A stretch of DNA of 60,575 bases from Hondaea fermentalgiana (taxonomy: Eukaryota > Sar > Bigyra > Thraustochytrida > Thraustochytriidae), in assembly GCA_014084085.1 (NCBI GenBank), contig NPFB01000002.1:1-60575 (forward strand). Reading direction: 5' to 3'. Position 1 is the stretch's first letter. The number at the start of each line of letters is the position of its first letter. The notes under the pieces were generated by a model. It made no database searches, was not told the DNA's origin, and worked only from the letters and a program-made list of their open reading frames with translations. The translations under genes and the position numbers were made by a program. This document shows positions 1 through 60,575 of the stretch, piece by piece.

Positions 1-612
1 CCGCGGCGTGCCGCCCGTGCCCCGCGCGCGCAGCCGCCGATCTTCGCCTCGAGCCAGGCTGCGCGCGCAGCCTCGCTTGTATCGCCGCCTCCGACGCGCG
101 CTTTGCAAGGCTGCTGCGTGCATACGGGGCCGTAGGGGACGCGGGGAGAGACTTGTAGCGGAGGCGGGAAACAGGGGCGATGGGGATGGGGGTATGCGTT
201 ACGTGCGGCTGGGGCACGAGCATTTGCGCTCGATCGTTCCAAGCCGGACCAGCGCGCGACCTCGTCGCCGTCGTCCGCACGGCTACGCTGAGGGCGGGGG
301 GAGAGAGGGAGAGAGCGACGAAGTCTCTAAGACTTCTCGCAAGCAAGGAAGCAGCTGCAGCTTGAGAGGCCCGGGCGAGTCCGGTAGTCAAACGGTACGC
401 TGCGGAAGCGCCTCCGCAAGTTTAGGAGAAAACAGCGGCCACTCTCAGCTCGGAACTCCAACCAAGTGCCCGCAAGCGAGTGAGCAAGGTAAGCGATCAA
501 AGCGAGCTTCCGGTCGACTCGCTGACTAAAACCTTCTTGCGCTTCTCGCTCGCGCGCGCGCGCAATCCGTGAAACAAGGCGCCTCGTGAAGTCGGAGCAT
601 CCGAGCCACACG
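1..612. other. GC-rich edge sequence without a supported gene
   Basis: Several open frames exist here on both strands, but they are rich in Arg/Ser/Gly/Ala, have no recognisable domain, and overlap one another. That is what GC-rich non-coding DNA produces. A short CG-alternating tract lies near 550-562. The region probably holds the promoter and 5' UTR of the thioredoxin-fold gene that follows. An upstream exon of that gene cannot be excluded. Confidence 0.5.
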
Positions 613-1053
613 ATGCGCGAGTGCGATCTGGCAACCTGGATGAGCGAGTCCAAGTCCGTCTCCATGGAAGAGGCAAGCCCACTGGACGCTGCGACGCGAC
701 AAGCAAACCTCGAGATCGTCTGCCTGGTTGAGCGCAGCGATCCAGTGTGCGCTTTCGCAACGACACATCTCCGCAAAACACAAAAGGAGCTGCAGATCAA
801 AGTCACCATTGTGGAGGTCGAGAGCTTTCAGGACACCATCTCCAATCCTTATGGCGTGCATGCCTTTCCAGCGACTCTGCTGCTCTGTGATGGCCGTCCA
901 ATCAAGGTCTTGCGCTCAGGCTACCGTGAGAGCCTGGCACTCATTGGACCTGTGTCATCGGAGAACCTCGTGGATTTTGTTCGTGACGCAAGAGACAAAC
1001 TCATTGATGCCGAAGACCCCCTCGCCCTCGCGCCCGTTCCCGTGAGCTTTTAA
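613..1053 (+). CDS. Thioredoxin-fold protein lacking a CxxC active site
   Basis: The product is about 146 residues from the first ATG; the frame stays open back to a GTG at 586, but GTG is an unlikely start in a eukaryote. A beta strand ending in CLVERSDPVC sits where thioredoxins carry WCGPC. A helix, the strand KVTIVEVESF, the cis-proline segment AFPATLLLCDG and a final amphipathic helix follow. This order is that of the thioredoxin fold. Only one cysteine (the C of DPVC) remains at the active-site position, so classical dithiol disulfide reductase chemistry is unlikely. A structural or adaptor role, or monothiol activity, is inference. There is no signal peptide, so the protein is probably cytosolic. 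The gene converges with the quinone oxidoreductase gene, with 117 bp between stop codons. Confidence 0.62.
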   Translation: MRECDLATWMSESKSVSMEEASPLDAATRQANLEIVCLVERSDPVCAFATTHLRKTQKELQIKVTIVEVESFQDTISNPYGVHAFPATLLLCDGRPIKVLRSGYRESLALIGPVSSENLVDFVRDARDKLIDAEDPLALAPVPVSF

Positions 1054-1170
1054 AAATGGTAATGACAATGCAATGTCGACTGTAATTTGATTTGTAAAAA
1101 AAGAAGTTGTATCAATTTCGACCCTTCTCATTAGCTTGCGCTCGATAAAATAGAATGAAAATGGAACGCT

Positions 1171-2361
1171 TTACAACTTGTTGCATGTGAGGAGGAGCTT
1201 GCCCTTGGTGGCGCCAGACTCAAGCATGTGGTGCGCCTTGGAAGCTTGCTCGAGCGCAAGCTTCTCTTGCACAGTGACCTTGATCGAGCCATCCTTGATC
1301 CATCCAACGAGCATATCCATGCGCCGCTTCAGATCCTCCTGGCCCTCCAAGTAGCCGTAAAGGCTCGGGCGCGTGAGGTAAATGGATCCCTGCGCAGTGA
1401 GCTCGAGCGGGTCAATGGGTGGCGTCGCTCCGCTAGCATTGCCAAAGACCACCAGCATTCCGCGTTTGCGAATGCACTGCATGGACATCTTGTACGTCTT
1501 TTTGCCGACGCCGTCGTACGCAACATGGACGCCCTTGCCATCCGTCGCCTCCTTGACGCGCTTCACAACTTCTTCCTGGGAAAGCTCGTCGTAGGGGAGC
1601 ACGAGGTCGCATCCCACGCTCTTGGCGACTTCCACTTTGCCAGAGCTGCACGTACCAATGACGGTCGCGCCGAGGGCCTTGGCAATCTGCACGAGGATCT
1701 GGCCCGTGCCACCGGCCGCAGCCTGGACAAGGCAAACCTTGTCCGAGCTTAGAGGGTATGTCTCGCACGCAAGGTACTGCGCCGTGAGACCCTGAACCGC
1801 CAGCGTCAGCAAATCGTCCAGAGCCACGCCTTCAGGCACGGCGTAGCACATGTCGGCATCGACGGCTGAGTATTCGCAGTACGTCGGGTTTCCAAGGTAC
1901 ACGACGCGGTCGCCGAGCTTGGTGAACGTCTCAGGGACCTCGGACCCAACGCCGACGACCTCGCCGGCGCCCTCTTGACCCAGACCAAAAGGCGCCGCCT
2001 TGGGATACAAGCCCGTGCGAAAGTACGTGTCGATAAAGTTCACACCGGCGTACTCGTTGCGGACCAGCACCTGTCGCGGGCCGAGCGGCGTCTTCACGCC
2101 GGGCACCTCCGCATCGCTCTTCAAGCACGCGTCCAAGCCCTCCGCCTTTTCCACCACGCCGTCCAGGATCACGGCACGCTGCGTCTCGGGCAAGCCGTCT
2201 TGCATTCTCGCCGCCATGATGTTCGCAAGTCCTCGCGTCTGCGTTCCCGTTCCAGCTCCCGCTCCCGCTCTCGCTCCTGCTCTCCACCTCTGCGTCGCGA
2301 GCTCTGCTCCTCTGCAAATGCGAAGCGGTCTGCCCACGCGCGCGGCGGCCGCGACAAGCAT
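1171..2361 (-). CDS. NADPH:quinone oxidoreductase (zeta-crystallin type, MDR family)
   Basis: This is a 396-residue zinc-independent medium-chain dehydrogenase/reductase. Visible landmarks are NFIDTYFRTGLYP and GQEGAGEVVGVGSEV in the GroES-like half, the nucleotide-binding AAAGGTGQ turn near residue 215, and the family-typical C-terminal TRPSLYGYLEG. Catalytic zinc ligands of alcohol dehydrogenases are absent, as expected for quinone reductases, which reduce quinones with NADPH. The first 50 residues are rich in Arg and Ala, almost free of acidic residues, and end in TRGLANIM. This looks like a mitochondrial targeting peptide, although an internal Met (around residue 48) could give a cytosolic form. 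Family length is about 325-330 residues, so the extra length is the presequence. The minus-strand start is ATG. Confidence 0.92.
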   Translation of the reverse strand: MLVAAAARVGRPLRICRGAELATQRWRAGARAGAGAGTGTQTRGLANIMAARMQDGLPETQRAVILDGVVEKAEGLDACLKSDAEVPGVKTPLGPRQVLVRNEYAGVNFIDTYFRTGLYPKAAPFGLGQEGAGEVVGVGSEVPETFTKLGDRVVYLGNPTYCEYSAVDADMCYAVPEGVALDDLLTLAVQGLTAQYLACETYPLSSDKVCLVQAAAGGTGQILVQIAKALGATVIGTCSSGKVEVAKSVGCDLVLPYDELSQEEVVKRVKEATDGKGVHVAYDGVGKKTYKMSMQCIRKRGMLVVFGNASGATPPIDPLELTAQGSIYLTRPSLYGYLEGQEDLKRRMDMLVGWIKDGSIKVTVQEKLALEQASKAHHMLESGATKGKLLLTCNKL

Positions 2362-3229
2362 CCTCGGCGTCTCTCGGGCTCTTCCCGACCGACCTCCACG
2401 GCGCCGAGTCCGGCACCTTTGCTGGATCGCTTCTGTCTCTGCATCTGTGATAAATGCGGTCGTGATGATGGGAGTAGCCCGGCCCCTTGCTTGGGTTCAA
2501 TGCATGCGTTGGCCTTGATCTTCACGAATTCAGAGGCCTCGCAGACCTGGATCTCCGCGGCGTGGCCTTCTCGATCTTCCCGAATTCCGTTATCCCAAGG
2601 ACGATGATAATCGTGATCAGCGGTCTCGAACTTCGAGGTCAAGAATCCTAGATTTTGCGCGCGTCTTTCTTTCCACCGTGACTCGGACAGTGGTGCAAAC
2701 GACCAGACGATCGCTGGTGTCTTCTTTGACATCGACCATCTCGTCAGAATCCGACGTAGAATTCACCCCATTGTAGCGCGACGGTCGCCCATCGCCTCCT
2801 CGCAGCAAACTTACGGTCACGCCAACATCTTTTCCACGCCACAAGGAATAAGATTTTTGCTGTGTCGATTTCTCCGGCACTGCGGATGTCCAGTTATTGA
2901 GTCGTCGGCATCTCTTGCGGGAACTCTGCAATCTGCGTCTTTATAAGCATCTTTAGCTCCGTGGTGCCGCTCGCGGTGGAATCTTCTCGCACTGCTCCGA
3001 ACCCTGCGCCAGGACACAGACTTTCGCGTCTTCACTCGGTGCTCTGCTCACTAGCACAGAACTTCTTCATAGACGTGCCCAATATGACACGTTTGCTTGA
3101 TTTACACCACGAGGAGCGCGCTCGACAGCAGCCACATGCCAGCTGCAGCGCGCCGTTTCTCTCCAGCGCGTATACTCTACTCCTCAATCGCAGTGTGCTC
3201 TTTTGCACACATGATTCCTCGAACGATGG
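2362..3229. other. Divergent intergenic region (promoters of two genes)
   Basis: This 868 bp segment separates the start codons of the quinone oxidoreductase (minus) and the kinase/HAD fusion (plus). Short open frames occur on both strands, but none shows a domain or coding-like composition. It must hold the promoters and 5' UTRs of both genes. No specific motif can be defended. Confidence 0.5.
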
Positions 3230-5194
3230 ATGACAGACCCCGAATCCGACGAAGACTTCAACAGCAACAGCAACTTGAAGAAGATGCCGAAGTGGGCGGT
3301 GGTGGACACCGGACAGCCGAACGTGCGACCTGCGCGCGAGCTCGTGACAGAGCACCCGCGCGCGAGCCTGGACGAGGATGGGGAGATGGATTGGAGCCGC
3401 AGCGCGCTGCTGAGCCTGGATCTGGTCGACGCAGGGCGCTCGGGCGTGCTGCTGGTTCACGTGGAGGGGCGCGGGGTCGTGGTGATCAAAGCGACGACCA
3501 ACCCGGCGCAGGAGCTTTTCGCGAGCCTGGCTGCGCCGGAAATGGGCGTGAGCGTGCCGCGCTGCCGGCTAGTCTCCCCGGGTGAACCCGAACACACCGC
3601 CATCCGGGAGCACGTCTCGGCGCTGCTGACGCCCAACACATACGAGCACGGCATCATCTCCTGGACCTACCTCAAGCAGAACCTACTCCTCGTAATGGAG
3701 CTGGCCGCCGGGTACACCGTTCTCCCGCAAGTCGCCAGCGGCGCGATCGGCCGATCGGCGCTGCGTCGAATTGGGCAGGTGCTAGCGCTCGACGTGCTCC
3801 TGCACAACGGAGACCGTATCCCAATAGGCGATCTGTGGAACAACAATGGCAACCTAGCCAATGTGATGGTGTCAAACTCTGGCGACGGCGCCATCATGGC
3901 TGTCGATAATGTGGGTAGCAGCCCCACAAACGAGCAGCTTCGAGAGGGCTTCTTGCACCGCCTGCACTCCCTCCTCGAGTCCCGGAAGTCGCTTCTGCGT
4001 GGACTAGAGACCACGCTGGGTTGTCTCGGATCCAAGGTGGCCGCCCTGGAGGGAGGCGAAGCCGAGCAGCTCGAGGTCCTGGCCGATGGCATGGTGCAAG
4101 GTTTGGAGCGCATCCATACTCACCTGACGCCGCAGCGCCTTGGCGAGTTGCGAGCCAGGGTGGAAGACATGGGGTCCAACGGCGCGGTGTGGGAGTCCAG
4201 CTTGGACAGCGTTGCGGTGAACTTTATGACCGAGGTGTTCGCTATCGTCGAGGAGGTGCTCGCGACGGGCGACTTGCGGACATCATCGTTGTCTTCGAGC
4301 CCGGATAACGTGATGTTTCAACGCATCGAAGGGGCTGATGGATGCGGGGCGATGCTACAGGCACTGCCGGTGGATGAGCAGCTGGTCGTCTTCTTCGACT
4401 TTGACCGCACCCTGACCAACGGGTTCGCGCTACCCACCGAGACGGCCTTGGAAAAACGCGTACGCGGCGGAGAGGCCACTGTGCGAGGGTTAGCCCGCCT
4501 CCACCTGGCACAGGTGCCGCTATTCATCGTCACCGCGAGGCCTCCTCGAGAGCTGGTGGTGCTGCAACTCGCCGCCTCTCTCCGTGGACCGCAAAAGGAG
4601 ATCGGGCGCTTCTTCCTTCCCACTGATGCGGAAGTCAGCGCCGAGGAGGTCTCCTTCGGCGACGTGCCCCTCGCCAGAGCAACCAATGCACGTCTCTACG
4701 CGTCGGACTATCAAAAGTCGATGGCCATCGCTCACGCTTTGGACGACCTCTTCCCCGCTGACGAGGAATCAAGAATCAGTAAGGTGACGGTGGTCTTCGT
4801 GGACGATGTGTACATGAATGCCCATGACGTTGGCACAGGCACCGCGGTGGCTCTCCGTGACGCGGGCAGGACCGACCTTGCCGACGCCGTGTCCGTCCGT
4901 AGCGTCTGGTGGGACACCTTCTTGGAAGAAACCGGCGACGCACCGAGTATGGGGCTGGTCGCCAGCGACAACATCGAGAAGGGATACCCGGCCTATTCGC
5001 GTTCCGTACTCGCGGACTTTGGGCTCACCCCCGCCGAGGTGGACAGACGCATCGAGGTCTACGCCGCCGCTGAAAGGAATGCTGGTATTACCGTCGCTAG
5101 GGAGGCGCCCAAGCCACCAGGAAAGCTCAAGGCCGCCACTGCAGCGCAAATGAAGCTTGCCAGTTTCCTTTTTGGTGGTGGCAAGAAGCGATAA
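3230..5194 (+). CDS. Actin-fragmin-kinase-like domain fused to a HAD-type phosphatase domain
   Basis: The 654-residue product has two parts. Residues about 60-380 resemble the atypical kinase catalytic domain of actin-fragmin kinase: VVVIKATTNPAQELFAS as the Lys-containing strand, LLVMELAAGYTV as hinge, LALDVLLHNGDRIPIGDLWNNNGNLANVMV as catalytic segment, and AVDNVGSS in place of DFG. Residues about 380-560 form a HAD-superfamily fold: FFDFDRTLTNG (motif I, nucleophile Asp and acid/base Asp), FIVTARP (motif II Thr), a Lys in YASDYQKSMAIAHAL, and VVFVDDVYMNAHDVG (motif IV acids). All core residues of both enzymes appear present. Known actin-fragmin kinase phosphorylates actin in Physarum; the substrate here is unknown. 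The start used is the ATG before TDPESDED; a second Met lies at residue 19. It is a single exon. Confidence 0.8.
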   Translation: MTDPESDEDFNSNSNLKKMPKWAVVDTGQPNVRPARELVTEHPRASLDEDGEMDWSRSALLSLDLVDAGRSGVLLVHVEGRGVVVIKATTNPAQELFASLAAPEMGVSVPRCRLVSPGEPEHTAIREHVSALLTPNTYEHGIISWTYLKQNLLLVMELAAGYTVLPQVASGAIGRSALRRIGQVLALDVLLHNGDRIPIGDLWNNNGNLANVMVSNSGDGAIMAVDNVGSSPTNEQLREGFLHRLHSLLESRKSLLRGLETTLGCLGSKVAALEGGEAEQLEVLADGMVQGLERIHTHLTPQRLGELRARVEDMGSNGAVWESSLDSVAVNFMTEVFAIVEEVLATGDLRTSSLSSSPDNVMFQRIEGADGCGAMLQALPVDEQLVVFFDFDRTLTNGFALPTETALEKRVRGGEATVRGLARLHLAQVPLFIVTARPPRELVVLQLAASLRGPQKEIGRFFLPTDAEVSAEEVSFGDVPLARATNARLYASDYQKSMAIAHALDDLFPADEESRISKVTVVFVDDVYMNAHDVGTGTAVALRDAGRTDLADAVSVRSVWWDTFLEETGDAPSMGLVASDNIEKGYPAYSRSVLADFGLTPAEVDRRIEVYAAAERNAGITVAREAPKPPGKLKAATAAQMKLASFLFGGGKKR

Positions 5195-5289
5195 GAGCGC
5201 AAGATCTCATGTCTTAGATTTGGTGCAGTACCTGTGGCGGGCTGAAGGCGTGTTCAGGCGTCACGAGGACCCAACCTGCTGCACCTACG

Positions 5290-6418
5290 TTTGGTGGGGA
5301 AGTGGGGCGTGACAATGAAACGGCTGTGCTTTCCTGCGGTCGTCATATTTCTGATCAACCTGTGGCTTCGATTGCGTACGGTGTCGGAGATGCAAAAGGC
5401 CAAGAAACACAAGGCTTGCCTGTTTTGGAACGATGACGATGTCGTCGCAGAGTTGAGAGGCTGTTATGCTCGAACGGCGTCCACTGCAACCAGCCTGACC
5501 AGCACGCAAACGCATTGCTCGACAATGCAATCGACGTTCATCGACGAGGGCCAGGACATGTTCTGAGTGAGAATATTGAAGCGCTGCATCATCCTGATGG
5601 AGGGGCGGACGCTTTACCAGCTCGGGCATGCGTTTATGGAGGTCGATCAGCCGACGATAGAGTCAGTTGGTGGACTTGCGATCACCTTTGCAAGCTTCAA
5701 GAACAAGACCACGAGGGGGTTTGCTGCCAACGTTAAGGCGCTGCTTGGCGCTGCTGGAGCAGCTGCTGATTGTGAACAGGTGCAAAAGGAGGAGAGCATC
5801 GTGGAGCTGCACGTGCAATTCTACTCTTCGGAGGTGTACAAGATCGACACGGTGCGCAAGTCTGCCAAGATCAAGCCCAGCTGCGGCGAGTACCTCCGCC
5901 TTTTGGCCTATGGTTTGTGTACTCTTCATTTTCCACAGCTTCAATATCGCAAATGTCGTCCCTGTGAAGGCAGACAAGAGCGGTTTCACCTTCTCTGTCT
6001 GCGAACGTGGCGCTTATTGCAGCTCGCCAGCAGCAACAGAAACATCAAACAACGGTGAGGCATTGGGGAGTAAAGGGCGGTCCATCAGAAGCGACGCAAC
6101 GAATGTTTTGGACGGCACCAAGACTGGCACCAGGACTCGTACAAGATGTTCGAGTGCAGCTTTAAGACAGGGTCCAGCTGTCGCACGTCCAAAGAAGGGA
6201 GACCTTCACTTCTTGGATACAGTGCGAACATGCAAGTGATTGATGCTGGTGCGGCGCCGGAGAAGTAGCGCGCCATGCGAGACGATCCGGGTGTCCGCAG
6301 CTTCATGAAGGAACAGCAGAAGATGGACGTCGCATCGCCGTCGCAGACGTTAGTGTCTGACGCCAAGGACCTCCTTGAATGGATTGTAGATGGAACCGGT
6401 CCGGTCGAAGAATCCTAG
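5290..6418 (+). pseudogene. Decayed or multi-exon coding remnant of unknown family
   Basis: Coding-like stretches lie in different plus frames in consistent order. From 5567 there is a frame with ITFASFKNKTTRGFAANVKA and VELHVQFYSSEVYKIDTV. Near 5940 another frame reads NIANVVPVKADKSGFTFSV. From about 6122 a frame reads DWHQDSYKMFECSFKTG and PSLLGYSANMQVIDAG, then meets a stop at 6266. From 6274 a different frame reads MRDDPGVRSFMKEQQKMDV and ends at 6414. The shift at 6266-6274 has no plausible intron, which favours a pseudogene with frameshifts. A real gene with several short introns or a sequencing indel remains possible. The family was not recognised. Confidence 0.4.
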
Positions 6419-7018
6419 GAGGCCTGCTATGACCCGTTCATACCTCACCAATTCTCTTTGCTTGGGACGTCCCAGGAACCACCACACTGGCTGTTTGTCT
6501 CTTTTTTTTTTTCTTTTTTTTTTCATGCGCAGGTTCTCTTCTTGCTGCGCTGTGAGAGGGAGAACCTGGGCGGCTACGAAGCGTCGTCAAGCTCGAGGAG
6601 GCCGGTGTGCGGCCTGCGCAATATTGCAACGACAGGCTCCCGCTGGATGCCAGTAGACATGGGGGTGTGCGCGGCCGGGTACCCCTTCTCGGGTCGAACA
6701 ATTTGGTGGCGGTGACCGCAGATACCCCTTTTCGTTAGTAATTCGTTACAGTAAAGGTATGAATAAGCCAGCACGAGAGGGTCTCCGCGCGAGGACCCTC
6801 TTCGACTTTTTCCAGCATTGCATTGCAGTTAGAGAGCGTCATGCGAATAAGGTATAAGGCTGAAAGAGAACTTGCGCGTGTGCGTAGTTGGCGAAAGGCG
6901 TTGTCGAGACTCTCGTCGTGGCGGTCTGTGGTCGGATGCAAGCAAACCTCGAACATCCAAAGTCCAATTGACGCACTCAAAAGACACCCGACCCACCTTC
7001 TGTGCACGTGCGCCAAAG
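6419..7018. other. Intergenic, no gene seen
   Basis: A T-rich tract lies at 6501-6524. A plus-strand frame to 6715 has mixed composition and no recognisable domain. The 3' part should contain the promoter of the first Cys-rich paralogue. Confidence 0.4.
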
Positions 7019-7535
7019 ATGGAGGGGGAAAAGGAGACGAAAGATACCGTGGTGACGGCAAACGATGTGCAAGTCGTTGCTGCTGCGCGCAGAGAGGAGG
7101 AGGAAGAAGACCCGTCTTTTGACCGGCGCGTTGCCATTCGTGGCGGAGTACGTCTAATCTAGTCTTGTTTCACTTTGGCTTGCTTTGGGTTGGATTGAAT
7201 TCCCTTGTCTTGCTGTAATTCAGTTTATTCTGTGCCGGACGATGACTGACAGTTGACTATCAAAAATATAGAAACCTGGCGGAAAATACAAGAACGAGCG
7301 CTATTGCGGTTCAAAATCGTGGATCGTTGGTTGCCTTTTTTGCTTGCCTTGGTACGTTCGAATTCCTGAGCCCAAGACGCTCGTACTGCTAGTTTTTTAT
7401 TGTCCCCACTGGTTCACCAAGTCACTGACTGACTCACAATCCTATCTACACAGCGTATGTTGCTGCCCTTGCGACCACCGCGAAGTTTACTTTTCGCCCC
7501 CCAATGGGCGCAGAATTGTGCTCCAAAAGCTTTGA
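7019..7535 (+). CDS. Small Cys-rich protein, tandem paralogue 1 (three exons)
   Basis: The gene was found by aligning three neighbouring loci. Exons are 7019-7147, 7272-7351 and 7454-7535; introns start GTACGT and end in AG. The spliced product is 96 residues. Its N-terminus is variable and acidic (EEEEEDPSFDRRVAIRGG). Exon 2 encodes PGGKYKNERYCGSKSWIVG and a short hydrophobic Cys-bearing segment. Exon 3 encodes VCCCPCDHREVYFSPP and GRRIVL. Intron 1 is phase 0 and intron 2 is phase 2, exactly as in the two downstream paralogues. The Cys cluster beside a hydrophobic stretch suggests a membrane-associated, possibly palmitoylated protein (inference). No named family was recognised. This copy is the most divergent, with RYCGSKS where the others read YCGP and with Lys at the start of exon 2. 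Confidence 0.8.
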
Positions 7536-8297
7536 GACATCTCAAGAGTATAAATTTTGTTTACACAATATCGTTATTGTTCTTGTTGCTGCTGTTTCTG
7601 TTGTTGATGTTGTTGTTGTTGTTGTTATTGCCGATGTCGTTATCGTCGTCGTCTTCAATATACTCTGACCTTTTCTGAGCCACTGCAAAAAAAATAACGT
7701 GACGTCGTTCGTGTCATGTTGGAAGACTTGTCAAACCCAGACCCGCGTGCGATAACTCAGCTGAGCAACAGATTTTCTCCTAGCCTCCGCCCAGGTTTGC
7801 CCGTGAAGGTGCCTCGCCTTCCTCATCATAGCGAACTGATCATGATCAGTCAGTCATCGGGCTCGCTCCATACGGCTGGCTGCACCACCCCATTTCCCCC
7901 CACCAGCGCACGCGCGCCTCGTCATCTCCAAGTAAACGCTAGCTGTGCATTGCCGACGGGGGCCTGCGTCTGTGCCCTCGTGTGCGCATCGACGCTTCGT
8001 GTCGTCCTGGACCCAAAGGGGGTAGCGAGCACGAAGTTTGAGGTACGCTTCTTCCGTGCTGGAACTCTGCAGCTGCAGAGGCAGGTGCAGCACGTGCCAT
8101 CGAAAAACAAACACGAATCGTGCAGGGACGAGCGAGCGCGTTGAGCCCAGTTTGACCCCGCTCGCCCTGCGACACACGCGAGCCTGCCTGCGCGCGGACT
8201 GAGCCCGGGTCTCGGGACTTCGCGCACCTACCTCGTTTTCGGGCCCGCCTTGCTTGACTGTCTGGGAAAGAGAGGGAGGGCTCGCTCACCCAACAAC
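7536..8297. other. Intergenic between Cys-rich paralogues 1 and 2
   Basis: The region starts with a T/TTG-rich 3' flank, including an interrupted (TTG)n stretch at about 7590-7630. The remainder carries Pro/Ser/Arg-rich frames without domain features. It should hold the terminator of copy 1 and the promoter of copy 2. Confidence 0.4.
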
Positions 8298-8793
8298 ATG
8301 GCCACCAACACCATCGACACCAAGAAGATTGATAACGCCACGGGCATCCCGGTCGCGGCGTTCGTGGAGGAGCCGCGGCCTGTGAGTCCGCAGCCGCAGC
8401 AGATTCAGTATGTACCTGGATCGGACCCGCGCGTAGCAATGCGTGGAGGTGTAAGTTCTTGAAGGAACGAGAAGGTGGTGCGCACATGCATGCCGGCTCG
8501 AACGACCTGAACGAAGGGGAGGCTTACTAACCTCGATCATCATCGAGCAGCAACCTGGAGGCGTTTACAGTCGTGAACAGTACTGCGGCCCCATTTCGTG
8601 GATCATCTGCTGTGCCTTTTGCGCCCCGTGGTACGTTTATTTGGCTTTTGCAACCTGTGCAATATTCCTGACACGCACATTTCTCTCATACGTCTCATAT
8701 GATTTTGTTTTTCACAGCGCCATTTGCTGTCCCTGTGACGAGCGCGAGGTCTACATTTCTCCGCCCGATGGTCGCCGTATCGTTCTCAGCTGA
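8298..8793 (+). CDS. Small Cys-rich protein, tandem paralogue 2 (three exons)
   Basis: Exons are 8298-8450, 8551-8630 and 8718-8793, giving 102 residues. Intron 1 begins GTAAGT and contains a textbook branch-point TACTAAC at 8524-8530 just before its AG. Intron 2 begins GTACGT. The N-terminus carries a Pro/Gln-rich linker ending DPRVAMRGG. The second exon encodes PGGVYSREQYCGPISWIIC and a Cys-containing hydrophobic patch. The last exon encodes AICCPCDEREVYISPPDGRR. Intron positions and phases match paralogues 1 and 3, so the array arose by gene duplication, not retroposition. Function is unknown. The conserved core suggests one biochemical role, with the variable N-terminus diversifying the copies. 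Confidence 0.85.
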
Positions 8794-9522
8794 TAATTCT
8801 CTTTGGCTTGAGAAATACTTTTCCAACCGTGATTATGTTTTACAAAGTCCCCAGAGATTGGATTGCTCATGCTTGACTGTATGCCAGCCAAAAAGGTGCC
8901 GTCATGTGATTCGGCCATCGCCTGGGGCACCCCCACGAGTCGCCCTATAAAGCTGACTTTTTGTCCCCGAAACTGTGATGCCTGGGGCCTGCCCTCCTCC
9001 AGGCAGGCAGGCAAGGAAGCATCGCCACAGGCCATTCTAGTCCAATGTCAATGATCTTGTTCTTCTACCACTACCAGAAGGATTTCCCGTAAATCTTGGA
9101 CCACACTCCAGATGGTCGTTTCCATCGATCAATCGCGGTTGATTGGTCCAAGCCAGCGAGCGAGTCGGGTGGGGTCGGGTTCGACGCCATTCCGCGGGCA
9201 AAGTTGGACAGAGCCAGCGGACCCTGTCTTCTGTCCTAGCCCTTGAGTTGGACACCACCCGCCACGCGCAATGTGCACACTGCCGCGTCAAGGGGGGGTA
9301 TTACAGGAGTGTTTCTCCTTCGTATACTCCGACTTGCTCGGTATTCACAGTAACAAGGACGGGTCGATCAACGACCTCACGCTGGCAGGCAGAAACAAAA
9401 CGCCCCTCGATTCACGCACGCTCGCTCGCTCCACTTCACGCACGCACAAGCGCACTTGCACGCGTAGTACTAGCAGCAGCAGCAGCAGCAGCAGCGGCAG
9501 CTAGAAACGGAAAAAGGACAAG
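8794..9522. other. Intergenic between Cys-rich paralogues 2 and 3
   Basis: No gene was identified. The right end holds a (AGC)n microsatellite at about 9472-9495, immediately upstream of paralogue 3 and probably in its 5' UTR. Confidence 0.4.
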
Positions 9523-10077
9523 ATGGAGAAGAACGTCCCCGTTATGGCCGAGCCAGTCGGCCAGTACAACATGCAGCAGCAGCAGCAGCCGCCGCAGCAG
9601 CAACAGCAACAGCAAGTCATGGTGGACCCACGCGTTGCCATGCGTGGAGGCGTACGTTGATGCGAAAATGGATTCCGGAATGTGGAAATAAATACGATCA
9701 AACCGGCTCAACAGTTCTTGAGTCTCGACTAACACTCCTACCTATACCTCTTCTTCGACGGCAAAACTTGTGCAAATAAACTTCATAAATCGCAGCAACC
9801 CGGTGGACAATACGATCGCGAAAAGTACTGCGGACCCATGACGTGGATCATTGGCCTTTTCGTCTGTCCCTGGTACGTTTCGACGAGATCTCAAAAGAAA
9901 AAGGAATTGAAACCTTCTTTTTCTTTTCGCTCGCCTTTTACTCACAGCATCAATGTCGCTCACGTGCTTTGCTCTCTTCCTACGAACTAATTTGTTAACA
10001 GTGTTTGCTGCTGTCCTTGCGACGAGCGCGAGGTCTACTACTCGCCCCCGGACGGTCGCCGTATCGTCCTCGGCTAA
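9523..10077 (+). CDS. Small Cys-rich protein, tandem paralogue 3 (three exons)
   Basis: Exons are 9523-9651, 9796-9872 and 10002-10077, giving 93 residues. Both introns start GTACGT. The N-terminal exon encodes a Gln-rich segment from imperfect CAG repeats and then DPRVAMRGG, which is also the exon 1 end of paralogue 2. Exon 2 encodes PGGQYDREKYCGPMTWIIG and is one codon shorter than in the other copies. Exon 3 encodes VCCCPCDEREVYYSPPDGRR. Paralogues 2 and 3 are closest in exons 2 and 3. The protein is predicted to be small and membrane-associated through its Trp/Ile/Leu/Cys segment; this is inference. No family name was assigned. Confidence 0.85.
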
Positions 10078-10794
10078 TTCTCAAAGAGAATTAGACTGCT
10101 GTTGACTGTCGTGTGACAATTAGCTTCGATCCCCATGTTTCTTAGTAGGCCTATGTTGTACCCCCTTATCCCTTTGATTCTTCCTGCCATTCTTTCTTGT
10201 TGAGCACCCCAAAATTCGATGATGTTCTCCTCAGGATATTTTGCCGTATTGATATATCATTGTCGCAGGCAGCACACCTCCATCTCTTCCCCCCCCCCCC
10301 CCCCCCCCCCCCTTTCAAAAACAGATGAGGCCATCCCGTTGTCCCTAATGACAAGAAAGCGACATCGCTTGGTGATATGCACGCGATTTGCAACACACGC
10401 AGAGACAGGCATTCTTTGCTTTGCCTTTGCTTTGTTTTCTTATCGATATCGAGTCTCATCGCAGACACATCTATTGTTCGCGGCATGGATGCATTTCAAA
10501 GCCAGTATAAGGCCTTTGAGATCATCGCGACGATCAAAGGCGTCTTCTTGAATGAGTTCCCCGCGTTCCCCAGCTTCCCCTCCAAGTCGTCACGACCTAA
10601 CGACCGCTTGCTTGCAAGCAACAAGCAAACCGCCTGCTGTCTGCGCAGTCTGGCGCGGTCTGCGCGTAACCTCGAAAGGTCGCGGCCCGCGCGGAGGTCA
10701 GAGCGGAGAACGTTGTGTCTGCACCACCCGCCGTCGCCAGACCCCTTGCGCGCGAGCCGTACGCAAAGTCACAAAGACGCGTAGAGCTTGAACC
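10078..10794. other. Intergenic, with a 24-base poly-C run
   Basis: The segment separates the Cys-rich array from MCM4. It contains an uninterrupted C homopolymer at 10289-10312. No conserved frame was seen. The right half must hold the MCM4 promoter and 5' UTR. Confidence 0.5.
10289..10312. repeat. Poly(C) homopolymer, 24 bases
   Basis: This is an uninterrupted run of C read directly from the sequence. Its length is likely to vary between copies or assemblies. Confidence 0.9.
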
Positions 10795-13700
10795 ATGGCG
10801 GACCCCGAGCAAGACAACCACGACGACCAGGAGATCGACCAGGGTCAGCAGGCACGCACGCCAGGGGCTACTTCGTCAAGGGCTGAGCCGCAAGACGCTC
10901 AGGCGCAACGACGCCACATTACCGATACTCTCGTGAGCTCGGACTCACTCCAAGACGATGATTTTGACATGGACGAGGATGACCACAATGACGAGGGCAA
11001 TGACTCTCAGCCAGCTCCAAGGTTACGTCGCATCACCGACACCGTCATCGAGTCCGAGGATCAAGATAACACGCAAGAGAATGAGAATCTTCCCACAAGT
11101 CCAGCGCCGCAGCGTGAGATGCTTGATCTCGATGCGGTCATGAACGACGGGGCCTCCGTAAACCCGGCGGACTCGCCTGTTGATCCACTCGACTCCCCTC
11201 AGCGGGGACGACGTCCGGCACTTCCCCGTGGCGACCTCGCAGACGTCGCGCCGCGCCGTGCCCTCATGCCCGCAAGTCTGACGTCTTCCCCCTCCCCGCC
11301 AGGATCACCCTCGGGCGCTTCATCGCCGCCCCATTCACCTCGCCGAAACGCCGGAAACGAGCATGGCCATCGCCGTAGGAACGACAGTCTAGAGGACAAT
11401 GAAATGGACCAAGGCGAAGCCAACGATCCCGTCGATGATCGCGCCAATCACGTGGTCGCCCAGGTAGCACAAATGGACCTCGACGATCAAGACGGTGAGG
11501 AGGCCGTCATTTTCGGCACCACTGTCCAGGTACAAGCCGCCATTGCATCTTTCCGCAAATTCCTGGACACCTTTAGAAAGTCTGACGCCGACGCACACGG
11601 GGAACCCTATTACCGGCGCCGCCTCACCGAGATTCACGAAACGCGCAACCTCGTCATCAACATCGACTGCGAGGACCTGTACACGTCCGACCTCGAGTTT
11701 CTCATGCTGTACAAAAAGCTCGTCCAGTACCCGAACGAGATGATTCCGGCACTCGATCTCGCCGTCTACCAGCAGTTCATCACCATGTTCCCCGATGATC
11801 CCACTCTCGAATCCGGCGAGCGCATCCAGGTCCGAACCTTTAACTTGCACAAGCTTAGCCGCATGCGTCAGCTCGATCCAGAAGACATCGACATGATCGT
11901 CGCCCTACGCGGCATGGTCGTCCGCGTCTCCCCGGTCATCCCAGACATGAAGACGGCCAAGTTTCGCTGTACGCTCTGTAATGCCGAGGCGGAGGCCAGC
12001 ATCGACCGAGGCGTCATCGAGGAACCGACAAAGTGCCCCCACTGCACCAAATCCCACGTCATGCAGCTCAACCATAATCTCTGCCTCTTTAGCGACAAGC
12101 AAATGGTGAAACTGCAGGAAGCACCGGAGAACATCCCCGAAGGCGAGACGCCGCAAACTATTTCCATGTACGCCTACGACGGTCTCGTCGACGTCGCCAA
12201 ACCGGGCGACCGCGTCGAGGTCACGGCCATCTTTCGCGCCTCTGCTGTGCGCAAGATCGCCACGCGTCGTACAACTCAGGCAATCTACAAGACCTTTCTC
12301 GACGTCCTGCATTTCCGTCCCATTCAAAAGGGCGCCAATTTGGCACATCGTGACCTCAACCTCGAAACAATCCGCGCCCGTCTTGCACGACGCGCCCAGG
12401 CTGGCCAGGGCGACCACGATGATAATAGTCGCGCGCGACGCCGTCTGCACGGCAATGATGACAACGAGGAGGAGGACAATGACGATATCATGGACCGCGA
12501 TGACGACAGCAGCGATGGCGGCGACGATGGGCCCCGCGATGCGGATGGAACAGCGCTCATTGACGAGGCCGAACAAGAGGCAGTCTTTCGCGAAATGGCC
12601 GCAGACCCCGATATCTACAGCAAACTTGCACATTCCGTAGCGCCCTCTATCTGGGAGCTTGATGACATCAAAAAGGGCGTTCTGCTGCAGCTCATGGGCG
12701 GCACAAACAAGGAGGCATCACAGCAGGCCGGCGAGGTGCGTTCTTCGCATCGTATGCGATCTCGCGGTGAGATCAACGTCTTGCTCTGCGGAGACCCTGG
12801 TACGAGTAAGTCGCAAATTCTCGGATACGTTCACAAACTCGCCCCTCGAGGCATCTACACCTCTGGAAAGGGCAGCAGTGCTGTTGGACTTACAGCCTAC
12901 ATCACCAAGGACCCCGACACCAAGGAGCACATCCTCGAGAGCGGCGCGCTCGTGCTTAGCGATCGAGGCGTGTGTTGTATTGACGAGTTTGACAAGATGA
13001 GCGACACAACGCGTGCTATTCTACACGAGTGTATGGAGCAACAAACCATCTCTATCGCAAAAGCCGGCATCATCGCAACCCTCAACGCGCGCACGTCCAT
13101 TCTTGCCAGTGCGAATCCCGTCGAGAGTCGCTACAATCCGCGTCTCTCCATTGTGCAAAACATCCAGCTGCCACCCACGCTGCTTTCCCGTTTCGATCTC
13201 ATCTACCTTGTTCTCGACAAGCCAGACCCAAGCACGGATCGCCGCCTAGCGCGTCACCTCGTCCAGCTCTACTTCCGTAATCCCGTCGCGCGCGGAGCAC
13301 TTGTCGACCGCACCACTTTGCGCGCCTACATTGCATACTGCCGACGCAAGTGCTTTCCGCAAATCAGCAATAGCGCTGTGCGTAAACTCGTCCAGGGCTA
13401 TGTCGAAATGCGCCAAGCTGGCTCCTACAGCAATGGCAAAAAGACCATCTCTGCCACCCCGCGCCAGCTCGAGTCGCTCATTCGTCTCGCTGAAGCGCAC
13501 GCAAAGTTGCATCTCTGCGACGTTGTCACAGAGACCAATGTCGACGAGGCCCTCCGACTCATGCATGTCGCAACGCAAACTGCGGCCGTCGATCCTCGCA
13601 CCGGCACGATCGACATGGATGCAATCACAACGGGCGTCGGCGCAACGGACCGGGCTCTTAATGAGGCGCTTGGTGCCGAGCTTCTCGCGCTCATCCCAGG

Positions 13701-13857
13701 TGAAGGTATTCGTGCTTTTGCTCTCACTAGCAAAATGAATGAACAAGCCTCCACACCCGTCACTCAGGAACAGGTCATGAAGGCTGTTCACAGTCTTGTC
13801 GACGATGGCAAGGCTCAGTTGGACCTGCGCTCAGGGCTTATCCGCCCTCAAACGTGA
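10795..13857 (+). CDS. MCM4: MCM4, replicative helicase subunit
   Basis: This single-exon 1,020-residue protein is the MCM4 subunit of the MCM2-7 helicase that unwinds replication origins in the nucleus. Residues 1 to about 240 are a disordered Asp/Ser/Pro-rich tail with many S/T-P sites, as expected for CDK and DDK regulation. Then come the MCM N-domain, with VALRGMVVRVSPVIPDMK, and a C4 zinc finger (CTLCN to CPHC, near residues 391-419). The AAA+ core carries Walker A GDPGTSKS (about 664), Walker B CCIDEFDKM (about 725) and the arginine finger SRFD (about 797). A winged-helix-like C-terminus follows. An acidic loop rich in Asp and Glu, around residues 555-585, is longer than in animals. The start context ACCATGG is strong. 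Confidence 0.96.
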   Translation: MADPEQDNHDDQEIDQGQQARTPGATSSRAEPQDAQAQRRHITDTLVSSDSLQDDDFDMDEDDHNDEGNDSQPAPRLRRITDTVIESEDQDNTQENENLPTSPAPQREMLDLDAVMNDGASVNPADSPVDPLDSPQRGRRPALPRGDLADVAPRRALMPASLTSSPSPPGSPSGASSPPHSPRRNAGNEHGHRRRNDSLEDNEMDQGEANDPVDDRANHVVAQVAQMDLDDQDGEEAVIFGTTVQVQAAIASFRKFLDTFRKSDADAHGEPYYRRRLTEIHETRNLVINIDCEDLYTSDLEFLMLYKKLVQYPNEMIPALDLAVYQQFITMFPDDPTLESGERIQVRTFNLHKLSRMRQLDPEDIDMIVALRGMVVRVSPVIPDMKTAKFRCTLCNAEAEASIDRGVIEEPTKCPHCTKSHVMQLNHNLCLFSDKQMVKLQEAPENIPEGETPQTISMYAYDGLVDVAKPGDRVEVTAIFRASAVRKIATRRTTQAIYKTFLDVLHFRPIQKGANLAHRDLNLETIRARLARRAQAGQGDHDDNSRARRRLHGNDDNEEEDNDDIMDRDDDSSDGGDDGPRDADGTALIDEAEQEAVFREMAADPDIYSKLAHSVAPSIWELDDIKKGVLLQLMGGTNKEASQQAGEVRSSHRMRSRGEINVLLCGDPGTSKSQILGYVHKLAPRGIYTSGKGSSAVGLTAYITKDPDTKEHILESGALVLSDRGVCCIDEFDKMSDTTRAILHECMEQQTISIAKAGIIATLNARTSILASANPVESRYNPRLSIVQNIQLPPTLLSRFDLIYLVLDKPDPSTDRRLARHLVQLYFRNPVARGALVDRTTLRAYIAYCRRKCFPQISNSAVRKLVQGYVEMRQAGSYSNGKKTISATPRQLESLIRLAEAHAKLHLCDVVTETNVDEALRLMHVATQTAAVDPRTGTIDMDAITTGVGATDRALNEALGAELLALIPGEGIRAFALTSKMNEQASTPVTQEQVMKAVHSLVDDGKAQLDLRSGLIRPQT

Positions 13858-13976
13858 TAGTCAGTCGGTCAGCCAGCCAGCCACCGTTTCTTTTTCTACG
13901 TAACATCCCTCTAGCTTCATCTAATATCATTTAGCTTGCTTCATACAACTCAAGTTTTCTCTTCCGTTTCTCGTGC

Positions 13977-14005
13977 AGCTAGCTAGCTAGCTAGCTAGCT
14001 AGCTA
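13977..14005. repeat. (AGCT)n microsatellite downstream of MCM4
   Basis: About seven head-to-tail AGCT units lie roughly 120 bp after the MCM4 stop. Similar AGCC/GCTGGCTT-type repetition recurs at 14383-14430. Because AGCT is self-complementary, the tract could form a hairpin. No function is claimed. Confidence 0.85.
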
Positions 14006-14480
14006 TGTTTACTTTGGTTTATGTGGGGAATAATAATAAAGCAAGAAAGGTCTGGCGCATCAACTCCGAAGAATGGCCACGAGACCGAGAAATCTGTACA
14101 TTAAGCATAATCTTACGCTCTCTCGCGAGCGCATTTGCCGCTGTCTCTTGTCTCTGTCTCCGTTTTGCTGCTATTGAGGTATACCCTCCTTGTCGATTCT
14201 CTTTCCAACAAGCCACACCACGATAAGTCCACTTGCGCGACACGTGCTGATCTTCTTTCCGCAGGCCTAAAGGGGAAGAAAAAATCAACATTTGAGACAT
14301 CAAGTCGATTCTGGCCTTCTATCCAAGCTGCTGTATGAAGATGAAGAGTTTTCTTCCCCCTCTTAGCGCAAAGAAACAGCCAGCCCCTTGCTGGCTTGCT
14401 GGCTGGCTTGCTTGCTGGCTTGCTTGCTGACAGCTAGCATGACTCTGTAAGTGTATTCTGGGGAGAAAGCTTCGTCTAGT

Positions 14481-15401
14481 CTACTCTGGAAGACCCTTTG
14501 CGCGTTTCGGGGCCTGCTCGTAAAAGAAAGCACACACCAGGCACATGAAAAGAGACATGATGCCTTCCGCCGTGGCGTGATTGTCCCAAATGAGAATATT
14601 CAAGCTCACCGTAATGACCTTGCACGTGTTTCCCAGGACAGTAAATGAGGTCGCGGAGACTGCAGCACGTGCCAGGAATGCAAAGTATGAAATGGCCACG
14701 CCACACGCGCAGCTCACCAAGAGCCAAAACTGCGAGTGAAGTGAAATCTCCATGCTCGAAAGCTTCTCGAATTCGCCCGTAAAGTACATGATGAAGAAAA
14801 GAGGGATGACAGGAAGAGCATTCGTGTAGTAGACACGTCCCCACGTTGTCATCTTCACAGTGTTGGTGATGTGCTTGATGAAAATTTGATCAAACACAAA
14901 GATGCAGTACCAGGCTGCCACCCAAAAATAAGACGTTGCCGTCATCGAGCCCTTTTCAAAGTAAAGATACATGAGCGCCCCCACAAGCAATCCAAAGAGG
15001 CAGACCCATGACTTGCGTGACGGTAGCTCCCGCCCCATGAGCGCCCAGTCGAGCACAGATATGATGATCGGCGTCGATGCTCGGAATGTGATAAACGTCT
15101 CAACGTTCGAATGTTGCAAGATCTTAATGTTCGCAAAGACCGTCATAAGAAAGGCGACCGGGACAATCCAGAACTTGCGCACCTTGTCAACGCTCAGAGG
15201 GTCGACCTCGATGTATCGAAGGCGGCCGGCGCCCCACGTGAAGACGGCCGATGCTGCCAGCTGGCACAAGAGCACGAATCCTGGAGTCGGCATGCTGTGC
15301 ACGGCCAGCTTGTTCACCAGCAGCATGCCCGCGGAGCACGCCATGTACCCGAGGACCGCATAGGCCGTCGACAGCCCGCCGCCGCCCTTGCCCTTGCGCA
15401 T
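14481..15401 (-). CDS. Nucleotide-sugar transporter, GDP-mannose/GONST type (DMT superfamily)
   Basis: The 306-residue protein has about ten hydrophobic helices and belongs to the drug/metabolite transporter superfamily. The segment NIKILQHSNVETFITFRAST, followed by PIIISVLDW, is characteristic of GDP-mannose and related nucleotide-sugar antiporters of the Golgi. TSFTVLGNTCKVITV in the C-terminal half is the second conserved block of that subfamily. It would exchange a cytosolic nucleotide sugar for luminal nucleoside monophosphate to feed glycosylation. Substrate specificity (GDP-mannose, GDP-fucose or other) cannot be settled by eye. The tail ends KRAKGLPE, with basic residues near the terminus. 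The gene is divergent from LSM6, with 490 bp between start codons. Confidence 0.85.
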   Translation of the reverse strand: MRKGKGGGGLSTAYAVLGYMACSAGMLLVNKLAVHSMPTPGFVLLCQLAASAVFTWGAGRLRYIEVDPLSVDKVRKFWIVPVAFLMTVFANIKILQHSNVETFITFRASTPIIISVLDWALMGRELPSRKSWVCLFGLLVGALMYLYFEKGSMTATSYFWVAAWYCIFVFDQIFIKHITNTVKMTTWGRVYYTNALPVIPLFFIMYFTGEFEKLSSMEISLHSQFWLLVSCACGVAISYFAFLARAAVSATSFTVLGNTCKVITVSLNILIWDNHATAEGIMSLFMCLVCAFFYEQAPKRAKGLPE

Positions 15402-15891
15402 CGTCGCCGCGCGAGGTCGCGGGGACGCGCGCTGTCTTCGAGCGACCGCGCGGCGTCCTCCCCCAAGGCCAGGAGAAGGCTCTTCCCGACGCGAGCCGGG
15501 CCGCGAGAGGCGTCCCGCTGGCCTGCGCGGACTCCCTCTGCTCCGCTCGCCCAGCCAGCCGGGTGCCGCGAGATCGGGTTATGCCTGCGCCGCGTCTCCG
15601 GCGACGCGGCGATCGTCGTGCTCGAGACGGACGACACGAACGAACGAGACGGCGACGGTTTGCAAGTGGGCTATGCGCCGCGCGCAAGTCGCGCAAACGG
15701 CGCCCGCAAGTGGCGTATAGCGCCGGCGGCCCTTTGGCGGCGGCGCATAGGTCACTTGCGCCGCCAGCGACGGAGCAGACGGGGAGGGGAAAGAAAGAAG
15801 GGAAGAGCAAACCTTGATCGCGGACGCGACTCGGCCGAGAAGTCCCAGCGCGAGAGCGCGCAGACGCGCTCTTTCCTCCCTCGCCCGCACG
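15402..15891. promoter_or_regulatory. Shared divergent promoter region of transporter and LSM6
   Basis: This 490 bp GC-rich segment lies between two divergent start codons. It must hold both promoters. No TATA-like element stands out. Frames inside are Arg/Ala-rich and not believable as genes. Confidence 0.55.
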
Positions 15892-16259
15892 ATGGCGGAG
15901 ACGGCCGCGGAGACCCCGCAGGCCAAGCGCTCGCCCTCGGACTTTATCAAGCAGGTACGTTCGATGCGAGCCGCGCAGAGTTTAAACACTTGGGCGCGGC
16001 CTATCTTTGGCAGCTTTCTTGCTGCGGCGACGGCCATGGACTTTGCTGACGATACTCGCTCGCACAGGTTATTGGCCTTCCCGTTGTGGTCAAGCTCAAC
16101 TCTGGCACCGAGTACCACGGGATCCTTAGCTGCCTCGATGGCTTCATGAACATCGCTCTCGAGCAAGCAGATGAGATTGTCGACGGCAAGAAGGAGCAGC
16201 ACTACAACGAGTGCTTCTTGCGCGGAAACAACGTCCTGTACCTCAGCGCCGCATCATAA
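15892..16259 (+). CDS. LSM6: LSm6, Sm-like protein of the U6 snRNA/mRNA-decay ring (two exons)
   Basis: Exons are 15892-15954 and 16068-16259, separated by a 113 bp intron (GTACGT...CACAG, phase 0), giving 84 residues. The Sm1 motif (VVVKLNSGTEYHGILSCLD and GFMNIALE) and the Sm2 motif (FLRGNNVLYLS) follow the LSm6 pattern closely, including the leading SPSDFIKQVIG. LSm6 is one of seven subunits in the LSm2-8 ring, which binds the U6 snRNA 3' end in the nucleus, and in the cytoplasmic LSm1-7 ring, which promotes decapping. The length matches the family (about 80). The intron sits just before the Sm fold. Confidence 0.95.
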
Positions 16260-16651
16260 AGTATAGATTAGGAAAAACAAAACAACAAATCGAAACCAAA
16301 GAAAACATATCGCTTCTGCACGCATCATATCTCTTACTCTCTCTCTTCTTCACGTAGACGTATGTGGTGTGTCGTCTGGCCTCACAACAAAATCGCGTCT
16401 CGACCGTGCCGCAATTTTCATAGAGGCCGCGGCTTAAAGCAAGAACTGCATTTCGAAACTGTCAGTGTACATTCGGATCTCAAGAAATGCTTCCAGCTAA
16501 CTTGCGCACAGAGTCAATGAAATGCGCAAGCACCAACCATTTCTCGCAATTGAAAAGCAATACTTCAACAACTTGCTGCAAAAACGATGGCCGCACGGGT
16601 TCCTTCCATATCCACCAGTTTCCTTTTGTCTAAGTTAGCTACCTATACGAC
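16260..16651. other. Convergent 3' region between LSM6 and the GBF1-like gene
   Basis: This AT-richer 392 bp segment holds the 3' UTRs of two convergent genes. No conserved frame or structured RNA was recognised. Confidence 0.5.
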
Positions 16652-19600
16652 CTACACGACCTGAAGAGAAAAATCATCAAGGTCGTCGTTTACATTTCCG
16701 TCCTCCCTGCCTCTATACTCCTCTTGATCTTGCGAATCGCTCCGCGCCAGCACATTCTCGCCATGATGCGCACGTTCTTGTGGCAGCTCTTGATTGTGCC
16801 TGCGGACCGCATACACATCCTCGTTTTCGCCACCTTGCAAAACGTCTTGCCCTTGCTTATGGTGCCTCGAGCCTTGACTTTCCTCCAGGGCGCCCTGGAC
16901 GTCCTCTATAACATTATTATGTGCCGCCTCTTCGTTTAGAGCAGCAGCGCCGGTTGCTTCATGAAGAGCGTCCTCGTTTGTACGTTCTTCAGACTCCGCG
17001 ACCTGAGCGACTGCAAATGCAGCCGAGGTTGGCTGCACTGCTGGTGGCTGCTGGGCAGGCGGTGCCATTGCCGAGAGCGATTCCTCAATAAGTTCACGCA
17101 CTCCCGGCGCTTCGGCTTCAAGAACTGACCAGGTGACCTCCCAGGTGTTCTCGCCAGACTTTTCCGAGACCTTTTGAAAGAGATTCTCGGCCTGCATGAC
17201 CATCATGAGGTTGCGCAAGTTCTCGAGCGTGCTTTCGCGCACAGTTCCGCCCTTTGCAAGTAGCTTGCTTGTAATTGTCACCGTTCGTAACCAAAGTGCG
17301 CCGAAATCAGAGGTCTGCCCCAGTACGCCAACATTGTGTAAAAAGGTGCGCATCAGCAAATTGATCGCGCGAATCGATTTCTGCGGTGCGAAAGTCGCGT
17401 CCTGCCTCGCAGTGTCCTCGACCAGGGGAAAGAGAATCTTGTTGAAGATTTCGGGCCAACGGCGCTGCTCGATCCGCTCCGGAGGCGACCATAGCGCAGA
17501 CTGAAGGCTTTGCGTCGCTGCAGCGGCTACCTCAGGCCTCGGGTCTGCAAACCAGTATCGAAGCTGAAGCACAAGCAACATCCAGCACTTGTCCCGATCT
17601 GGAAGCAGCGATGCGTCAGGGCCTTCCACCACGTAGCTGCCATTGAGCATTCGGTGCATTGGGCTTGTAACGAAATCGTCCATCTCGAGGCCCTCTTCGC
17701 CGGAATCGCCAGCATCCTTTGCCTTTGCTGCCACGATGTGGCCATTCTCGGTCTCTGCAGACGGTTGCTGTTCCAGCCCGTCGGAAGCAGCATTCAATCC
17801 TGCACTTGCAGCGCCGCTACCGGCAGCGGCCTCGACCTGCGCCAAAGAATCGATTGACGCGCAAAAGTCCGGATCGCGAGAATATACCTGCCGAGAAATC
17901 TCGTAAATGAGCCCAACCGCTTCTGCGGCCCGGTCTCCGGGAGCCAAAGCGTCAGGGTCTACGCCTGGGAGCGCTGCCCGCTCATCGTCCCGAATAAAGA
18001 GTCTGATTGTATCAACGATTGCATTCATGTTGATGCGGCTCACGTGGCCACTGCGCACGAGCGTGCAGACGATGTGCCAGGTCGCGTCCACGGAGTCGCG
18101 AAAGTGCGCAAATCGGTCGAGCAACCGGCAAACGATGCGCCAATCTTGCGCGGCACTCACATTACCTGCATGGAAACGAAGAACCGTCGAAAGCCCAGAA
18201 CCAATACGCGCCGCTAACGGAACGCATAGTTCGTCTGAGAAATCGCCCAGCCAGCTTAATGCAGACAGCAAATGTGACATGGTCTGAGGTTTGTCCAGAA
18301 CCTGCACGCTAATGCGCAAAAGATTCACGACGACGCGCTCCACCACAAAAAGAGAGCACTTGCCCGCGCGTACCACGCGTGCTGGACGGGGCCGCAATGG
18401 CGCTGGTGTGTCCCACGCTGCGGCAGCTTCGTCATCACCCTCGGGCAAGGCACCTGCGTTGACGAGAACTTGACGAAAGGCACGATGCAGGAGCGGCCAA
18501 AAAGTCTCGATGGATTCTTTGTTGGCCAGCCCGACCTCTGTAAGGAGCTCTACGCAGAGAATGTTGTTTTGCTCAAACGAAGTGCCGTCATCAATGTCTT
18601 CCACCCCGGCCGCCACGGCGGCCTCCGCACTTAGCGTGGCATCCTCGAGCGGGACTAGCAGAGCATCAATCAGCAAAAGCAGCGAGGGCTGCGAGAGCGA
18701 CTTTGATTTGGAGAAGACAGTGTTGAGCCGGCACGCCGTGAGCGTCTCGCGCACGAGTTCTCGGCACTCCAAAAAGTGTTCGTCAATGCCATCATCCTCG
18801 GACCAAATGAGCGAGGTGAGCGCGCTAAAAAAGCCGCCGCGCTTGGGAGCTTCTTTCACCTCTTCCTCGGCGGCCCCGACCCCACCTCTCGCTCCGGCAC
18901 CACCCGCACGTTTGGCGTCTGTTTCAACAGAGAGAGCTCGATGACCGCGGGGGCGCCCACCTTGCTGCTGCTGTTGTTGTTGACGCTGGTGTTGCGAAGA
19001 ACGATCTTCTTGCTGGAGTTGTTGCTGGTGCTGCAAACGGTTGCCCTCGGTGGTATTCAAAGGATCAGACTGCGCCAAAAGCGCAGCGCTGGTGGGCAAA
19101 CGATTGCCATGTTGATCAACGACGTCGTCCACTTCCACAAAGGAAGACGGTAGCATGTCGAGCTCGTGCATGACTAGGAGCGTCTGTACAAAATTCCGCC
19201 ACGACTCCCGCATGAGACTTCCGTATTGCTTGGTCAAAGACAGCAGCGCGCGAAAGGTCAACAGAGCCCGACACGCCGGGTACGCCGCAAATCGCTCGCC
19301 CTTGGCCAAAGATGCGGCCAGTTTTTGCCGTTTCGATTTTCCTTGTGTCGAGTACACCGTGGCGTCGCGTAGGGCTTCCAAACCCTCGAGGTCCAGCTGC
19401 GTCTGCGCACCCTCTTGCAGTGCCGGAAAGAAGCGCACAAAGTACTTGCACAGGGTGATCATGATGCGATTAAAGTGCTCGAAAAGGCGAAAATAGACGG
19501 CAATCTTGCCCAGGTTCCGAAACCCCTCCAGAGCGCGCGCTGCCATCTTGCCGTCGCGTGTCATCTCAAACATCACCGATATGGCCTGCATCGAGGAGTC

Positions 19601-22561
19601 AAAGAGAATCGTATACATGTCGCGCTCGTGCACGCCCGCGCGTAGAACGCCAAGGCGACCAAGCGCCCGTGGCGTAAAGAGGGCCTTGTCCACGACCTGC
19701 GAGTGCCGAAGGACCGTGTCCCACGTTGTGCCGACACCCGTGAGCGAGTTCCGCGACGGTGTGGCGGCGTCGGTCTGCTCGAGCTGTAGAGCCGACGAGT
19801 GCGCGTGCGGGTCGTAAAGCATGCGCATCTCCTCGTCGCGAATGGCTTCATACACGCTCGTGAGCAGAGTCTCGGGCAAGTTCTCCCCGGCGTTGATGTT
19901 GCGGTTGTTGCGCACAAATTCATGGAGCTTCATCTTCTTCTCGGCTGTAATACCCTGATTGTGCAGGTCGGTATGAAGCATAATGATGGAAAAGGCAAAG
20001 ATATAGGCGGCGTCGGCAGAGCGAAAGATACACCGCGCGTCCTCATCGGCATCCTCGTGACCTTCGGGCGCAGGGGTCGTGTTTTGCGCGTAAAGTTGCT
20101 TGCCAAAGGCTTCCACCACACGGTCCACACGCTGTGCCTCGCCGGGAAGCCGAAAGCTCGCCAGAAACATGCGCAGGGCACGGTCAATACGCACGCCCGC
20201 AAAATCAAAGCTCGCCAGGTATGCTTGCATCACCTCGTGATTAAAGGGTTTGTACGCTGGATCCTCTGACAGATACTCGCCAACGGCTGCTTTGTCGAGC
20301 CCGGGCGTCTTCAGAAAGAAATCAGCGATATCCTTGGGGGTCACGGGCGTCGGCAAGACGTTCAAATCCTGGGCATATTCGAGCCAGTACATTTTGTTGG
20401 GCTTTTTGTTGAATTGACGCGCCGCCAAGAGCAGACGACGCTTCATTTGTTTTCGCTCCCGAAGCATCTCGGCGCGACGTTGCCGCGCGTTCGCCAGCCA
20501 TTGCAAGTCCTCCTCGCCACCGTTTGTCTCGCTAAACGCGCTCCAGTCGACCGGAGAGGCCTGGCGTTCACGCGCGGTGGCCTGCGCCACAGCTGCTGCA
20601 ATGGATTCTTGCGGCGGAGAATCGACGCAGCGACGCGCGATCGAGTCAATCACGGCCAGCACGCCCTCGAGCGCAACACCCTCGAGCACGGTGATGCCAG
20701 TGCTATCATCGTCAGGATCGAGATCTTCACTGAGTTCCATAATCAAATCGAGGCTCGAGGCAAAGTCTTCCGCGGACAAAACGGCGTTCTCCGGTCCCAT
20801 GTCCTCGTCGGTGTCGAGCCCCGTGATGGACGCGATTCTGGCATTGTTGGCCAACACATGCAAAGGAATTGAACACCGGCAAAGACACTTGCACAACGTC
20901 TCAAAGAGGTTTGTGCAGCGAAAGTCACAGTCATAGTTCGTGTAAAGGTCCAGCATGAGCGCCGGTTCACGGCAAAAGTCAAGCAAGGACTCCAGCGCCA
21001 GCTCCTTGCGTTCGTACGTCGCAGACGGCGACTCTGCAATACGCAAATGCACACTCGTGAGAAAGACCTCGAGCTGCACTTTCAGATGGCCCTTCATTGC
21101 ATTGAATAAATTGAAGATAACACGCAATGTCAGTGACAGCACCGACAAGTCGGAAGATTGCGAGTTCTGCAGCAAGTGCTTGCACATATCCCCTTGCAAG
21201 ACTGAAATAATCGGTGACGACTCCATCGGCGGGGCAGATACAGCAAGGTTGTCGCCTCCACTCTCTAGCACAATATTGATGAGCTGCAGGGCGAATACGC
21301 GCGCAGACTCCGAGTTGAACGAAGGGTCTGTGAGCTGCGCCATAAAGTCCAGGACCTTGACCAGCACGGGAAGCCCATACGAATCGGCGCCACCTTGAAG
21401 GGCTTGCGAGCGAGCTGCAGAAGACGAGTTTCCAAATCGAATTGGCTGCAGCATTCGATAAAGCACCTCATCGGGGTCCTGATTTTGCCCATGTCCTTGG
21501 CGCTGATGCCCTTGCACCCCTCGCGCTTGATGCGTCGCTTGCAGACCCTCTGAATATGTCAAGTTCCGTGCAGTCGAAACGATTGGAGACAACTGACCCG
21601 ATAGTTGTGCTTGCCGTTCGCCCGAGTCTTCAAAGTCGCCCGTCGCACTTGTTGGCATCACGGTGACCTTTCCGCCCTCACTGGTAGAGCTCCCGTCCCA
21701 GGCCTCCGAGGCGGATTGGCCATCCTCGTTGAGCTCGCTCGTCGCACCTCCCGAGTCTGGGCCGTCCTCGCCCTCATCATTGTCGTCGTCGTCCGTGGCC
21801 ACGTCGTCTTCATCGAGAATATCTTCGCCCGCCTCACTGCGTCGTCGCGACCGCCCTTGCGTCATGATTGCCTCAAGGTAATCGTCACGCGAGCCGCTAA
21901 AGTTTTGCATGCGACGTTCCATCTCGGAGACTGCATCCACGGTAATGAGCTCTGAGGAACGCGAAAATAGCGTAAGAATGAGATGCGTGAGACTATTTGC
22001 TGCCGTGCTTCGAAGGAGCTGGCTCGTTCCCGACTCGGTCTTGAGTCGAAAACAGGTTTCCACCATCCTCCACACGTTGATGTCGCTAATGTAGCTTCCT
22101 GCCTGACATCGCAAAAGGTTCACAAGCACCTCCAAAAGTTGCATGAGAACGACTTCGTCGCTGTACGAGTTGGTGGCCTCGAATTTGCACTCCACCACGC
22201 TGGCGACAGCCAAATTGATGGCTTCGCGTCCACGTGGGGACTCCTTTGTCACGGCACCGTAGAGCAGAAATTTGTTCACGCTAGAGAGAGCTCGCCCCGT
22301 CATGGCGCCGTTCGTATTCGGAAAGGCGACAACGTCCAGGAAGGGCTGTAGATATGCCACGGCATCTACGTCGCTAATATCTTCAAAGGGTTGCAGGTAG
22401 TCATGCAGCGTGCGCAGCGACCTGATCATTGGGTTCTCGAAGTCGCTTGGGATCTCCCGCATGAAGCGTTCCTCGCTGGCCCATCGCCCGTTGCGCCGCA
22501 TCGTCGAGAGCACATTATGGATCTCGCTGCGCACGCAGTTCAGGATTTGGGCGCCGTCCAT
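16652..22561 (-). CDS. Large ARF guanine-nucleotide exchange factor, GBF1/Gea/GNOM type
   Basis: The 1,969-residue single-exon protein has the layout of large Sec7 GEFs. An N-terminal DCB domain starts with VRSEIHNVLSTMRRNGRW and includes MTGRALSSVNKFLLYG. A HUS domain carries the HUS box NYDCDF. The Sec7 domain lies at about residues 715-905. Its glutamic finger is in SFRLPGEAQRVDRV and its second motif is FAFSIIMLHTDLHN. HDS-type helical repeats follow, then a low-complexity tail. The DCB/HUS wording fits the GBF1/GNOM branch better than BIG/Sec7p. It activates ARF1-class GTPases at the Golgi for COPI recruitment. An acidic linker (about 245-285) and a Gln-rich linker (about 1160-1190) interrupt the fold. 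Ser, Met and Asp in the second motif match brefeldin-sensitive Sec7 domains. Confidence 0.94.
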   Translation of the reverse strand: MDGAQILNCVRSEIHNVLSTMRRNGRWASEERFMREIPSDFENPMIRSLRTLHDYLQPFEDISDVDAVAYLQPFLDVVAFPNTNGAMTGRALSSVNKFLLYGAVTKESPRGREAINLAVASVVECKFEATNSYSDEVVLMQLLEVLVNLLRCQAGSYISDINVWRMVETCFRLKTESGTSQLLRSTAANSLTHLILTLFSRSSELITVDAVSEMERRMQNFSGSRDDYLEAIMTQGRSRRRSEAGEDILDEDDVATDDDDNDEGEDGPDSGGATSELNEDGQSASEAWDGSSTSEGGKVTVMPTSATGDFEDSGERQAQLSGQLSPIVSTARNLTYSEGLQATHQARGVQGHQRQGHGQNQDPDEVLYRMLQPIRFGNSSSAARSQALQGGADSYGLPVLVKVLDFMAQLTDPSFNSESARVFALQLINIVLESGGDNLAVSAPPMESSPIISVLQGDMCKHLLQNSQSSDLSVLSLTLRVIFNLFNAMKGHLKVQLEVFLTSVHLRIAESPSATYERKELALESLLDFCREPALMLDLYTNYDCDFRCTNLFETLCKCLCRCSIPLHVLANNARIASITGLDTDEDMGPENAVLSAEDFASSLDLIMELSEDLDPDDDSTGITVLEGVALEGVLAVIDSIARRCVDSPPQESIAAAVAQATARERQASPVDWSAFSETNGGEEDLQWLANARQRRAEMLRERKQMKRRLLLAARQFNKKPNKMYWLEYAQDLNVLPTPVTPKDIADFFLKTPGLDKAAVGEYLSEDPAYKPFNHEVMQAYLASFDFAGVRIDRALRMFLASFRLPGEAQRVDRVVEAFGKQLYAQNTTPAPEGHEDADEDARCIFRSADAAYIFAFSIIMLHTDLHNQGITAEKKMKLHEFVRNNRNINAGENLPETLLTSVYEAIRDEEMRMLYDPHAHSSALQLEQTDAATPSRNSLTGVGTTWDTVLRHSQVVDKALFTPRALGRLGVLRAGVHERDMYTILFDSSMQAISVMFEMTRDGKMAARALEGFRNLGKIAVYFRLFEHFNRIMITLCKYFVRFFPALQEGAQTQLDLEGLEALRDATVYSTQGKSKRQKLAASLAKGERFAAYPACRALLTFRALLSLTKQYGSLMRESWRNFVQTLLVMHELDMLPSSFVEVDDVVDQHGNRLPTSAALLAQSDPLNTTEGNRLQHQQQLQQEDRSSQHQRQQQQQQQGGRPRGHRALSVETDAKRAGGAGARGGVGAAEEEVKEAPKRGGFFSALTSLIWSEDDGIDEHFLECRELVRETLTACRLNTVFSKSKSLSQPSLLLLIDALLVPLEDATLSAEAAVAAGVEDIDDGTSFEQNNILCVELLTEVGLANKESIETFWPLLHRAFRQVLVNAGALPEGDDEAAAAWDTPAPLRPRPARVVRAGKCSLFVVERVVVNLLRISVQVLDKPQTMSHLLSALSWLGDFSDELCVPLAARIGSGLSTVLRFHAGNVSAAQDWRIVCRLLDRFAHFRDSVDATWHIVCTLVRSGHVSRINMNAIVDTIRLFIRDDERAALPGVDPDALAPGDRAAEAVGLIYEISRQVYSRDPDFCASIDSLAQVEAAAGSGAASAGLNAASDGLEQQPSAETENGHIVAAKAKDAGDSGEEGLEMDDFVTSPMHRMLNGSYVVEGPDASLLPDRDKCWMLLVLQLRYWFADPRPEVAAAATQSLQSALWSPPERIEQRRWPEIFNKILFPLVEDTARQDATFAPQKSIRAINLLMRTFLHNVGVLGQTSDFGALWLRTVTITSKLLAKGGTVRESTLENLRNLMMVMQAENLFQKVSEKSGENTWEVTWSVLEAEAPGVRELIEESLSAMAPPAQQPPAVQPTSAAFAVAQVAESEERTNEDALHEATGAAALNEEAAHNNVIEDVQGALEESQGSRHHKQGQDVLQGGENEDVYAVRRHNQELPQERAHHGENVLARSDSQDQEEYRGREDGNVNDDLDDFSLQVV

Positions 22562-23304
22562 CCTCTCGCTTTCGCTGTCGTCGCTTCAGTTCCGGTCTCG
22601 GCCGCCGCTGCCTTCGCCGCGCGCTTCCCTTTCTCGCTCGCCTCTGGCCGCCCAAGCTCTGCCGCCTCGTCGCGCACGAGGTCGTCGCGCTCGAGGTCGC
22701 GCTCGCGCTGCAGAATGCGCCGGCCACGTCAGCCGCCCACCTCGCCTCGCCTCGCAGCTGCGGCCCGCGTCTCCGGGCCGGCCGAGCCGCGCGCAGAGCC
22801 GCGCCGCGCGTCTCCTCCGGTCGCGACGCCTCGGACGCGCGCGCCGCGCTCTCGTCCCGCGCGCCGCGTTCGCTTTTTGCGAGCAGGCCCGGCGCGAGGC
22901 CTCGAGGTGAAGGCCTTTTTGCCGTCGTTCCTCTTCTGGCTTCGAGCATCTCCTCGTTTCTTCCTCTCGTCAACTCGGTCGACACTGGGACCGTGCGGCA
23001 TGGAGGACCACGTCATTCATTCCCTGGTGGCCATGTCGTGGACGCCGGGGATCGAGACTGTAGAGGAAGAGTGTACAGATGAGCGGTAGACGAGGAAAAG
23101 AGCACAGAGAATGAGCGCATCTGGATGGTGATCGTTGGCGTCTGCGTTGCAGCTTCCCGATGTGCAAGTCTGTATTACGAGATGCTGCTGTCCGGCTTCT
23201 TCTTTAGTGGACCTGATTACAACGTCCGTGTATGAAAGCTTACTCTCGGCATTAGGAAGGAATCAAGCTACTCGCTTCTCAGAGATGAAGTTGTGCACGT
23301 GCAT
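22562..23304. other. GC-rich upstream region of the GBF1-like gene
   Basis: Arg/Ser/Pro-rich frames occur on both strands and look non-coding. The region should hold the promoter of the minus-strand GEF. Nothing else is supported. Confidence 0.4.
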
Positions 23305-23311
23305 GTGAAGC

Positions 23312-23520
23312 AGAATTGGCGAGACCAAATTCGGCGACGGCTTCTCTGTTGAGGTCATTGACGCTTTCGGAGACGTACGCGCAGCTCATGGACGAGGTTG
23401 TTCATCTCGGTAAGATCAAGGACTTTCTCAGTCGCGATGACTTTGTCCTCATCTATGACGCGATGCACAGCGTCGCGGGACCCTTTGCGAAGCGTATCTT
23501 CCACGAGCAGCTCGGCGCGA
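23312..23520 (+). pseudogene. Truncated, frameshifted fragment of phosphoglucomutase
   Basis: About 205 bp closely match the plus-sense equivalent of the intact PGM gene on the minus strand at about 31420-31628. The copy reads GETKFGDGFSVEVIDA in one frame. After a single extra base near 23366 it continues in another frame as ETYAQLMDEVVHLGKIKDFL and AMHSVAGPFAKRIFHEQLG. Homology stops abruptly on both sides: the copy starts inside the gene and ends after the codons for QLG. There is no start codon of its own and no catalytic Ser region. The nucleotide-level match points to a relatively recent segmental copy, now in inverted orientation about 8 kb from the source. Confidence 0.88.
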
Positions 23521-24061
23521 AATGGCAGACCGAGCTCGTTGGCAAAGGAGCTGCCGGTGCGGCCGTGGTCAAGGCTGCCAAAGCGCGTCTCGTGCATCTT
23601 TCCGAGTCGCCTTTTCAAGGAGATTCGATGGCAGACCTCGCTACGGCTGCGAGCTCTGCAGTGGCTTGCTTTCAAGGTCCACTACTATCGCTAGACGCGA
23701 TCAAAGAATTACCTGACACTGGGGCATCAATTTGAATTGATCACTGCTGGTAAAGGCACAAACCCAGCTCGTGCTTGAGACATTTGTTTAGGACAGTAAG
23801 AAGAATGAATAAGAGCTTCAAAGTCTGTGAGGGAAGTTTGCATGCACATGCGCCAGCACTCGGCAAACTCAAGATGCGCCATCTGTGAACTTGAACAAAC
23901 AGAAAGCAACATGAATGAAATATGGTTTTGGTACAGCCTCCACTTGCAAAGGTCTACTACATCTCTCGAATTCGCTTTCGCTTTCGCTTCGCCCATTCTC
24001 GATTATCTTCATCATCGTCATTGTCGCTGCTGCACAGGTCAACAATATCTTGGTCATCTTC
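23521..24061. other. Intergenic sequence right of the PGM fragment
   Basis: An Ala-rich frame continues from the PGM fragment to 23735 but no longer matches PGM. Its origin was not identified. The rest is AT-richer and serves as the 3' flank of the LRR-Roc-COR-TIR gene. Confidence 0.45.
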
Positions 24062-27000
24062 CTAATTAATCCTTCTCCGCTTTCCACGTGCTCCAGCGAC
24101 CTTCTCGTCCCCCTCGTCATCAAGTTCCATTTCTGCTGAAACGACGTTGCTCTCGTTATAATCATCAGATCTGCTCGATACACTTGTGCTCGTGACTGCC
24201 ATCTCCGCCGCAACCGACGTCTTCTCAGCGTCCTCCGCATCATCACCATGTTCTGCTGCTTCGAGAGGCTTCGTTGCATCCTCATGCAGGCCAATGGCCT
24301 GTCTGATCGACCATACAAGAGTGTCCACCTCGTCTGGCTGGCCCCCATTTAGCATTCGAACATACAATGGATCGCCACTCCACGATATCCCGAAACGCCC
24401 CTCCCACGTGCTTCTGTTCTCCATCTCTTTTTCCAAGACACATGGAATCATACTCGCGGGCTTTACACGCTGAAGAGCATAACAGAACTCGGCTCGACAG
24501 TTGTCAAGCTCTGTCCTCTCTTTATTGACGTTACTCATGTATTTCCGGGTCACGAAGACCACAAAAGCTTTGGAACGGTCAATGCCGTCCGCCATCGAAT
24601 CGAGAACCTCTGTGCCAATGTCTTTCTCGTCGAGCCAACAGCGGATTCCGCGACTTTCGAGAGCACCCGCGATGGCCTTCACCATTCCATGGACCTCCTT
24701 GTTCTCACCCCAAGCATGCGACAGGAAGACGTCGAACAGCTTGGCATCACTAGTGACGGATGAATACAAGCCTCGTGCGGCCTCACCATCCTCTACAAAT
24801 GGCGAGAACAGTGCCAAAGAAAGACGTATTCCCCTTTGCAATGAGGGAACCTCGTTGTTTGTTGCATCTGCAAATGCATCAATAGAAGCACATGCATCTT
24901 CGCTATCGGAGCCGTCAGAGCTAAGAAAGAGTTTCGGTCCAAGATTTCCCCTCATGAAAGACGCGTCGATGCTTTCCAGACAATGCTGGAGAATCTTGAC
25001 GTGACTCTTCAGACTTTTCTTCGCGGGTTTCTTGAAGTGAAGCGTCACCCGCCTGCCGCTTGTTTCCAGGATCATGTCCACATTTTCAAAGGCAATACTC
25101 GCAAAGTCGGAGAATACGACACCATTTCTCACACCCACGAGACCCGGCAAGCTCTGTATGAGACTGGCAATGAAGCGTTGGAACACACCTTTGGGGAGAA
25201 CCTTAAACTCGATGTAAGCCAAAGCGCGTTGCTCGCCCAGGCCACAAAGTGCCTTTGTCCTTACATCATTCTTCACTGGTTGCAAAAGGCTCGGTATCAG
25301 GAGTGCACCATCCTCGTCGACATCCTCGATCCAAGGACTCGGGCATGCCAACAACATTGCGTGCATTAGCTCGACAAGGTAATCGACCGGCTGTCCTTGC
25401 CATAGCCACTCTAGTAGTTGCCGACTGGCGACTCCACGTTCTGACCAGACATCTAGCGCATCTCGTAGATTCCTCGGCAATTTTCCTTGATGCAACAGCT
25501 TCTTCTTGTGCCTTTTCATGTGATTCATGCGCGGGTCGCAGATGACACGCGAAAGGTTTTCCAAGAGCCATTGCGGCCGAATCACGACAATCTGTCGCAG
25601 TACGTCATGTTGGCCTGTCGTCAGGTGCACAAGCACGCCGAGTTCATGCATGTACTTGAGCATCTTGGACACGTCTTCTTTCGAAATGTGGCACTTTTTT
25701 GTTGCCAGTCTTTCTACATCATCCAGCGACAAGTAATCCTTGTCTTGCGAGAGCAGCTTCTCCAAGCAGTAGGACCATCGTAAAGGGACCTTCTTCTTGA
25801 CAAAGTCCTTGTCAGCAACCGTCTTCGAAAGCGACTCGCGAAGCGACCTGACCCGATTGCGCTTGTCATCCCGATCGGTGTTGTCGATCGGGAAAAACCA
25901 GAGCTGTGCTTTGTCATTCAGCAGCACAACGGGCTTTGCGCCGCAAGGTCTCAGCACCTCCGTTTCTAAGGTGTCTTCGATCTCCTCGTGCTCCTCAGAG
26001 TCCGGTACCTGGTCAAGATATGTCCCCACCAGGGCAATATTGGCATCCGGTGCGTGTAGACGAATGGAGTCGATCCAGAAGCGAAGCGTCTTCAAGGAAT
26101 CTTCTTGCGAGGCGAGCTTTGTGTACTCAGTCTCGTCGAGCTTATTTTTGACACGCTCCTTGCCCAGAACCTCGCGCATGTCGAAAACCAGCACGTAGAC
26201 GCCGTATTGCGTCAAGAACAGATGGTGTAGGGCATAAAAGACTTCCTGACCACCATAGTCCCAGATCGTGAAGCTGATCTCCTCATCTGGCTTGTCGGCT
26301 TGCTTCTTTATATGAAGACGAAGCGGTGTACTCACGGCTTTGGCAATCTCCCTTTTGTCAAATGATGCCTTTGATCCACGACTCGAGGTGGACTTTCGAG
26401 AAGATTTAGGGGGTTTCAGATCATCTTTCGACAAGTGCTGGAGGATGCCCTCGGCAACGTCCTGCCGACGGAATTTGTACTTTGCAAATTGCTCGCCAAG
26501 ATCAGCGTCACCGAGTTGTTTGCGCTCTTTCCAGTCACGCGTGCGCATCAACTTGAGTTCCACACCAATGGTTGAGTCGTGATCGGAATTATACGGTTGT
26601 CCTAGAAGCGTGCGAATCGTTGATGTCTTGCCTGCGGCGCCTTTGCCCACGACCATAAGCTTGGCGCGACCCCAGCGTACCTTTTCATCCGCCTTGAGTG
26701 CCTTATAAGCGGCTCTGCTGAGACCCTTTAGCTCCTTCTGCACGAGCTTGACTCGAGCCTTAATACGAGCGAGGATGTCGGGGGAAATTGGATCAAAAAT
26801 ATAAACACCCAGACTGTTTGGTATTCAGCTTGTGAGCAATAGATGTCATTTTTAACACCGAGTGCCAGAGTGTCAGCACATGGAAACGTACTCTAGTTCT
26901 TGAAGAATTTCGTTGCTCTCCAACGCAGTGGCTAGTGCCTCCGCTCCCGCGTTTCCAATCGTGTCGTCGCTCAAGCTGTGGAGTGGCGTAGCGAACGTCA

Positions 27001-29685
27001 GCGGAACGCAGGCCGTGCCATACCAAGTCTTTCTGCGACGTACCTTAAAGAAGTCAACAGCGACTTGTTATTGGTCAGAGCATCCGCCAGCGCCTTTGCG
27101 CCATCGACGCCGATGTTGTTGAAATTCAGCCTGTGTTTGTTTATCGAAGCAAATGTGCATGGCATCAATCAAGAACGGAAAACGACAGCGTTGAGCATCC
27201 GTTGGTGTGACAAGATTGTTGCAACGTGCTTACTGGTCAGTCGTTCTTGCTCTTTGCATATAGTCCTTCTTTCCTCAGTGTCACTTACTCCAGCTCCTGC
27301 AATGACGAGTTCTTCGTGAGCGACACTGCCAGCGCCTTTGCACCATCGACGCCGATATTGTTACCACCAAGCCTGCGTTCGTGCGTCATGGCCAATGCCG
27401 TGAACGAAAATGTGCATGGCGTAGTGTAGAAGCCATTGATAGTAGCATCATGCATCCAGTTGGTGTGATAAGATTATTGCATTGTGCTTGCTGGTCAGTC
27501 GTTCTTGCTCTTTGCATATAGTCCTTCTTTCATCACTCTTACTTACTCAAGTCTCTGCAGCGACGAATTTTTCGCGAGCGCATCTGCAAGCGCCTTTGTG
27601 CCACCAGGACCGATATTATTATTCGAAAGCCTGCGTTTGTGCGTCATGGACAATGCCGTGAACCAAAATGTGCATGGCGTGGTGTAAGAACCATTGAGAT
27701 CAGCATCATGGATCCATTTGGTGTGAAAAGATTATTGCATCGTGCTTACTGGTCAGTCGCTCTTGCTCCTTGCGCAAAGTCCTTCTTTCCCCACTGTTAC
27801 TTACTGGAGCATCTGCAGTGACGAGTTCTTCGCGAGCGCATCTGCTAGCGCCTTTGCGCCACCAGGACCGATATCATTATTCAAAAGCCTGCGTTTGTAC
27901 ATCATAGATGAATGTCGTGAACGAAAATGTGCATGGCGTGGTGTAGAAGCCATTGATAGCAGCATCATGCATCCATTTGGTGTGATAAGATTATTGCATT
28001 GTGCTTGCTGGTCAGTCGCTCTTGCTCCTTTCGCAAAGTCCTTCTTTCCCCACTGTTACTTACCTGAGCGTCTGCAGGGACGAGTTCTTCGCGAGCGCAT
28101 CTGCTAGCTCCTTTGCGCCACCAGGACCGATATTATTTCCCCTAAGCCTGCGTTTGTACATCATAGATGAATGTCGTGAAACAAAATGTGCAGAGCGAGG
28201 TGTAGAAATCATTGATAGCAGCATTATGCATCCGTTTGGTGTGACAAGATTGTTGCAACGTGCTTACTGCTTAGTCGTTCTTGCTTACTACCTCGGAGGC
28301 CTTTTTTCCTCAATGTTACTTACCCCAGCACCTGGAGCGGCGAGTTATTCGTGAGCGCATTTGCGAGCGCCTTTGCGCCACCAGGACCGATATTATTATT
28401 CGAAAGCCTGCGTTTGTACATCATAGATGAATGTCGTGAACGAAAATGTGCATGACGTGGTGTAAAAACCATTGATAGCAGCATCATGCATCCATTTGGT
28501 GTGATAAGATTATTGCATTGTGCTTGCTGGTCAGTCGTTCTTGCCCCTTTCGCAAAGTCCTTCTTTCCCCACTGTTACTTACGACAGCGTGTGCAGGGAC
28601 AAGTTATTCGCGAGCGCATCTGCTAGCTCCTTTGCGCCACCAGGACCGATATTATTTCCCAAAAGCCTGCGTTTGTACATCATAGATGAATGTCGTGAAC
28701 GAAAATGTGCATGGCGTGGTGTAGAAGCCATTGATAGCAGCATCATGCATCCATTTGGTGTGATAAGATTATTGCATGGTGCTTGCTGGTCAGTCGCTCT
28801 TGCTCCTTGCACAAAGTCCTTCTTTCCCCACTGTTACCTACCAGAGCGTCTGCAGTGACAAGTTCTTCGCGAGCGCATCTGCTAGCGCCTTTGCGCCACC
28901 AGGACCGATATTATTATTCGAAAGCCTGCGTTTGTACATCATAGATGAATGTCGTGAACGAAAATGTGCATGACGTGGTGTAAAAACCATTGATAGCAGC
29001 ATCATGCATCCATTTGGTGTGATAAGATTGTTGTATGGTGCTTGCTGGTCAGTCGCTCTTGCTCCTTGCGCAAAGTCCTTCTTTCCCCACTGCTACCTAC
29101 CAGAGCATCTGCAGTGACGAGTTCTTCGCGAGCGCATCTGCTAGCGCCTTTGCGCCACCAGGACCGATATTATTACTCCAAAGTCTGCGTTCGTGCGTCA
29201 TGGACAATGCCGTGAAACAAAATGTGCATGGCGTGGTGTAAGTACCATTGACAGCAGCACCATGGAACCATTTGGTGTGAAAAGATTATTGCATCGTGCT
29301 TGCTGGTCAGTCGTTCTTGCTCTTTGCACAAAGACCTTCTTTCCTCACTGTTACTTACTCTAGCATCCGCAGTGACGAGTTCTTCGCGAGCGCATTTGCA
29401 AGCACCTTTGCGCCAGCATCGCCCATGATTTTATATCGAAAACTGCGTTTACACATCATGGAATAAACAGAAATGGTTGAGGAGAGTCACCAAAGAAGAC
29501 AACAAATCATGGTCAAGCATACGTTTGGATAAGTCAATGTCACGCCCCTGCCGGTCAGCCCATCTCATCTCCTGCGAGTACATGTTGTCCTTGACGTACG
29601 ATAGTTTCTCCGCGCCCTCGCACATCGATTTGATCGCATCTTCGAGGCTCTCCGGGAAAACTTCTCTCTGAGTTGGTCTTTCCAT
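24062..29685 (-). CDS. LRR-Roc-COR-TIR protein (Roco GTPase with TIR domain), 13 exons
   Basis: On the minus strand, an N-terminal exon (ATG at 29685 to about 29500; donor not resolved) is followed by eleven single-LRR exons and one long exon, 26813-24062. All resolved introns are phase 2 and the frame closes exactly, giving about 1,287 residues. In the last exon (numbered from the Met at 26743), Roc carries G1 VVGKGAAGKTS (31-41), G3 WDYGGQE (161-167) and Roco-type G4 VGTYLD (239-244). COR runs about 300-650, with HELGVLVHL and VVIRPQWLLENLSRVI. TIR starts at DVFLSHAWGENKE (about 670), with RGIRCWLDEKDIGTEVLD and FVVFVTRKYMS. The Glu of GTEV (codon at 24608-24610) aligns with the catalytic Glu of NAD-cleaving TIRs. 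A Ser/acidic tail ends in a basic cluster. The layout suggests an NLR-like sensor: LRR detects, Roc-COR switches, TIR executes. That role is inference; the domains are clear. A Roc insertion (about 75-150) is unusual. Confidence 0.85.
26892..29442 (-). repeat. Tandem array of single-LRR exons with homogenised introns
   Basis: Eleven exons each encode one ribonuclease-inhibitor-type LRR of the form LxxNNIGPGGAKALADALAKNSSLQTLx. Plus coordinates are 29359-29442, 29101-29184, 28842-28925, 28583-28666, 28324-28407, 28064-28147, 27805-27888, 27547-27630, 27289-27372, 27044-27130 and 26892-26975. Ten are 84 bp and one is 87 bp. Each is flanked by phase-2 introns, so the exons are interchangeable. 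The first nine have a period of 258-260 bp, and their separating introns (174-176 bp) are nearly identical in sequence. The introns nearest the Roc exon are different and shorter (158, 68 and 78 bp). The pattern implies recent unequal crossing-over or gene conversion spreading an exon+intron unit. Confidence 0.93.
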
Positions 29686-30377
29686 GGTAGCGAGGTGGCG
29701 TGAGATAGCAATGAAAGGTTACGTTTGACGCGCTGGAGCTCCTTGGGTGTCTCCGAAGATTGCGAGGCACGCGGCCAGATAAGTCAAGAGCTTCAAAAGG
29801 GAAAGACGTGAGGTGGGGTCGCGATCGGCAACACGACGCCAGACTCAATCCCCGAGCTCAGGAGAGCTCCGTCTACGTCAAGCGAGACGCAAAGTACCGT
29901 TTCGCAGTCGGCCTGACGCAGCGAGCAGACAGCGCGACAGGCAGGACAGGCTCAGCGGCACTTGCAGCACACCGGCGGTATGTGACAGGCTGTTCGATCT
30001 TTGTCGATTTTTCTTGCAGTGAGAATCAAAATGAGTTTTGCAGACCGCGGCGAAGATCCATAAAACTATGATGTATAACGTCGTCAACAGTCGATCCTTT
30101 CTGGGCACATCATAGGTTTTGCTGGTCGAGTGAATCGTGCGGAGTGTGTGAGAGACACAAGTACTACATCCACTTGCAGCAATCTGTCGTGAAGTCTCAG
30201 ACCTGAGGCAAGATCTTGCACATAAAAAGTACCTTCAGCTCTTTTGAATGAAAATGGTTATGCGTGTATACGTAAAACTTTACTTTACTTGGCTTTGCTT
30301 TGGAAATGGAAAGTATGCACGAGTTATTCCGGCAGGTAGTAAAGGAAGACAAGTCGGGACTTGCTTGTTCGCTGATT
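29686..30377. other. Intergenic between the Roco-TIR gene start and the PGM 3' end
   Basis: This 692 bp segment holds the promoter of the LRR-Roc-COR-TIR gene and the 3' flank of PGM, both on the minus strand. Short frames show no domain. No regulatory motif can be supported. Confidence 0.5.
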
Positions 30378-32126
30378 TTAGGTGATGACCGTAGGACCTT
30401 CGCGTCCCGTAATGGCATGGAGGTCAGAAAAGTCAAGCGCCAGCTGCACGAGCGACTCGAGCGCAGAGGCAGTCTCCTGCGACGTATCGTCCTTGCTGTA
30501 CCGTTCAATGTAGAGACGAATCGTCGCGCCAACAGAACCAGTTCCAGAAAGGCGAAAGACAAAGCGCGATCCGTCTTCCATGAGAAAGCGCCAACCCTGA
30601 TGCGGAGACACAGAGCCATCGACCTCGTCATGAAACTCAAACTCGTCGCAGTTCGCGAGCGTGAAGCCAGCGCCAATGTCCACCGGAGCGCGGTTGGAAA
30701 CCTCGAACATAAAGATGATGCCATTGAGGCGCGACATGACCTTTTGCGCAAGATCAGCATCGACATTCTCGTAGTCATAACGCGTGTAATAATTGCGTCC
30801 AAAAGTATCCCAGTGTTCGCGGACAACGTCCTCGACTGTGACGAGCGGAGCAGAAGGCTCGTTCTTGGCGGCAAGAATGTTGAGCCAGCACAAGACGGCG
30901 AAAATGCCGTCCTTCTCACGGATGTGGCTCGAGCCCGTTCCGAAAGACTCCTCGCCGCAAAGTACCGGATTGTAGTCCTTCTTGCCGCCTGTCAGTTCCT
31001 TGGCGTCCATCAGGTTGCCAAAGTACTTCCAGCCCGTCGGCGTCTCAAAAAACTTCATGTCCTTTTCTTCAGCAACGCGGTCAGCGGCGCCAGAGGTGGG
31101 CATGCTGCGCGCCACGGTCTTGAGACCATCCTTAAAGTACTTGATGCACTCTGCGTTATTGGCAATGACAGCCAGGGAGTCTGACGGAGTGACAAAGAAC
31201 TGCTTGCCGAGAATCATGTTACGGTCCGCGTCACCATCTGCAGCGGCGCCAAAGTCAGGGAGACTCTCAGGGTCCACTCCTTTGAGCGGCATACCCTTTT
31301 GGTCAAGGCCCATGCACTCGACGAGGTCATGTGCGTAGGTAAGGTTCGGGTCAGGGTGGCCTCCGCCAAAGTCTTCGAGCGGTTCGCAGTTCAGGAGCTG
31401 CTCGAGCGGCACGCCGAGCTCCTCGTGGAAGATACGCTTCGCAAAGGGTCCCGCGACGCCGTGCATCGCATCATATGTAAAGACAAAGTCATCGCGACTA
31501 AGAAAGTCCTTGATCTCACCGAGATCAAAAACCTCGTCCATGAGCTGCGCGTACGTCTCTGTAGCGTCAATGACCTCGACAGAGAAGCTGTCGCCGAATT
31601 TGGTCTCGCCGATCTCGGCCAGATCGACTTCGGGGAGATCTGCGATCCTGTACTCGGAGATCGTCTTCGTCCGCTCGTAAATGGCGCTCGTGACGGACTC
31701 CGGCGCGGGTCCGCCGTTTCGCGAGTTGTACTTGATGCCGCAGTCCTCGTTCGGGCCGGCCGGGTTGTGGCTCGCGGTCAAGATGAAGGCGCCTGCCGCC
31801 CCCTTGGATCGCACCAGGTGGCTCACGGCCGGCGTCGAGATGAGGCCGTGCTGGCCGACGAGAACCTTGGCGACGCCATTGGCGTACGCCATGCGAATGA
31901 TCGTCTGCGTCATGTCCTTGTTAAAGTAGCGGCCATCGCCGCCGAGCACGAGCAGCTCGCCGGTCGTGTCGGCGTCCCCGTCGAGCGCGTCAAAGGTGCT
32001 CTGCACGAAGTTCTCCACAAAGTTCTCCTGCATGAACGTCTTCGTCTTCTTCCGCAGGCCCGACGTCCCGGGCTTCTGGCCCTCGTACGGCTTCGTGCTC
32101 ACCGTCTTCACATCCGGCCCGCCCAT
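30378..32126 (-). CDS. PGM: Phosphoglucomutase (alpha-D-phosphohexomutase family)
   Basis: The 582-residue enzyme interconverts glucose-1-phosphate and glucose-6-phosphate in the cytosol, linking glycogen/glucan metabolism, glycolysis and UDP-glucose synthesis. The N-terminus KPYEGQKPGTSGLRKK is family-typical. The phosphoserine loop is TASHNPAGPNEDCGIKYN; most homologues have GG where this has AG. The metal loop is DGDADRNM, the sugar-binding loop CGEESFGTGSSHIREKDG, and the phosphate-binding site near the C-terminus RLSGTGSVGATIRLYIE. Length agrees with the family (about 560). It is a single exon. A fragment of this gene lies inverted at about 23.3 kb. Its promoter region is shared with the divergent channel gene. 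Confidence 0.96.
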   Translation of the reverse strand: MGGPDVKTVSTKPYEGQKPGTSGLRKKTKTFMQENFVENFVQSTFDALDGDADTTGELLVLGGDGRYFNKDMTQTIIRMAYANGVAKVLVGQHGLISTPAVSHLVRSKGAAGAFILTASHNPAGPNEDCGIKYNSRNGGPAPESVTSAIYERTKTISEYRIADLPEVDLAEIGETKFGDSFSVEVIDATETYAQLMDEVFDLGEIKDFLSRDDFVFTYDAMHGVAGPFAKRIFHEELGVPLEQLLNCEPLEDFGGGHPDPNLTYAHDLVECMGLDQKGMPLKGVDPESLPDFGAAADGDADRNMILGKQFFVTPSDSLAVIANNAECIKYFKDGLKTVARSMPTSGAADRVAEEKDMKFFETPTGWKYFGNLMDAKELTGGKKDYNPVLCGEESFGTGSSHIREKDGIFAVLCWLNILAAKNEPSAPLVTVEDVVREHWDTFGRNYYTRYDYENVDADLAQKVMSRLNGIIFMFEVSNRAPVDIGAGFTLANCDEFEFHDEVDGSVSPHQGWRFLMEDGSRFVFRLSGTGSVGATIRLYIERYSKDDTSQETASALESLVQLALDFSDLHAITGREGPTVIT

Positions 32127-33276
32127 CGTGCCTCGCTCGCTCGCTCTGCTCGCTCCCTCCGTCGCTTTCCTCCTCCGCTCGGCCTGCTCCGCCGCTGCCG
32201 CGACCCGCGCTCTGCCTCCTGCTCTCGCCGCCCTGCTGCGTGCAGCTGATCGGGATTTGCTGCCGCGTCTTCATCCTCGTCACCCCGACAATCTTTTTCC
32301 ATGCACATCAACGCACACTCTCACTCTCTCTCTCTCTTGCACTCCAACAGAAGCAGCGCAAGCAGCAGCCTCGCCAGCTGGCTGCTGGCGTCCACGGCAC
32401 TCCAGCAAGCTCCCGCGAGGACCGGCTGCGGACCTCCTCGCGAGCTCAAGCTGCCGCGACAGCAGCGACAGCTGCGACCTCGCTGCTCGGGCAGAGCGCC
32501 GTGAAGCCTCGGAGCAGGCGAGGAATCGGGATCGAGGCTTCGTCCAACACCGGCACCTCCCGTGAGCAAGCCAGCAAGAGAGCAAAAAAGCAAGCAATCA
32601 AAAGAGCAATTTGTTTTGCAAAAAAGCAAGCCAAAAAGTACTATACACTACTACTGCGCACACGCACACCCCATGACTTCGCCGTCACCTCCCTCGCCGT
32701 CCTTGGCCCACCGTCGCGGCCGTCAAGGACTTACTTCTCCATCTTGGACCTGCGCAGCCAAAAGTACTTTGCAAAGCCAAAAGTACTCTGTGAATCATGT
32801 GGACGACGGCGGGAAGCCCGAGCACGGGAAGGAGCCTCGGGCTGGACCGAGGGGCATTTGTCGGGCGGCAGTCGGCCGGAGATTCGCATCTTTGACGATC
32901 TAGCCATACCGCAAGACGCGGATGGACTTTTCTTTCAAGCCGCGGCCGGTCGAGGACTTGGCATCGCACGTGTGAGCGCCCTGGCATGGACGCGGCCACG
33001 GAAACGGAGGCGATGTCTCGGTCACCCTCGAATCGAATATGCATAAAAGACCCAATGCAATAGAAGAGGTCTATTCGTAACGGCTCGCCACGAGTCAGCG
33101 GTGACCATCTTTGCTCGACGCCCCATGCATTTGTCCTTGGCGCTCGCGTGCGCGCTGGGCTGGAGAGAGGGGGTGGGGAGAGAGAGAGAGACAAAGGGAG
33201 AGACAAAGCACGGCCAGCCAGCTAGGGGCACTGGCACAGAGCCACTTGGGCACCGCTGACCGAACGTTTTCCCGCC
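32127..33276. promoter_or_regulatory. Divergent promoter region of PGM and the channel gene
   Basis: This 1,150 bp segment separates two divergent start codons. It contains CT-rich tracts (about 32320-32340), A-rich plus-strand sequence at about 32575-32640, and a GAGA-type tract at about 33165-33205. Short frames look non-coding. Elements for both promoters must be here but cannot be assigned. Confidence 0.5.
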
Positions 33277-36200
33277 ATGGCCGCCCCGAATCTGAAACAT
33301 ATTCCCTTGGCGGAAGGGTCCGCCAAGGTCTCGAATATGTTCCGCGCAAGAGACCGCAGCGCGCTAGTCATCGTTCACGCGCAAGAGGACGTCGTCGCTC
33401 ACGCCACCAACAGGGAGCAGGCGCTCTCCAGGCTTGACAGACTCCAGGACTCCGTCTACTTTCCCTCGACCTTTGTTGTTCTACGATGGCACCCCGCACG
33501 ACACTGCTCGTTTGTGCAAAACCACCCTGGCGCGGACATCGGCGAAGTACGCTACTTGTTCGAGCTTGGCGACACGCAGCGCCTGCGCAATGAGGAGTGC
33601 GTCGCGGGCACCTTTGGAGTGACCCCCTTGCGTCTCGAGGTATCCAACCACATTGTCTTTACCGGCACCGACCCACGCCGCGACGCCTACTCGGCCTTCA
33701 AGGACGCTGGATCAGAAAAGCTCACATCCCTCTATAAAATACTCCACGCCAAGGCCATCGACGAGCTCTACATTTGCGGAGACTCCGACGCCGTGAGATT
33801 CACGGCCATGGACGCATGCAGCTTCCTTGACAAAGCACGCATCCACATCGTCACCGATGCCTGCGTCCAGAATGCGACCTCTTTGAGTCGCCCAATCGGT
33901 ACAGAAGACTCTCACAACTCACAGTACCACGTTCGCTATAGCCACGTTGACGACATCATCGCCTCGTTTGCGCCACCACCTTCGCCCATGAGTTCACCCA
34001 AGCCAAGTCCTGGGGCAGCCCGAAACTTTAGTTTTGACGGGACGAGAGTGAACTCCGAGCTGTCCATTAGTCTTCTCGATGAGAGTGTTCTCATGCTCGC
34101 CGGCTCTTCGGGATCCTTGCTCACCGCAAGACGACTTGCCGAGGTGCCGGACATAAACGCCCCGTCATCTTTGTGTGGCCGCACAGTCCTCCACGCCTGC
34201 TGCTGGTCGGGCAATGTTGGAGCGATCGACACCTTGTGCGCTGCGCGACCCGAAATTGATCCAACGTGCCTTGACAACAACGGCTTCACGCCTCTAGCCT
34301 TGGCCCTCCTATTCGCGCCGCGAGAAGCAAGAGTCGAAGTTACAAAGCGTCTCTTGGCCGTCTCTCCGAAATTGCGTGCCAAGATTCCCATGCAGCGCTT
34401 TGCGCCGCATCAGCAGACAGCACTCATGATTGCCAGCGAGAACGGCGACGCAGAAGTCGTGGATCTTCTTCTCGAGGTCGACGACTCCGAAGATCACATT
34501 CGCTGCATCGACGCCTGTGGGCGATCCGCCATCATGCTTTCCCTCTCGCAAGAAACCGAGTCTCACAATCGCGTCTCAAGGCTCTTGTTCGAAAGAATTC
34601 CGCTGCATTCGCGCATTAGTCTCCTCGAGGCCTCTGACAATGGCGGTTGGAACGCCCTCCACTACTCTGCTCGTAGTGGCGCCTTTGCCCATCTTTCCTG
34701 GCCTACTCTATTAGGCAACGCTAGTTATTTATCTGCGTTGCCCGTGAACGCCCTCACGCAGGGCGCATTCACCTTTCTACACCTTGCAGCAGCAAACGGC
34801 AAGTTCGAGGTTATCCGTACGCTCGTGGAGCTCTCCAAGGACGGTGAACATCCATTCGATCGTTTGGCAGATATTATCAAGGTCAATCTTACCGTGAACG
34901 CCCCGCTCGCCAGGACAGTGCGCGAGCAGCGCAAGACAGAACTCGATCTTGCGATTCAGCATGGTCATCTTGAGACCGCGCGCATGCTCTTGCGCATCGG
35001 ATGCCACGCTTCTGCAAATCGCGGCTACATGCAAGAGCTTTTGCATCGTCTCGTGCTCATGGGAGATGTCGAGGCGTGCGAAAACATCCTCGCGTTTCCG
35101 ATGGAAAACGAAATTCGAATCGACCATGCTCTAGTCTCGCTCACAAAGCGCATCGAGGCTCCAGAGGTATGTACATCTCGATGCTCCGACTTCAAGCCCG
35201 TCCTGCAGTTCGTGTATCATTGCGCCTCGTGCAATATCGACGTCTGTCTCGTGTGCAGGGAGCGCTGCCATGCGTCATGCGCGCAGTCAATTACACCCAA
35301 GGGATTCGGCCTCGCGTTGTGCGGATGCAGCAGTCGTAACCGCTGGGCTTGCCACGCGTCTACGTCGATTGACCCGCGTGAGCGTGCTGCAATGGCGTTC
35401 GACCCGACTCCCCTCGACACAAGCATCGTCAGGCTCAGCGCTTCCACCGAATCATTGGCCCGTCGGCTCGCACGGAACATGCACAATGTCTGGTGCAAGA
35501 TCAAGCTCGAGCAAGGCTGGCAGTACAGCCGCACTCGCGATGATGCGCGCAAGCTGCACCCGGCCTTGGTGCCCTTTGAGAATCTTGCCCCAGAGGACGC
35601 AAAGTACAATACGCACATGTGCCAAGAGACGGTCAAGCTCATCATCCTCCTCGGATTCCGTCTCGAGTCGCCCTCCGAGACGCAGCTCGCCAACCAGTCC
35701 AAGACTTCGCCGTCCAATGTGCTCACCTCGCGGAGCAGGCAGGACTCGTTAAAGTATGCCGAGGAGCAATGGGACGAGTCAAAGCCGGGTTGCGCCCCCA
35801 TCGACACGACAAAAGCGCCAGATACGCTTTCCAAACACCTCGAAGACCTTATTCGCTGCATCTCGGTGAACTCGCACGAGGTTTGGGCACGCGAGAAGAT
35901 CAATCAGGGGTGGCGCTACGCGCCCCAACGCAACATTGCTCGGAACCTCAAGCTCAACCCATCGCTCGTACCATACGTCCAACTACACGAGGATGAACGC
36001 AACGCACTTCGCGAGGGCGTCGAGCAGACCATCAAATCAATCATGTCGCTCGGGTGGCACATTGAACCTCTCAGCGAGGTTGCAACTGCGAATACCCTGC
36101 GCCGAACGCAACAGCGAGCGGAGCGCGCCAGTGTCGACATGACCTGTGAGCGAATCGCATACCACAACGTCGACGAGATGCGTGTGCAACTCCTAAGCTC

Positions 36201-39200
36201 GTACCTCTTGGCCGCGGTGAGACGTGGACACCTTGACTCAATCAACATTATTCTCTCTCACTCCGCCCAGTACGACGGCGCTGACCTCAACGCGACCGAT
36301 CGCCAGGGCCGCTCTGGACTCTCCATCGCTGTGCTAGGGGGTCATTATGCCACTGCGCGTCACTTGCTGGCGCTCCATGTGGATGCAAACGTTCAGGACC
36401 ACAACGGCTTCACTGCGCTCGCATTCGCCGCCTATGTTGGCAACGTGGAGATGCTCAAGCTCCTCGTCGAGTCAGAGGTCGACGTGAATGTGCTCATACC
36501 AGACCATCTCGGTTTCACAGCTGTACACCACGCTGCGGCCAGAGGCCACTCCGATGCATGCGAGTACTTGGTGAAACATTTGCAGCAGCTTTACCAGGCT
36601 GACGAGGTCGTCAATCTCAACCTCAACGGCGTCGCCTCTCTGGGTTTGACAAAGAAGATTTTGGAACAGTCGAGCCAAGATACGAGTGAGCCTCCTCAAG
36701 GCAGTGATGAGTCTTCCTATAAGCTTACACGCAGTTCCCAAGAATTCCTCCGCCCAATCGAGTCGCCAAATGCGCTGACTGGAACGCAAGACGGTGTCGA
36801 TCCTGTCGACAAGGGCAACGATGGTGACAAGGAAGGAGACTCACCAAACAAAGAGCGACAAGGCTGGGGTGTCTTGGCGCCAAGACTTCCCAAAGCTTCG
36901 GTGTTTCCCCTGGGCCGCGGCGAGACGGATCGGCGTTTCAATGGCCCGAGGCTCTCCAAGTACTCGCCTCTCTCGCTCGCAGTTCAAAGCGGTCAACTTG
37001 GCACCGTCGAGACGCTCATCCGACTCGCCGCCAACCCGATTCTGGAAGAAGATCCAGAGCTGCATGACGTGACGTACTCTTCCTACTACCGAGCTCTCGC
37101 TCAACATATTCGCATTGGCGACGATGTCCAGTGTGTATGCGCAGAAATTCAGGACCGGACCTTTGCCTGGACATTTCGAGCTGCAGGTCTTTCGCGGGCG
37201 TACCATCGCAAGTCCACGCGTGGTATCGAAGAGGTCGCCGCACCCAAACCCGTGGTCACGCAGCAGACGCACAGTTTCGAGCGCTGCCTTCCCGAAGTTC
37301 TGGCAGGTAAGAGCCTGCGCGAACTCCAACTCATACTCAGAGACCTCGAAGCGCGTTTTTCGGACTCGACGAGAATGATCGACATGCTCAACCGTGCGCT
37401 TCCGGTGCGTCGCTGGCGCAACCAGCACGCCACCTGGCATTTTTTTCGCGAAACCACGGTCCTCATGGCCCTACTCATTGTTTTTGCCATGATGGTCCCG
37501 CTCGCTCCAGACTATGACGTCGCCTCAGAGCGCGCCTGGCGCGTTAGCGTCGTCAGCGAGCTCCGCAACAGTCTCGACAATGTCGACTCGTTTTCAAGCA
37601 TGCAAGACTGGATCATCGAAGAGTTTCCAAAGATGCTGCGCTTCACAAACGAGGAAGGACTTTCAATTCTTGAGTTCAACCGTGTCATTGGTGCCATTCG
37701 CACGCAGCAAACCGTGAATTTTGTGCTGAGCAGTCATCTGTCGTGGACACAGGTTAGCAAGGTCGATATAAAGTCGATCCCGAGCAATGTCACCTCGGCA
37801 CTCATTCCTCAGCGGCCCATCCCAGCCATGAAGCTTGCGCTCCAAGAGCACGCCCAACTCACTGACACGGATGGTCTCGAAAGTTTCGTAATGGAAATGA
37901 ACGTGCACAATCCCCTGCACAACTTGCACGGCATTATCGATATCGGCATCTCCACATCGTACTTTGGTAGTTCGACGGTGAGCGTTTCCGTCAACGAGTT
38001 TCGCATTGACTATGGTCGCTTCCCACCGTCGCGCGCATTTCAAGTCACGCTCTTGGCCATGGTGAGCGTGTTGCTTCTATTGCTGGCGCGGTTCAAAAAG
38101 TACCGGACGCGCAAGACTCCCGCTCTGCTTGTCATTGCCGTTTGTCTGCTCATTGGAGTACTTGCCGTCGATCTCGTGGCCTTCAACAACACGCGGAATC
38201 TCAAGGAAAGCCTCGGCCGCGACGATTTTGTGTCGTGGCACCCGCATCTCAGAGTCTTGCAGATGGAGCGCAGAACAGTGGCGGCACTCTTTTTCCTTAG
38301 CATCATTCCCTTGCTTCAGTCTGCGCGAGCCATTCCCAACATCGGACCCGTGGTCGTAGCGCTGATCAATACGTTTGGAAATCTTGCTGTCCGCATCTAT
38401 CTGGTCGTGGTTGCTGCGGCCTGCTTTCTGCTTAGTTTCACCTTTCACGTAGGATTTGGTAGCAGCGTGGCGGCTTGGAGCACGGTGCCAGGGACGTTTT
38501 ACTCGCTCTTTTACACGCCCTTTATCGAGACTTGGGATCCGTATGACACGATTGGATCCGAGTCGTGGTCGGGCATCATTGCCGCAGCGTGCTTCATTCT
38601 CTTTGCGACAATCAATCTGAACCTGCTCATTGCAATTGTTACCGATGTGTATCCCAAGGAACGCGAGGCGAGCGACTCGATGTGGGAACAGCTCGTCACG
38701 GCAGGGATCGAAATGCGTCTACGTGCATACAATAAGCGCCGCTTTCATCTGCATACTGCTGAAATCTCCTATTGGGATCCCGCAAAGATCCTCCCAGATG
38801 CAGCGCAGCGTGAATCCTCGTCTTCATCCGCATCCTCGACATCAAATGCATTTCCGGGGCAAATTGTTGGATCCGAGGACAAAACGACCTCAGAGGCGCT
38901 GAACGCGCAGTTTCAATTGAGGCAAGGTGCCATGGACGAGCCGAGTGTCTCAGCGTTGTCTCCAGGAACAGCGCGCCCTCCCGTCCCCACATCAGATTCC
39001 TTTTACTCCTCCTCGACGACAACACTGCAGGCGGGTCCCACCAGTTGCGACCGTGCGTTGGAAAGACAGAGCTCAAGACTTGAAGCGCTTGAGCGCAAGC
39101 TCAATCTTGTGCTAGACCAGCTCACGCATGTTACGCAAACACCAGGTCCCACGTCTTCATCCGAGCCTGCACAAAGTATACCAGAAGCAGCCAAAAGCGT

Positions 39201-39624
39201 ATTGCAAACAAGTCGTACACTTGCACCCAAGAGTGCACCAGCAGCAGAGCCTCCTATAGCTACAGCAGCAAAAGATCGAGAAGACAAGCCTTCCGAAAGC
39301 CATTGGCCTATCTTAAACATCCCTTCCAAAGACCTCGATAGCCCAAAGCTCGCCGCCAAGACGCCTTCGCCCAAGAGCCAGCCAACGGCTCGGGCTGAAG
39401 ACGATCGCTTGCGCAACCTCATCAGGGATGCATTGGCCAATGGCCCGGCAAGGCTGAGCATGATCAAGGATTCTGTTATTGATCGCGGCTGGAGCTGGGA
39501 TCGCGCGAGGGAATTGCGGCGCGATATGGGTGTTCTTCAGCATAAGCAAACTCTGGAAAACGGGCAGGTCGTGCGTATGTGGGAGTACGCCGTCACCAAA
39601 GCCGCTGCTTCTCCATCGAAATAA
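33277..39624 (+). CDS. Nicotinamidase-like/ankyrin/UBR-like/RyR/polycystin-like channel protein
   Basis: The 2,115-residue single-exon protein starts in strong context (GCCATGG). Residues about 28-200 form an isochorismatase fold closest to nicotinamidase: LRWHPARHCSFVQNHP (metal loop), IVFTGTDPRRDAYSAF and ELYICGDSDAVRFTAMDA. The triad is lost (Asp to His, Lys to Thr, Cys deleted). Ankyrin repeats span about 295-580. A UBR-box-like Cys/His cluster lies at about 632-692 (FVYHCASCNIDVCLVCRERC). Two RyR repeats follow (HNVWCKIKLEQGWQYSRTRDD at about 736, HEVWAREKINQGWRY at about 868), then more ankyrins (about 970-1120). From about 1388 comes a six-helix channel with a long S1-S2 loop, as in polycystins, and pore/S6 LNLLIAIVTDVYP near 1780. 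A coiled coil and a short winged-helix-like end close the protein. It is probably a cation channel gated by cytosolic ligand; the ligand is unknown. Confidence 0.85.
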   Translation: MAAPNLKHIPLAEGSAKVSNMFRARDRSALVIVHAQEDVVAHATNREQALSRLDRLQDSVYFPSTFVVLRWHPARHCSFVQNHPGADIGEVRYLFELGDTQRLRNEECVAGTFGVTPLRLEVSNHIVFTGTDPRRDAYSAFKDAGSEKLTSLYKILHAKAIDELYICGDSDAVRFTAMDACSFLDKARIHIVTDACVQNATSLSRPIGTEDSHNSQYHVRYSHVDDIIASFAPPPSPMSSPKPSPGAARNFSFDGTRVNSELSISLLDESVLMLAGSSGSLLTARRLAEVPDINAPSSLCGRTVLHACCWSGNVGAIDTLCAARPEIDPTCLDNNGFTPLALALLFAPREARVEVTKRLLAVSPKLRAKIPMQRFAPHQQTALMIASENGDAEVVDLLLEVDDSEDHIRCIDACGRSAIMLSLSQETESHNRVSRLLFERIPLHSRISLLEASDNGGWNALHYSARSGAFAHLSWPTLLGNASYLSALPVNALTQGAFTFLHLAAANGKFEVIRTLVELSKDGEHPFDRLADIIKVNLTVNAPLARTVREQRKTELDLAIQHGHLETARMLLRIGCHASANRGYMQELLHRLVLMGDVEACENILAFPMENEIRIDHALVSLTKRIEAPEVCTSRCSDFKPVLQFVYHCASCNIDVCLVCRERCHASCAQSITPKGFGLALCGCSSRNRWACHASTSIDPRERAAMAFDPTPLDTSIVRLSASTESLARRLARNMHNVWCKIKLEQGWQYSRTRDDARKLHPALVPFENLAPEDAKYNTHMCQETVKLIILLGFRLESPSETQLANQSKTSPSNVLTSRSRQDSLKYAEEQWDESKPGCAPIDTTKAPDTLSKHLEDLIRCISVNSHEVWAREKINQGWRYAPQRNIARNLKLNPSLVPYVQLHEDERNALREGVEQTIKSIMSLGWHIEPLSEVATANTLRRTQQRAERASVDMTCERIAYHNVDEMRVQLLSSYLLAAVRRGHLDSINIILSHSAQYDGADLNATDRQGRSGLSIAVLGGHYATARHLLALHVDANVQDHNGFTALAFAAYVGNVEMLKLLVESEVDVNVLIPDHLGFTAVHHAAARGHSDACEYLVKHLQQLYQADEVVNLNLNGVASLGLTKKILEQSSQDTSEPPQGSDESSYKLTRSSQEFLRPIESPNALTGTQDGVDPVDKGNDGDKEGDSPNKERQGWGVLAPRLPKASVFPLGRGETDRRFNGPRLSKYSPLSLAVQSGQLGTVETLIRLAANPILEEDPELHDVTYSSYYRALAQHIRIGDDVQCVCAEIQDRTFAWTFRAAGLSRAYHRKSTRGIEEVAAPKPVVTQQTHSFERCLPEVLAGKSLRELQLILRDLEARFSDSTRMIDMLNRALPVRRWRNQHATWHFFRETTVLMALLIVFAMMVPLAPDYDVASERAWRVSVVSELRNSLDNVDSFSSMQDWIIEEFPKMLRFTNEEGLSILEFNRVIGAIRTQQTVNFVLSSHLSWTQVSKVDIKSIPSNVTSALIPQRPIPAMKLALQEHAQLTDTDGLESFVMEMNVHNPLHNLHGIIDIGISTSYFGSSTVSVSVNEFRIDYGRFPPSRAFQVTLLAMVSVLLLLLARFKKYRTRKTPALLVIAVCLLIGVLAVDLVAFNNTRNLKESLGRDDFVSWHPHLRVLQMERRTVAALFFLSIIPLLQSARAIPNIGPVVVALINTFGNLAVRIYLVVVAAACFLLSFTFHVGFGSSVAAWSTVPGTFYSLFYTPFIETWDPYDTIGSESWSGIIAAACFILFATINLNLLIAIVTDVYPKEREASDSMWEQLVTAGIEMRLRAYNKRRFHLHTAEISYWDPAKILPDAAQRESSSSSASSTSNAFPGQIVGSEDKTTSEALNAQFQLRQGAMDEPSVSALSPGTARPPVPTSDSFYSSSTTTLQAGPTSCDRALERQSSRLEALERKLNLVLDQLTHVTQTPGPTSSSEPAQSIPEAAKSVLQTSRTLAPKSAPAAEPPIATAAKDREDKPSESHWPILNIPSKDLDSPKLAAKTPSPKSQPTARAEDDRLRNLIRDALANGPARLSMIKDSVIDRGWSWDRARELRRDMGVLQHKQTLENGQVVRMWEYAVTKAAASPSK

Positions 39625-39683
39625 GTGAAGAGAAAGCTGCGCTGCTTCGAACAGATAGAAAATAGGTCTACGATTATTCACTG

Positions 39684-40169
39684 TTAGATGATGCCTCTGA
39701 ACCGTGCCTTGGATGTTTGCGCTGAGTTCTGACCAGACTTGTCAAATGAGCCAGCGATGCAAGCAGAGTCCGCGTCAAGGTGCGCAACATGAAGAAAATT
39801 TCGCGTTGCTGGCGTTCGATTTAGCCATCCTTGGAACTTGCTGTTGACCCCATGTGCTTTGATGTGGAGGTAGATCTCGGGTGGTACATGCAATGCAGTT
39901 TGGCATATTACCTCGCCAGAGACCTCAAAGGGAACTTGGGCCTCAAAGGGGGACGTCCCAGATTTCTTGAAGGCTTTTGCAATACGCGTTTCTACAGCGT
40001 CTTGAGTGCCCGGTGTTTGTGGCTGTCGAGAGAGGGAAGAAGAAGAAGAAGAAGAAGAAGAAGAAGAAGAAGAAGAAGAAGAAGAAGAAGGTGAAGGAGA
40101 TAGAGGTGGAGATGGAGGTGAACTTTGCTCACGCTTGGTCTGCAAAGTGTCTATTGAAGGTACTGGCGC

Positions 40170-40211
<42 letters not shown>

Positions 40212-43200
40212 AGGTGGTGGTGATCCTGTAGGACGATGCTCCATTGGAGGGGCCAGCGACGCAGACGAAATTGCTCGACGAAAACTAGGTGGAGATGTTG
40301 ACGGTGTGCTCCTTGCAAGCTCCTGACTCGTTTGCGTTGCCATGGTGGCTTTTCTTACATGCTTGATTCGATGTCGGTGCATCCTTGACGTTTCCGTAGT
40401 CGTCGGATGCGGCATGAGAAGAGGCGGCAAACTCTCAATCTCAGATGGCATTGAAGACAGCGGACGTGGTTTGGCTCGTGGTGGCGTGCTTGGTCTCAAT
40501 GGCAGATTATCACGTGGCGCAACATCCAAGTCATCAACAGGTTCTCGAAGCGTGCTGGTGGCCAAAGGTGCATGACGCACGCGAAGCAGAAACCTCCGTG
40601 CGGCAATTCCTGACGCTGCAGTGGGCTCGTCTTCGCTCTGAATGCTCTGCTCATCGTCGCTTCTGCTCTGTTCATCGTTCCCAACTTCGTGGACTTCTTC
40701 GTCGCTGTCTTCGCCACCTCCAGGTTTACCCTGGCCCAGACCCATGTTCGAGATAGAAAATGTTTGAGTCAGAGCTTGTAACTCTTCTGTCGTTGGTCGT
40801 GCCGCAAGTGCACCTGCAATGTCTTCAAGGCGAGCAGCAAAGCCCCCGAGTGCATCGTGAAGTCTTGTCTCCTGCCGAACCTCTGCGTCGCGCTGTCTGG
40901 AATGCACGCGCTCAAGAGCCTTACACATGTCTTCATACTGGTCACGTAAGCGTCCGAGTATCTCGTGGGCTCTCTCGTCCGCAAGAGGCCGCGCGCGATC
41001 CTTTTGCAAAATACTTTGCTCAGCCTGAGGCCTTTGCTCAGCTTGAGGCCTTGAGAAAATCCAAGGGCTGGGATCGTCCGCGCTCGGACTTTCGCTCTCG
41101 CTTGCGGAAAAGTCCACATCCGAATGGCTACTCTCATCCTCATTTTCACAGCTTTCGGGTGCCGAGGTTGGATACGATCGAATACTTGCAATTTCGCTGC
41201 TTTCCGAGCCCGCGTCAACGCGAAGATCGTCAAGAAGCAACTCATGCTCTTCTTCTGTCGGGTCAGATACTTGCGAGGCTTGCGTCAGTTCTTCCATAGA
41301 TAGACTTTCGTCAACGGTTCGACTCCTTTCGAGGTCGCCGTCGCCTTGATGGGGTCTTGCATCGTTTGCAGATCCACTTGCGGTATCGAACGGTTCGCGG
41401 CTGCTTGAAGATAGCGATTCGGGTGGCGTTGATGGTGAGGCTATGAGACTACCCCCGACCTGGTCGGACGAAACCTCAGCGGGAACGTCGACTTGAAGCT
41501 TGGACGCCGATGGAGATTTGTGATGGCTCTTTTCGTTTTCAAGAGAAGTTGGCCCTCCGAGCAGAACGTCCATTATTTCGACGAAGCGCTGATCTCCAGT
41601 TTCGGCGCACTTGACCATCTCCTCTCCGGGAAGATACTGCGTCCTCCCATGCGAGCGCAAAAAGTCAGACAGCTGGGGATTGGTTTTTTGTGAAGTGGTA
41701 ATGCGCCAGAATTGAAGAGCTAGACTTTGTAGCAAGGGCCGCCAAGCTGCGACAAAGGGCGAAATGGGGACATCGTCTCCGCATAAAACATTGCGCCACG
41801 TCATTTTGCATCCTGAAGTCCACGCGAGAAGCAGTGCGAGTTTGCCAATGAAAATAGCCGGGTGAACTCTGCGAGACTGATTGACGTTGACTCTTTGAGC
41901 TGAAAATGCAAAGCGGTCGACTTTGTCCTCGAAAACGGCCATGTCCAGGTCAACGAGAAGGATCCAAAGAAGCGCCATACACACTGCATCGGACTCTTTG
42001 GAGGTCTGCACGTGCAAAACAATGCGTGCGCAAGATTGGAGGTCGCGGACAACGAGCTGAGCGACAAGCTGGCGTTGAAAAATATCGGCGCGCTGCGAAG
42101 CTTCAAAGCGAGCGCGGACAGCCGAATGGGCAAGCGCGCTCAATGCGTGTCGCGGGTCTCGCGTCGAAGCAAGCACGCGATGGGCGATGTCAACGCCGTC
42201 AGCGGTCGCCAGGAACATGCCGGCCAGAGCCGGGTTCCAATCTGTCACGCGCTTGCTCTGGCGCGCAAGGAGACCGAGATCGAGCCAGCGGACGGACCTG
42301 CGTGTGAGGTGGGCACATGGACTCGGTACGGCAGCAAGATTTGGGTCGTTGAGAAATTCTGCGGCCATGACGGTGCCCAGAAGTCGAAGGGCGCCTTGAT
42401 GAGCAGCCCGAGATTCCGCGTGCGCCCACCAGGTCCGTGCTGCCATGATCGCCTCTTTGAGATGCATGCGGCGAAGAAGGAGACACATGAGCGGATAGCT
42501 GCCGTCTGGATCTCGAGCATATGCAGCTTCGGCGTCCTCATATTGACCTGCAAGGAAATAATCGTCGCCTGAAGGAACATGTGCATGCGCCAGTCTGTTT
42601 CCTCGGAGTTCTTCCGCACCAATTTCGACGTTGGCTCTTCGCGAATGCCGGGACTCGATGCGTTGCGCATCCCAGGCGACTTTACGCTGCTGCACGTATG
42701 CGAGCACAGCACGCGCCAATGCTTCATGTTCAGTCGAGGCAGCGTCTTTCGCAGCATTGCCTAGATCGGTCCACTGGCGGTCAAAGATTGTTCCATCCGA
42801 TGCCGTTGCTTCTGCTGCAGCGTGCCGGAGCGAGGCTTCGGCAAAGCGCAAAAGGTGCAAGGCCAAATGAAAGTGTTCATCGCGCACGAGGCTGCGCACC
42901 ATGTGTTCTGTGAGCATGACCGCATGTCGCGCACCTTGCGCGTGAGCCTGAGCGAGAGAGATAGCATGCGAGGCAGCCGCGAGGGCCTCGCGCGGCTGGT
43001 CTGCGAGAGCACGACGCACGGCATGTGCAGTGCAACGTGCCACAGTTGAGGCGAGCGCACGTTCTGCGGGTGTCCATACGAGTGGCCCCGCAAATGTGCA
43101 CAGCGCCCACGCTTGCAACGCCCGCTCCACGTCGGATGAGTGTTTCGAGGCCGCTAAGCCTCGCACCGTGGGGGACAAATTGTTTGCTGCATTATCAAGA

Positions 43201-44684
43201 CCACTCTTTTGACATTGTTGGAAAAACGAAAGTGCGTCTTGGTCCTCTGAACGGTGCGCCTCGCCGGGTAAGCGCTCAATGAGCGCCCGCGCAACCGAAA
43301 TGAAGGAATGGCCGAAACGAAGTGACGTGCGAACGCGCTGGGCGAGACGATGACCAGGGAGCATGAGGTGAACGAGGTTACGATTTCCGTCACACCATGT
43401 GATTTCAGGCAGACTTGCGTGTCTTGCAAGAGCGAAATGAGGGTCAATCTTGCCGCTTGCTTCAAAAGGCTCGAGGCTGCGGAAAAAGAGCCGAGTGGCG
43501 AATCGCGGCCCGTGTGGTGTTGCTGCCAGCGCAATCGGGGTTCCACCACCCGTAAAGACACAGAGAGATCCGTCGGAAAGCGTCAACGCAATAAAAGTTG
43601 CATCAAAGGTCCAGCAAAGGTCACATACACGTAAAGAGATGGCTTCCTGAGCAGACAAGCGTAAGGCCTCTTTGAGAGAGACAACGATGGCCTGGGTTGT
43701 TTGTGCAGAGGCAATAAGGAGCGTCGGGTCCCTCTGCGTGTTTGAAGCAAAATTTACGGCGCAGGCCATCCGCTGGCCATCATTTTTCAAAGTTTGCACA
43801 GCGAGTCTGACCGAATGCACTGCATCGGCTCCAACCTCACGATGCGGAAGCGGTATTTGAAGGGCTCGTCCGTGTTCCCTAACGAACTCTGCGCGCCATG
43901 GGTCCCAGGCAGTTGCGAGGCAAGTGAGAGCAACAAGGGAACGCCTGCGCGCCACATCTGGGGAGACGAAAACTTGAGTGAGATTGACAGCAGTTCGCTC
44001 GGCATGAGTGGACAACCATTGAACTTTCGCGGCGCGGCAGCGCGCGCGATTCTCGGCGACGAGATGCCAAGCTGGACGCGCACGTTTTCGGGACATCAGC
44101 GGAACAGCCGGTTCGGACTCCTGAGGCGATGGCGGATGGTACATCCAGATTTGATTGCTTGGTGTTGAGAGGAGAACACAGCGAGCATTGTCGGAAATGG
44201 CGAGATGAACGGGAGCTGGATCGAGGGTCTCCGTTTTGGCGAGAGTCTCAGGGTAGGGGACTCTGGCGTAAAGTGGATGGTCAAGGTCATTTAGGTCAAA
44301 GATGTGGACCGCACGGTGATCGTGAAGTGCTGCGGCCGCGTAGCGCCCTGAGGTGGAGAGCGCGAGACAGGCGACCTTGCGAAGTTTGGTTTTTTGGCGA
44401 AAAACTTTGCTGGAGGCTGTCCCGGTATAGAGCGAATAGATGCGCGCCTCGCTCGATTTTTTGCAAGTGGCAACGATGGTGAGTTTACGAGAGTCTGGGT
44501 CCTTGGCGTTGCCAGGTGTGCTGGTTTGGCACTCGTGATGATGATGATACGCAATGGCCTCGACCTTTTTCCAGAGCCTGGGTTTGTTTACGGCAGCGGT
44601 CCCGGTCTCTATTTGATCATCATTGTCTGTGTCGCTGCGCCTTGGCTTGAGGCTTCTCGCCGCGTAGTGGACCTTGGCGAGCAT
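39684..44684 (-). CDS. Large protein with N-terminal WD40-like and helical regions, low-complexity C-terminus
   Basis: From the ATG at 44684 the product is about 1,666 residues. The frame stays open upstream to about 44813 without another ATG, so the true 5' end may be spliced or non-canonical. The first 500 residues have beta-propeller features (VACLALSTSGRYAAAALHDH, AVHIFDLND, VHLAISDNARCVLLSTPSNQ). An alpha-solenoid of Ala/Leu-rich helices follows (about 540-1010), resembling propeller-solenoid proteins of coat, ciliary or tethering complexes. The C-terminal third is disordered: acidic Ser/Glu stretches, a coiled coil around LERVHSRQRDAEVRQ, a Pro-run and a Ser-run encoded by trinucleotide repeats. 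No specific family was recognised, so function is not assigned. Confidence 0.75.
40036..40090. repeat. (GAA)n trinucleotide tract encoding poly-Ser
   Basis: About 18 consecutive GAA units lie on the plus strand. Read on the minus strand in the host frame they are TCT codons, giving a Ser homopolymer in the disordered C-terminus of the WD40-like protein. Confidence 0.9.
40171..40210. repeat. (GGC)n trinucleotide tract encoding poly-Pro
   Basis: About 13 consecutive GGC units lie on the plus strand. On the minus strand in the host frame they give CCG codons and a polyproline stretch just upstream of the Ser run. Confidence 0.9.
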
Positions 44685-45743
44685 CTCGGTTTTGCTCGAG
44701 ATGAGCGCGTTCTGCTCTGTCACGAGCCCGAAGGCGGCCGACGTGCGTAGAAGAAGCACGCGAGGCTCGTTCGTCCACGCGTACGCGCACGGCCCCGCCT
44801 GTCCGTCTGGGACTCACGGCCCCGGGCCGCCCACCGTCGGAGCGCGCCGCGAGCTCTTCCCGTCTTTGCATTAGCCTTCAAACGTCCGTTGCGAGGGCAG
44901 AGAGGGCTGCCGAGATTCCTGAAGTGAGTGTCTTTCATTCACCGCATGTTGAGATGGCGCGAAAAAAGAGAGAGGCGATTGACATGTGAGTGGGAGTGGA
45001 CGAGCTATGTCAGTCTCGTTTTCGCAGACCTACTCGCCATCGTAGCCGGAGTTCGGGGTGGAGAGCCGGGTGATGCAAGTGAAAGAGCGAGACGGATGGT
45101 GGATGTGTCGGCTTTTTGTCAGTCGTATACCATGGTATGGTATGGAAAAAGATGCTTGCAGAACACTTTGAGTCGCCTCATGCAGCGCAACGACAAGCGA
45201 ATCACTCTCGGAGATGGAAGGCGAGCGTCCAAGGAGGGTCAAAGGCATGTGAATCGCTGGCAGGCACATATGATCATAATCATTCTAGAAGGTCAGAAGC
45301 ACAATCGATGTTTGCGAGAACGAATGCGCGAGAAAAAAGCTTTGCTTGCCGAGGCTTTGCGTGTCGAGTGGTAGTCATCATCTGTCATCATCTGGAGCGC
45401 GAAGGTCTAAGCCATAACGTGTGGCACCTTGCGATCCGCGTCGCGTCGTGTTTGCTGTTTATCATCTCAAAAACTTGGTCTTTGGATCGATGGGTTGGTC
45501 GATCGGGGTCAGTCTGTCTTGAAGGCGGGGTCTCGGAGGCATGTCGTTCATGCGAGGGGTAAGTTGTGCTTTGCTTGCTTGCTTGCTTGCGTGATGTGCG
45601 CGCGTGCGTGAGACTTGTTGGAAAGTAGATTGATCGGTTGGTTGAAAGAAAGAATGAAAGGTTCGTAAAGTGCGGACTCTTGAAAAGCCAATACTGGCCA
45701 GCTGGCTAGCTGGCTGGGGAGGTGGCAGGCAGGCGTAGAAGGA
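44685..45743. other. Intergenic between two minus-strand low-complexity genes
   Basis: About 1 kb contains the promoter of the WD40-like gene and the 3' flank of the next gene. The first 130 bp are still open in the upstream gene's frame. A GCTT-type repeat lies at about 45570-45592. No independent gene was seen. Confidence 0.45.
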
Positions 45744-47837
45744 TTACTGATTTCTACGCGAAGAGTGATGGTGGTGAGAAAAGTGCGCAGAGTCAGGGAC
45801 CTGATTGTGGTGCGCCGAAGGCGATTGAATTCCTTTGGGCGAGCTCGAAGACGTTGGACCTGCTGGCGCTGAGGACGAAGTGTACGTGGGAATCTTGGAA
45901 TCATCGGCCTCGTCACGTTCAATCTCAGAGTTGCCATCACTGTCTTCGTCGTGGGTAGCTGGGACCTGTTGACGAAAGTCGAGGTCATGAGGCTGGTGCG
46001 AATGCTGGTGCGCCATCGTAGAATTGAAGTGGCCCTGTTTATCTTCCTTCATGAGATCAAGCGAGGCTGTCCGGGGCACAGCTGACTCAGGCACACCAGG
46101 ATAGCTTGCCTGTCCAATAGAAGCGTGCGACATGCCACGATCAATGAACGAGGAAGACGACGAGGAGGAGGAGGAGGAGCTCAAACCCATCATGCCTGTG
46201 TGGTAGTTGGGCGGCGCGCTTCCACGTCGATCTTTGACCCTAGCTCCTTGCGCACGGTGTTTGCGGATGGAAGCTGGCGACTCGGACGCAGGGCGCGGCG
46301 ACTTTGCATTCGAAGGACTCAGCGCAGATGCGGGCCTCTTTCTGGACAGCGCACGTTTCTTGTTGACATGGCCATAGGGAGAAGAGGAGGAGGAAGAAGA
46401 AGAGGATGATGGTGACGAGACCGTCATCGTAGACCTTGCTGTGGCTCCCATGGAGAGCGGCGGAGGACGTGCCGCGCGCGCACGCGCGCCTGTACCCGTA
46501 CCTACAGCCGTGCCCACGGCAGCAGAGACCGCCGAGGAGGATGAGGAAGACATGGAGGACATGGCAGATCCCATGGACGAAGCCCCGGACGAGCCGAAGC
46601 GTGCCTGCGTGCTGAGCGCCGAAGGGACGGGCACGTTTTGTGCCTGCGCGCTGTGGCTGGAAGCATGACTGTCGTGGCCAGGCGTATTGCCATCCGTGTC
46701 CTGATCGGCTTCGACTTCGGCGTCGAGATCAGCATCGACGTCAACCTCGACTTCGGCACCGAAACTCTCGGCGGCCTCCATGCGAGTCCAGATTTGGCGC
46801 GCGAGCTTGGTGAAGTTGCTTCTGGAAATGTGGTATCCCTGCAAAAGGAGCGTCGACTCTTTGTGTTTGACGCCGTCAACGCGCTCGACGATTTCCACAT
46901 TTTGGACATTGGACTTGACCAAGAAGCGATAGAGTCTAGTCATGAGAGCAGACCAGATGCAACTTTTGGGCGGCGCATTTTCGCGACTGGTGCGGTAAGC
47001 TTGCAAGACCATCTTGGTTGCTTCACGGAGCATGAAGACCCGGCGATCGCCATTGCAGGTGCTGCTTCGGGAAAAGGCTTGTGAGAAGGCGGTGGCATCG
47101 AACAAGAGACGTTGGTTCCCTCGGATCAGAAAGTTGAGGTCATCCTCAAAGAGCACTGCGTGACGGTGCTTGGCTTTGTCCCGAAGAGCCCAATTTTCCA
47201 GGTCGTTGCGCTCCGCAGGGGTGAGCTGGTCCCTATGATAGGATTCGAGGGCGTCGAGGAACCAGTTTGCTTCTTTGGCGGTCATGTCTTCTGTGTCGGT
47301 CTCTTGGCGTGGGGACACGAGGCGTTCCGTCTGCTGCTGCTGCTGCTGCTGCTGCCGGTGGTCTTCAAAGGAAGATGATCCGCTCGATACAGCAGTGGGC
47401 CCTATTTCTCGGTCTGATAGCGGCGGCGGTGGTGGTGGCGGCGGTGGCGACGAGGGCGCGTGTGGGGTCATGTGATGAGACGGCAGTGGTGCTGATGTGG
47501 CTGCATCAAGGTCGCTGGTCAGCAGGTCTGCGTGGTCATGGTGATGTTGGGGGAGATGGTGGTGTTGTTGGTGGTAATGGTGTGAGTGATGAATGGGCCG
47601 GCGCCGACCCTGCTGCTGAAAGTGGCTATGACCTGGAATCTCGGAGACCTGCTGATTTGCTTGGCGTATGTGCGCTTCTTCGGATTCTGATCGTTCGCCG
47701 CTGGAGGCGGCGGCGGGCGTACGAGTACGCCCACCGCCGCGCTCGCTGCGGTCAAACCCGTCTTTGATGGTGTTTGCTGCGGTGGCCCCCCACGCTGCAA
47801 AGTCTTCTCGGATGGGACGCGGTGCGGTCAACAGCAT
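45744..47837 (-). CDS. Hypothetical protein with one conserved-looking helical block in low-complexity sequence
   Basis: The 697-residue frame starts at an ATG. Residues about 170-330 have balanced composition: LTPAERNDLENWALRDKAKH, LFEDDLNFLIRGNQRLLFDA, RVFMLREATKMVLQAYRTS and LLQGYHISRSNFTKLARQIW. This suggests a compact helical domain. The rest is His-rich, Gln-rich, Pro-rich and Ser-rich (microsatellite-encoded), with basic KKRALSRKRPAS and KHRAQGARVKDRR segments that could be nuclear-localisation signals. The domain was not matched to any family. A regulatory or nucleic-acid-associated role is only a guess from composition. Introns at the edges cannot be excluded. Confidence 0.6.
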   Translation of the reverse strand: MLLTAPRPIREDFAAWGATAANTIKDGFDRSERGGGRTRTPAAASSGERSESEEAHIRQANQQVSEIPGHSHFQQQGRRRPIHHSHHYHQQHHHLPQHHHDHADLLTSDLDAATSAPLPSHHMTPHAPSSPPPPPPPPPLSDREIGPTAVSSGSSSFEDHRQQQQQQQQTERLVSPRQETDTEDMTAKEANWFLDALESYHRDQLTPAERNDLENWALRDKAKHRHAVLFEDDLNFLIRGNQRLLFDATAFSQAFSRSSTCNGDRRVFMLREATKMVLQAYRTSRENAPPKSCIWSALMTRLYRFLVKSNVQNVEIVERVDGVKHKESTLLLQGYHISRSNFTKLARQIWTRMEAAESFGAEVEVDVDADLDAEVEADQDTDGNTPGHDSHASSHSAQAQNVPVPSALSTQARFGSSGASSMGSAMSSMSSSSSSAVSAAVGTAVGTGTGARARAARPPPLSMGATARSTMTVSSPSSSSSSSSSSPYGHVNKKRALSRKRPASALSPSNAKSPRPASESPASIRKHRAQGARVKDRRGSAPPNYHTGMMGLSSSSSSSSSSSFIDRGMSHASIGQASYPGVPESAVPRTASLDLMKEDKQGHFNSTMAHQHSHQPHDLDFRQQVPATHDEDSDGNSEIERDEADDSKIPTYTSSSAPAGPTSSSSPKGIQSPSAHHNQVPDSAHFSHHHHSSRRNQ

Positions 47838-50800
47838 CGGCGGGCAAGCTCGCCCAAACGTTCAACGGCAAAGAGCAGATATACCCTCGACAGATTGGGC
47901 CGTCCAGACGCTTGTAGCTTCGGTCGGCTTGTCTTGTTGCTTACTTGTTGTTCTCCTGAAGAGTAGATTGCGGATCTGGGGCCGCAAGCTGTGCTGTTGG
48001 GCAGCTGTCTAGCCAGCTAGACAGTTGGTGAGGACGAAGATGGGACCCTATTGGAGGCGTGACTCTTGGTGCACCACTGAGCGATGGCAAGAAACGCCGG
48101 CCACAAGACGCACGCCACAATTAAAATGGGCCGCGCCGGCTCTGTCTCTTTTGTCTGTTTTGCTTGGCCGGCCTGCCGACCGACCGAGGTTGAAGGAAGC
48201 CTCCCCTCCCCCCCTTGCTGCGCTTGGAGATCCAGACTACAATTGATCAATTGATCAAGCAAGCACGCAAAGCCGTTCTGTCTTGGTTGGATTTTTTTGC
48301 TGACGCTTGGAAGACGGACGGAGGAAGAAGAGGGATCGTTTCAACGGGTGATCAATTAGTTGATCAAGACGCTTTTATTGCGCTTTTCTTCCCTGTAATG
48401 TGTGCAATCATGTCAAGAGCGCGCGTCAGTTAGTATTTTTGTTGTTGTTTTGAATGCAGACATTTCTGTCGCAAGCCAGCAAGAGTGATCCATTTCGCCC
48501 TTCTATTTCTTTTGTTCCAAACAAGGATCCAAGCCCCACACCTGACGTTGTTCGTCTGTCTCACTTGAAACGGGGAAACGGGATGATGCAACGAAAGGAA
48601 GCACCCATTTTGCCCTGCCCTGCCCTGCCTTGCATGCATATCTCGCTTTAGCGTCCGTCCATCTTCATGGAGAGACGGTCTCGAGGAATGCTGGCCTGGC
48701 TTCCCCGCCGCTGCGCTAGAAGCCACCAGGCACGCACGTCCATGCCGGCGACGGCTCTGCCATATTGTTGTTTTCCTTTTTGCTTTCGCAGAATGGACTC
48801 AGGGGCGATGCAATATGACTGACGCGCGACTGGAGGAAGAGACGGGCAGAACAGACGGCTCATGGTTTCTTTCCTTCTTTCTTTCGCCATGCGGGCCACC
48901 GAGGTGGCGTCGCGAGACTGCCCGCCTGCACCTTAGCCCGTACGCACGCACGCACGCACGCACGCACGCAGAGCCGAGTCGAGTCGAGCATAGAAGGCAC
49001 GCAAGGATGGATGGATGATTAAAGGGAGGGAGGGACAAGTAGACTTACCTTGTTGCGCAAATAGACGCGCGCGTCTTCGTTCGTTGCGGAACTGTCGGAA
49101 CAGAGGGGATGCACGTTCGCGGTGTTCGGAAAACCTTGTCCACCGGGTCCTATCGATGCGCGAGAAGGAAGCGGAACCGAGCAAGACGCTCGTCCGCTCG
49201 TACGCACGCGCGTGCAGGCCGTGTCCCGAAGCAAGGGCTTTGGGTCTTCTTGTCTGGGCCCAAACGCGGCGCGCCTCGGGCCGGCTCGTGGGCGCTGGCG
49301 CTTGCTGGCGTCGACCTCCGGTCTCGGGGCCGGCCGCGGGACGTATCAGTCGATCCGTCCACCAACGCGCCGATGGACGAGAATCCACTTCTGGCGATGC
49401 TGCTTATTTCTTTGGGAGCAAGATTGGCGCTGGAAGACCGAGGCACGAAAATGGACTCCTGTCTGGCCGGCTTCTCACCGCACAGAGTCCCGCGGGAGCT
49501 TCTCGCTCGTTCGCTGGCTAGTGCAGGCAGAGAGGCGGGCGGGCAGAGGCAGACAGGCACAGCGCTCTCGCTGCGCACGCTGCCGCCAAACGTGGAAGCG
49601 CTTGCTTATTTGCTTGCTCGCCCGCTCGCTCGCTCGCCAAGCAGGCGAACGCGGCGTACCTGACTTTTTCTTCCTCTCTCTCTGTTTCCTGTTCTTCCCT
49701 GTTTCCTCTGTTTTCTCTGTCTCTCTTTTCAAGCTTGCTTGCTCGCTCGCTCGCTTTGCTTCGCTTCGCTACGCAACGCCAGCCCTGACGTCCAGGCCGC
49801 TCGGGACTTGCGGCGTGCGTGCGTACGTACGAGCGTGCGTACGAGAAGTGCCGCCGAGCGCTTGCTTTGTTGTTGCTGTTCTCCTCGTACGCTGCTGCTG
49901 CTGATTTTTTTTTTCCTTTTCTTTTTCTCCCCTTTCCGATTGATCGTTTGACTCACTGTGAGCCGGCGGGTCTTTCAAGCCCCTTATTGGCCTCTAACTC
50001 TCTCTCTCTCGCTCGCTCCTGCTTTGGCTTGGCTTGGCCTGACAGCACAGCGCAGCGATGCGCGATGCGCGAGTCGCGGCCTGTCTGGCTCTGTTTCTGC
50101 GCGAGCGAGCTGACTTGAGGCGACCTCCTCTTCTACCCTCTCCTGTCCTCGCCTTGCCTTGCTACTAACCGATCGGAGACGACTCGACTCGACACGACAG
50201 ACACAGAGTGCGCCGCGACGATTTTCCGACTTTCCGACCGCCTGCCGCGCCTCTTTCTTGCGAACGCTTGCGCGCGTGCACGCTGGCCCTCGCTGCTGCT
50301 CTCCCTCTCTCTCGACCACTCGCTCGCCTTGCGGTCCGAGGGGCCGGGACGCGAGGCTCTCGACAAACGACGCGGGCAAAGGAAAAGGAAAGGGAAAAGG
50401 AAAGGAAAAGGAGACGTGCGGAGACGTGCGACGACACGCACGATGCCACGCGCTGTGCGTGCACTTGCTCGCTTTTCGCTCTCGCGTTCGAGCGCGACGC
50501 GGGCAAGCTGGTGCTGGCGCTGGACTGCTAGCAGCTAGCGAGGTAGCGGGCTAGCTTTGGTTGGTCGGCTGGCCGTCCGTCTGGCTGGCTGGCTGGCTTG
50601 TGTGACGATTGCTCTGCTGGCTTGACCTGGGCTGGGCTGTCGGGACGTGCTCGCATGCACGACCCTGGCCGCCCTCAGCTGCCGCGCCCTCCCTTGGGTC
50701 GCGGCCTGCGCGCTCGCGGCTGTGCCAGCCCTCGCGGGTGGCGGACGCCGAGCGTGCGCGGGTGGTTTCTGGTCTGTCCCGGGCTCAACGCCTTCGCGTC

Positions 50801-53393
50801 GTGCTTGTTTCCTGATCCAAACGCTGTGCAGAAGCAATACGATCGATGCCTTCGAGCGCTGTCGATGCCAGTCCGGGAATGACTGACTTGCGGCTTTTGC
50901 GCCGCTCCCTCGCTGCGACGGAGGAGGTCGGTCGAGCTACAGGTCACTTCGGCTGTGCGTGCCTAGTATGCGGGCGCACGTCGAGACGAGACGAGACTAG
51001 ACTGGACTAGACCAGACTTGTCCTGGCGTCGACTCCGTGCAGGCACGTGGCCGTCGCGGGGTCAAGTCTCGTCTTCTTTCGGCCTCAACTCTTTGGCTTT
51101 TTCCCTCCGGACGCTGACCTAGTTGGTGTGTATTGTCTTGGCTTGGCTTGGTTTGTCTTGGCTGGTCTGCAGCGCGTGTATGCGTGTATGCGTGCGGTGG
51201 CCGTGGCCTGGATCTCGCGTGATCCGTCTATCGCCCGAGCCCTCCCTTGGGCTCGAGCTCGCCGCCTAGCTGGTGCGCAGTCCTGCGCGGCGCGGGGTCT
51301 CTCCCTGCGCCTGCTCTTCGTGCCTGGCCTCGCCTACCTTTTAGACGGTGATACTGCCGCTGCTGTTGCTGCTGCTATTGCTTCCCTCGACTGACGATGC
51401 TGAGCTCGCTAGCTAAGCTCGCTCACCGCGACTCACTCCTGCGTGCAGGAAACGAACGAACGAACGAACGAACGGCGGACGGGCGCGGGGGCGAGGAGCG
51501 GGAAGCAAAAGCGCAGCGAACCCAACCCGGCCCGCGGACGCTTGGCCGCCCTCGCGTGCTCGCTCGCTCGCTCGCTCGCGGGTGCGAGTAGCAGTAGGCG
51601 AGTCGCACGTGCGCGCTTCCGCTACTCGCGCCTCGCTTCCAGGCCTCGCTCGCTTCGACGCTGCTTCGGCCTGCGCTGGCCGCGCTAGGCTGAGCTGAGC
51701 CGGGCCGAGCGGAGCTGTCCGCGCGCTCGCTGTCGCCGTCGCGGGTGGCGTCGCCGTCGCTGGCGCGGTGGTCGCGCTTGCTGGGTAAGTTGACGCCCTC
51801 CTTGGCCGGGGTGCGTGGGTGGGTGGGCTTGGGCTCGAGCTTGGCTCGGATCTCGCGCCGCGAGAAACCCGAGCCGCCCGCCGACCTCGCGCCGCGCGGA
51901 GGGCCTCGAGCGCGCGAGCGAGCGGCCGGCCTGCCTGCCTGCCTGCCTGCCTGCCTGGAGCGGGGTTTCTGGCGCGAGGCCGGGCCTGGCTCGTGGCTTG
52001 GCGTGGCGCTGCGGCGCGATGCAGGATCGACGCAGCAGTTTGAATCGAAGCCGCGCGAGCAAAGCGAGCCCAGCACGGGTCTGCCGCCGCGCCCGCGCGG
52101 GGGGAAGAGGGTGGTGGGGGGGGAGGGGAGGGCGTCGCGGCTGCGCTGTCCGCGCGCGCGATGCGATGCGATGCGAAGCGAAGCGGTGCGAAGCGGTGCG
52201 AAGCGAAGCGAGCCTGCGTGTCTGAGCGAGCCTGCCTGCTGGCGGCCCCGCCCTCGATTGGTGACTGTCGCCTCGCGCACGCGAACATCGCGAGACTTGC
52301 GGCCTCCATTTCCCTCTTTCTTCCTCCTTGTCTCGTGCGCATTCTCGACTTCCGCGCGCCTTACTTTCCACTTGCCGCACCACCCTTTTTCCCTTCTCTC
52401 CGCCCTTTTTGTTCGCATTCAATTCGAATTTCAAATTTCAAATTTCAAAGTTCAAACAGAAGAGGAAAGAATTTTTTTTGTTTTTTTGCATGCGCCAGAT
52501 CTGCCAGCGCTCCACGCAGCTGCGGTGCGCTCGCCGCTCGATTCACTCGGCCTCGGGTCGCGCAGCCCGCGCGAGACCACGGCCAACCAGCCACACAGCC
52601 CGCGCCCTGCCTCGCCAGCCATGCACGCACGCACGCACGCACGCACGCGCACGCTGGCCGGGCCGCACGGACTTGCTCACCTCCTCCTGCCTTTCTTTCT
52701 TTTCATTCTTTCTTTCCTTTTCTTTCTGCCTGCGTGTGCGTCTTCCTCATTCCCCTTTTTCCTTTCCTCCCTCCCCCTCTCCCCACACTATTCCCACACC
52801 ACTGCATTCCACAGCTTCCTTCCGCCGCGTCTTTCACACCCCCCTCCGCAGCCGCCGGCCGGTCCGGAGCGGCGCGCACGGGCCGCCTCGCTTCGCATTC
52901 TTTCTTTTCCCCCTTTCCCTTGATTTTCCGAGCGAGCGATCGCGCCCGACGAGGAGAGGCACGGGCGGCGCGCCGTGATCGCGCCCGAGCGCCTCTCTGC
53001 CGGCCGTAGCTCCCCGTACGCCTCGGCAGCGCGCGCGCGAGAGGGCGGGGGGAGAGGGAGAAGCTCATTTATTTTTCCTCCCCCTCCCTCCATCCCCAAT
53101 CCCTCTTTCACCCTCTCATTCATTCATTCATTCATTCATTCATTCATTCATCATCCTTTCATTCTTTCAATCATTCTTCCCACCGGCCAGCCTCTTGGCC
53201 TAACTGGCGCGAGCTTCACGCGGTCGGTCGCCGCTCCAAGCCGCCTCGTCAGCCATCTTTGAGCCACATATCTCTCTCCCGCCCGTCGATCGCGGCTTCT
53301 CGAAGACCATCCTCGAGGCGAGGCGGGGCCGGTCTGGGCCGGCGCGGTCTGGCCACGTACGTCAGCCGGCGGAGCAATTTCGTTTGAATCAAT

Positions 53394-53430
53394 CGGTCGG
53401 TCGGCCGGTCGGTCGGTCGGTCGGTCGGTC
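53394..53430. repeat. (GGTC)n microsatellite
   Basis: About nine GGTC units with one GGCC interruption, read directly from the sequence in the gene-poor region. Confidence 0.85.
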
Positions 53431-55139
53431 GATCGGGCGATGCAAGTAAAGCGGCGCCTTGGCGGATCGATTGCAATAGTTGATTGATCCTCCGATTCGA
53501 TTCGCTCGCGCCGCAGTCCTCACGGGCTGAGCGCTCGCAGGCGCAGGGCGCAAGAACGCCATGACGGGAACTCCGACGCTCGGGCGGAGAGGGCTGGCGG
53601 GCGAAGCTCGCTCGCGCGCAGCTTGCTCGAGCTACAATCGAGCTTACTGTTAGTATCATGACCAACAGAAACCCAAAAAGCCCAAGCAAGCAAAAGCAAG
53701 CAAGCAATTGTCGTCGTCAGCCAAATCCACGCAAGCGAGATCCCGCGCGTCTCGTCTCGTCTCGTCTCGTCTCGTCTTGAGGTCGGGGCGAGAGCTGTTG
53801 CAAAAGCTCACCGCTGATGGCTGGCCGCGGCGCGCAGGCAGTGGCTGGCGTGGGCCATCCAGGCCGCCGGCCGGCCGGCGGGCTCAAGGCTGCGCCCGCG
53901 CACACCCTGTCGCGGCACGTGCCACTCTTCGTGCCGCCGTGTCAAGTTTACGAAGAAATAGAAAGAAGCAAAGAAAGTCAGGCAAGCCAGGGCAGGCCGG
54001 CCAGGATAGATGATTGGCCTTTCGAATCGCCATGGCAGTCGCCCGGGCGAAAGGTACAGAGCAGAGGCGAGAAACTGGGCCGATCGACCGCCACGATGAT
54101 CATGCAGCGCGGCATGTTTTCGTTTCGGTTTGTTTCGTTTCCTTTCGACATTTCCGGGGAAGGCCCGCTCCCGCTTCCGGCGGCGTCGCGGCGAGCAGCG
54201 GCAGGCCAGCGGGCGGACGCAGGCAAAGCGTAGGCAAAAAGCGCAGGCGAAAAGCGCAGGCCGAGCAATGCTGAGCGAAGCGAACCGCGGCCCCGTGCCA
54301 CTAGCCTCTGGCTGCAGCCATCAGCTGCTATCTTATTTCCCTTTTTCCTTTCCAAAATCTTCTTCTTTCCCTTGCTCCCTTTTTTTCCTTTGCTTTGCTT
54401 TGATTTTTTTCTTTTCTTTTCTTTTCTTTTTTATCAATTTTGAAAAAAAAAATCTGTTATGCCGTGCCGTAGCGAGCGTCTGCGTGCCGAAAGTCGCGAC
54501 TCTGTATCTGTCAGCATTTACCCCCCACTCCCCCCGGAGCCAAGCTGTACCTTAAACCACGATCTCGCGCAAGACACTGACGAGCAAGCGAGCAAGCAAG
54601 CAAATCAAGCTCGCTGCGTCGCATCGGTACTGCCTGTGCACACCCGGTCGACCTAACTGCCATGCCTTCCTTTCTTCTTTCTTCTTTTCTTTCTTTGAAT
54701 TTGCTTTGTTTTTCAATTTGATCATCGACGAGGGGTCCTGAAGTTTGAGGCATAAAAGTAAAAGAAGAGTGAAAAGAAGCTCATCCGCAAGACCAGCGAC
54801 TGGACAACCTCCCCTGCTTCCGCTTTAGCTTTTTCTTCGCCGCCACATTCCTTGCCTTGCCCTGTCTTGCCATTCCTTTGCCTACCAGCCGGCCACACAA
54901 ACCTCGCAGACAGGCAGCAGCAGCGGGCAGCCCAGACAGGTCAAGCGCGCTTTGGAGAAAAAACCTAAAAACAATCTACAAGAAATCTCGCGCCTCTTCA
55001 AAACCAAACCGGAAAAACTCCAGCCCGCCCTCCGCAAAGACGCCGCCAGCCACGCGCCCTTTTCCCCTCGCAGCGCGGACATTCATTCACCTTCTCTCCT
55101 CCTTCCGTTCTGGCCGCTCCGCCTTGGCCAGCTCCGCAG

Positions 55140-55232
55140 AGCAAAGCAAAGCAAAGCAAAGCAAAGCAAAGCAAGCAAAGCAAAGCAAAGCAAAGCAAAG
55201 CAACGCGAAGCAACGCAAAGCAACGCAAAGCA
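55140..55232. repeat. (AAAGC)n/(AACGC)n pentanucleotide tract
   Basis: Pentamers AAAGC, drifting to AACGC, run for about 90 bp upstream of the PP2C start. One phase reads as a Lys/Gln/Ser-rich frame fused to PP2C, but it lies upstream of a good start and is better taken as 5' UTR or promoter. Confidence 0.85.
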
Positions 55233-55339
55233 ACGCAACGCAAGCCGGGGCAGATAAAGCAAAGCAAAGCGGCAACGCCAGAAGCGGGAACGCCAGCTCT
55301 GCGCAGGCGAGCAGGCAGGCAGGCAGGCAGGCAGGCGCC

Positions 55340-57205
55340 ATGGGCGGGTACCTGGACAAGCCGAACGACCGCGTGCTCAGGGACGAGGGCGCGGGGGCGG
55401 GCTCGAGGCTGCGGCACGGGAGCGCGTGCATGCAGGGCTGGAGGCCCAAAATGGAGGACGCGCACATGGCCGTCTTCGACCTCGTGGACGCGCACCGCCG
55501 CGTCGACGGCGTATTCGCCGTCTTTGACGGACACGGGGGCAAGGAGGTCTCGCAATTCTGCGCAAAATACCTGCTCAGGTCCCTTCGCGCCAACCCGCGC
55601 TGGCAGTCCCCAGACGTGGCCATCGGGGAGTGCTTCCGCGACGCGCTGCTCAGACTCGACACCAGCCTCGTCTCTCCCAAGGGCCAGTCTTCGCTGCAAC
55701 GCCTCCAGAACGAGGAGGACGTCGTTGTTTGCATACATCGCGACATCTTTCTCTTTCTCGGCACACCGGGCTCGCCTCTCCCCGTTCTCGATCCTTTGGC
55801 CCGCGTTCCACGCCGCTTCTCGACCACCTCTTTGTGCGAGGAGCCCTACGAAGCTGGCGACGACGGTTCCACGGCACCCTTTGGAAGCTTCTGTGGGGAC
55901 CTCGAGACCTTGTACTCGGTGCCGACCTCGCCCTCGGCCTCCCTCGAGGGCTCCATTGCACGCCGAAAAGACTCCGTTTCGTCACTCTCATCGCAAGAGC
56001 ATCCGAACCCCGCACTACCGGGGCCGGAGTCGCTTTCATCCTTGCTTTCACAAACTCAACCCCCCCGCTCGCCGCGGTCACTCCAACTTACCTCGACATC
56101 AAAACGAAACACCGCAACCCAAAATCCTCATCGGAGCGATGCCCAGGCATCTGCACCGCTTGCAGCAACGGCGCTGACGACGGCGGCGGCGACCTCAGTC
56201 GCTATTAACCCCTTCGAAGACGTTCTGCAGCAGTCGAGGGCCGAAATGGGAAAACCATCAATCGGGACGCCTTCCAACATCATTGTAGAAACCAGTCGCA
56301 AGAAACGCACGCGTAAAGTCCTCAAACGGGTGAATCCCGTGTGGGAGCGCATTCGACAAATCGGAGTTGAACGCGGCATCGCGCCGGCAGATCTCTCCGC
56401 AGTCCCGGCCCCGGTCCCTACGCTAAAGAAAAGCGAGGCGTCTGCCAAGCGGCGCCCGGGCTCAAGCGGCGTTGGCATTGAGATCGTCCCGCGGGCCAAG
56501 CTGCATCTTCGCGACACCAAGGAGATGGTCGTTATCGATAAGGGGGATCTCTCCAGCAAGGTCCCGGGCTACGATAGCGGGTCTACTGCCCTCGTGGCAG
56601 TTGTAGAGCCCACAACAGACCTGCGCGTCAAGCGACTCACGGTGGTGAACGCCGGTGACTCGCGCTGCGTGCTTGCACGCGGCTCCAAGGCCGTGGAAAT
56701 GTCCATTGACCACGCCCCCCATCTCGATGGTGAGCGCGCACGCATCGAGCAAGCTGGCGGGGCCATCACGGAAGATGGTCGAATTTTTGGCAAGCTCAAC
56801 CTTTCGCGCGCCATCGGTGATCACCGCTTTAAAGATCGCCGACACCCTTCACGCAAGCAGGTCGTCACCTCCTGGGCCGACGTGCGGGAAACTTGGGTCT
56901 ACGAAGGCATTGATGAGTTCATGGTGCTGGCGTGCGACGGCATCTGGGACACTATGACTTCACAAGAGGTCGTTGACTTTATTCGCCCACGCCTCGCACA
57001 GGGCTTGTCACTTGCCGAGATTTCCGAGGACCTTTGCCGAACTTGTCTTGCTGACGACCCGCAGGTTGACCCAGGTACCGACAACATGAGCGTTGTCATT
57101 GTTACCTTTTTCTCCAAGGCAGAGCAGACTTGCAAGCGTGACCGCAAGCGTGCGGGTTCACTTGCATGCTCGCCTGTCGCCCAGCGAGCCAAGCTTGCAC
57201 GCTAG
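55340..57205 (+). CDS. PP2C-type Ser/Thr phosphatase, PPM1G-like, with a long internal insertion
   Basis: The start at 55340 (GCCATGGG) is chosen because MGGYLDKPN resembles the PPM1G N-terminus and gives a Gly-2 suitable for myristoylation. The frame extends upstream only through repeats. The product is 621 residues. PP2C motifs appear in order: MQGWRPKMEDAHMAVFDL, FAVFDGHGGKEVS, then an insertion at about 125-390, then VNAGDSRCVL, GRIFGKLNLSRAIGD, LACDGIWD and GTDNMSVVIV. All metal-binding Asp residues are visible. The insertion splits the catalytic fold at the site where PPM1G carries its acidic loop. Here it is Ser/Pro/Thr-rich with a basic KKRTRKVLKRVN segment. PP2C enzymes remove phosphate from Ser/Thr using Mn/Mg. 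Nuclear targeting through the basic stretch is inference. Confidence 0.9.
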   Translation: MGGYLDKPNDRVLRDEGAGAGSRLRHGSACMQGWRPKMEDAHMAVFDLVDAHRRVDGVFAVFDGHGGKEVSQFCAKYLLRSLRANPRWQSPDVAIGECFRDALLRLDTSLVSPKGQSSLQRLQNEEDVVVCIHRDIFLFLGTPGSPLPVLDPLARVPRRFSTTSLCEEPYEAGDDGSTAPFGSFCGDLETLYSVPTSPSASLEGSIARRKDSVSSLSSQEHPNPALPGPESLSSLLSQTQPPRSPRSLQLTSTSKRNTATQNPHRSDAQASAPLAATALTTAAATSVAINPFEDVLQQSRAEMGKPSIGTPSNIIVETSRKKRTRKVLKRVNPVWERIRQIGVERGIAPADLSAVPAPVPTLKKSEASAKRRPGSSGVGIEIVPRAKLHLRDTKEMVVIDKGDLSSKVPGYDSGSTALVAVVEPTTDLRVKRLTVVNAGDSRCVLARGSKAVEMSIDHAPHLDGERARIEQAGGAITEDGRIFGKLNLSRAIGDHRFKDRRHPSRKQVVTSWADVRETWVYEGIDEFMVLACDGIWDTMTSQEVVDFIRPRLAQGLSLAEISEDLCRTCLADDPQVDPGTDNMSVVIVTFFSKAEQTCKRDRKRAGSLACSPVAQRAKLAR

Positions 57206-57465
57206 ACTCGCGGCAAGTGCCATCCGGAAACGAACGAGAGCTCGTTTCCCTAACGATAGATAGAAAACAGTCATGTATAATACAATCATAGAAATGACAC
57301 CTATTTACTACTCACTCACTGGCACTCACTCACTCACTTACTCACTTTTTTTCACATTGGAAAAGTTACTCACCGTAACCCCCTGACTGACTGACTGACT
57401 GTGCATCAGCCTTGTTTTATCTTCGAGCCTTCAAACCATGTCCCGTAATCCCGTGTTCCCGAAAA
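57206..57465. other. Convergent 3' region between PP2C and WD40 genes
   Basis: This 260 bp segment contains ACTC-type short repeats (about 57308-57345) and CTGA repeats near 57383-57400. No gene was seen. Confidence 0.5.
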
Positions 57466-58653
57466 TTATTCAACGCCAAACGAACTGCAAGCATGCGGGT
57501 AATTTGTTACGAGACTCACATTTCCATCCTCGCTAGCAGCAGCGAGTACTGCTGGATCACCGCAGGAAAAGCTCACAGCGCGAATGGCGCCCTTGTGTTG
57601 ATGGAGAACACCCCGTGAAGAAAGGGAAGACCACTGATAGGCGCGCACACTCCCATCCCAACAGCCCACGGCGACGAGGTCAAGATCAGCGCGCACCGCA
57701 ATCCCCGATGCGCCTTGGCGCGATGCTGACGTCGGCCCTGACTCGCGTAAAGGAGCCCTTCGGTCAACGCACTTGGCTTTGCGCTTGGTCAAATCTACAA
57801 TAAAAGGCGCAAACTCAGAATCTGCGCCCACTGCAGCCCCAAGATATTTGTGCGGTTTCCCAGCGCCAGCTGAGACAATGCTCATAGCAATAGGAACCTC
57901 GCGTGAGAGGGCGTGGAGACAGACTTCTACAGCCCATGCCTTCTTCTCAAGCTCATAGATGCCAAGAGATCCACACTCGAAAAGCGCAAACAACACGCGA
58001 TCTTGGAAACAGAGACTCATGCAGAGACCTAGGCTTGCATCTCGCTGTGAAACGTCACGAGGTAGTGCCCCTCGGTCCATGTAGTCTCGCAAGATTGCTT
58101 CGCTGGAAATCTCCTCCTCAAGATCCCCAGTAGATAAGTTCCAGAGAGCCAACTTGCCATCCTCCCCCTTGGGACAAGCAAATCGCACGTCTGAAGCGCT
58201 CAAGAGGCAAAAGCCGAATGAACTCGTTTGCGCAGTCCACCGGGGCTCCAACGATTGTGCCGTCCAAGCCCGGACCTTTCCATCACGTCCCTGGCTAAGC
58301 ACCAAGGTTTGTCTTGTGTCGCCAGTAGAAGTATTGGCATCTTCAGCATTTGACGAGGGCTCGGACACATCGAGCGCTGTCACATAAAGGACCCCAAACT
58401 CCCCGTCATGAGCAGCCTCCTGCGTGAGCGTCGCGCGACGTGTATACGTGTCCCACACGCGAAGCGTGCCAGCTGCGTCGCCCGTAACCACGCGCTCGGG
58501 CTCTGCTGCGCCCTCCTGGGCGCCGTCGCCAGTCGCGCCCGTGTCGCTGGCCTTTTGCGCGACGCGGGGAAGAAAGCACACGGCTTGCACCGCCTCCGCG
58601 TGCCGCAGCAGCGTCGCCTGCCCGCTCCGAGTCGCCGCTGCGAGCGTCGCCAT
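57466..58653 (-). CDS. WD40 protein, GNB1L/ASTRA-associated type
   Basis: The frame opens at a TTG, but the first ATG is at 58653, giving 395 residues. WD40 blades are visible as GDAAGTLRVWDTYTRRATL, GRDGKVRAWTAQSLEPRW, EDGKLALWNLSTGDLEEEI, LDLVAVGCWDGSVRAYQW and AVSFSCGDPAVLAAASEDG. The last two blades resemble GNB1L, the animal counterpart of the yeast ASTRA subunit Asa1, which supports PIKK-family kinase maturation with TTT proteins. The chain ends soon after the seventh blade's core, without the usual closing WD strand. An unrecognised short 3' intron (GTGAGT near 57521) might restore one. The gene is divergent from the PhoD-like gene, with 291 bp between starts. Confidence 0.75.
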   Translation of the reverse strand: MATLAAATRSGQATLLRHAEAVQAVCFLPRVAQKASDTGATGDGAQEGAAEPERVVTGDAAGTLRVWDTYTRRATLTQEAAHDGEFGVLYVTALDVSEPSSNAEDANTSTGDTRQTLVLSQGRDGKVRAWTAQSLEPRWTAQTSSFGFCLLSASDVRFACPKGEDGKLALWNLSTGDLEEEISSEAILRDYMDRGALPRDVSQRDASLGLCMSLCFQDRVLFALFECGSLGIYELEKKAWAVEVCLHALSREVPIAMSIVSAGAGKPHKYLGAAVGADSEFAPFIVDLTKRKAKCVDRRAPLRESGPTSASRQGASGIAVRADLDLVAVGCWDGSVRAYQWSSLSSRGVLHQHKGAIRAVSFSCGDPAVLAAASEDGNVSLVTNYPHACSSFGVE

Positions 58654-58944
58654 GAGGAAGCCGCACAAGCGAGCAAATACCGATCTGCCTCGACCGCCTC
58701 TTGATCATCGATCTGCCTGCTCGATCTTGGCAGCAGTACGGCATCTTCAAGCGGTCCCCTTGTCCGGAGCGCGGACTCGTTCGCTAGCTTGCTCGCACGC
58801 CTGTGCACAAGCGCCCGAGCAGGTTAGCGAGCGAGAAGGAAGCTAGCGAGCGAGCGAACGAACAAGCACGCGAGAAAGCGAGTCCCTTCTCTCGTAGTAC
58901 TCGGCAAGAACGAGCAGCAAGCCAGCGAGAGAGACTTCCTCGCC
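58654..58944. promoter_or_regulatory. Compact divergent promoter between WD40 and PhoD-like genes
   Basis: Only 291 bp separate the two ATGs, so the genes must share regulatory sequence. AGCGAGCGA-type repeats lie near 58828-58860. No core element was identified. Confidence 0.5.
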
Positions 58945-60291
58945 ATGGTTGGAAAACTGCTGCTGCACGTCTTGCCTGGGCTTGTACTGGCACTCGAGAT
59001 CGCGGCAACAGCGGCAGCATCGGCTCCTCGCAGCGGGTTCCGTATCGATTTTGGGAGCTGCAACAACGTTAACCTCTCGCAGCCGCTCTGGCCTCTCATC
59101 GTGGAACGCGCTCCAGACGCCTGGGTCTGGGGCGGGGACAATATCTACGCAGACTGGAGGCCCCGCACCGGCGAGGCCTTTCTCAAAGTCCTCAAGGAGG
59201 ACCAGGAGCTCGTCAAAAAGTACTTCCCGCAACCGCCATGGTACGGGGCCACGCCAGAGATCCTTGCCACCTTGTACAAGAGGCAGCTCGAAATGCCAGG
59301 ATACCAAGACCTGCTCCGTACAGTTGGCGCTGAAAATGTCCACGGCATCTGGGACGATCACGACTATGGGATCAACGATGGCGGAAGCGAGTACGAGCAT
59401 CGCGAGGCGTCGCAAGAGGCATTTCTCAAGTTCATGGGCGTGCCCCAGGACGACCCTAGATGGACACGCGCAGGAATTTACGCAGACGTTGACTTGGCAG
59501 ATGGCCGTGTCAAGCTTATCTTGCTCGATAATCGCTACCATCGTGACGAGTACTCGGCTTCGGGCGACATGCTTGGCGAGGAACAGTGGACATGGCTCGA
59601 AAAGACGCTCACGGAGACCAAAGCCGACTTTAACGTGCTCGTGAGCGGTATTCAAGTACTCCCACGCATGTTTTTGCGCAGTACCAAGGGCGAGAACTGG
59701 GAGCGCATGCCCAAGAGCCGGGCGCGGCTCATGAAGCTGCTCACTGAATCCTCAGCTCAAGGCGTCTTTTTCCTCAGTGGAGACGTCCACATGGCCGAGC
59801 TCATGAGCGCAAATCTTACATGTGGAGACAACGCTCGCTTTGTCGTGCCGGAAATGACGAGCTCCGGCATGACGCACTCGTGGAAGACGTATCCGCGGCT
59901 CATGACCTGGGCCATGCAGTGCGCCCATCGTATTCTTCCTTGGCAGGAAACAATGGATTACTACCTGGATCTCAACTTTGGAGAACTCGACTTTGACGAG
60001 AACTTTTCCCAGGTCACAATGCGCATCTTTGACGTACGCGGCGATATTCGGATCGAGCGCACATGGCGTGCAGATGAACTCAAGCCTGCGGCAGGGTTTC
60101 AGGCTTGCGAGGAGGTTGGCTTTCGCGGCCCACCTCCTGCCAAAACGATCGAGCTTGGGTTTGTCGCACTCTGGTTCGCTGCCACGCTCACCCCGGTCTT
60201 GGCGTTCTTCGCCGTCGCTGGTATGCTGCTTTACTTCCTTATGAAGCTTTGCTGCGGAGCACAGACCTCGTCAAAGCCGAAGCAGGCATAG
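58945..60291 (+). CDS. PhoD-like metallophosphatase with signal peptide and C-terminal membrane anchor
   Basis: The 448-residue protein starts in GCCATGG. Residues 1 to about 25 form a signal peptide ending near AATAAA-SAP. The catalytic domain has FGSCNN, WGGDNIYADW (metal ligands), WDDHDYGINDGG (the His/Asp pair that defines PhoD-like enzymes), LLDNRYHRD and SGDVHMAEL (the metal-binding GDVH). A C-terminal hydrophobic helix (about 400-436) is followed by a short CC-containing tail. The enzyme would be a type I membrane protein with its active site outside the cytosol, hydrolysing phosphate mono- or diesters in the secretory pathway or at the surface. Substrate is unknown. It is a single exon. 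Confidence 0.9.
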   Translation: MVGKLLLHVLPGLVLALEIAATAAASAPRSGFRIDFGSCNNVNLSQPLWPLIVERAPDAWVWGGDNIYADWRPRTGEAFLKVLKEDQELVKKYFPQPPWYGATPEILATLYKRQLEMPGYQDLLRTVGAENVHGIWDDHDYGINDGGSEYEHREASQEAFLKFMGVPQDDPRWTRAGIYADVDLADGRVKLILLDNRYHRDEYSASGDMLGEEQWTWLEKTLTETKADFNVLVSGIQVLPRMFLRSTKGENWERMPKSRARLMKLLTESSAQGVFFLSGDVHMAELMSANLTCGDNARFVVPEMTSSGMTHSWKTYPRLMTWAMQCAHRILPWQETMDYYLDLNFGELDFDENFSQVTMRIFDVRGDIRIERTWRADELKPAAGFQACEEVGFRGPPPAKTIELGFVALWFAATLTPVLAFFAVAGMLLYFLMKLCCGAQTSSKPKQA

Positions 60292-60523
60292 TGAGTTCTT
60301 GCACAAGTCAAAAGACAATGCGCATGATCATCCTTTCAATCCATCGCTAAAATTACCGTCAGTGGATAATATCCATTATTCCTCTTTATTGAAGGCTTGA
60401 CATGTCATGCGCGTCGCTCGTAGTTTTGGCGAAGACGATGGTGATGATCTCATCTTCAATTAAGTCAGTCCCGTAGTGAACAAGCAATGTGCTCGAAATA
60501 AAAAAATAACTTTTGCATCAAGT

Positions 60524-60575
<52 letters not shown>
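60292..60575. other. 3' flank of the PhoD-like gene with AATAAA and a terminal microsatellite
   Basis: AATAAA occurs at about 60497, roughly 200 bp after the stop, and could serve as a polyadenylation signal. A (TTCT)n microsatellite fills 60523-60575 and runs off the window edge, so its full length is unknown. Confidence 0.6.
60523..60575. repeat. (TTCT)n microsatellite at the window edge
   Basis: At least 13 uninterrupted TTCT units, truncated by the end of the window. Confidence 0.95.

Follow-up and report, generated by a model that had tools for sequence, protein, structure and literature searches.

A Roc-COR gene family in the thraustochytrid Hondaea with one leucine-rich repeat per exon and a C-terminal TIR domain

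The Roco proteins LRRK1 and LRRK2 and those of C. tepidum and M. barkeri carry either a kinase or no effector at the C terminus. Plant TIR-NB-ARC-LRR proteins (TNLs) and animal NLRs combine sensor repeats, a nucleotide switch, and an effector in one cytosolic chain, and residues on the surface of their leucine-rich repeats (LRRs) are diversified. In brown algae, most ROCO genes encode each LRR on a 72-nt phase-2 exon, and the available text of a study of this multigene family (PMC11378527) describes LRR exons that are shuffled and alternatively spliced and a concave face under positive selection; the members were proposed as immune receptors (PMC11378527, citing Zambounis et al. 2012). The C termini described there include three with a peptidase and three with DUF900, with no TIR reported in the text available, and COR was recognized by PF16095 in 18 of the 111 members (PMC11378527). 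That study credits unicellular SAR relatives, with Schizochytrium aggregatum among the ROCO-bearing species, with four or fewer ROCOs, and ties large exon-shuffled ROCO repertoires to multicellularity (PMC11378527).

Precedents for joining ROCO and TIR domains also exist. Two putative Aplysia Toll-like receptors (TLRs) combine LRR, TIR, ROC, and COR in one predicted protein, according to the accessible part of that report (PMC9334734). A TPR-ROCO-TIR protein of Chondrus crispus is mentioned in the accessible part of the brown-algal study (PMC11378527), and TIR is among the domains given in the legend of a Trichoplax ROC-COR figure, the part of that paper available to us (PMC4104024).

The window analyzed here is the whole of a 60575-base contig, C2, from an assembly of 36 Mb in 238 contigs of the unicellular marine thraustochytrid Hondaea fermentalgiana. 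On its minus strand (29685-24062) lies a gene for which the spliced model joins 13 exons into a 1254-aa protein with, from the N to the C terminus, a cap, 11 LRRs encoded by one exon each, Roc, COR, and TIR. Coordinates, strand, and domain order agree with the initial annotation, which had placed the gene at 24062..29685; its count of eleven small exons holds for the LRR exons, the small exons numbering twelve once the start exon is counted. The NLR-like layout within a single protein that it had proposed is likewise supported, here in a labyrinthulomycete. The gene resembles plant TNLs and animal NLRs in that one chain carries the sensor repeats together with a nucleotide switch and an effector, and in its apparent LRR surface diversification. 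In contrast to NLRs, the switch is a Roc-COR GTPase and not a STAND ATPase, and the order, with the LRRs N-terminal and the TIR C-terminal, is the reverse of that in plant TNLs. Where LRRK1, LRRK2, and the bacterial and archaeal Roco proteins end in a kinase or lack a C-terminal effector, the Hondaea gene ends in a TIR domain. It differs from the brown-algal LRR-ROCO genes, as far as these are described in the text available, in its 84- and 87-nt exons, its presumed ribonuclease-inhibitor-type LRRs, its C-terminal TIR, and its unicellular host. The two systems share the LRR-ROC(-COR) domains, one LRR per phase-2 exon, the tandem arrangement, and membership in a multigene family (PMC11378527). 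Exon shuffling, positive selection of concave-face residues, and a role as immune receptors, all proposed for the Hondaea family as well, would be further common traits. The Aplysia genes show that the uniqueness of the domain string implied by the initial annotation was overstated; they are in silico predictions from an animal, have Mbt or EF-hand additions, and are described in the accessible text without any report of an LRR-exon array (PMC9334734). The Chondrus crispus protein shares ROCO and TIR with the Hondaea gene and differs in its TPR sensor and red-algal host (PMC11378527).

The features are as follows, with the LRR exons placed by the spliced model and by the paralogue matrix described below.

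29600..29685, minus strand: exon 1, ATG and short N-terminal cap (MERPTQREVFPESLEDAIKSMCEGAEKLS), donor GTACGT, phase 2
29359..29442, minus strand: LRR exon 1, 84 nt, the most diverged LRR
29101..29184, minus strand: LRR exon 2, 84 nt
28842..28925, minus strand: LRR exon 3, 84 nt
28583..28666, minus strand: LRR exon 4, 84 nt
28324..28407, minus strand: LRR exon 5, 84 nt
28064..28147, minus strand: LRR exon 6, 84 nt
27805..27888, minus strand: LRR exon 7, 84 nt
27547..27630, minus strand: LRR exon 8, 84 nt
27289..27372, minus strand: LRR exon 9, 84 nt
27044..27130, minus strand: LRR exon 10 (penultimate), 87 nt
26892..26975, minus strand: LRR exon 11 (last LRR exon), 84 nt
24062..26813, minus strand: long exon with LRR-Roc linker helix, Roc, COR-A, weak COR-B, TIR, acidic tail, and stop
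24419..24730, minus strand: TIR_2 core match, 63.6 bits (family search)
27195..29459, minus strand: tandem array of 259-bp exon-plus-intron units, 8.8 copies, 86% matches (Tandem Repeats Finder)

The start exon of 86 nt is followed by ten 84-nt LRR exons, one 87-nt LRR exon, and a last exon of 2752 nt. All twelve introns are GT-AG and of phase 2, with the codon split after its second base, and each small exon past exon 1 encodes one LRR of 28 residues (29 in one case), which from the consensus we take to be of the ribonuclease-inhibitor type. For exon 1, an end at 29523 (AAAC|GTATGC) was rejected, as it is of phase 1 and the next exon then runs into a stop. The donor at 29599 (GTACGT) is preferred because its phase 2 fits and because it has counterparts in four of the seven paralogues examined, where exon 1 look-alikes (ATG, phase 2, by eye of the form ..EDAIkxmsEGxxxL) lie upstream of the arrays of C195, C113, C97, and C1. 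The tail of the long exon is acidic and of low confidence, and ends in GKRRRIN before the stop. Neither a signal peptide nor a transmembrane segment was apparent by eye in the 1254-aa sequence.

To recognize LRR exons, a score matrix was built from 71 exons of seven paralogous genes, with the window excluded, and applied to all open 81-, 84-, and 87-nt AG..GT stretches in the correct phase on both strands at a threshold of 25. Of 681 candidates in the window, 12 rows scored at least 25, and these are the 11 LRR exons of the model, one of them in two lengths; no further LRR exon was found by this matrix elsewhere in the window on either strand, and 20 single-base shuffles of the window gave zero candidates over the threshold. 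The junction LQELDLGVYIF, which the initial annotation had singled out as convincing, is indeed the one at which the last LRR exon meets the long exon. Two homologous proteins extend across such junctions. P0013, a JGI-sourced protein that we take, judging from the protein, to be one uninterrupted open reading frame, covers residues 35-966 of the spliced model in an alignment of 39% identity that spans both the LRR-LRR and the LRR-Roc junctions, and P0024, an MMETSP transcript-derived sequence presumably from Aurantiochytrium, aligns with residues 70-762, also at 39% identity. Because both are collinear with the spliced model, they support the exon joins at the level of sequence comparison.

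The deposited counterpart of the gene, P0002, tells a different story and is a point in favor of assigning the LRR exons to a separate or decayed gene beside a Roc-COR-TIR gene, outside its transcript. Named "Leucine-rich repeat serine/threonine-protein kinase 1" although a kinase is absent from its precomputed Pfam list, P0002 shows a 98% match to the long exon over 82%, omits nine of the eleven LRR exons while retaining just two, then leaves the frame within the TIR and terminates in an antisense reading of a phosphoglucomutase fragment. The deposited annotation errs at either end of the gene, and P0002 was rejected as a gene model on account of the nine skipped LRR exons and the replaced TIR end. 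Against two separate genes stand the phase-2 splice pattern, which is strict throughout, the resemblance of exon 1 to sequences in four of seven paralogues, the collinearity of P0013 and P0024, and the last LRR exon, an exon of the same kind adjoining the Roc exon in eight of eight genes. This reading, rejected on the matrix scan, the last-exon matches, and the collinear homologues, is highly improbable. A pseudogene would be in keeping with some of the paralogues, since C113, C116, and C25 have an in-frame stop within the matched stretch, but in the window gene all 1254 codons are open, the nucleotide-binding motifs and splice sites are intact, and non-synonymous divergence off the concave sites lies far under synonymous divergence (0.057 versus 0.145), so that decay, too, has very little probability. 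As judged from the sequence, the initial observation of one spliced LRR-Roc-COR-TIR gene is real and is confirmed.

As had been claimed, LRRs, Roc, COR, and a C-terminal TIR lie in one open frame. Pfam models of the spliced protein passed their cut-offs for LRR_6 (6.2e-38), Roc (1.8e-17), TIR_2 (1.3e-16; 61.6 bits versus a cut-off of 28), and COR-A (3.7e-13), with COR-B at 16.4 bits under its cut-off of 27. Roc stands directly before COR and contains a P-loop (GKGAAGKT) and a switch motif of the DxGGQ type (DYGGQE), of which D185, G188, and Q189 are invariant across 42 aligned sequences, and a fold search with a structure model matched the Roc-COR part to LRRK2 and to bacterial and archaeal Roco proteins; by these motifs the protein is a member of the Roco family. 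No NB-ARC or NACHT domain was found by Pfam in the long-exon ORF (E of at most 1) or in the spliced protein (E of at most 0.01). Because it has a Roc GTPase without NB-ARC or NACHT, the gene is not an NLR, though it may work like one.

By profile match the C-terminal domain belongs to the TIR domains. In 39 of 42 aligned homologues the later part of the domain shares a glutamate, a candidate for the catalytic glutamate of NADase TIRs. Among PDB sequences the TIR matches were near noise (best E value, 0.0051, with antibody light chains reaching 0.012), and sequence matches to bacterial TIR proteins span the first half of the domain only. The best PADLOC matches to the long exon were the TIR models of anti-phage systems (ThsB, 3.7e-11), and the best NCBIfam match was a retron TIR model, far under its cut-off; as sequence matches these indicate domain homology only.

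The window gene belongs to a large family. The genome contains 33 COR-A matches, of which 31 are over the Pfam cut-off, and 73 TIR_2 matches, of which 68 are. Matched by position, a TIR_2 over the cut-off accompanies COR-A at 27 of the 31 loci, and three more loci (C13, C15, and the second C38 copy) have a weak one, as with the TIR of C13, which at 24.6 bits is under the Pfam cut-off; at one locus, C110:19184, the family-model search found no TIR_2. Since some loci sit at contig ends, there may be fewer whole genes than loci. With the long exon as query, at least 56 matches were obtained in the genome (50 of 68 candidates scored). Of 27 extracted ORFs, 24 were analyzed with Pfam: all 24 had a COR-A over the cut-off, 23 had Roc, and 22 had a TIR_2 over the cut-off. 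WD40 propellers are present in four of these 24 ORFs (C69, C221, C26, and C47) and an actin domain in one (C15). NB-ARC had zero matches in the genome by family-model search, and NACHT had six over the cut-off.

LRR-exon arrays were found at at least 14 of the Roc-COR loci, 13 of them with a TIR over the cut-off. A first search located arrays of phase-2, mostly 84-nt exons upstream of eight of nine loci, with 11 LRR exons in C2, 7 in C195, 10 in C96, 12 in C113, 11 in C97, 10 in C1 (three of them weak and of 78 nt), 18 in C170, and 14 in C11. A second search found arrays at 6 of 17 loci (C168, C136, two C110 genes, C13, and C173), each with at least 5 to 8 exons. LRR exons were not found in the stretch searched at C198, C3, C102, C212, C47, and C15, within 1.6 kb upstream of C69, C221, C26, and C25, or within 0.1 kb upstream of C105; the LRR-exon searches left out C116, C172, both C38 genes, the third C110 gene, C206, and C233. 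A tree of 62 Roc-COR sequences, obtained by a quick, short search without bootstrap, grouped the window gene in one clade, made up of nine Hondaea genes and four outside relatives, and the six remaining LRR-array genes with the WD40 genes in another, both clades with an SH-aLRT of 100. The closest outside relative with LRRs is P0013, whose domain list includes no TIR and whose LRRs seem to be intronless.

The arrays have a fixed end and a changing middle. In all eight arrays the penultimate LRR exon is of 87 nt and the last LRR exon most closely resembles the last LRR exon of a different gene. Of the internal exons, 37 of 74 have their nearest internal neighbor within the same gene, against 9.6 expected from label shuffles (maximum, 22 over 2000), and 31 of 74 match best within their own gene when the fixed exons are allowed as partners; the comparison was confined to exons of equal length, for which reason the agreement of the 87-nt exons is forced and was not used. 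These cross-gene matches of the last exon and same-gene matches of the internal exons suggest a fixed array end and a middle that undergoes turnover gene by gene. In the window gene the introns are 78-98% identical between array units and match better than the exons between many unit copies. When eight units were compared, the four-gamete test failed for 113 of 253 informative site pairs, which gives the units a mosaic appearance, with the proviso that repeated mutation can produce such failures too.

Amino-acid-changing divergence among the youngest repeats of the window gene is concentrated on the predicted ligand face. The concave sites were assigned from the LRR consensus as repeat positions 2, 3, 25, 26, and 28, the exposed x residues of the LxxLxLxxN strand. 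In exons 3-9 of the spliced model of the window gene, seven repeats chosen as young (exons 2 and 10 of the model being excluded as older), non-synonymous divergence was 0.422 per site at the five concave positions versus 0.057 elsewhere, with synonymous divergence at 0.145 and intron divergence at 0.100 (95% interval, 0.073-0.128). Random sets of five positions reached the observed C2 value in 2 of 20000 cases, and in the other seven arrays between 31 and 908 of 20000 sets did so; the true register ranked first of 28 cyclic shifts in C2 and within the top three in each of the eight arrays. Over all nine internal 84-nt exons of the window gene, with four concave positions, the contrast was weaker, with pN at 0.448 and pS at 0.338 (ratio, 1.32). 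An excess over synonymous divergence was clear only in C2 (5-95% resampling, 0.13 to 0.38) and C195 (0.08 to 0.24); for C96 and C113 the interval of the non-synonymous minus the synonymous value barely takes in zero, for C1 and C170 it straddles zero, and for C97 and C11 it falls below zero. C2 and C195 are the youngest-looking arrays, and the older ones may be read as saturated. From these site patterns the ligand face of the window gene looks diversified.

We consider it probable that these genes constitute a multigene family of intracellular NLR-like non-self receptors with a Roc-COR switch, a variable LRR sensor, and a TIR output. By analogy with known receptors, the Roc-COR GTPase unit would stand in place of the NB-ARC or NACHT of plant and animal NLRs, and the array of one LRR per exon would form the variable sensor. 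Unequal exchange and conversion between the near-identical introns may gain, lose, and mix whole 28-residue repeats, with selection diversifying the concave, ligand-facing strand residues. A ligand on the LRR solenoid would then alter the nucleotide or dimer state of Roc-COR, as in bacterial Roco proteins and LRRK2, and this change would bring the C-terminal TIR domains together to signal for defense or death of the infected cell. Because the catalytic-type glutamate is kept, an NAD+-consuming TIR is the most likely form of this output, a putative activity to which the one aligned residue points. With one sensor repeat per exon, the layout looks built for varying what is sensed.

Two other accounts compete with parts of this proposal. 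The exon diversity could be a by-product, with conversion homogenizing the introns while the exons drift, and the concave excess reflecting relaxed constraint in place of positive selection. The greater likeness of introns than of exons between many copies, the mosaic-looking units, and the unclear excess over synonymous divergence in six of the eight arrays would all fit such a process, but the neutral rate is a ceiling for relaxed constraint unless introns and synonymous sites were homogenized separately, and in the seven young repeats of C2 the concave non-synonymous value is about three times the synonymous and about four times the intronic one; we regard a by-product as rather unlikely. 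Somewhat more credible, although still clearly the lesser possibility, is a general Roco signaling set serving stress responses, chemosensing, or development, in which the TIR is a scaffold and non-self recognition plays no part. Many brown-algal ROCO genes respond to other stress conditions in the available text of that study (PMC11378527), and the WD40 members of the Hondaea family are not typical diversified sensors, but site-specific diversification of the ligand face together with array turnover is hard to square with a fixed self ligand. Beyond the favored reading of a non-self receptor family, the array might even be a repertoire generator, in which exon skipping or mitotic recombination lets the cells of one clone make many receptor versions in a Dscam- or VLR-like manner, with a TIR death effector. 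Skipping any LRR exon keeps the frame, because each length is a multiple of 3 and each junction of phase 2, and a generator is conceivable because these frame-neutral exons are flanked by near-identical introns; we hold it to be a speculative and quite improbable extension.

Given the Aplysia and brown-algal precedents, neither the domain string nor the shuffling of LRR exons is new singly. Among the open-licence papers searched, the combination of LRR-Roc-COR-TIR with LRR-exon shuffling was not found in print, nor was a large TIR-bearing Roco family or such a family in a unicellular stramenopile; within that literature all three are new. The 31 COR-A loci over the cut-off compare with the four or fewer ROCOs stated for unicellular SAR relatives in the available text of the brown-algal study (PMC11378527), and 31 COR loci, 27 with TIR, and at least 14 modular LRR arrays in a unicellular stramenopile break the link between ROCO repertoires and multicellularity. 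The finding also suggests that a Roc-COR unit can replace NB-ARC or NACHT in a diversified receptor family. Since thraustochytrids are culturable and transformation has been attempted in the related genus Aurantiochytrium, according to the accessible part of that report (PMC8534400), ligand, TIR output, and virus resistance are directly testable, which opens a way to test for a variable receptor system in a single-celled eukaryote.

The receptor gene, with its LRR, Roc, COR and TIR domains (24062-29685, minus strand), has a deposited protein counterpart, P0002, that is called a kinase by name and has no kinase domain in its domain list. The P0002 gene model is incorrect at both ends of the receptor gene. 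The names given to related Hondaea genes include NOD2, NLRP1, Rab, and F-box proteins.

A search of the whole H. fermentalgiana genome with the family model TIR_2 returned 73 matches, 68 of them over Pfam's own cut-off; 41 of these 68 lie outside any over-cut-off COR-A locus. Two loci on other contigs of the assembly were recorded:

C15, 113657-115645: 1757-aa ORF combining Roc-COR with an actin domain and a weakly scoring TIR
C75, 178517-182392: LRR, COR (below cut-off) and TIR matches, all inside one 1448-aa open frame

The C75 locus is a possible intron-free relative. In precomputed domain assignments, Roc-COR is joined in the proteins P0093 and P0099 to a caspase-type peptidase domain (PF00656), a further death-type effector coupled to the Roc-COR switch. 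Paralogues on contigs C113, C116, and C25 each contain an in-frame stop within the stretch matching the receptor gene, and these stops possibly reflect recent pseudogenes, introns, or assembly errors.

Sequence comparison within the window revealed an inverted 200-bp match of 92% identity between 23318-23517 (plus strand) and 31412-31610, that is, between a gene assigned by eye as phosphoglucomutase and a partial copy of it, with one matching sequence on each side of the receptor gene. The locus is flanked by an inverted partial duplication of putative phosphoglucomutase sequence. Two other ORFs of the window were characterized by eye:

16652-22585, minus strand: 1977-aa ORF
33226-39624, plus strand: ORF of 2132 aa that carries ankyrin-like repeats along with several hydrophobic segments

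The former looks like a large Sec7-type ARF-GEF, and the latter looks TRP-channel-like.
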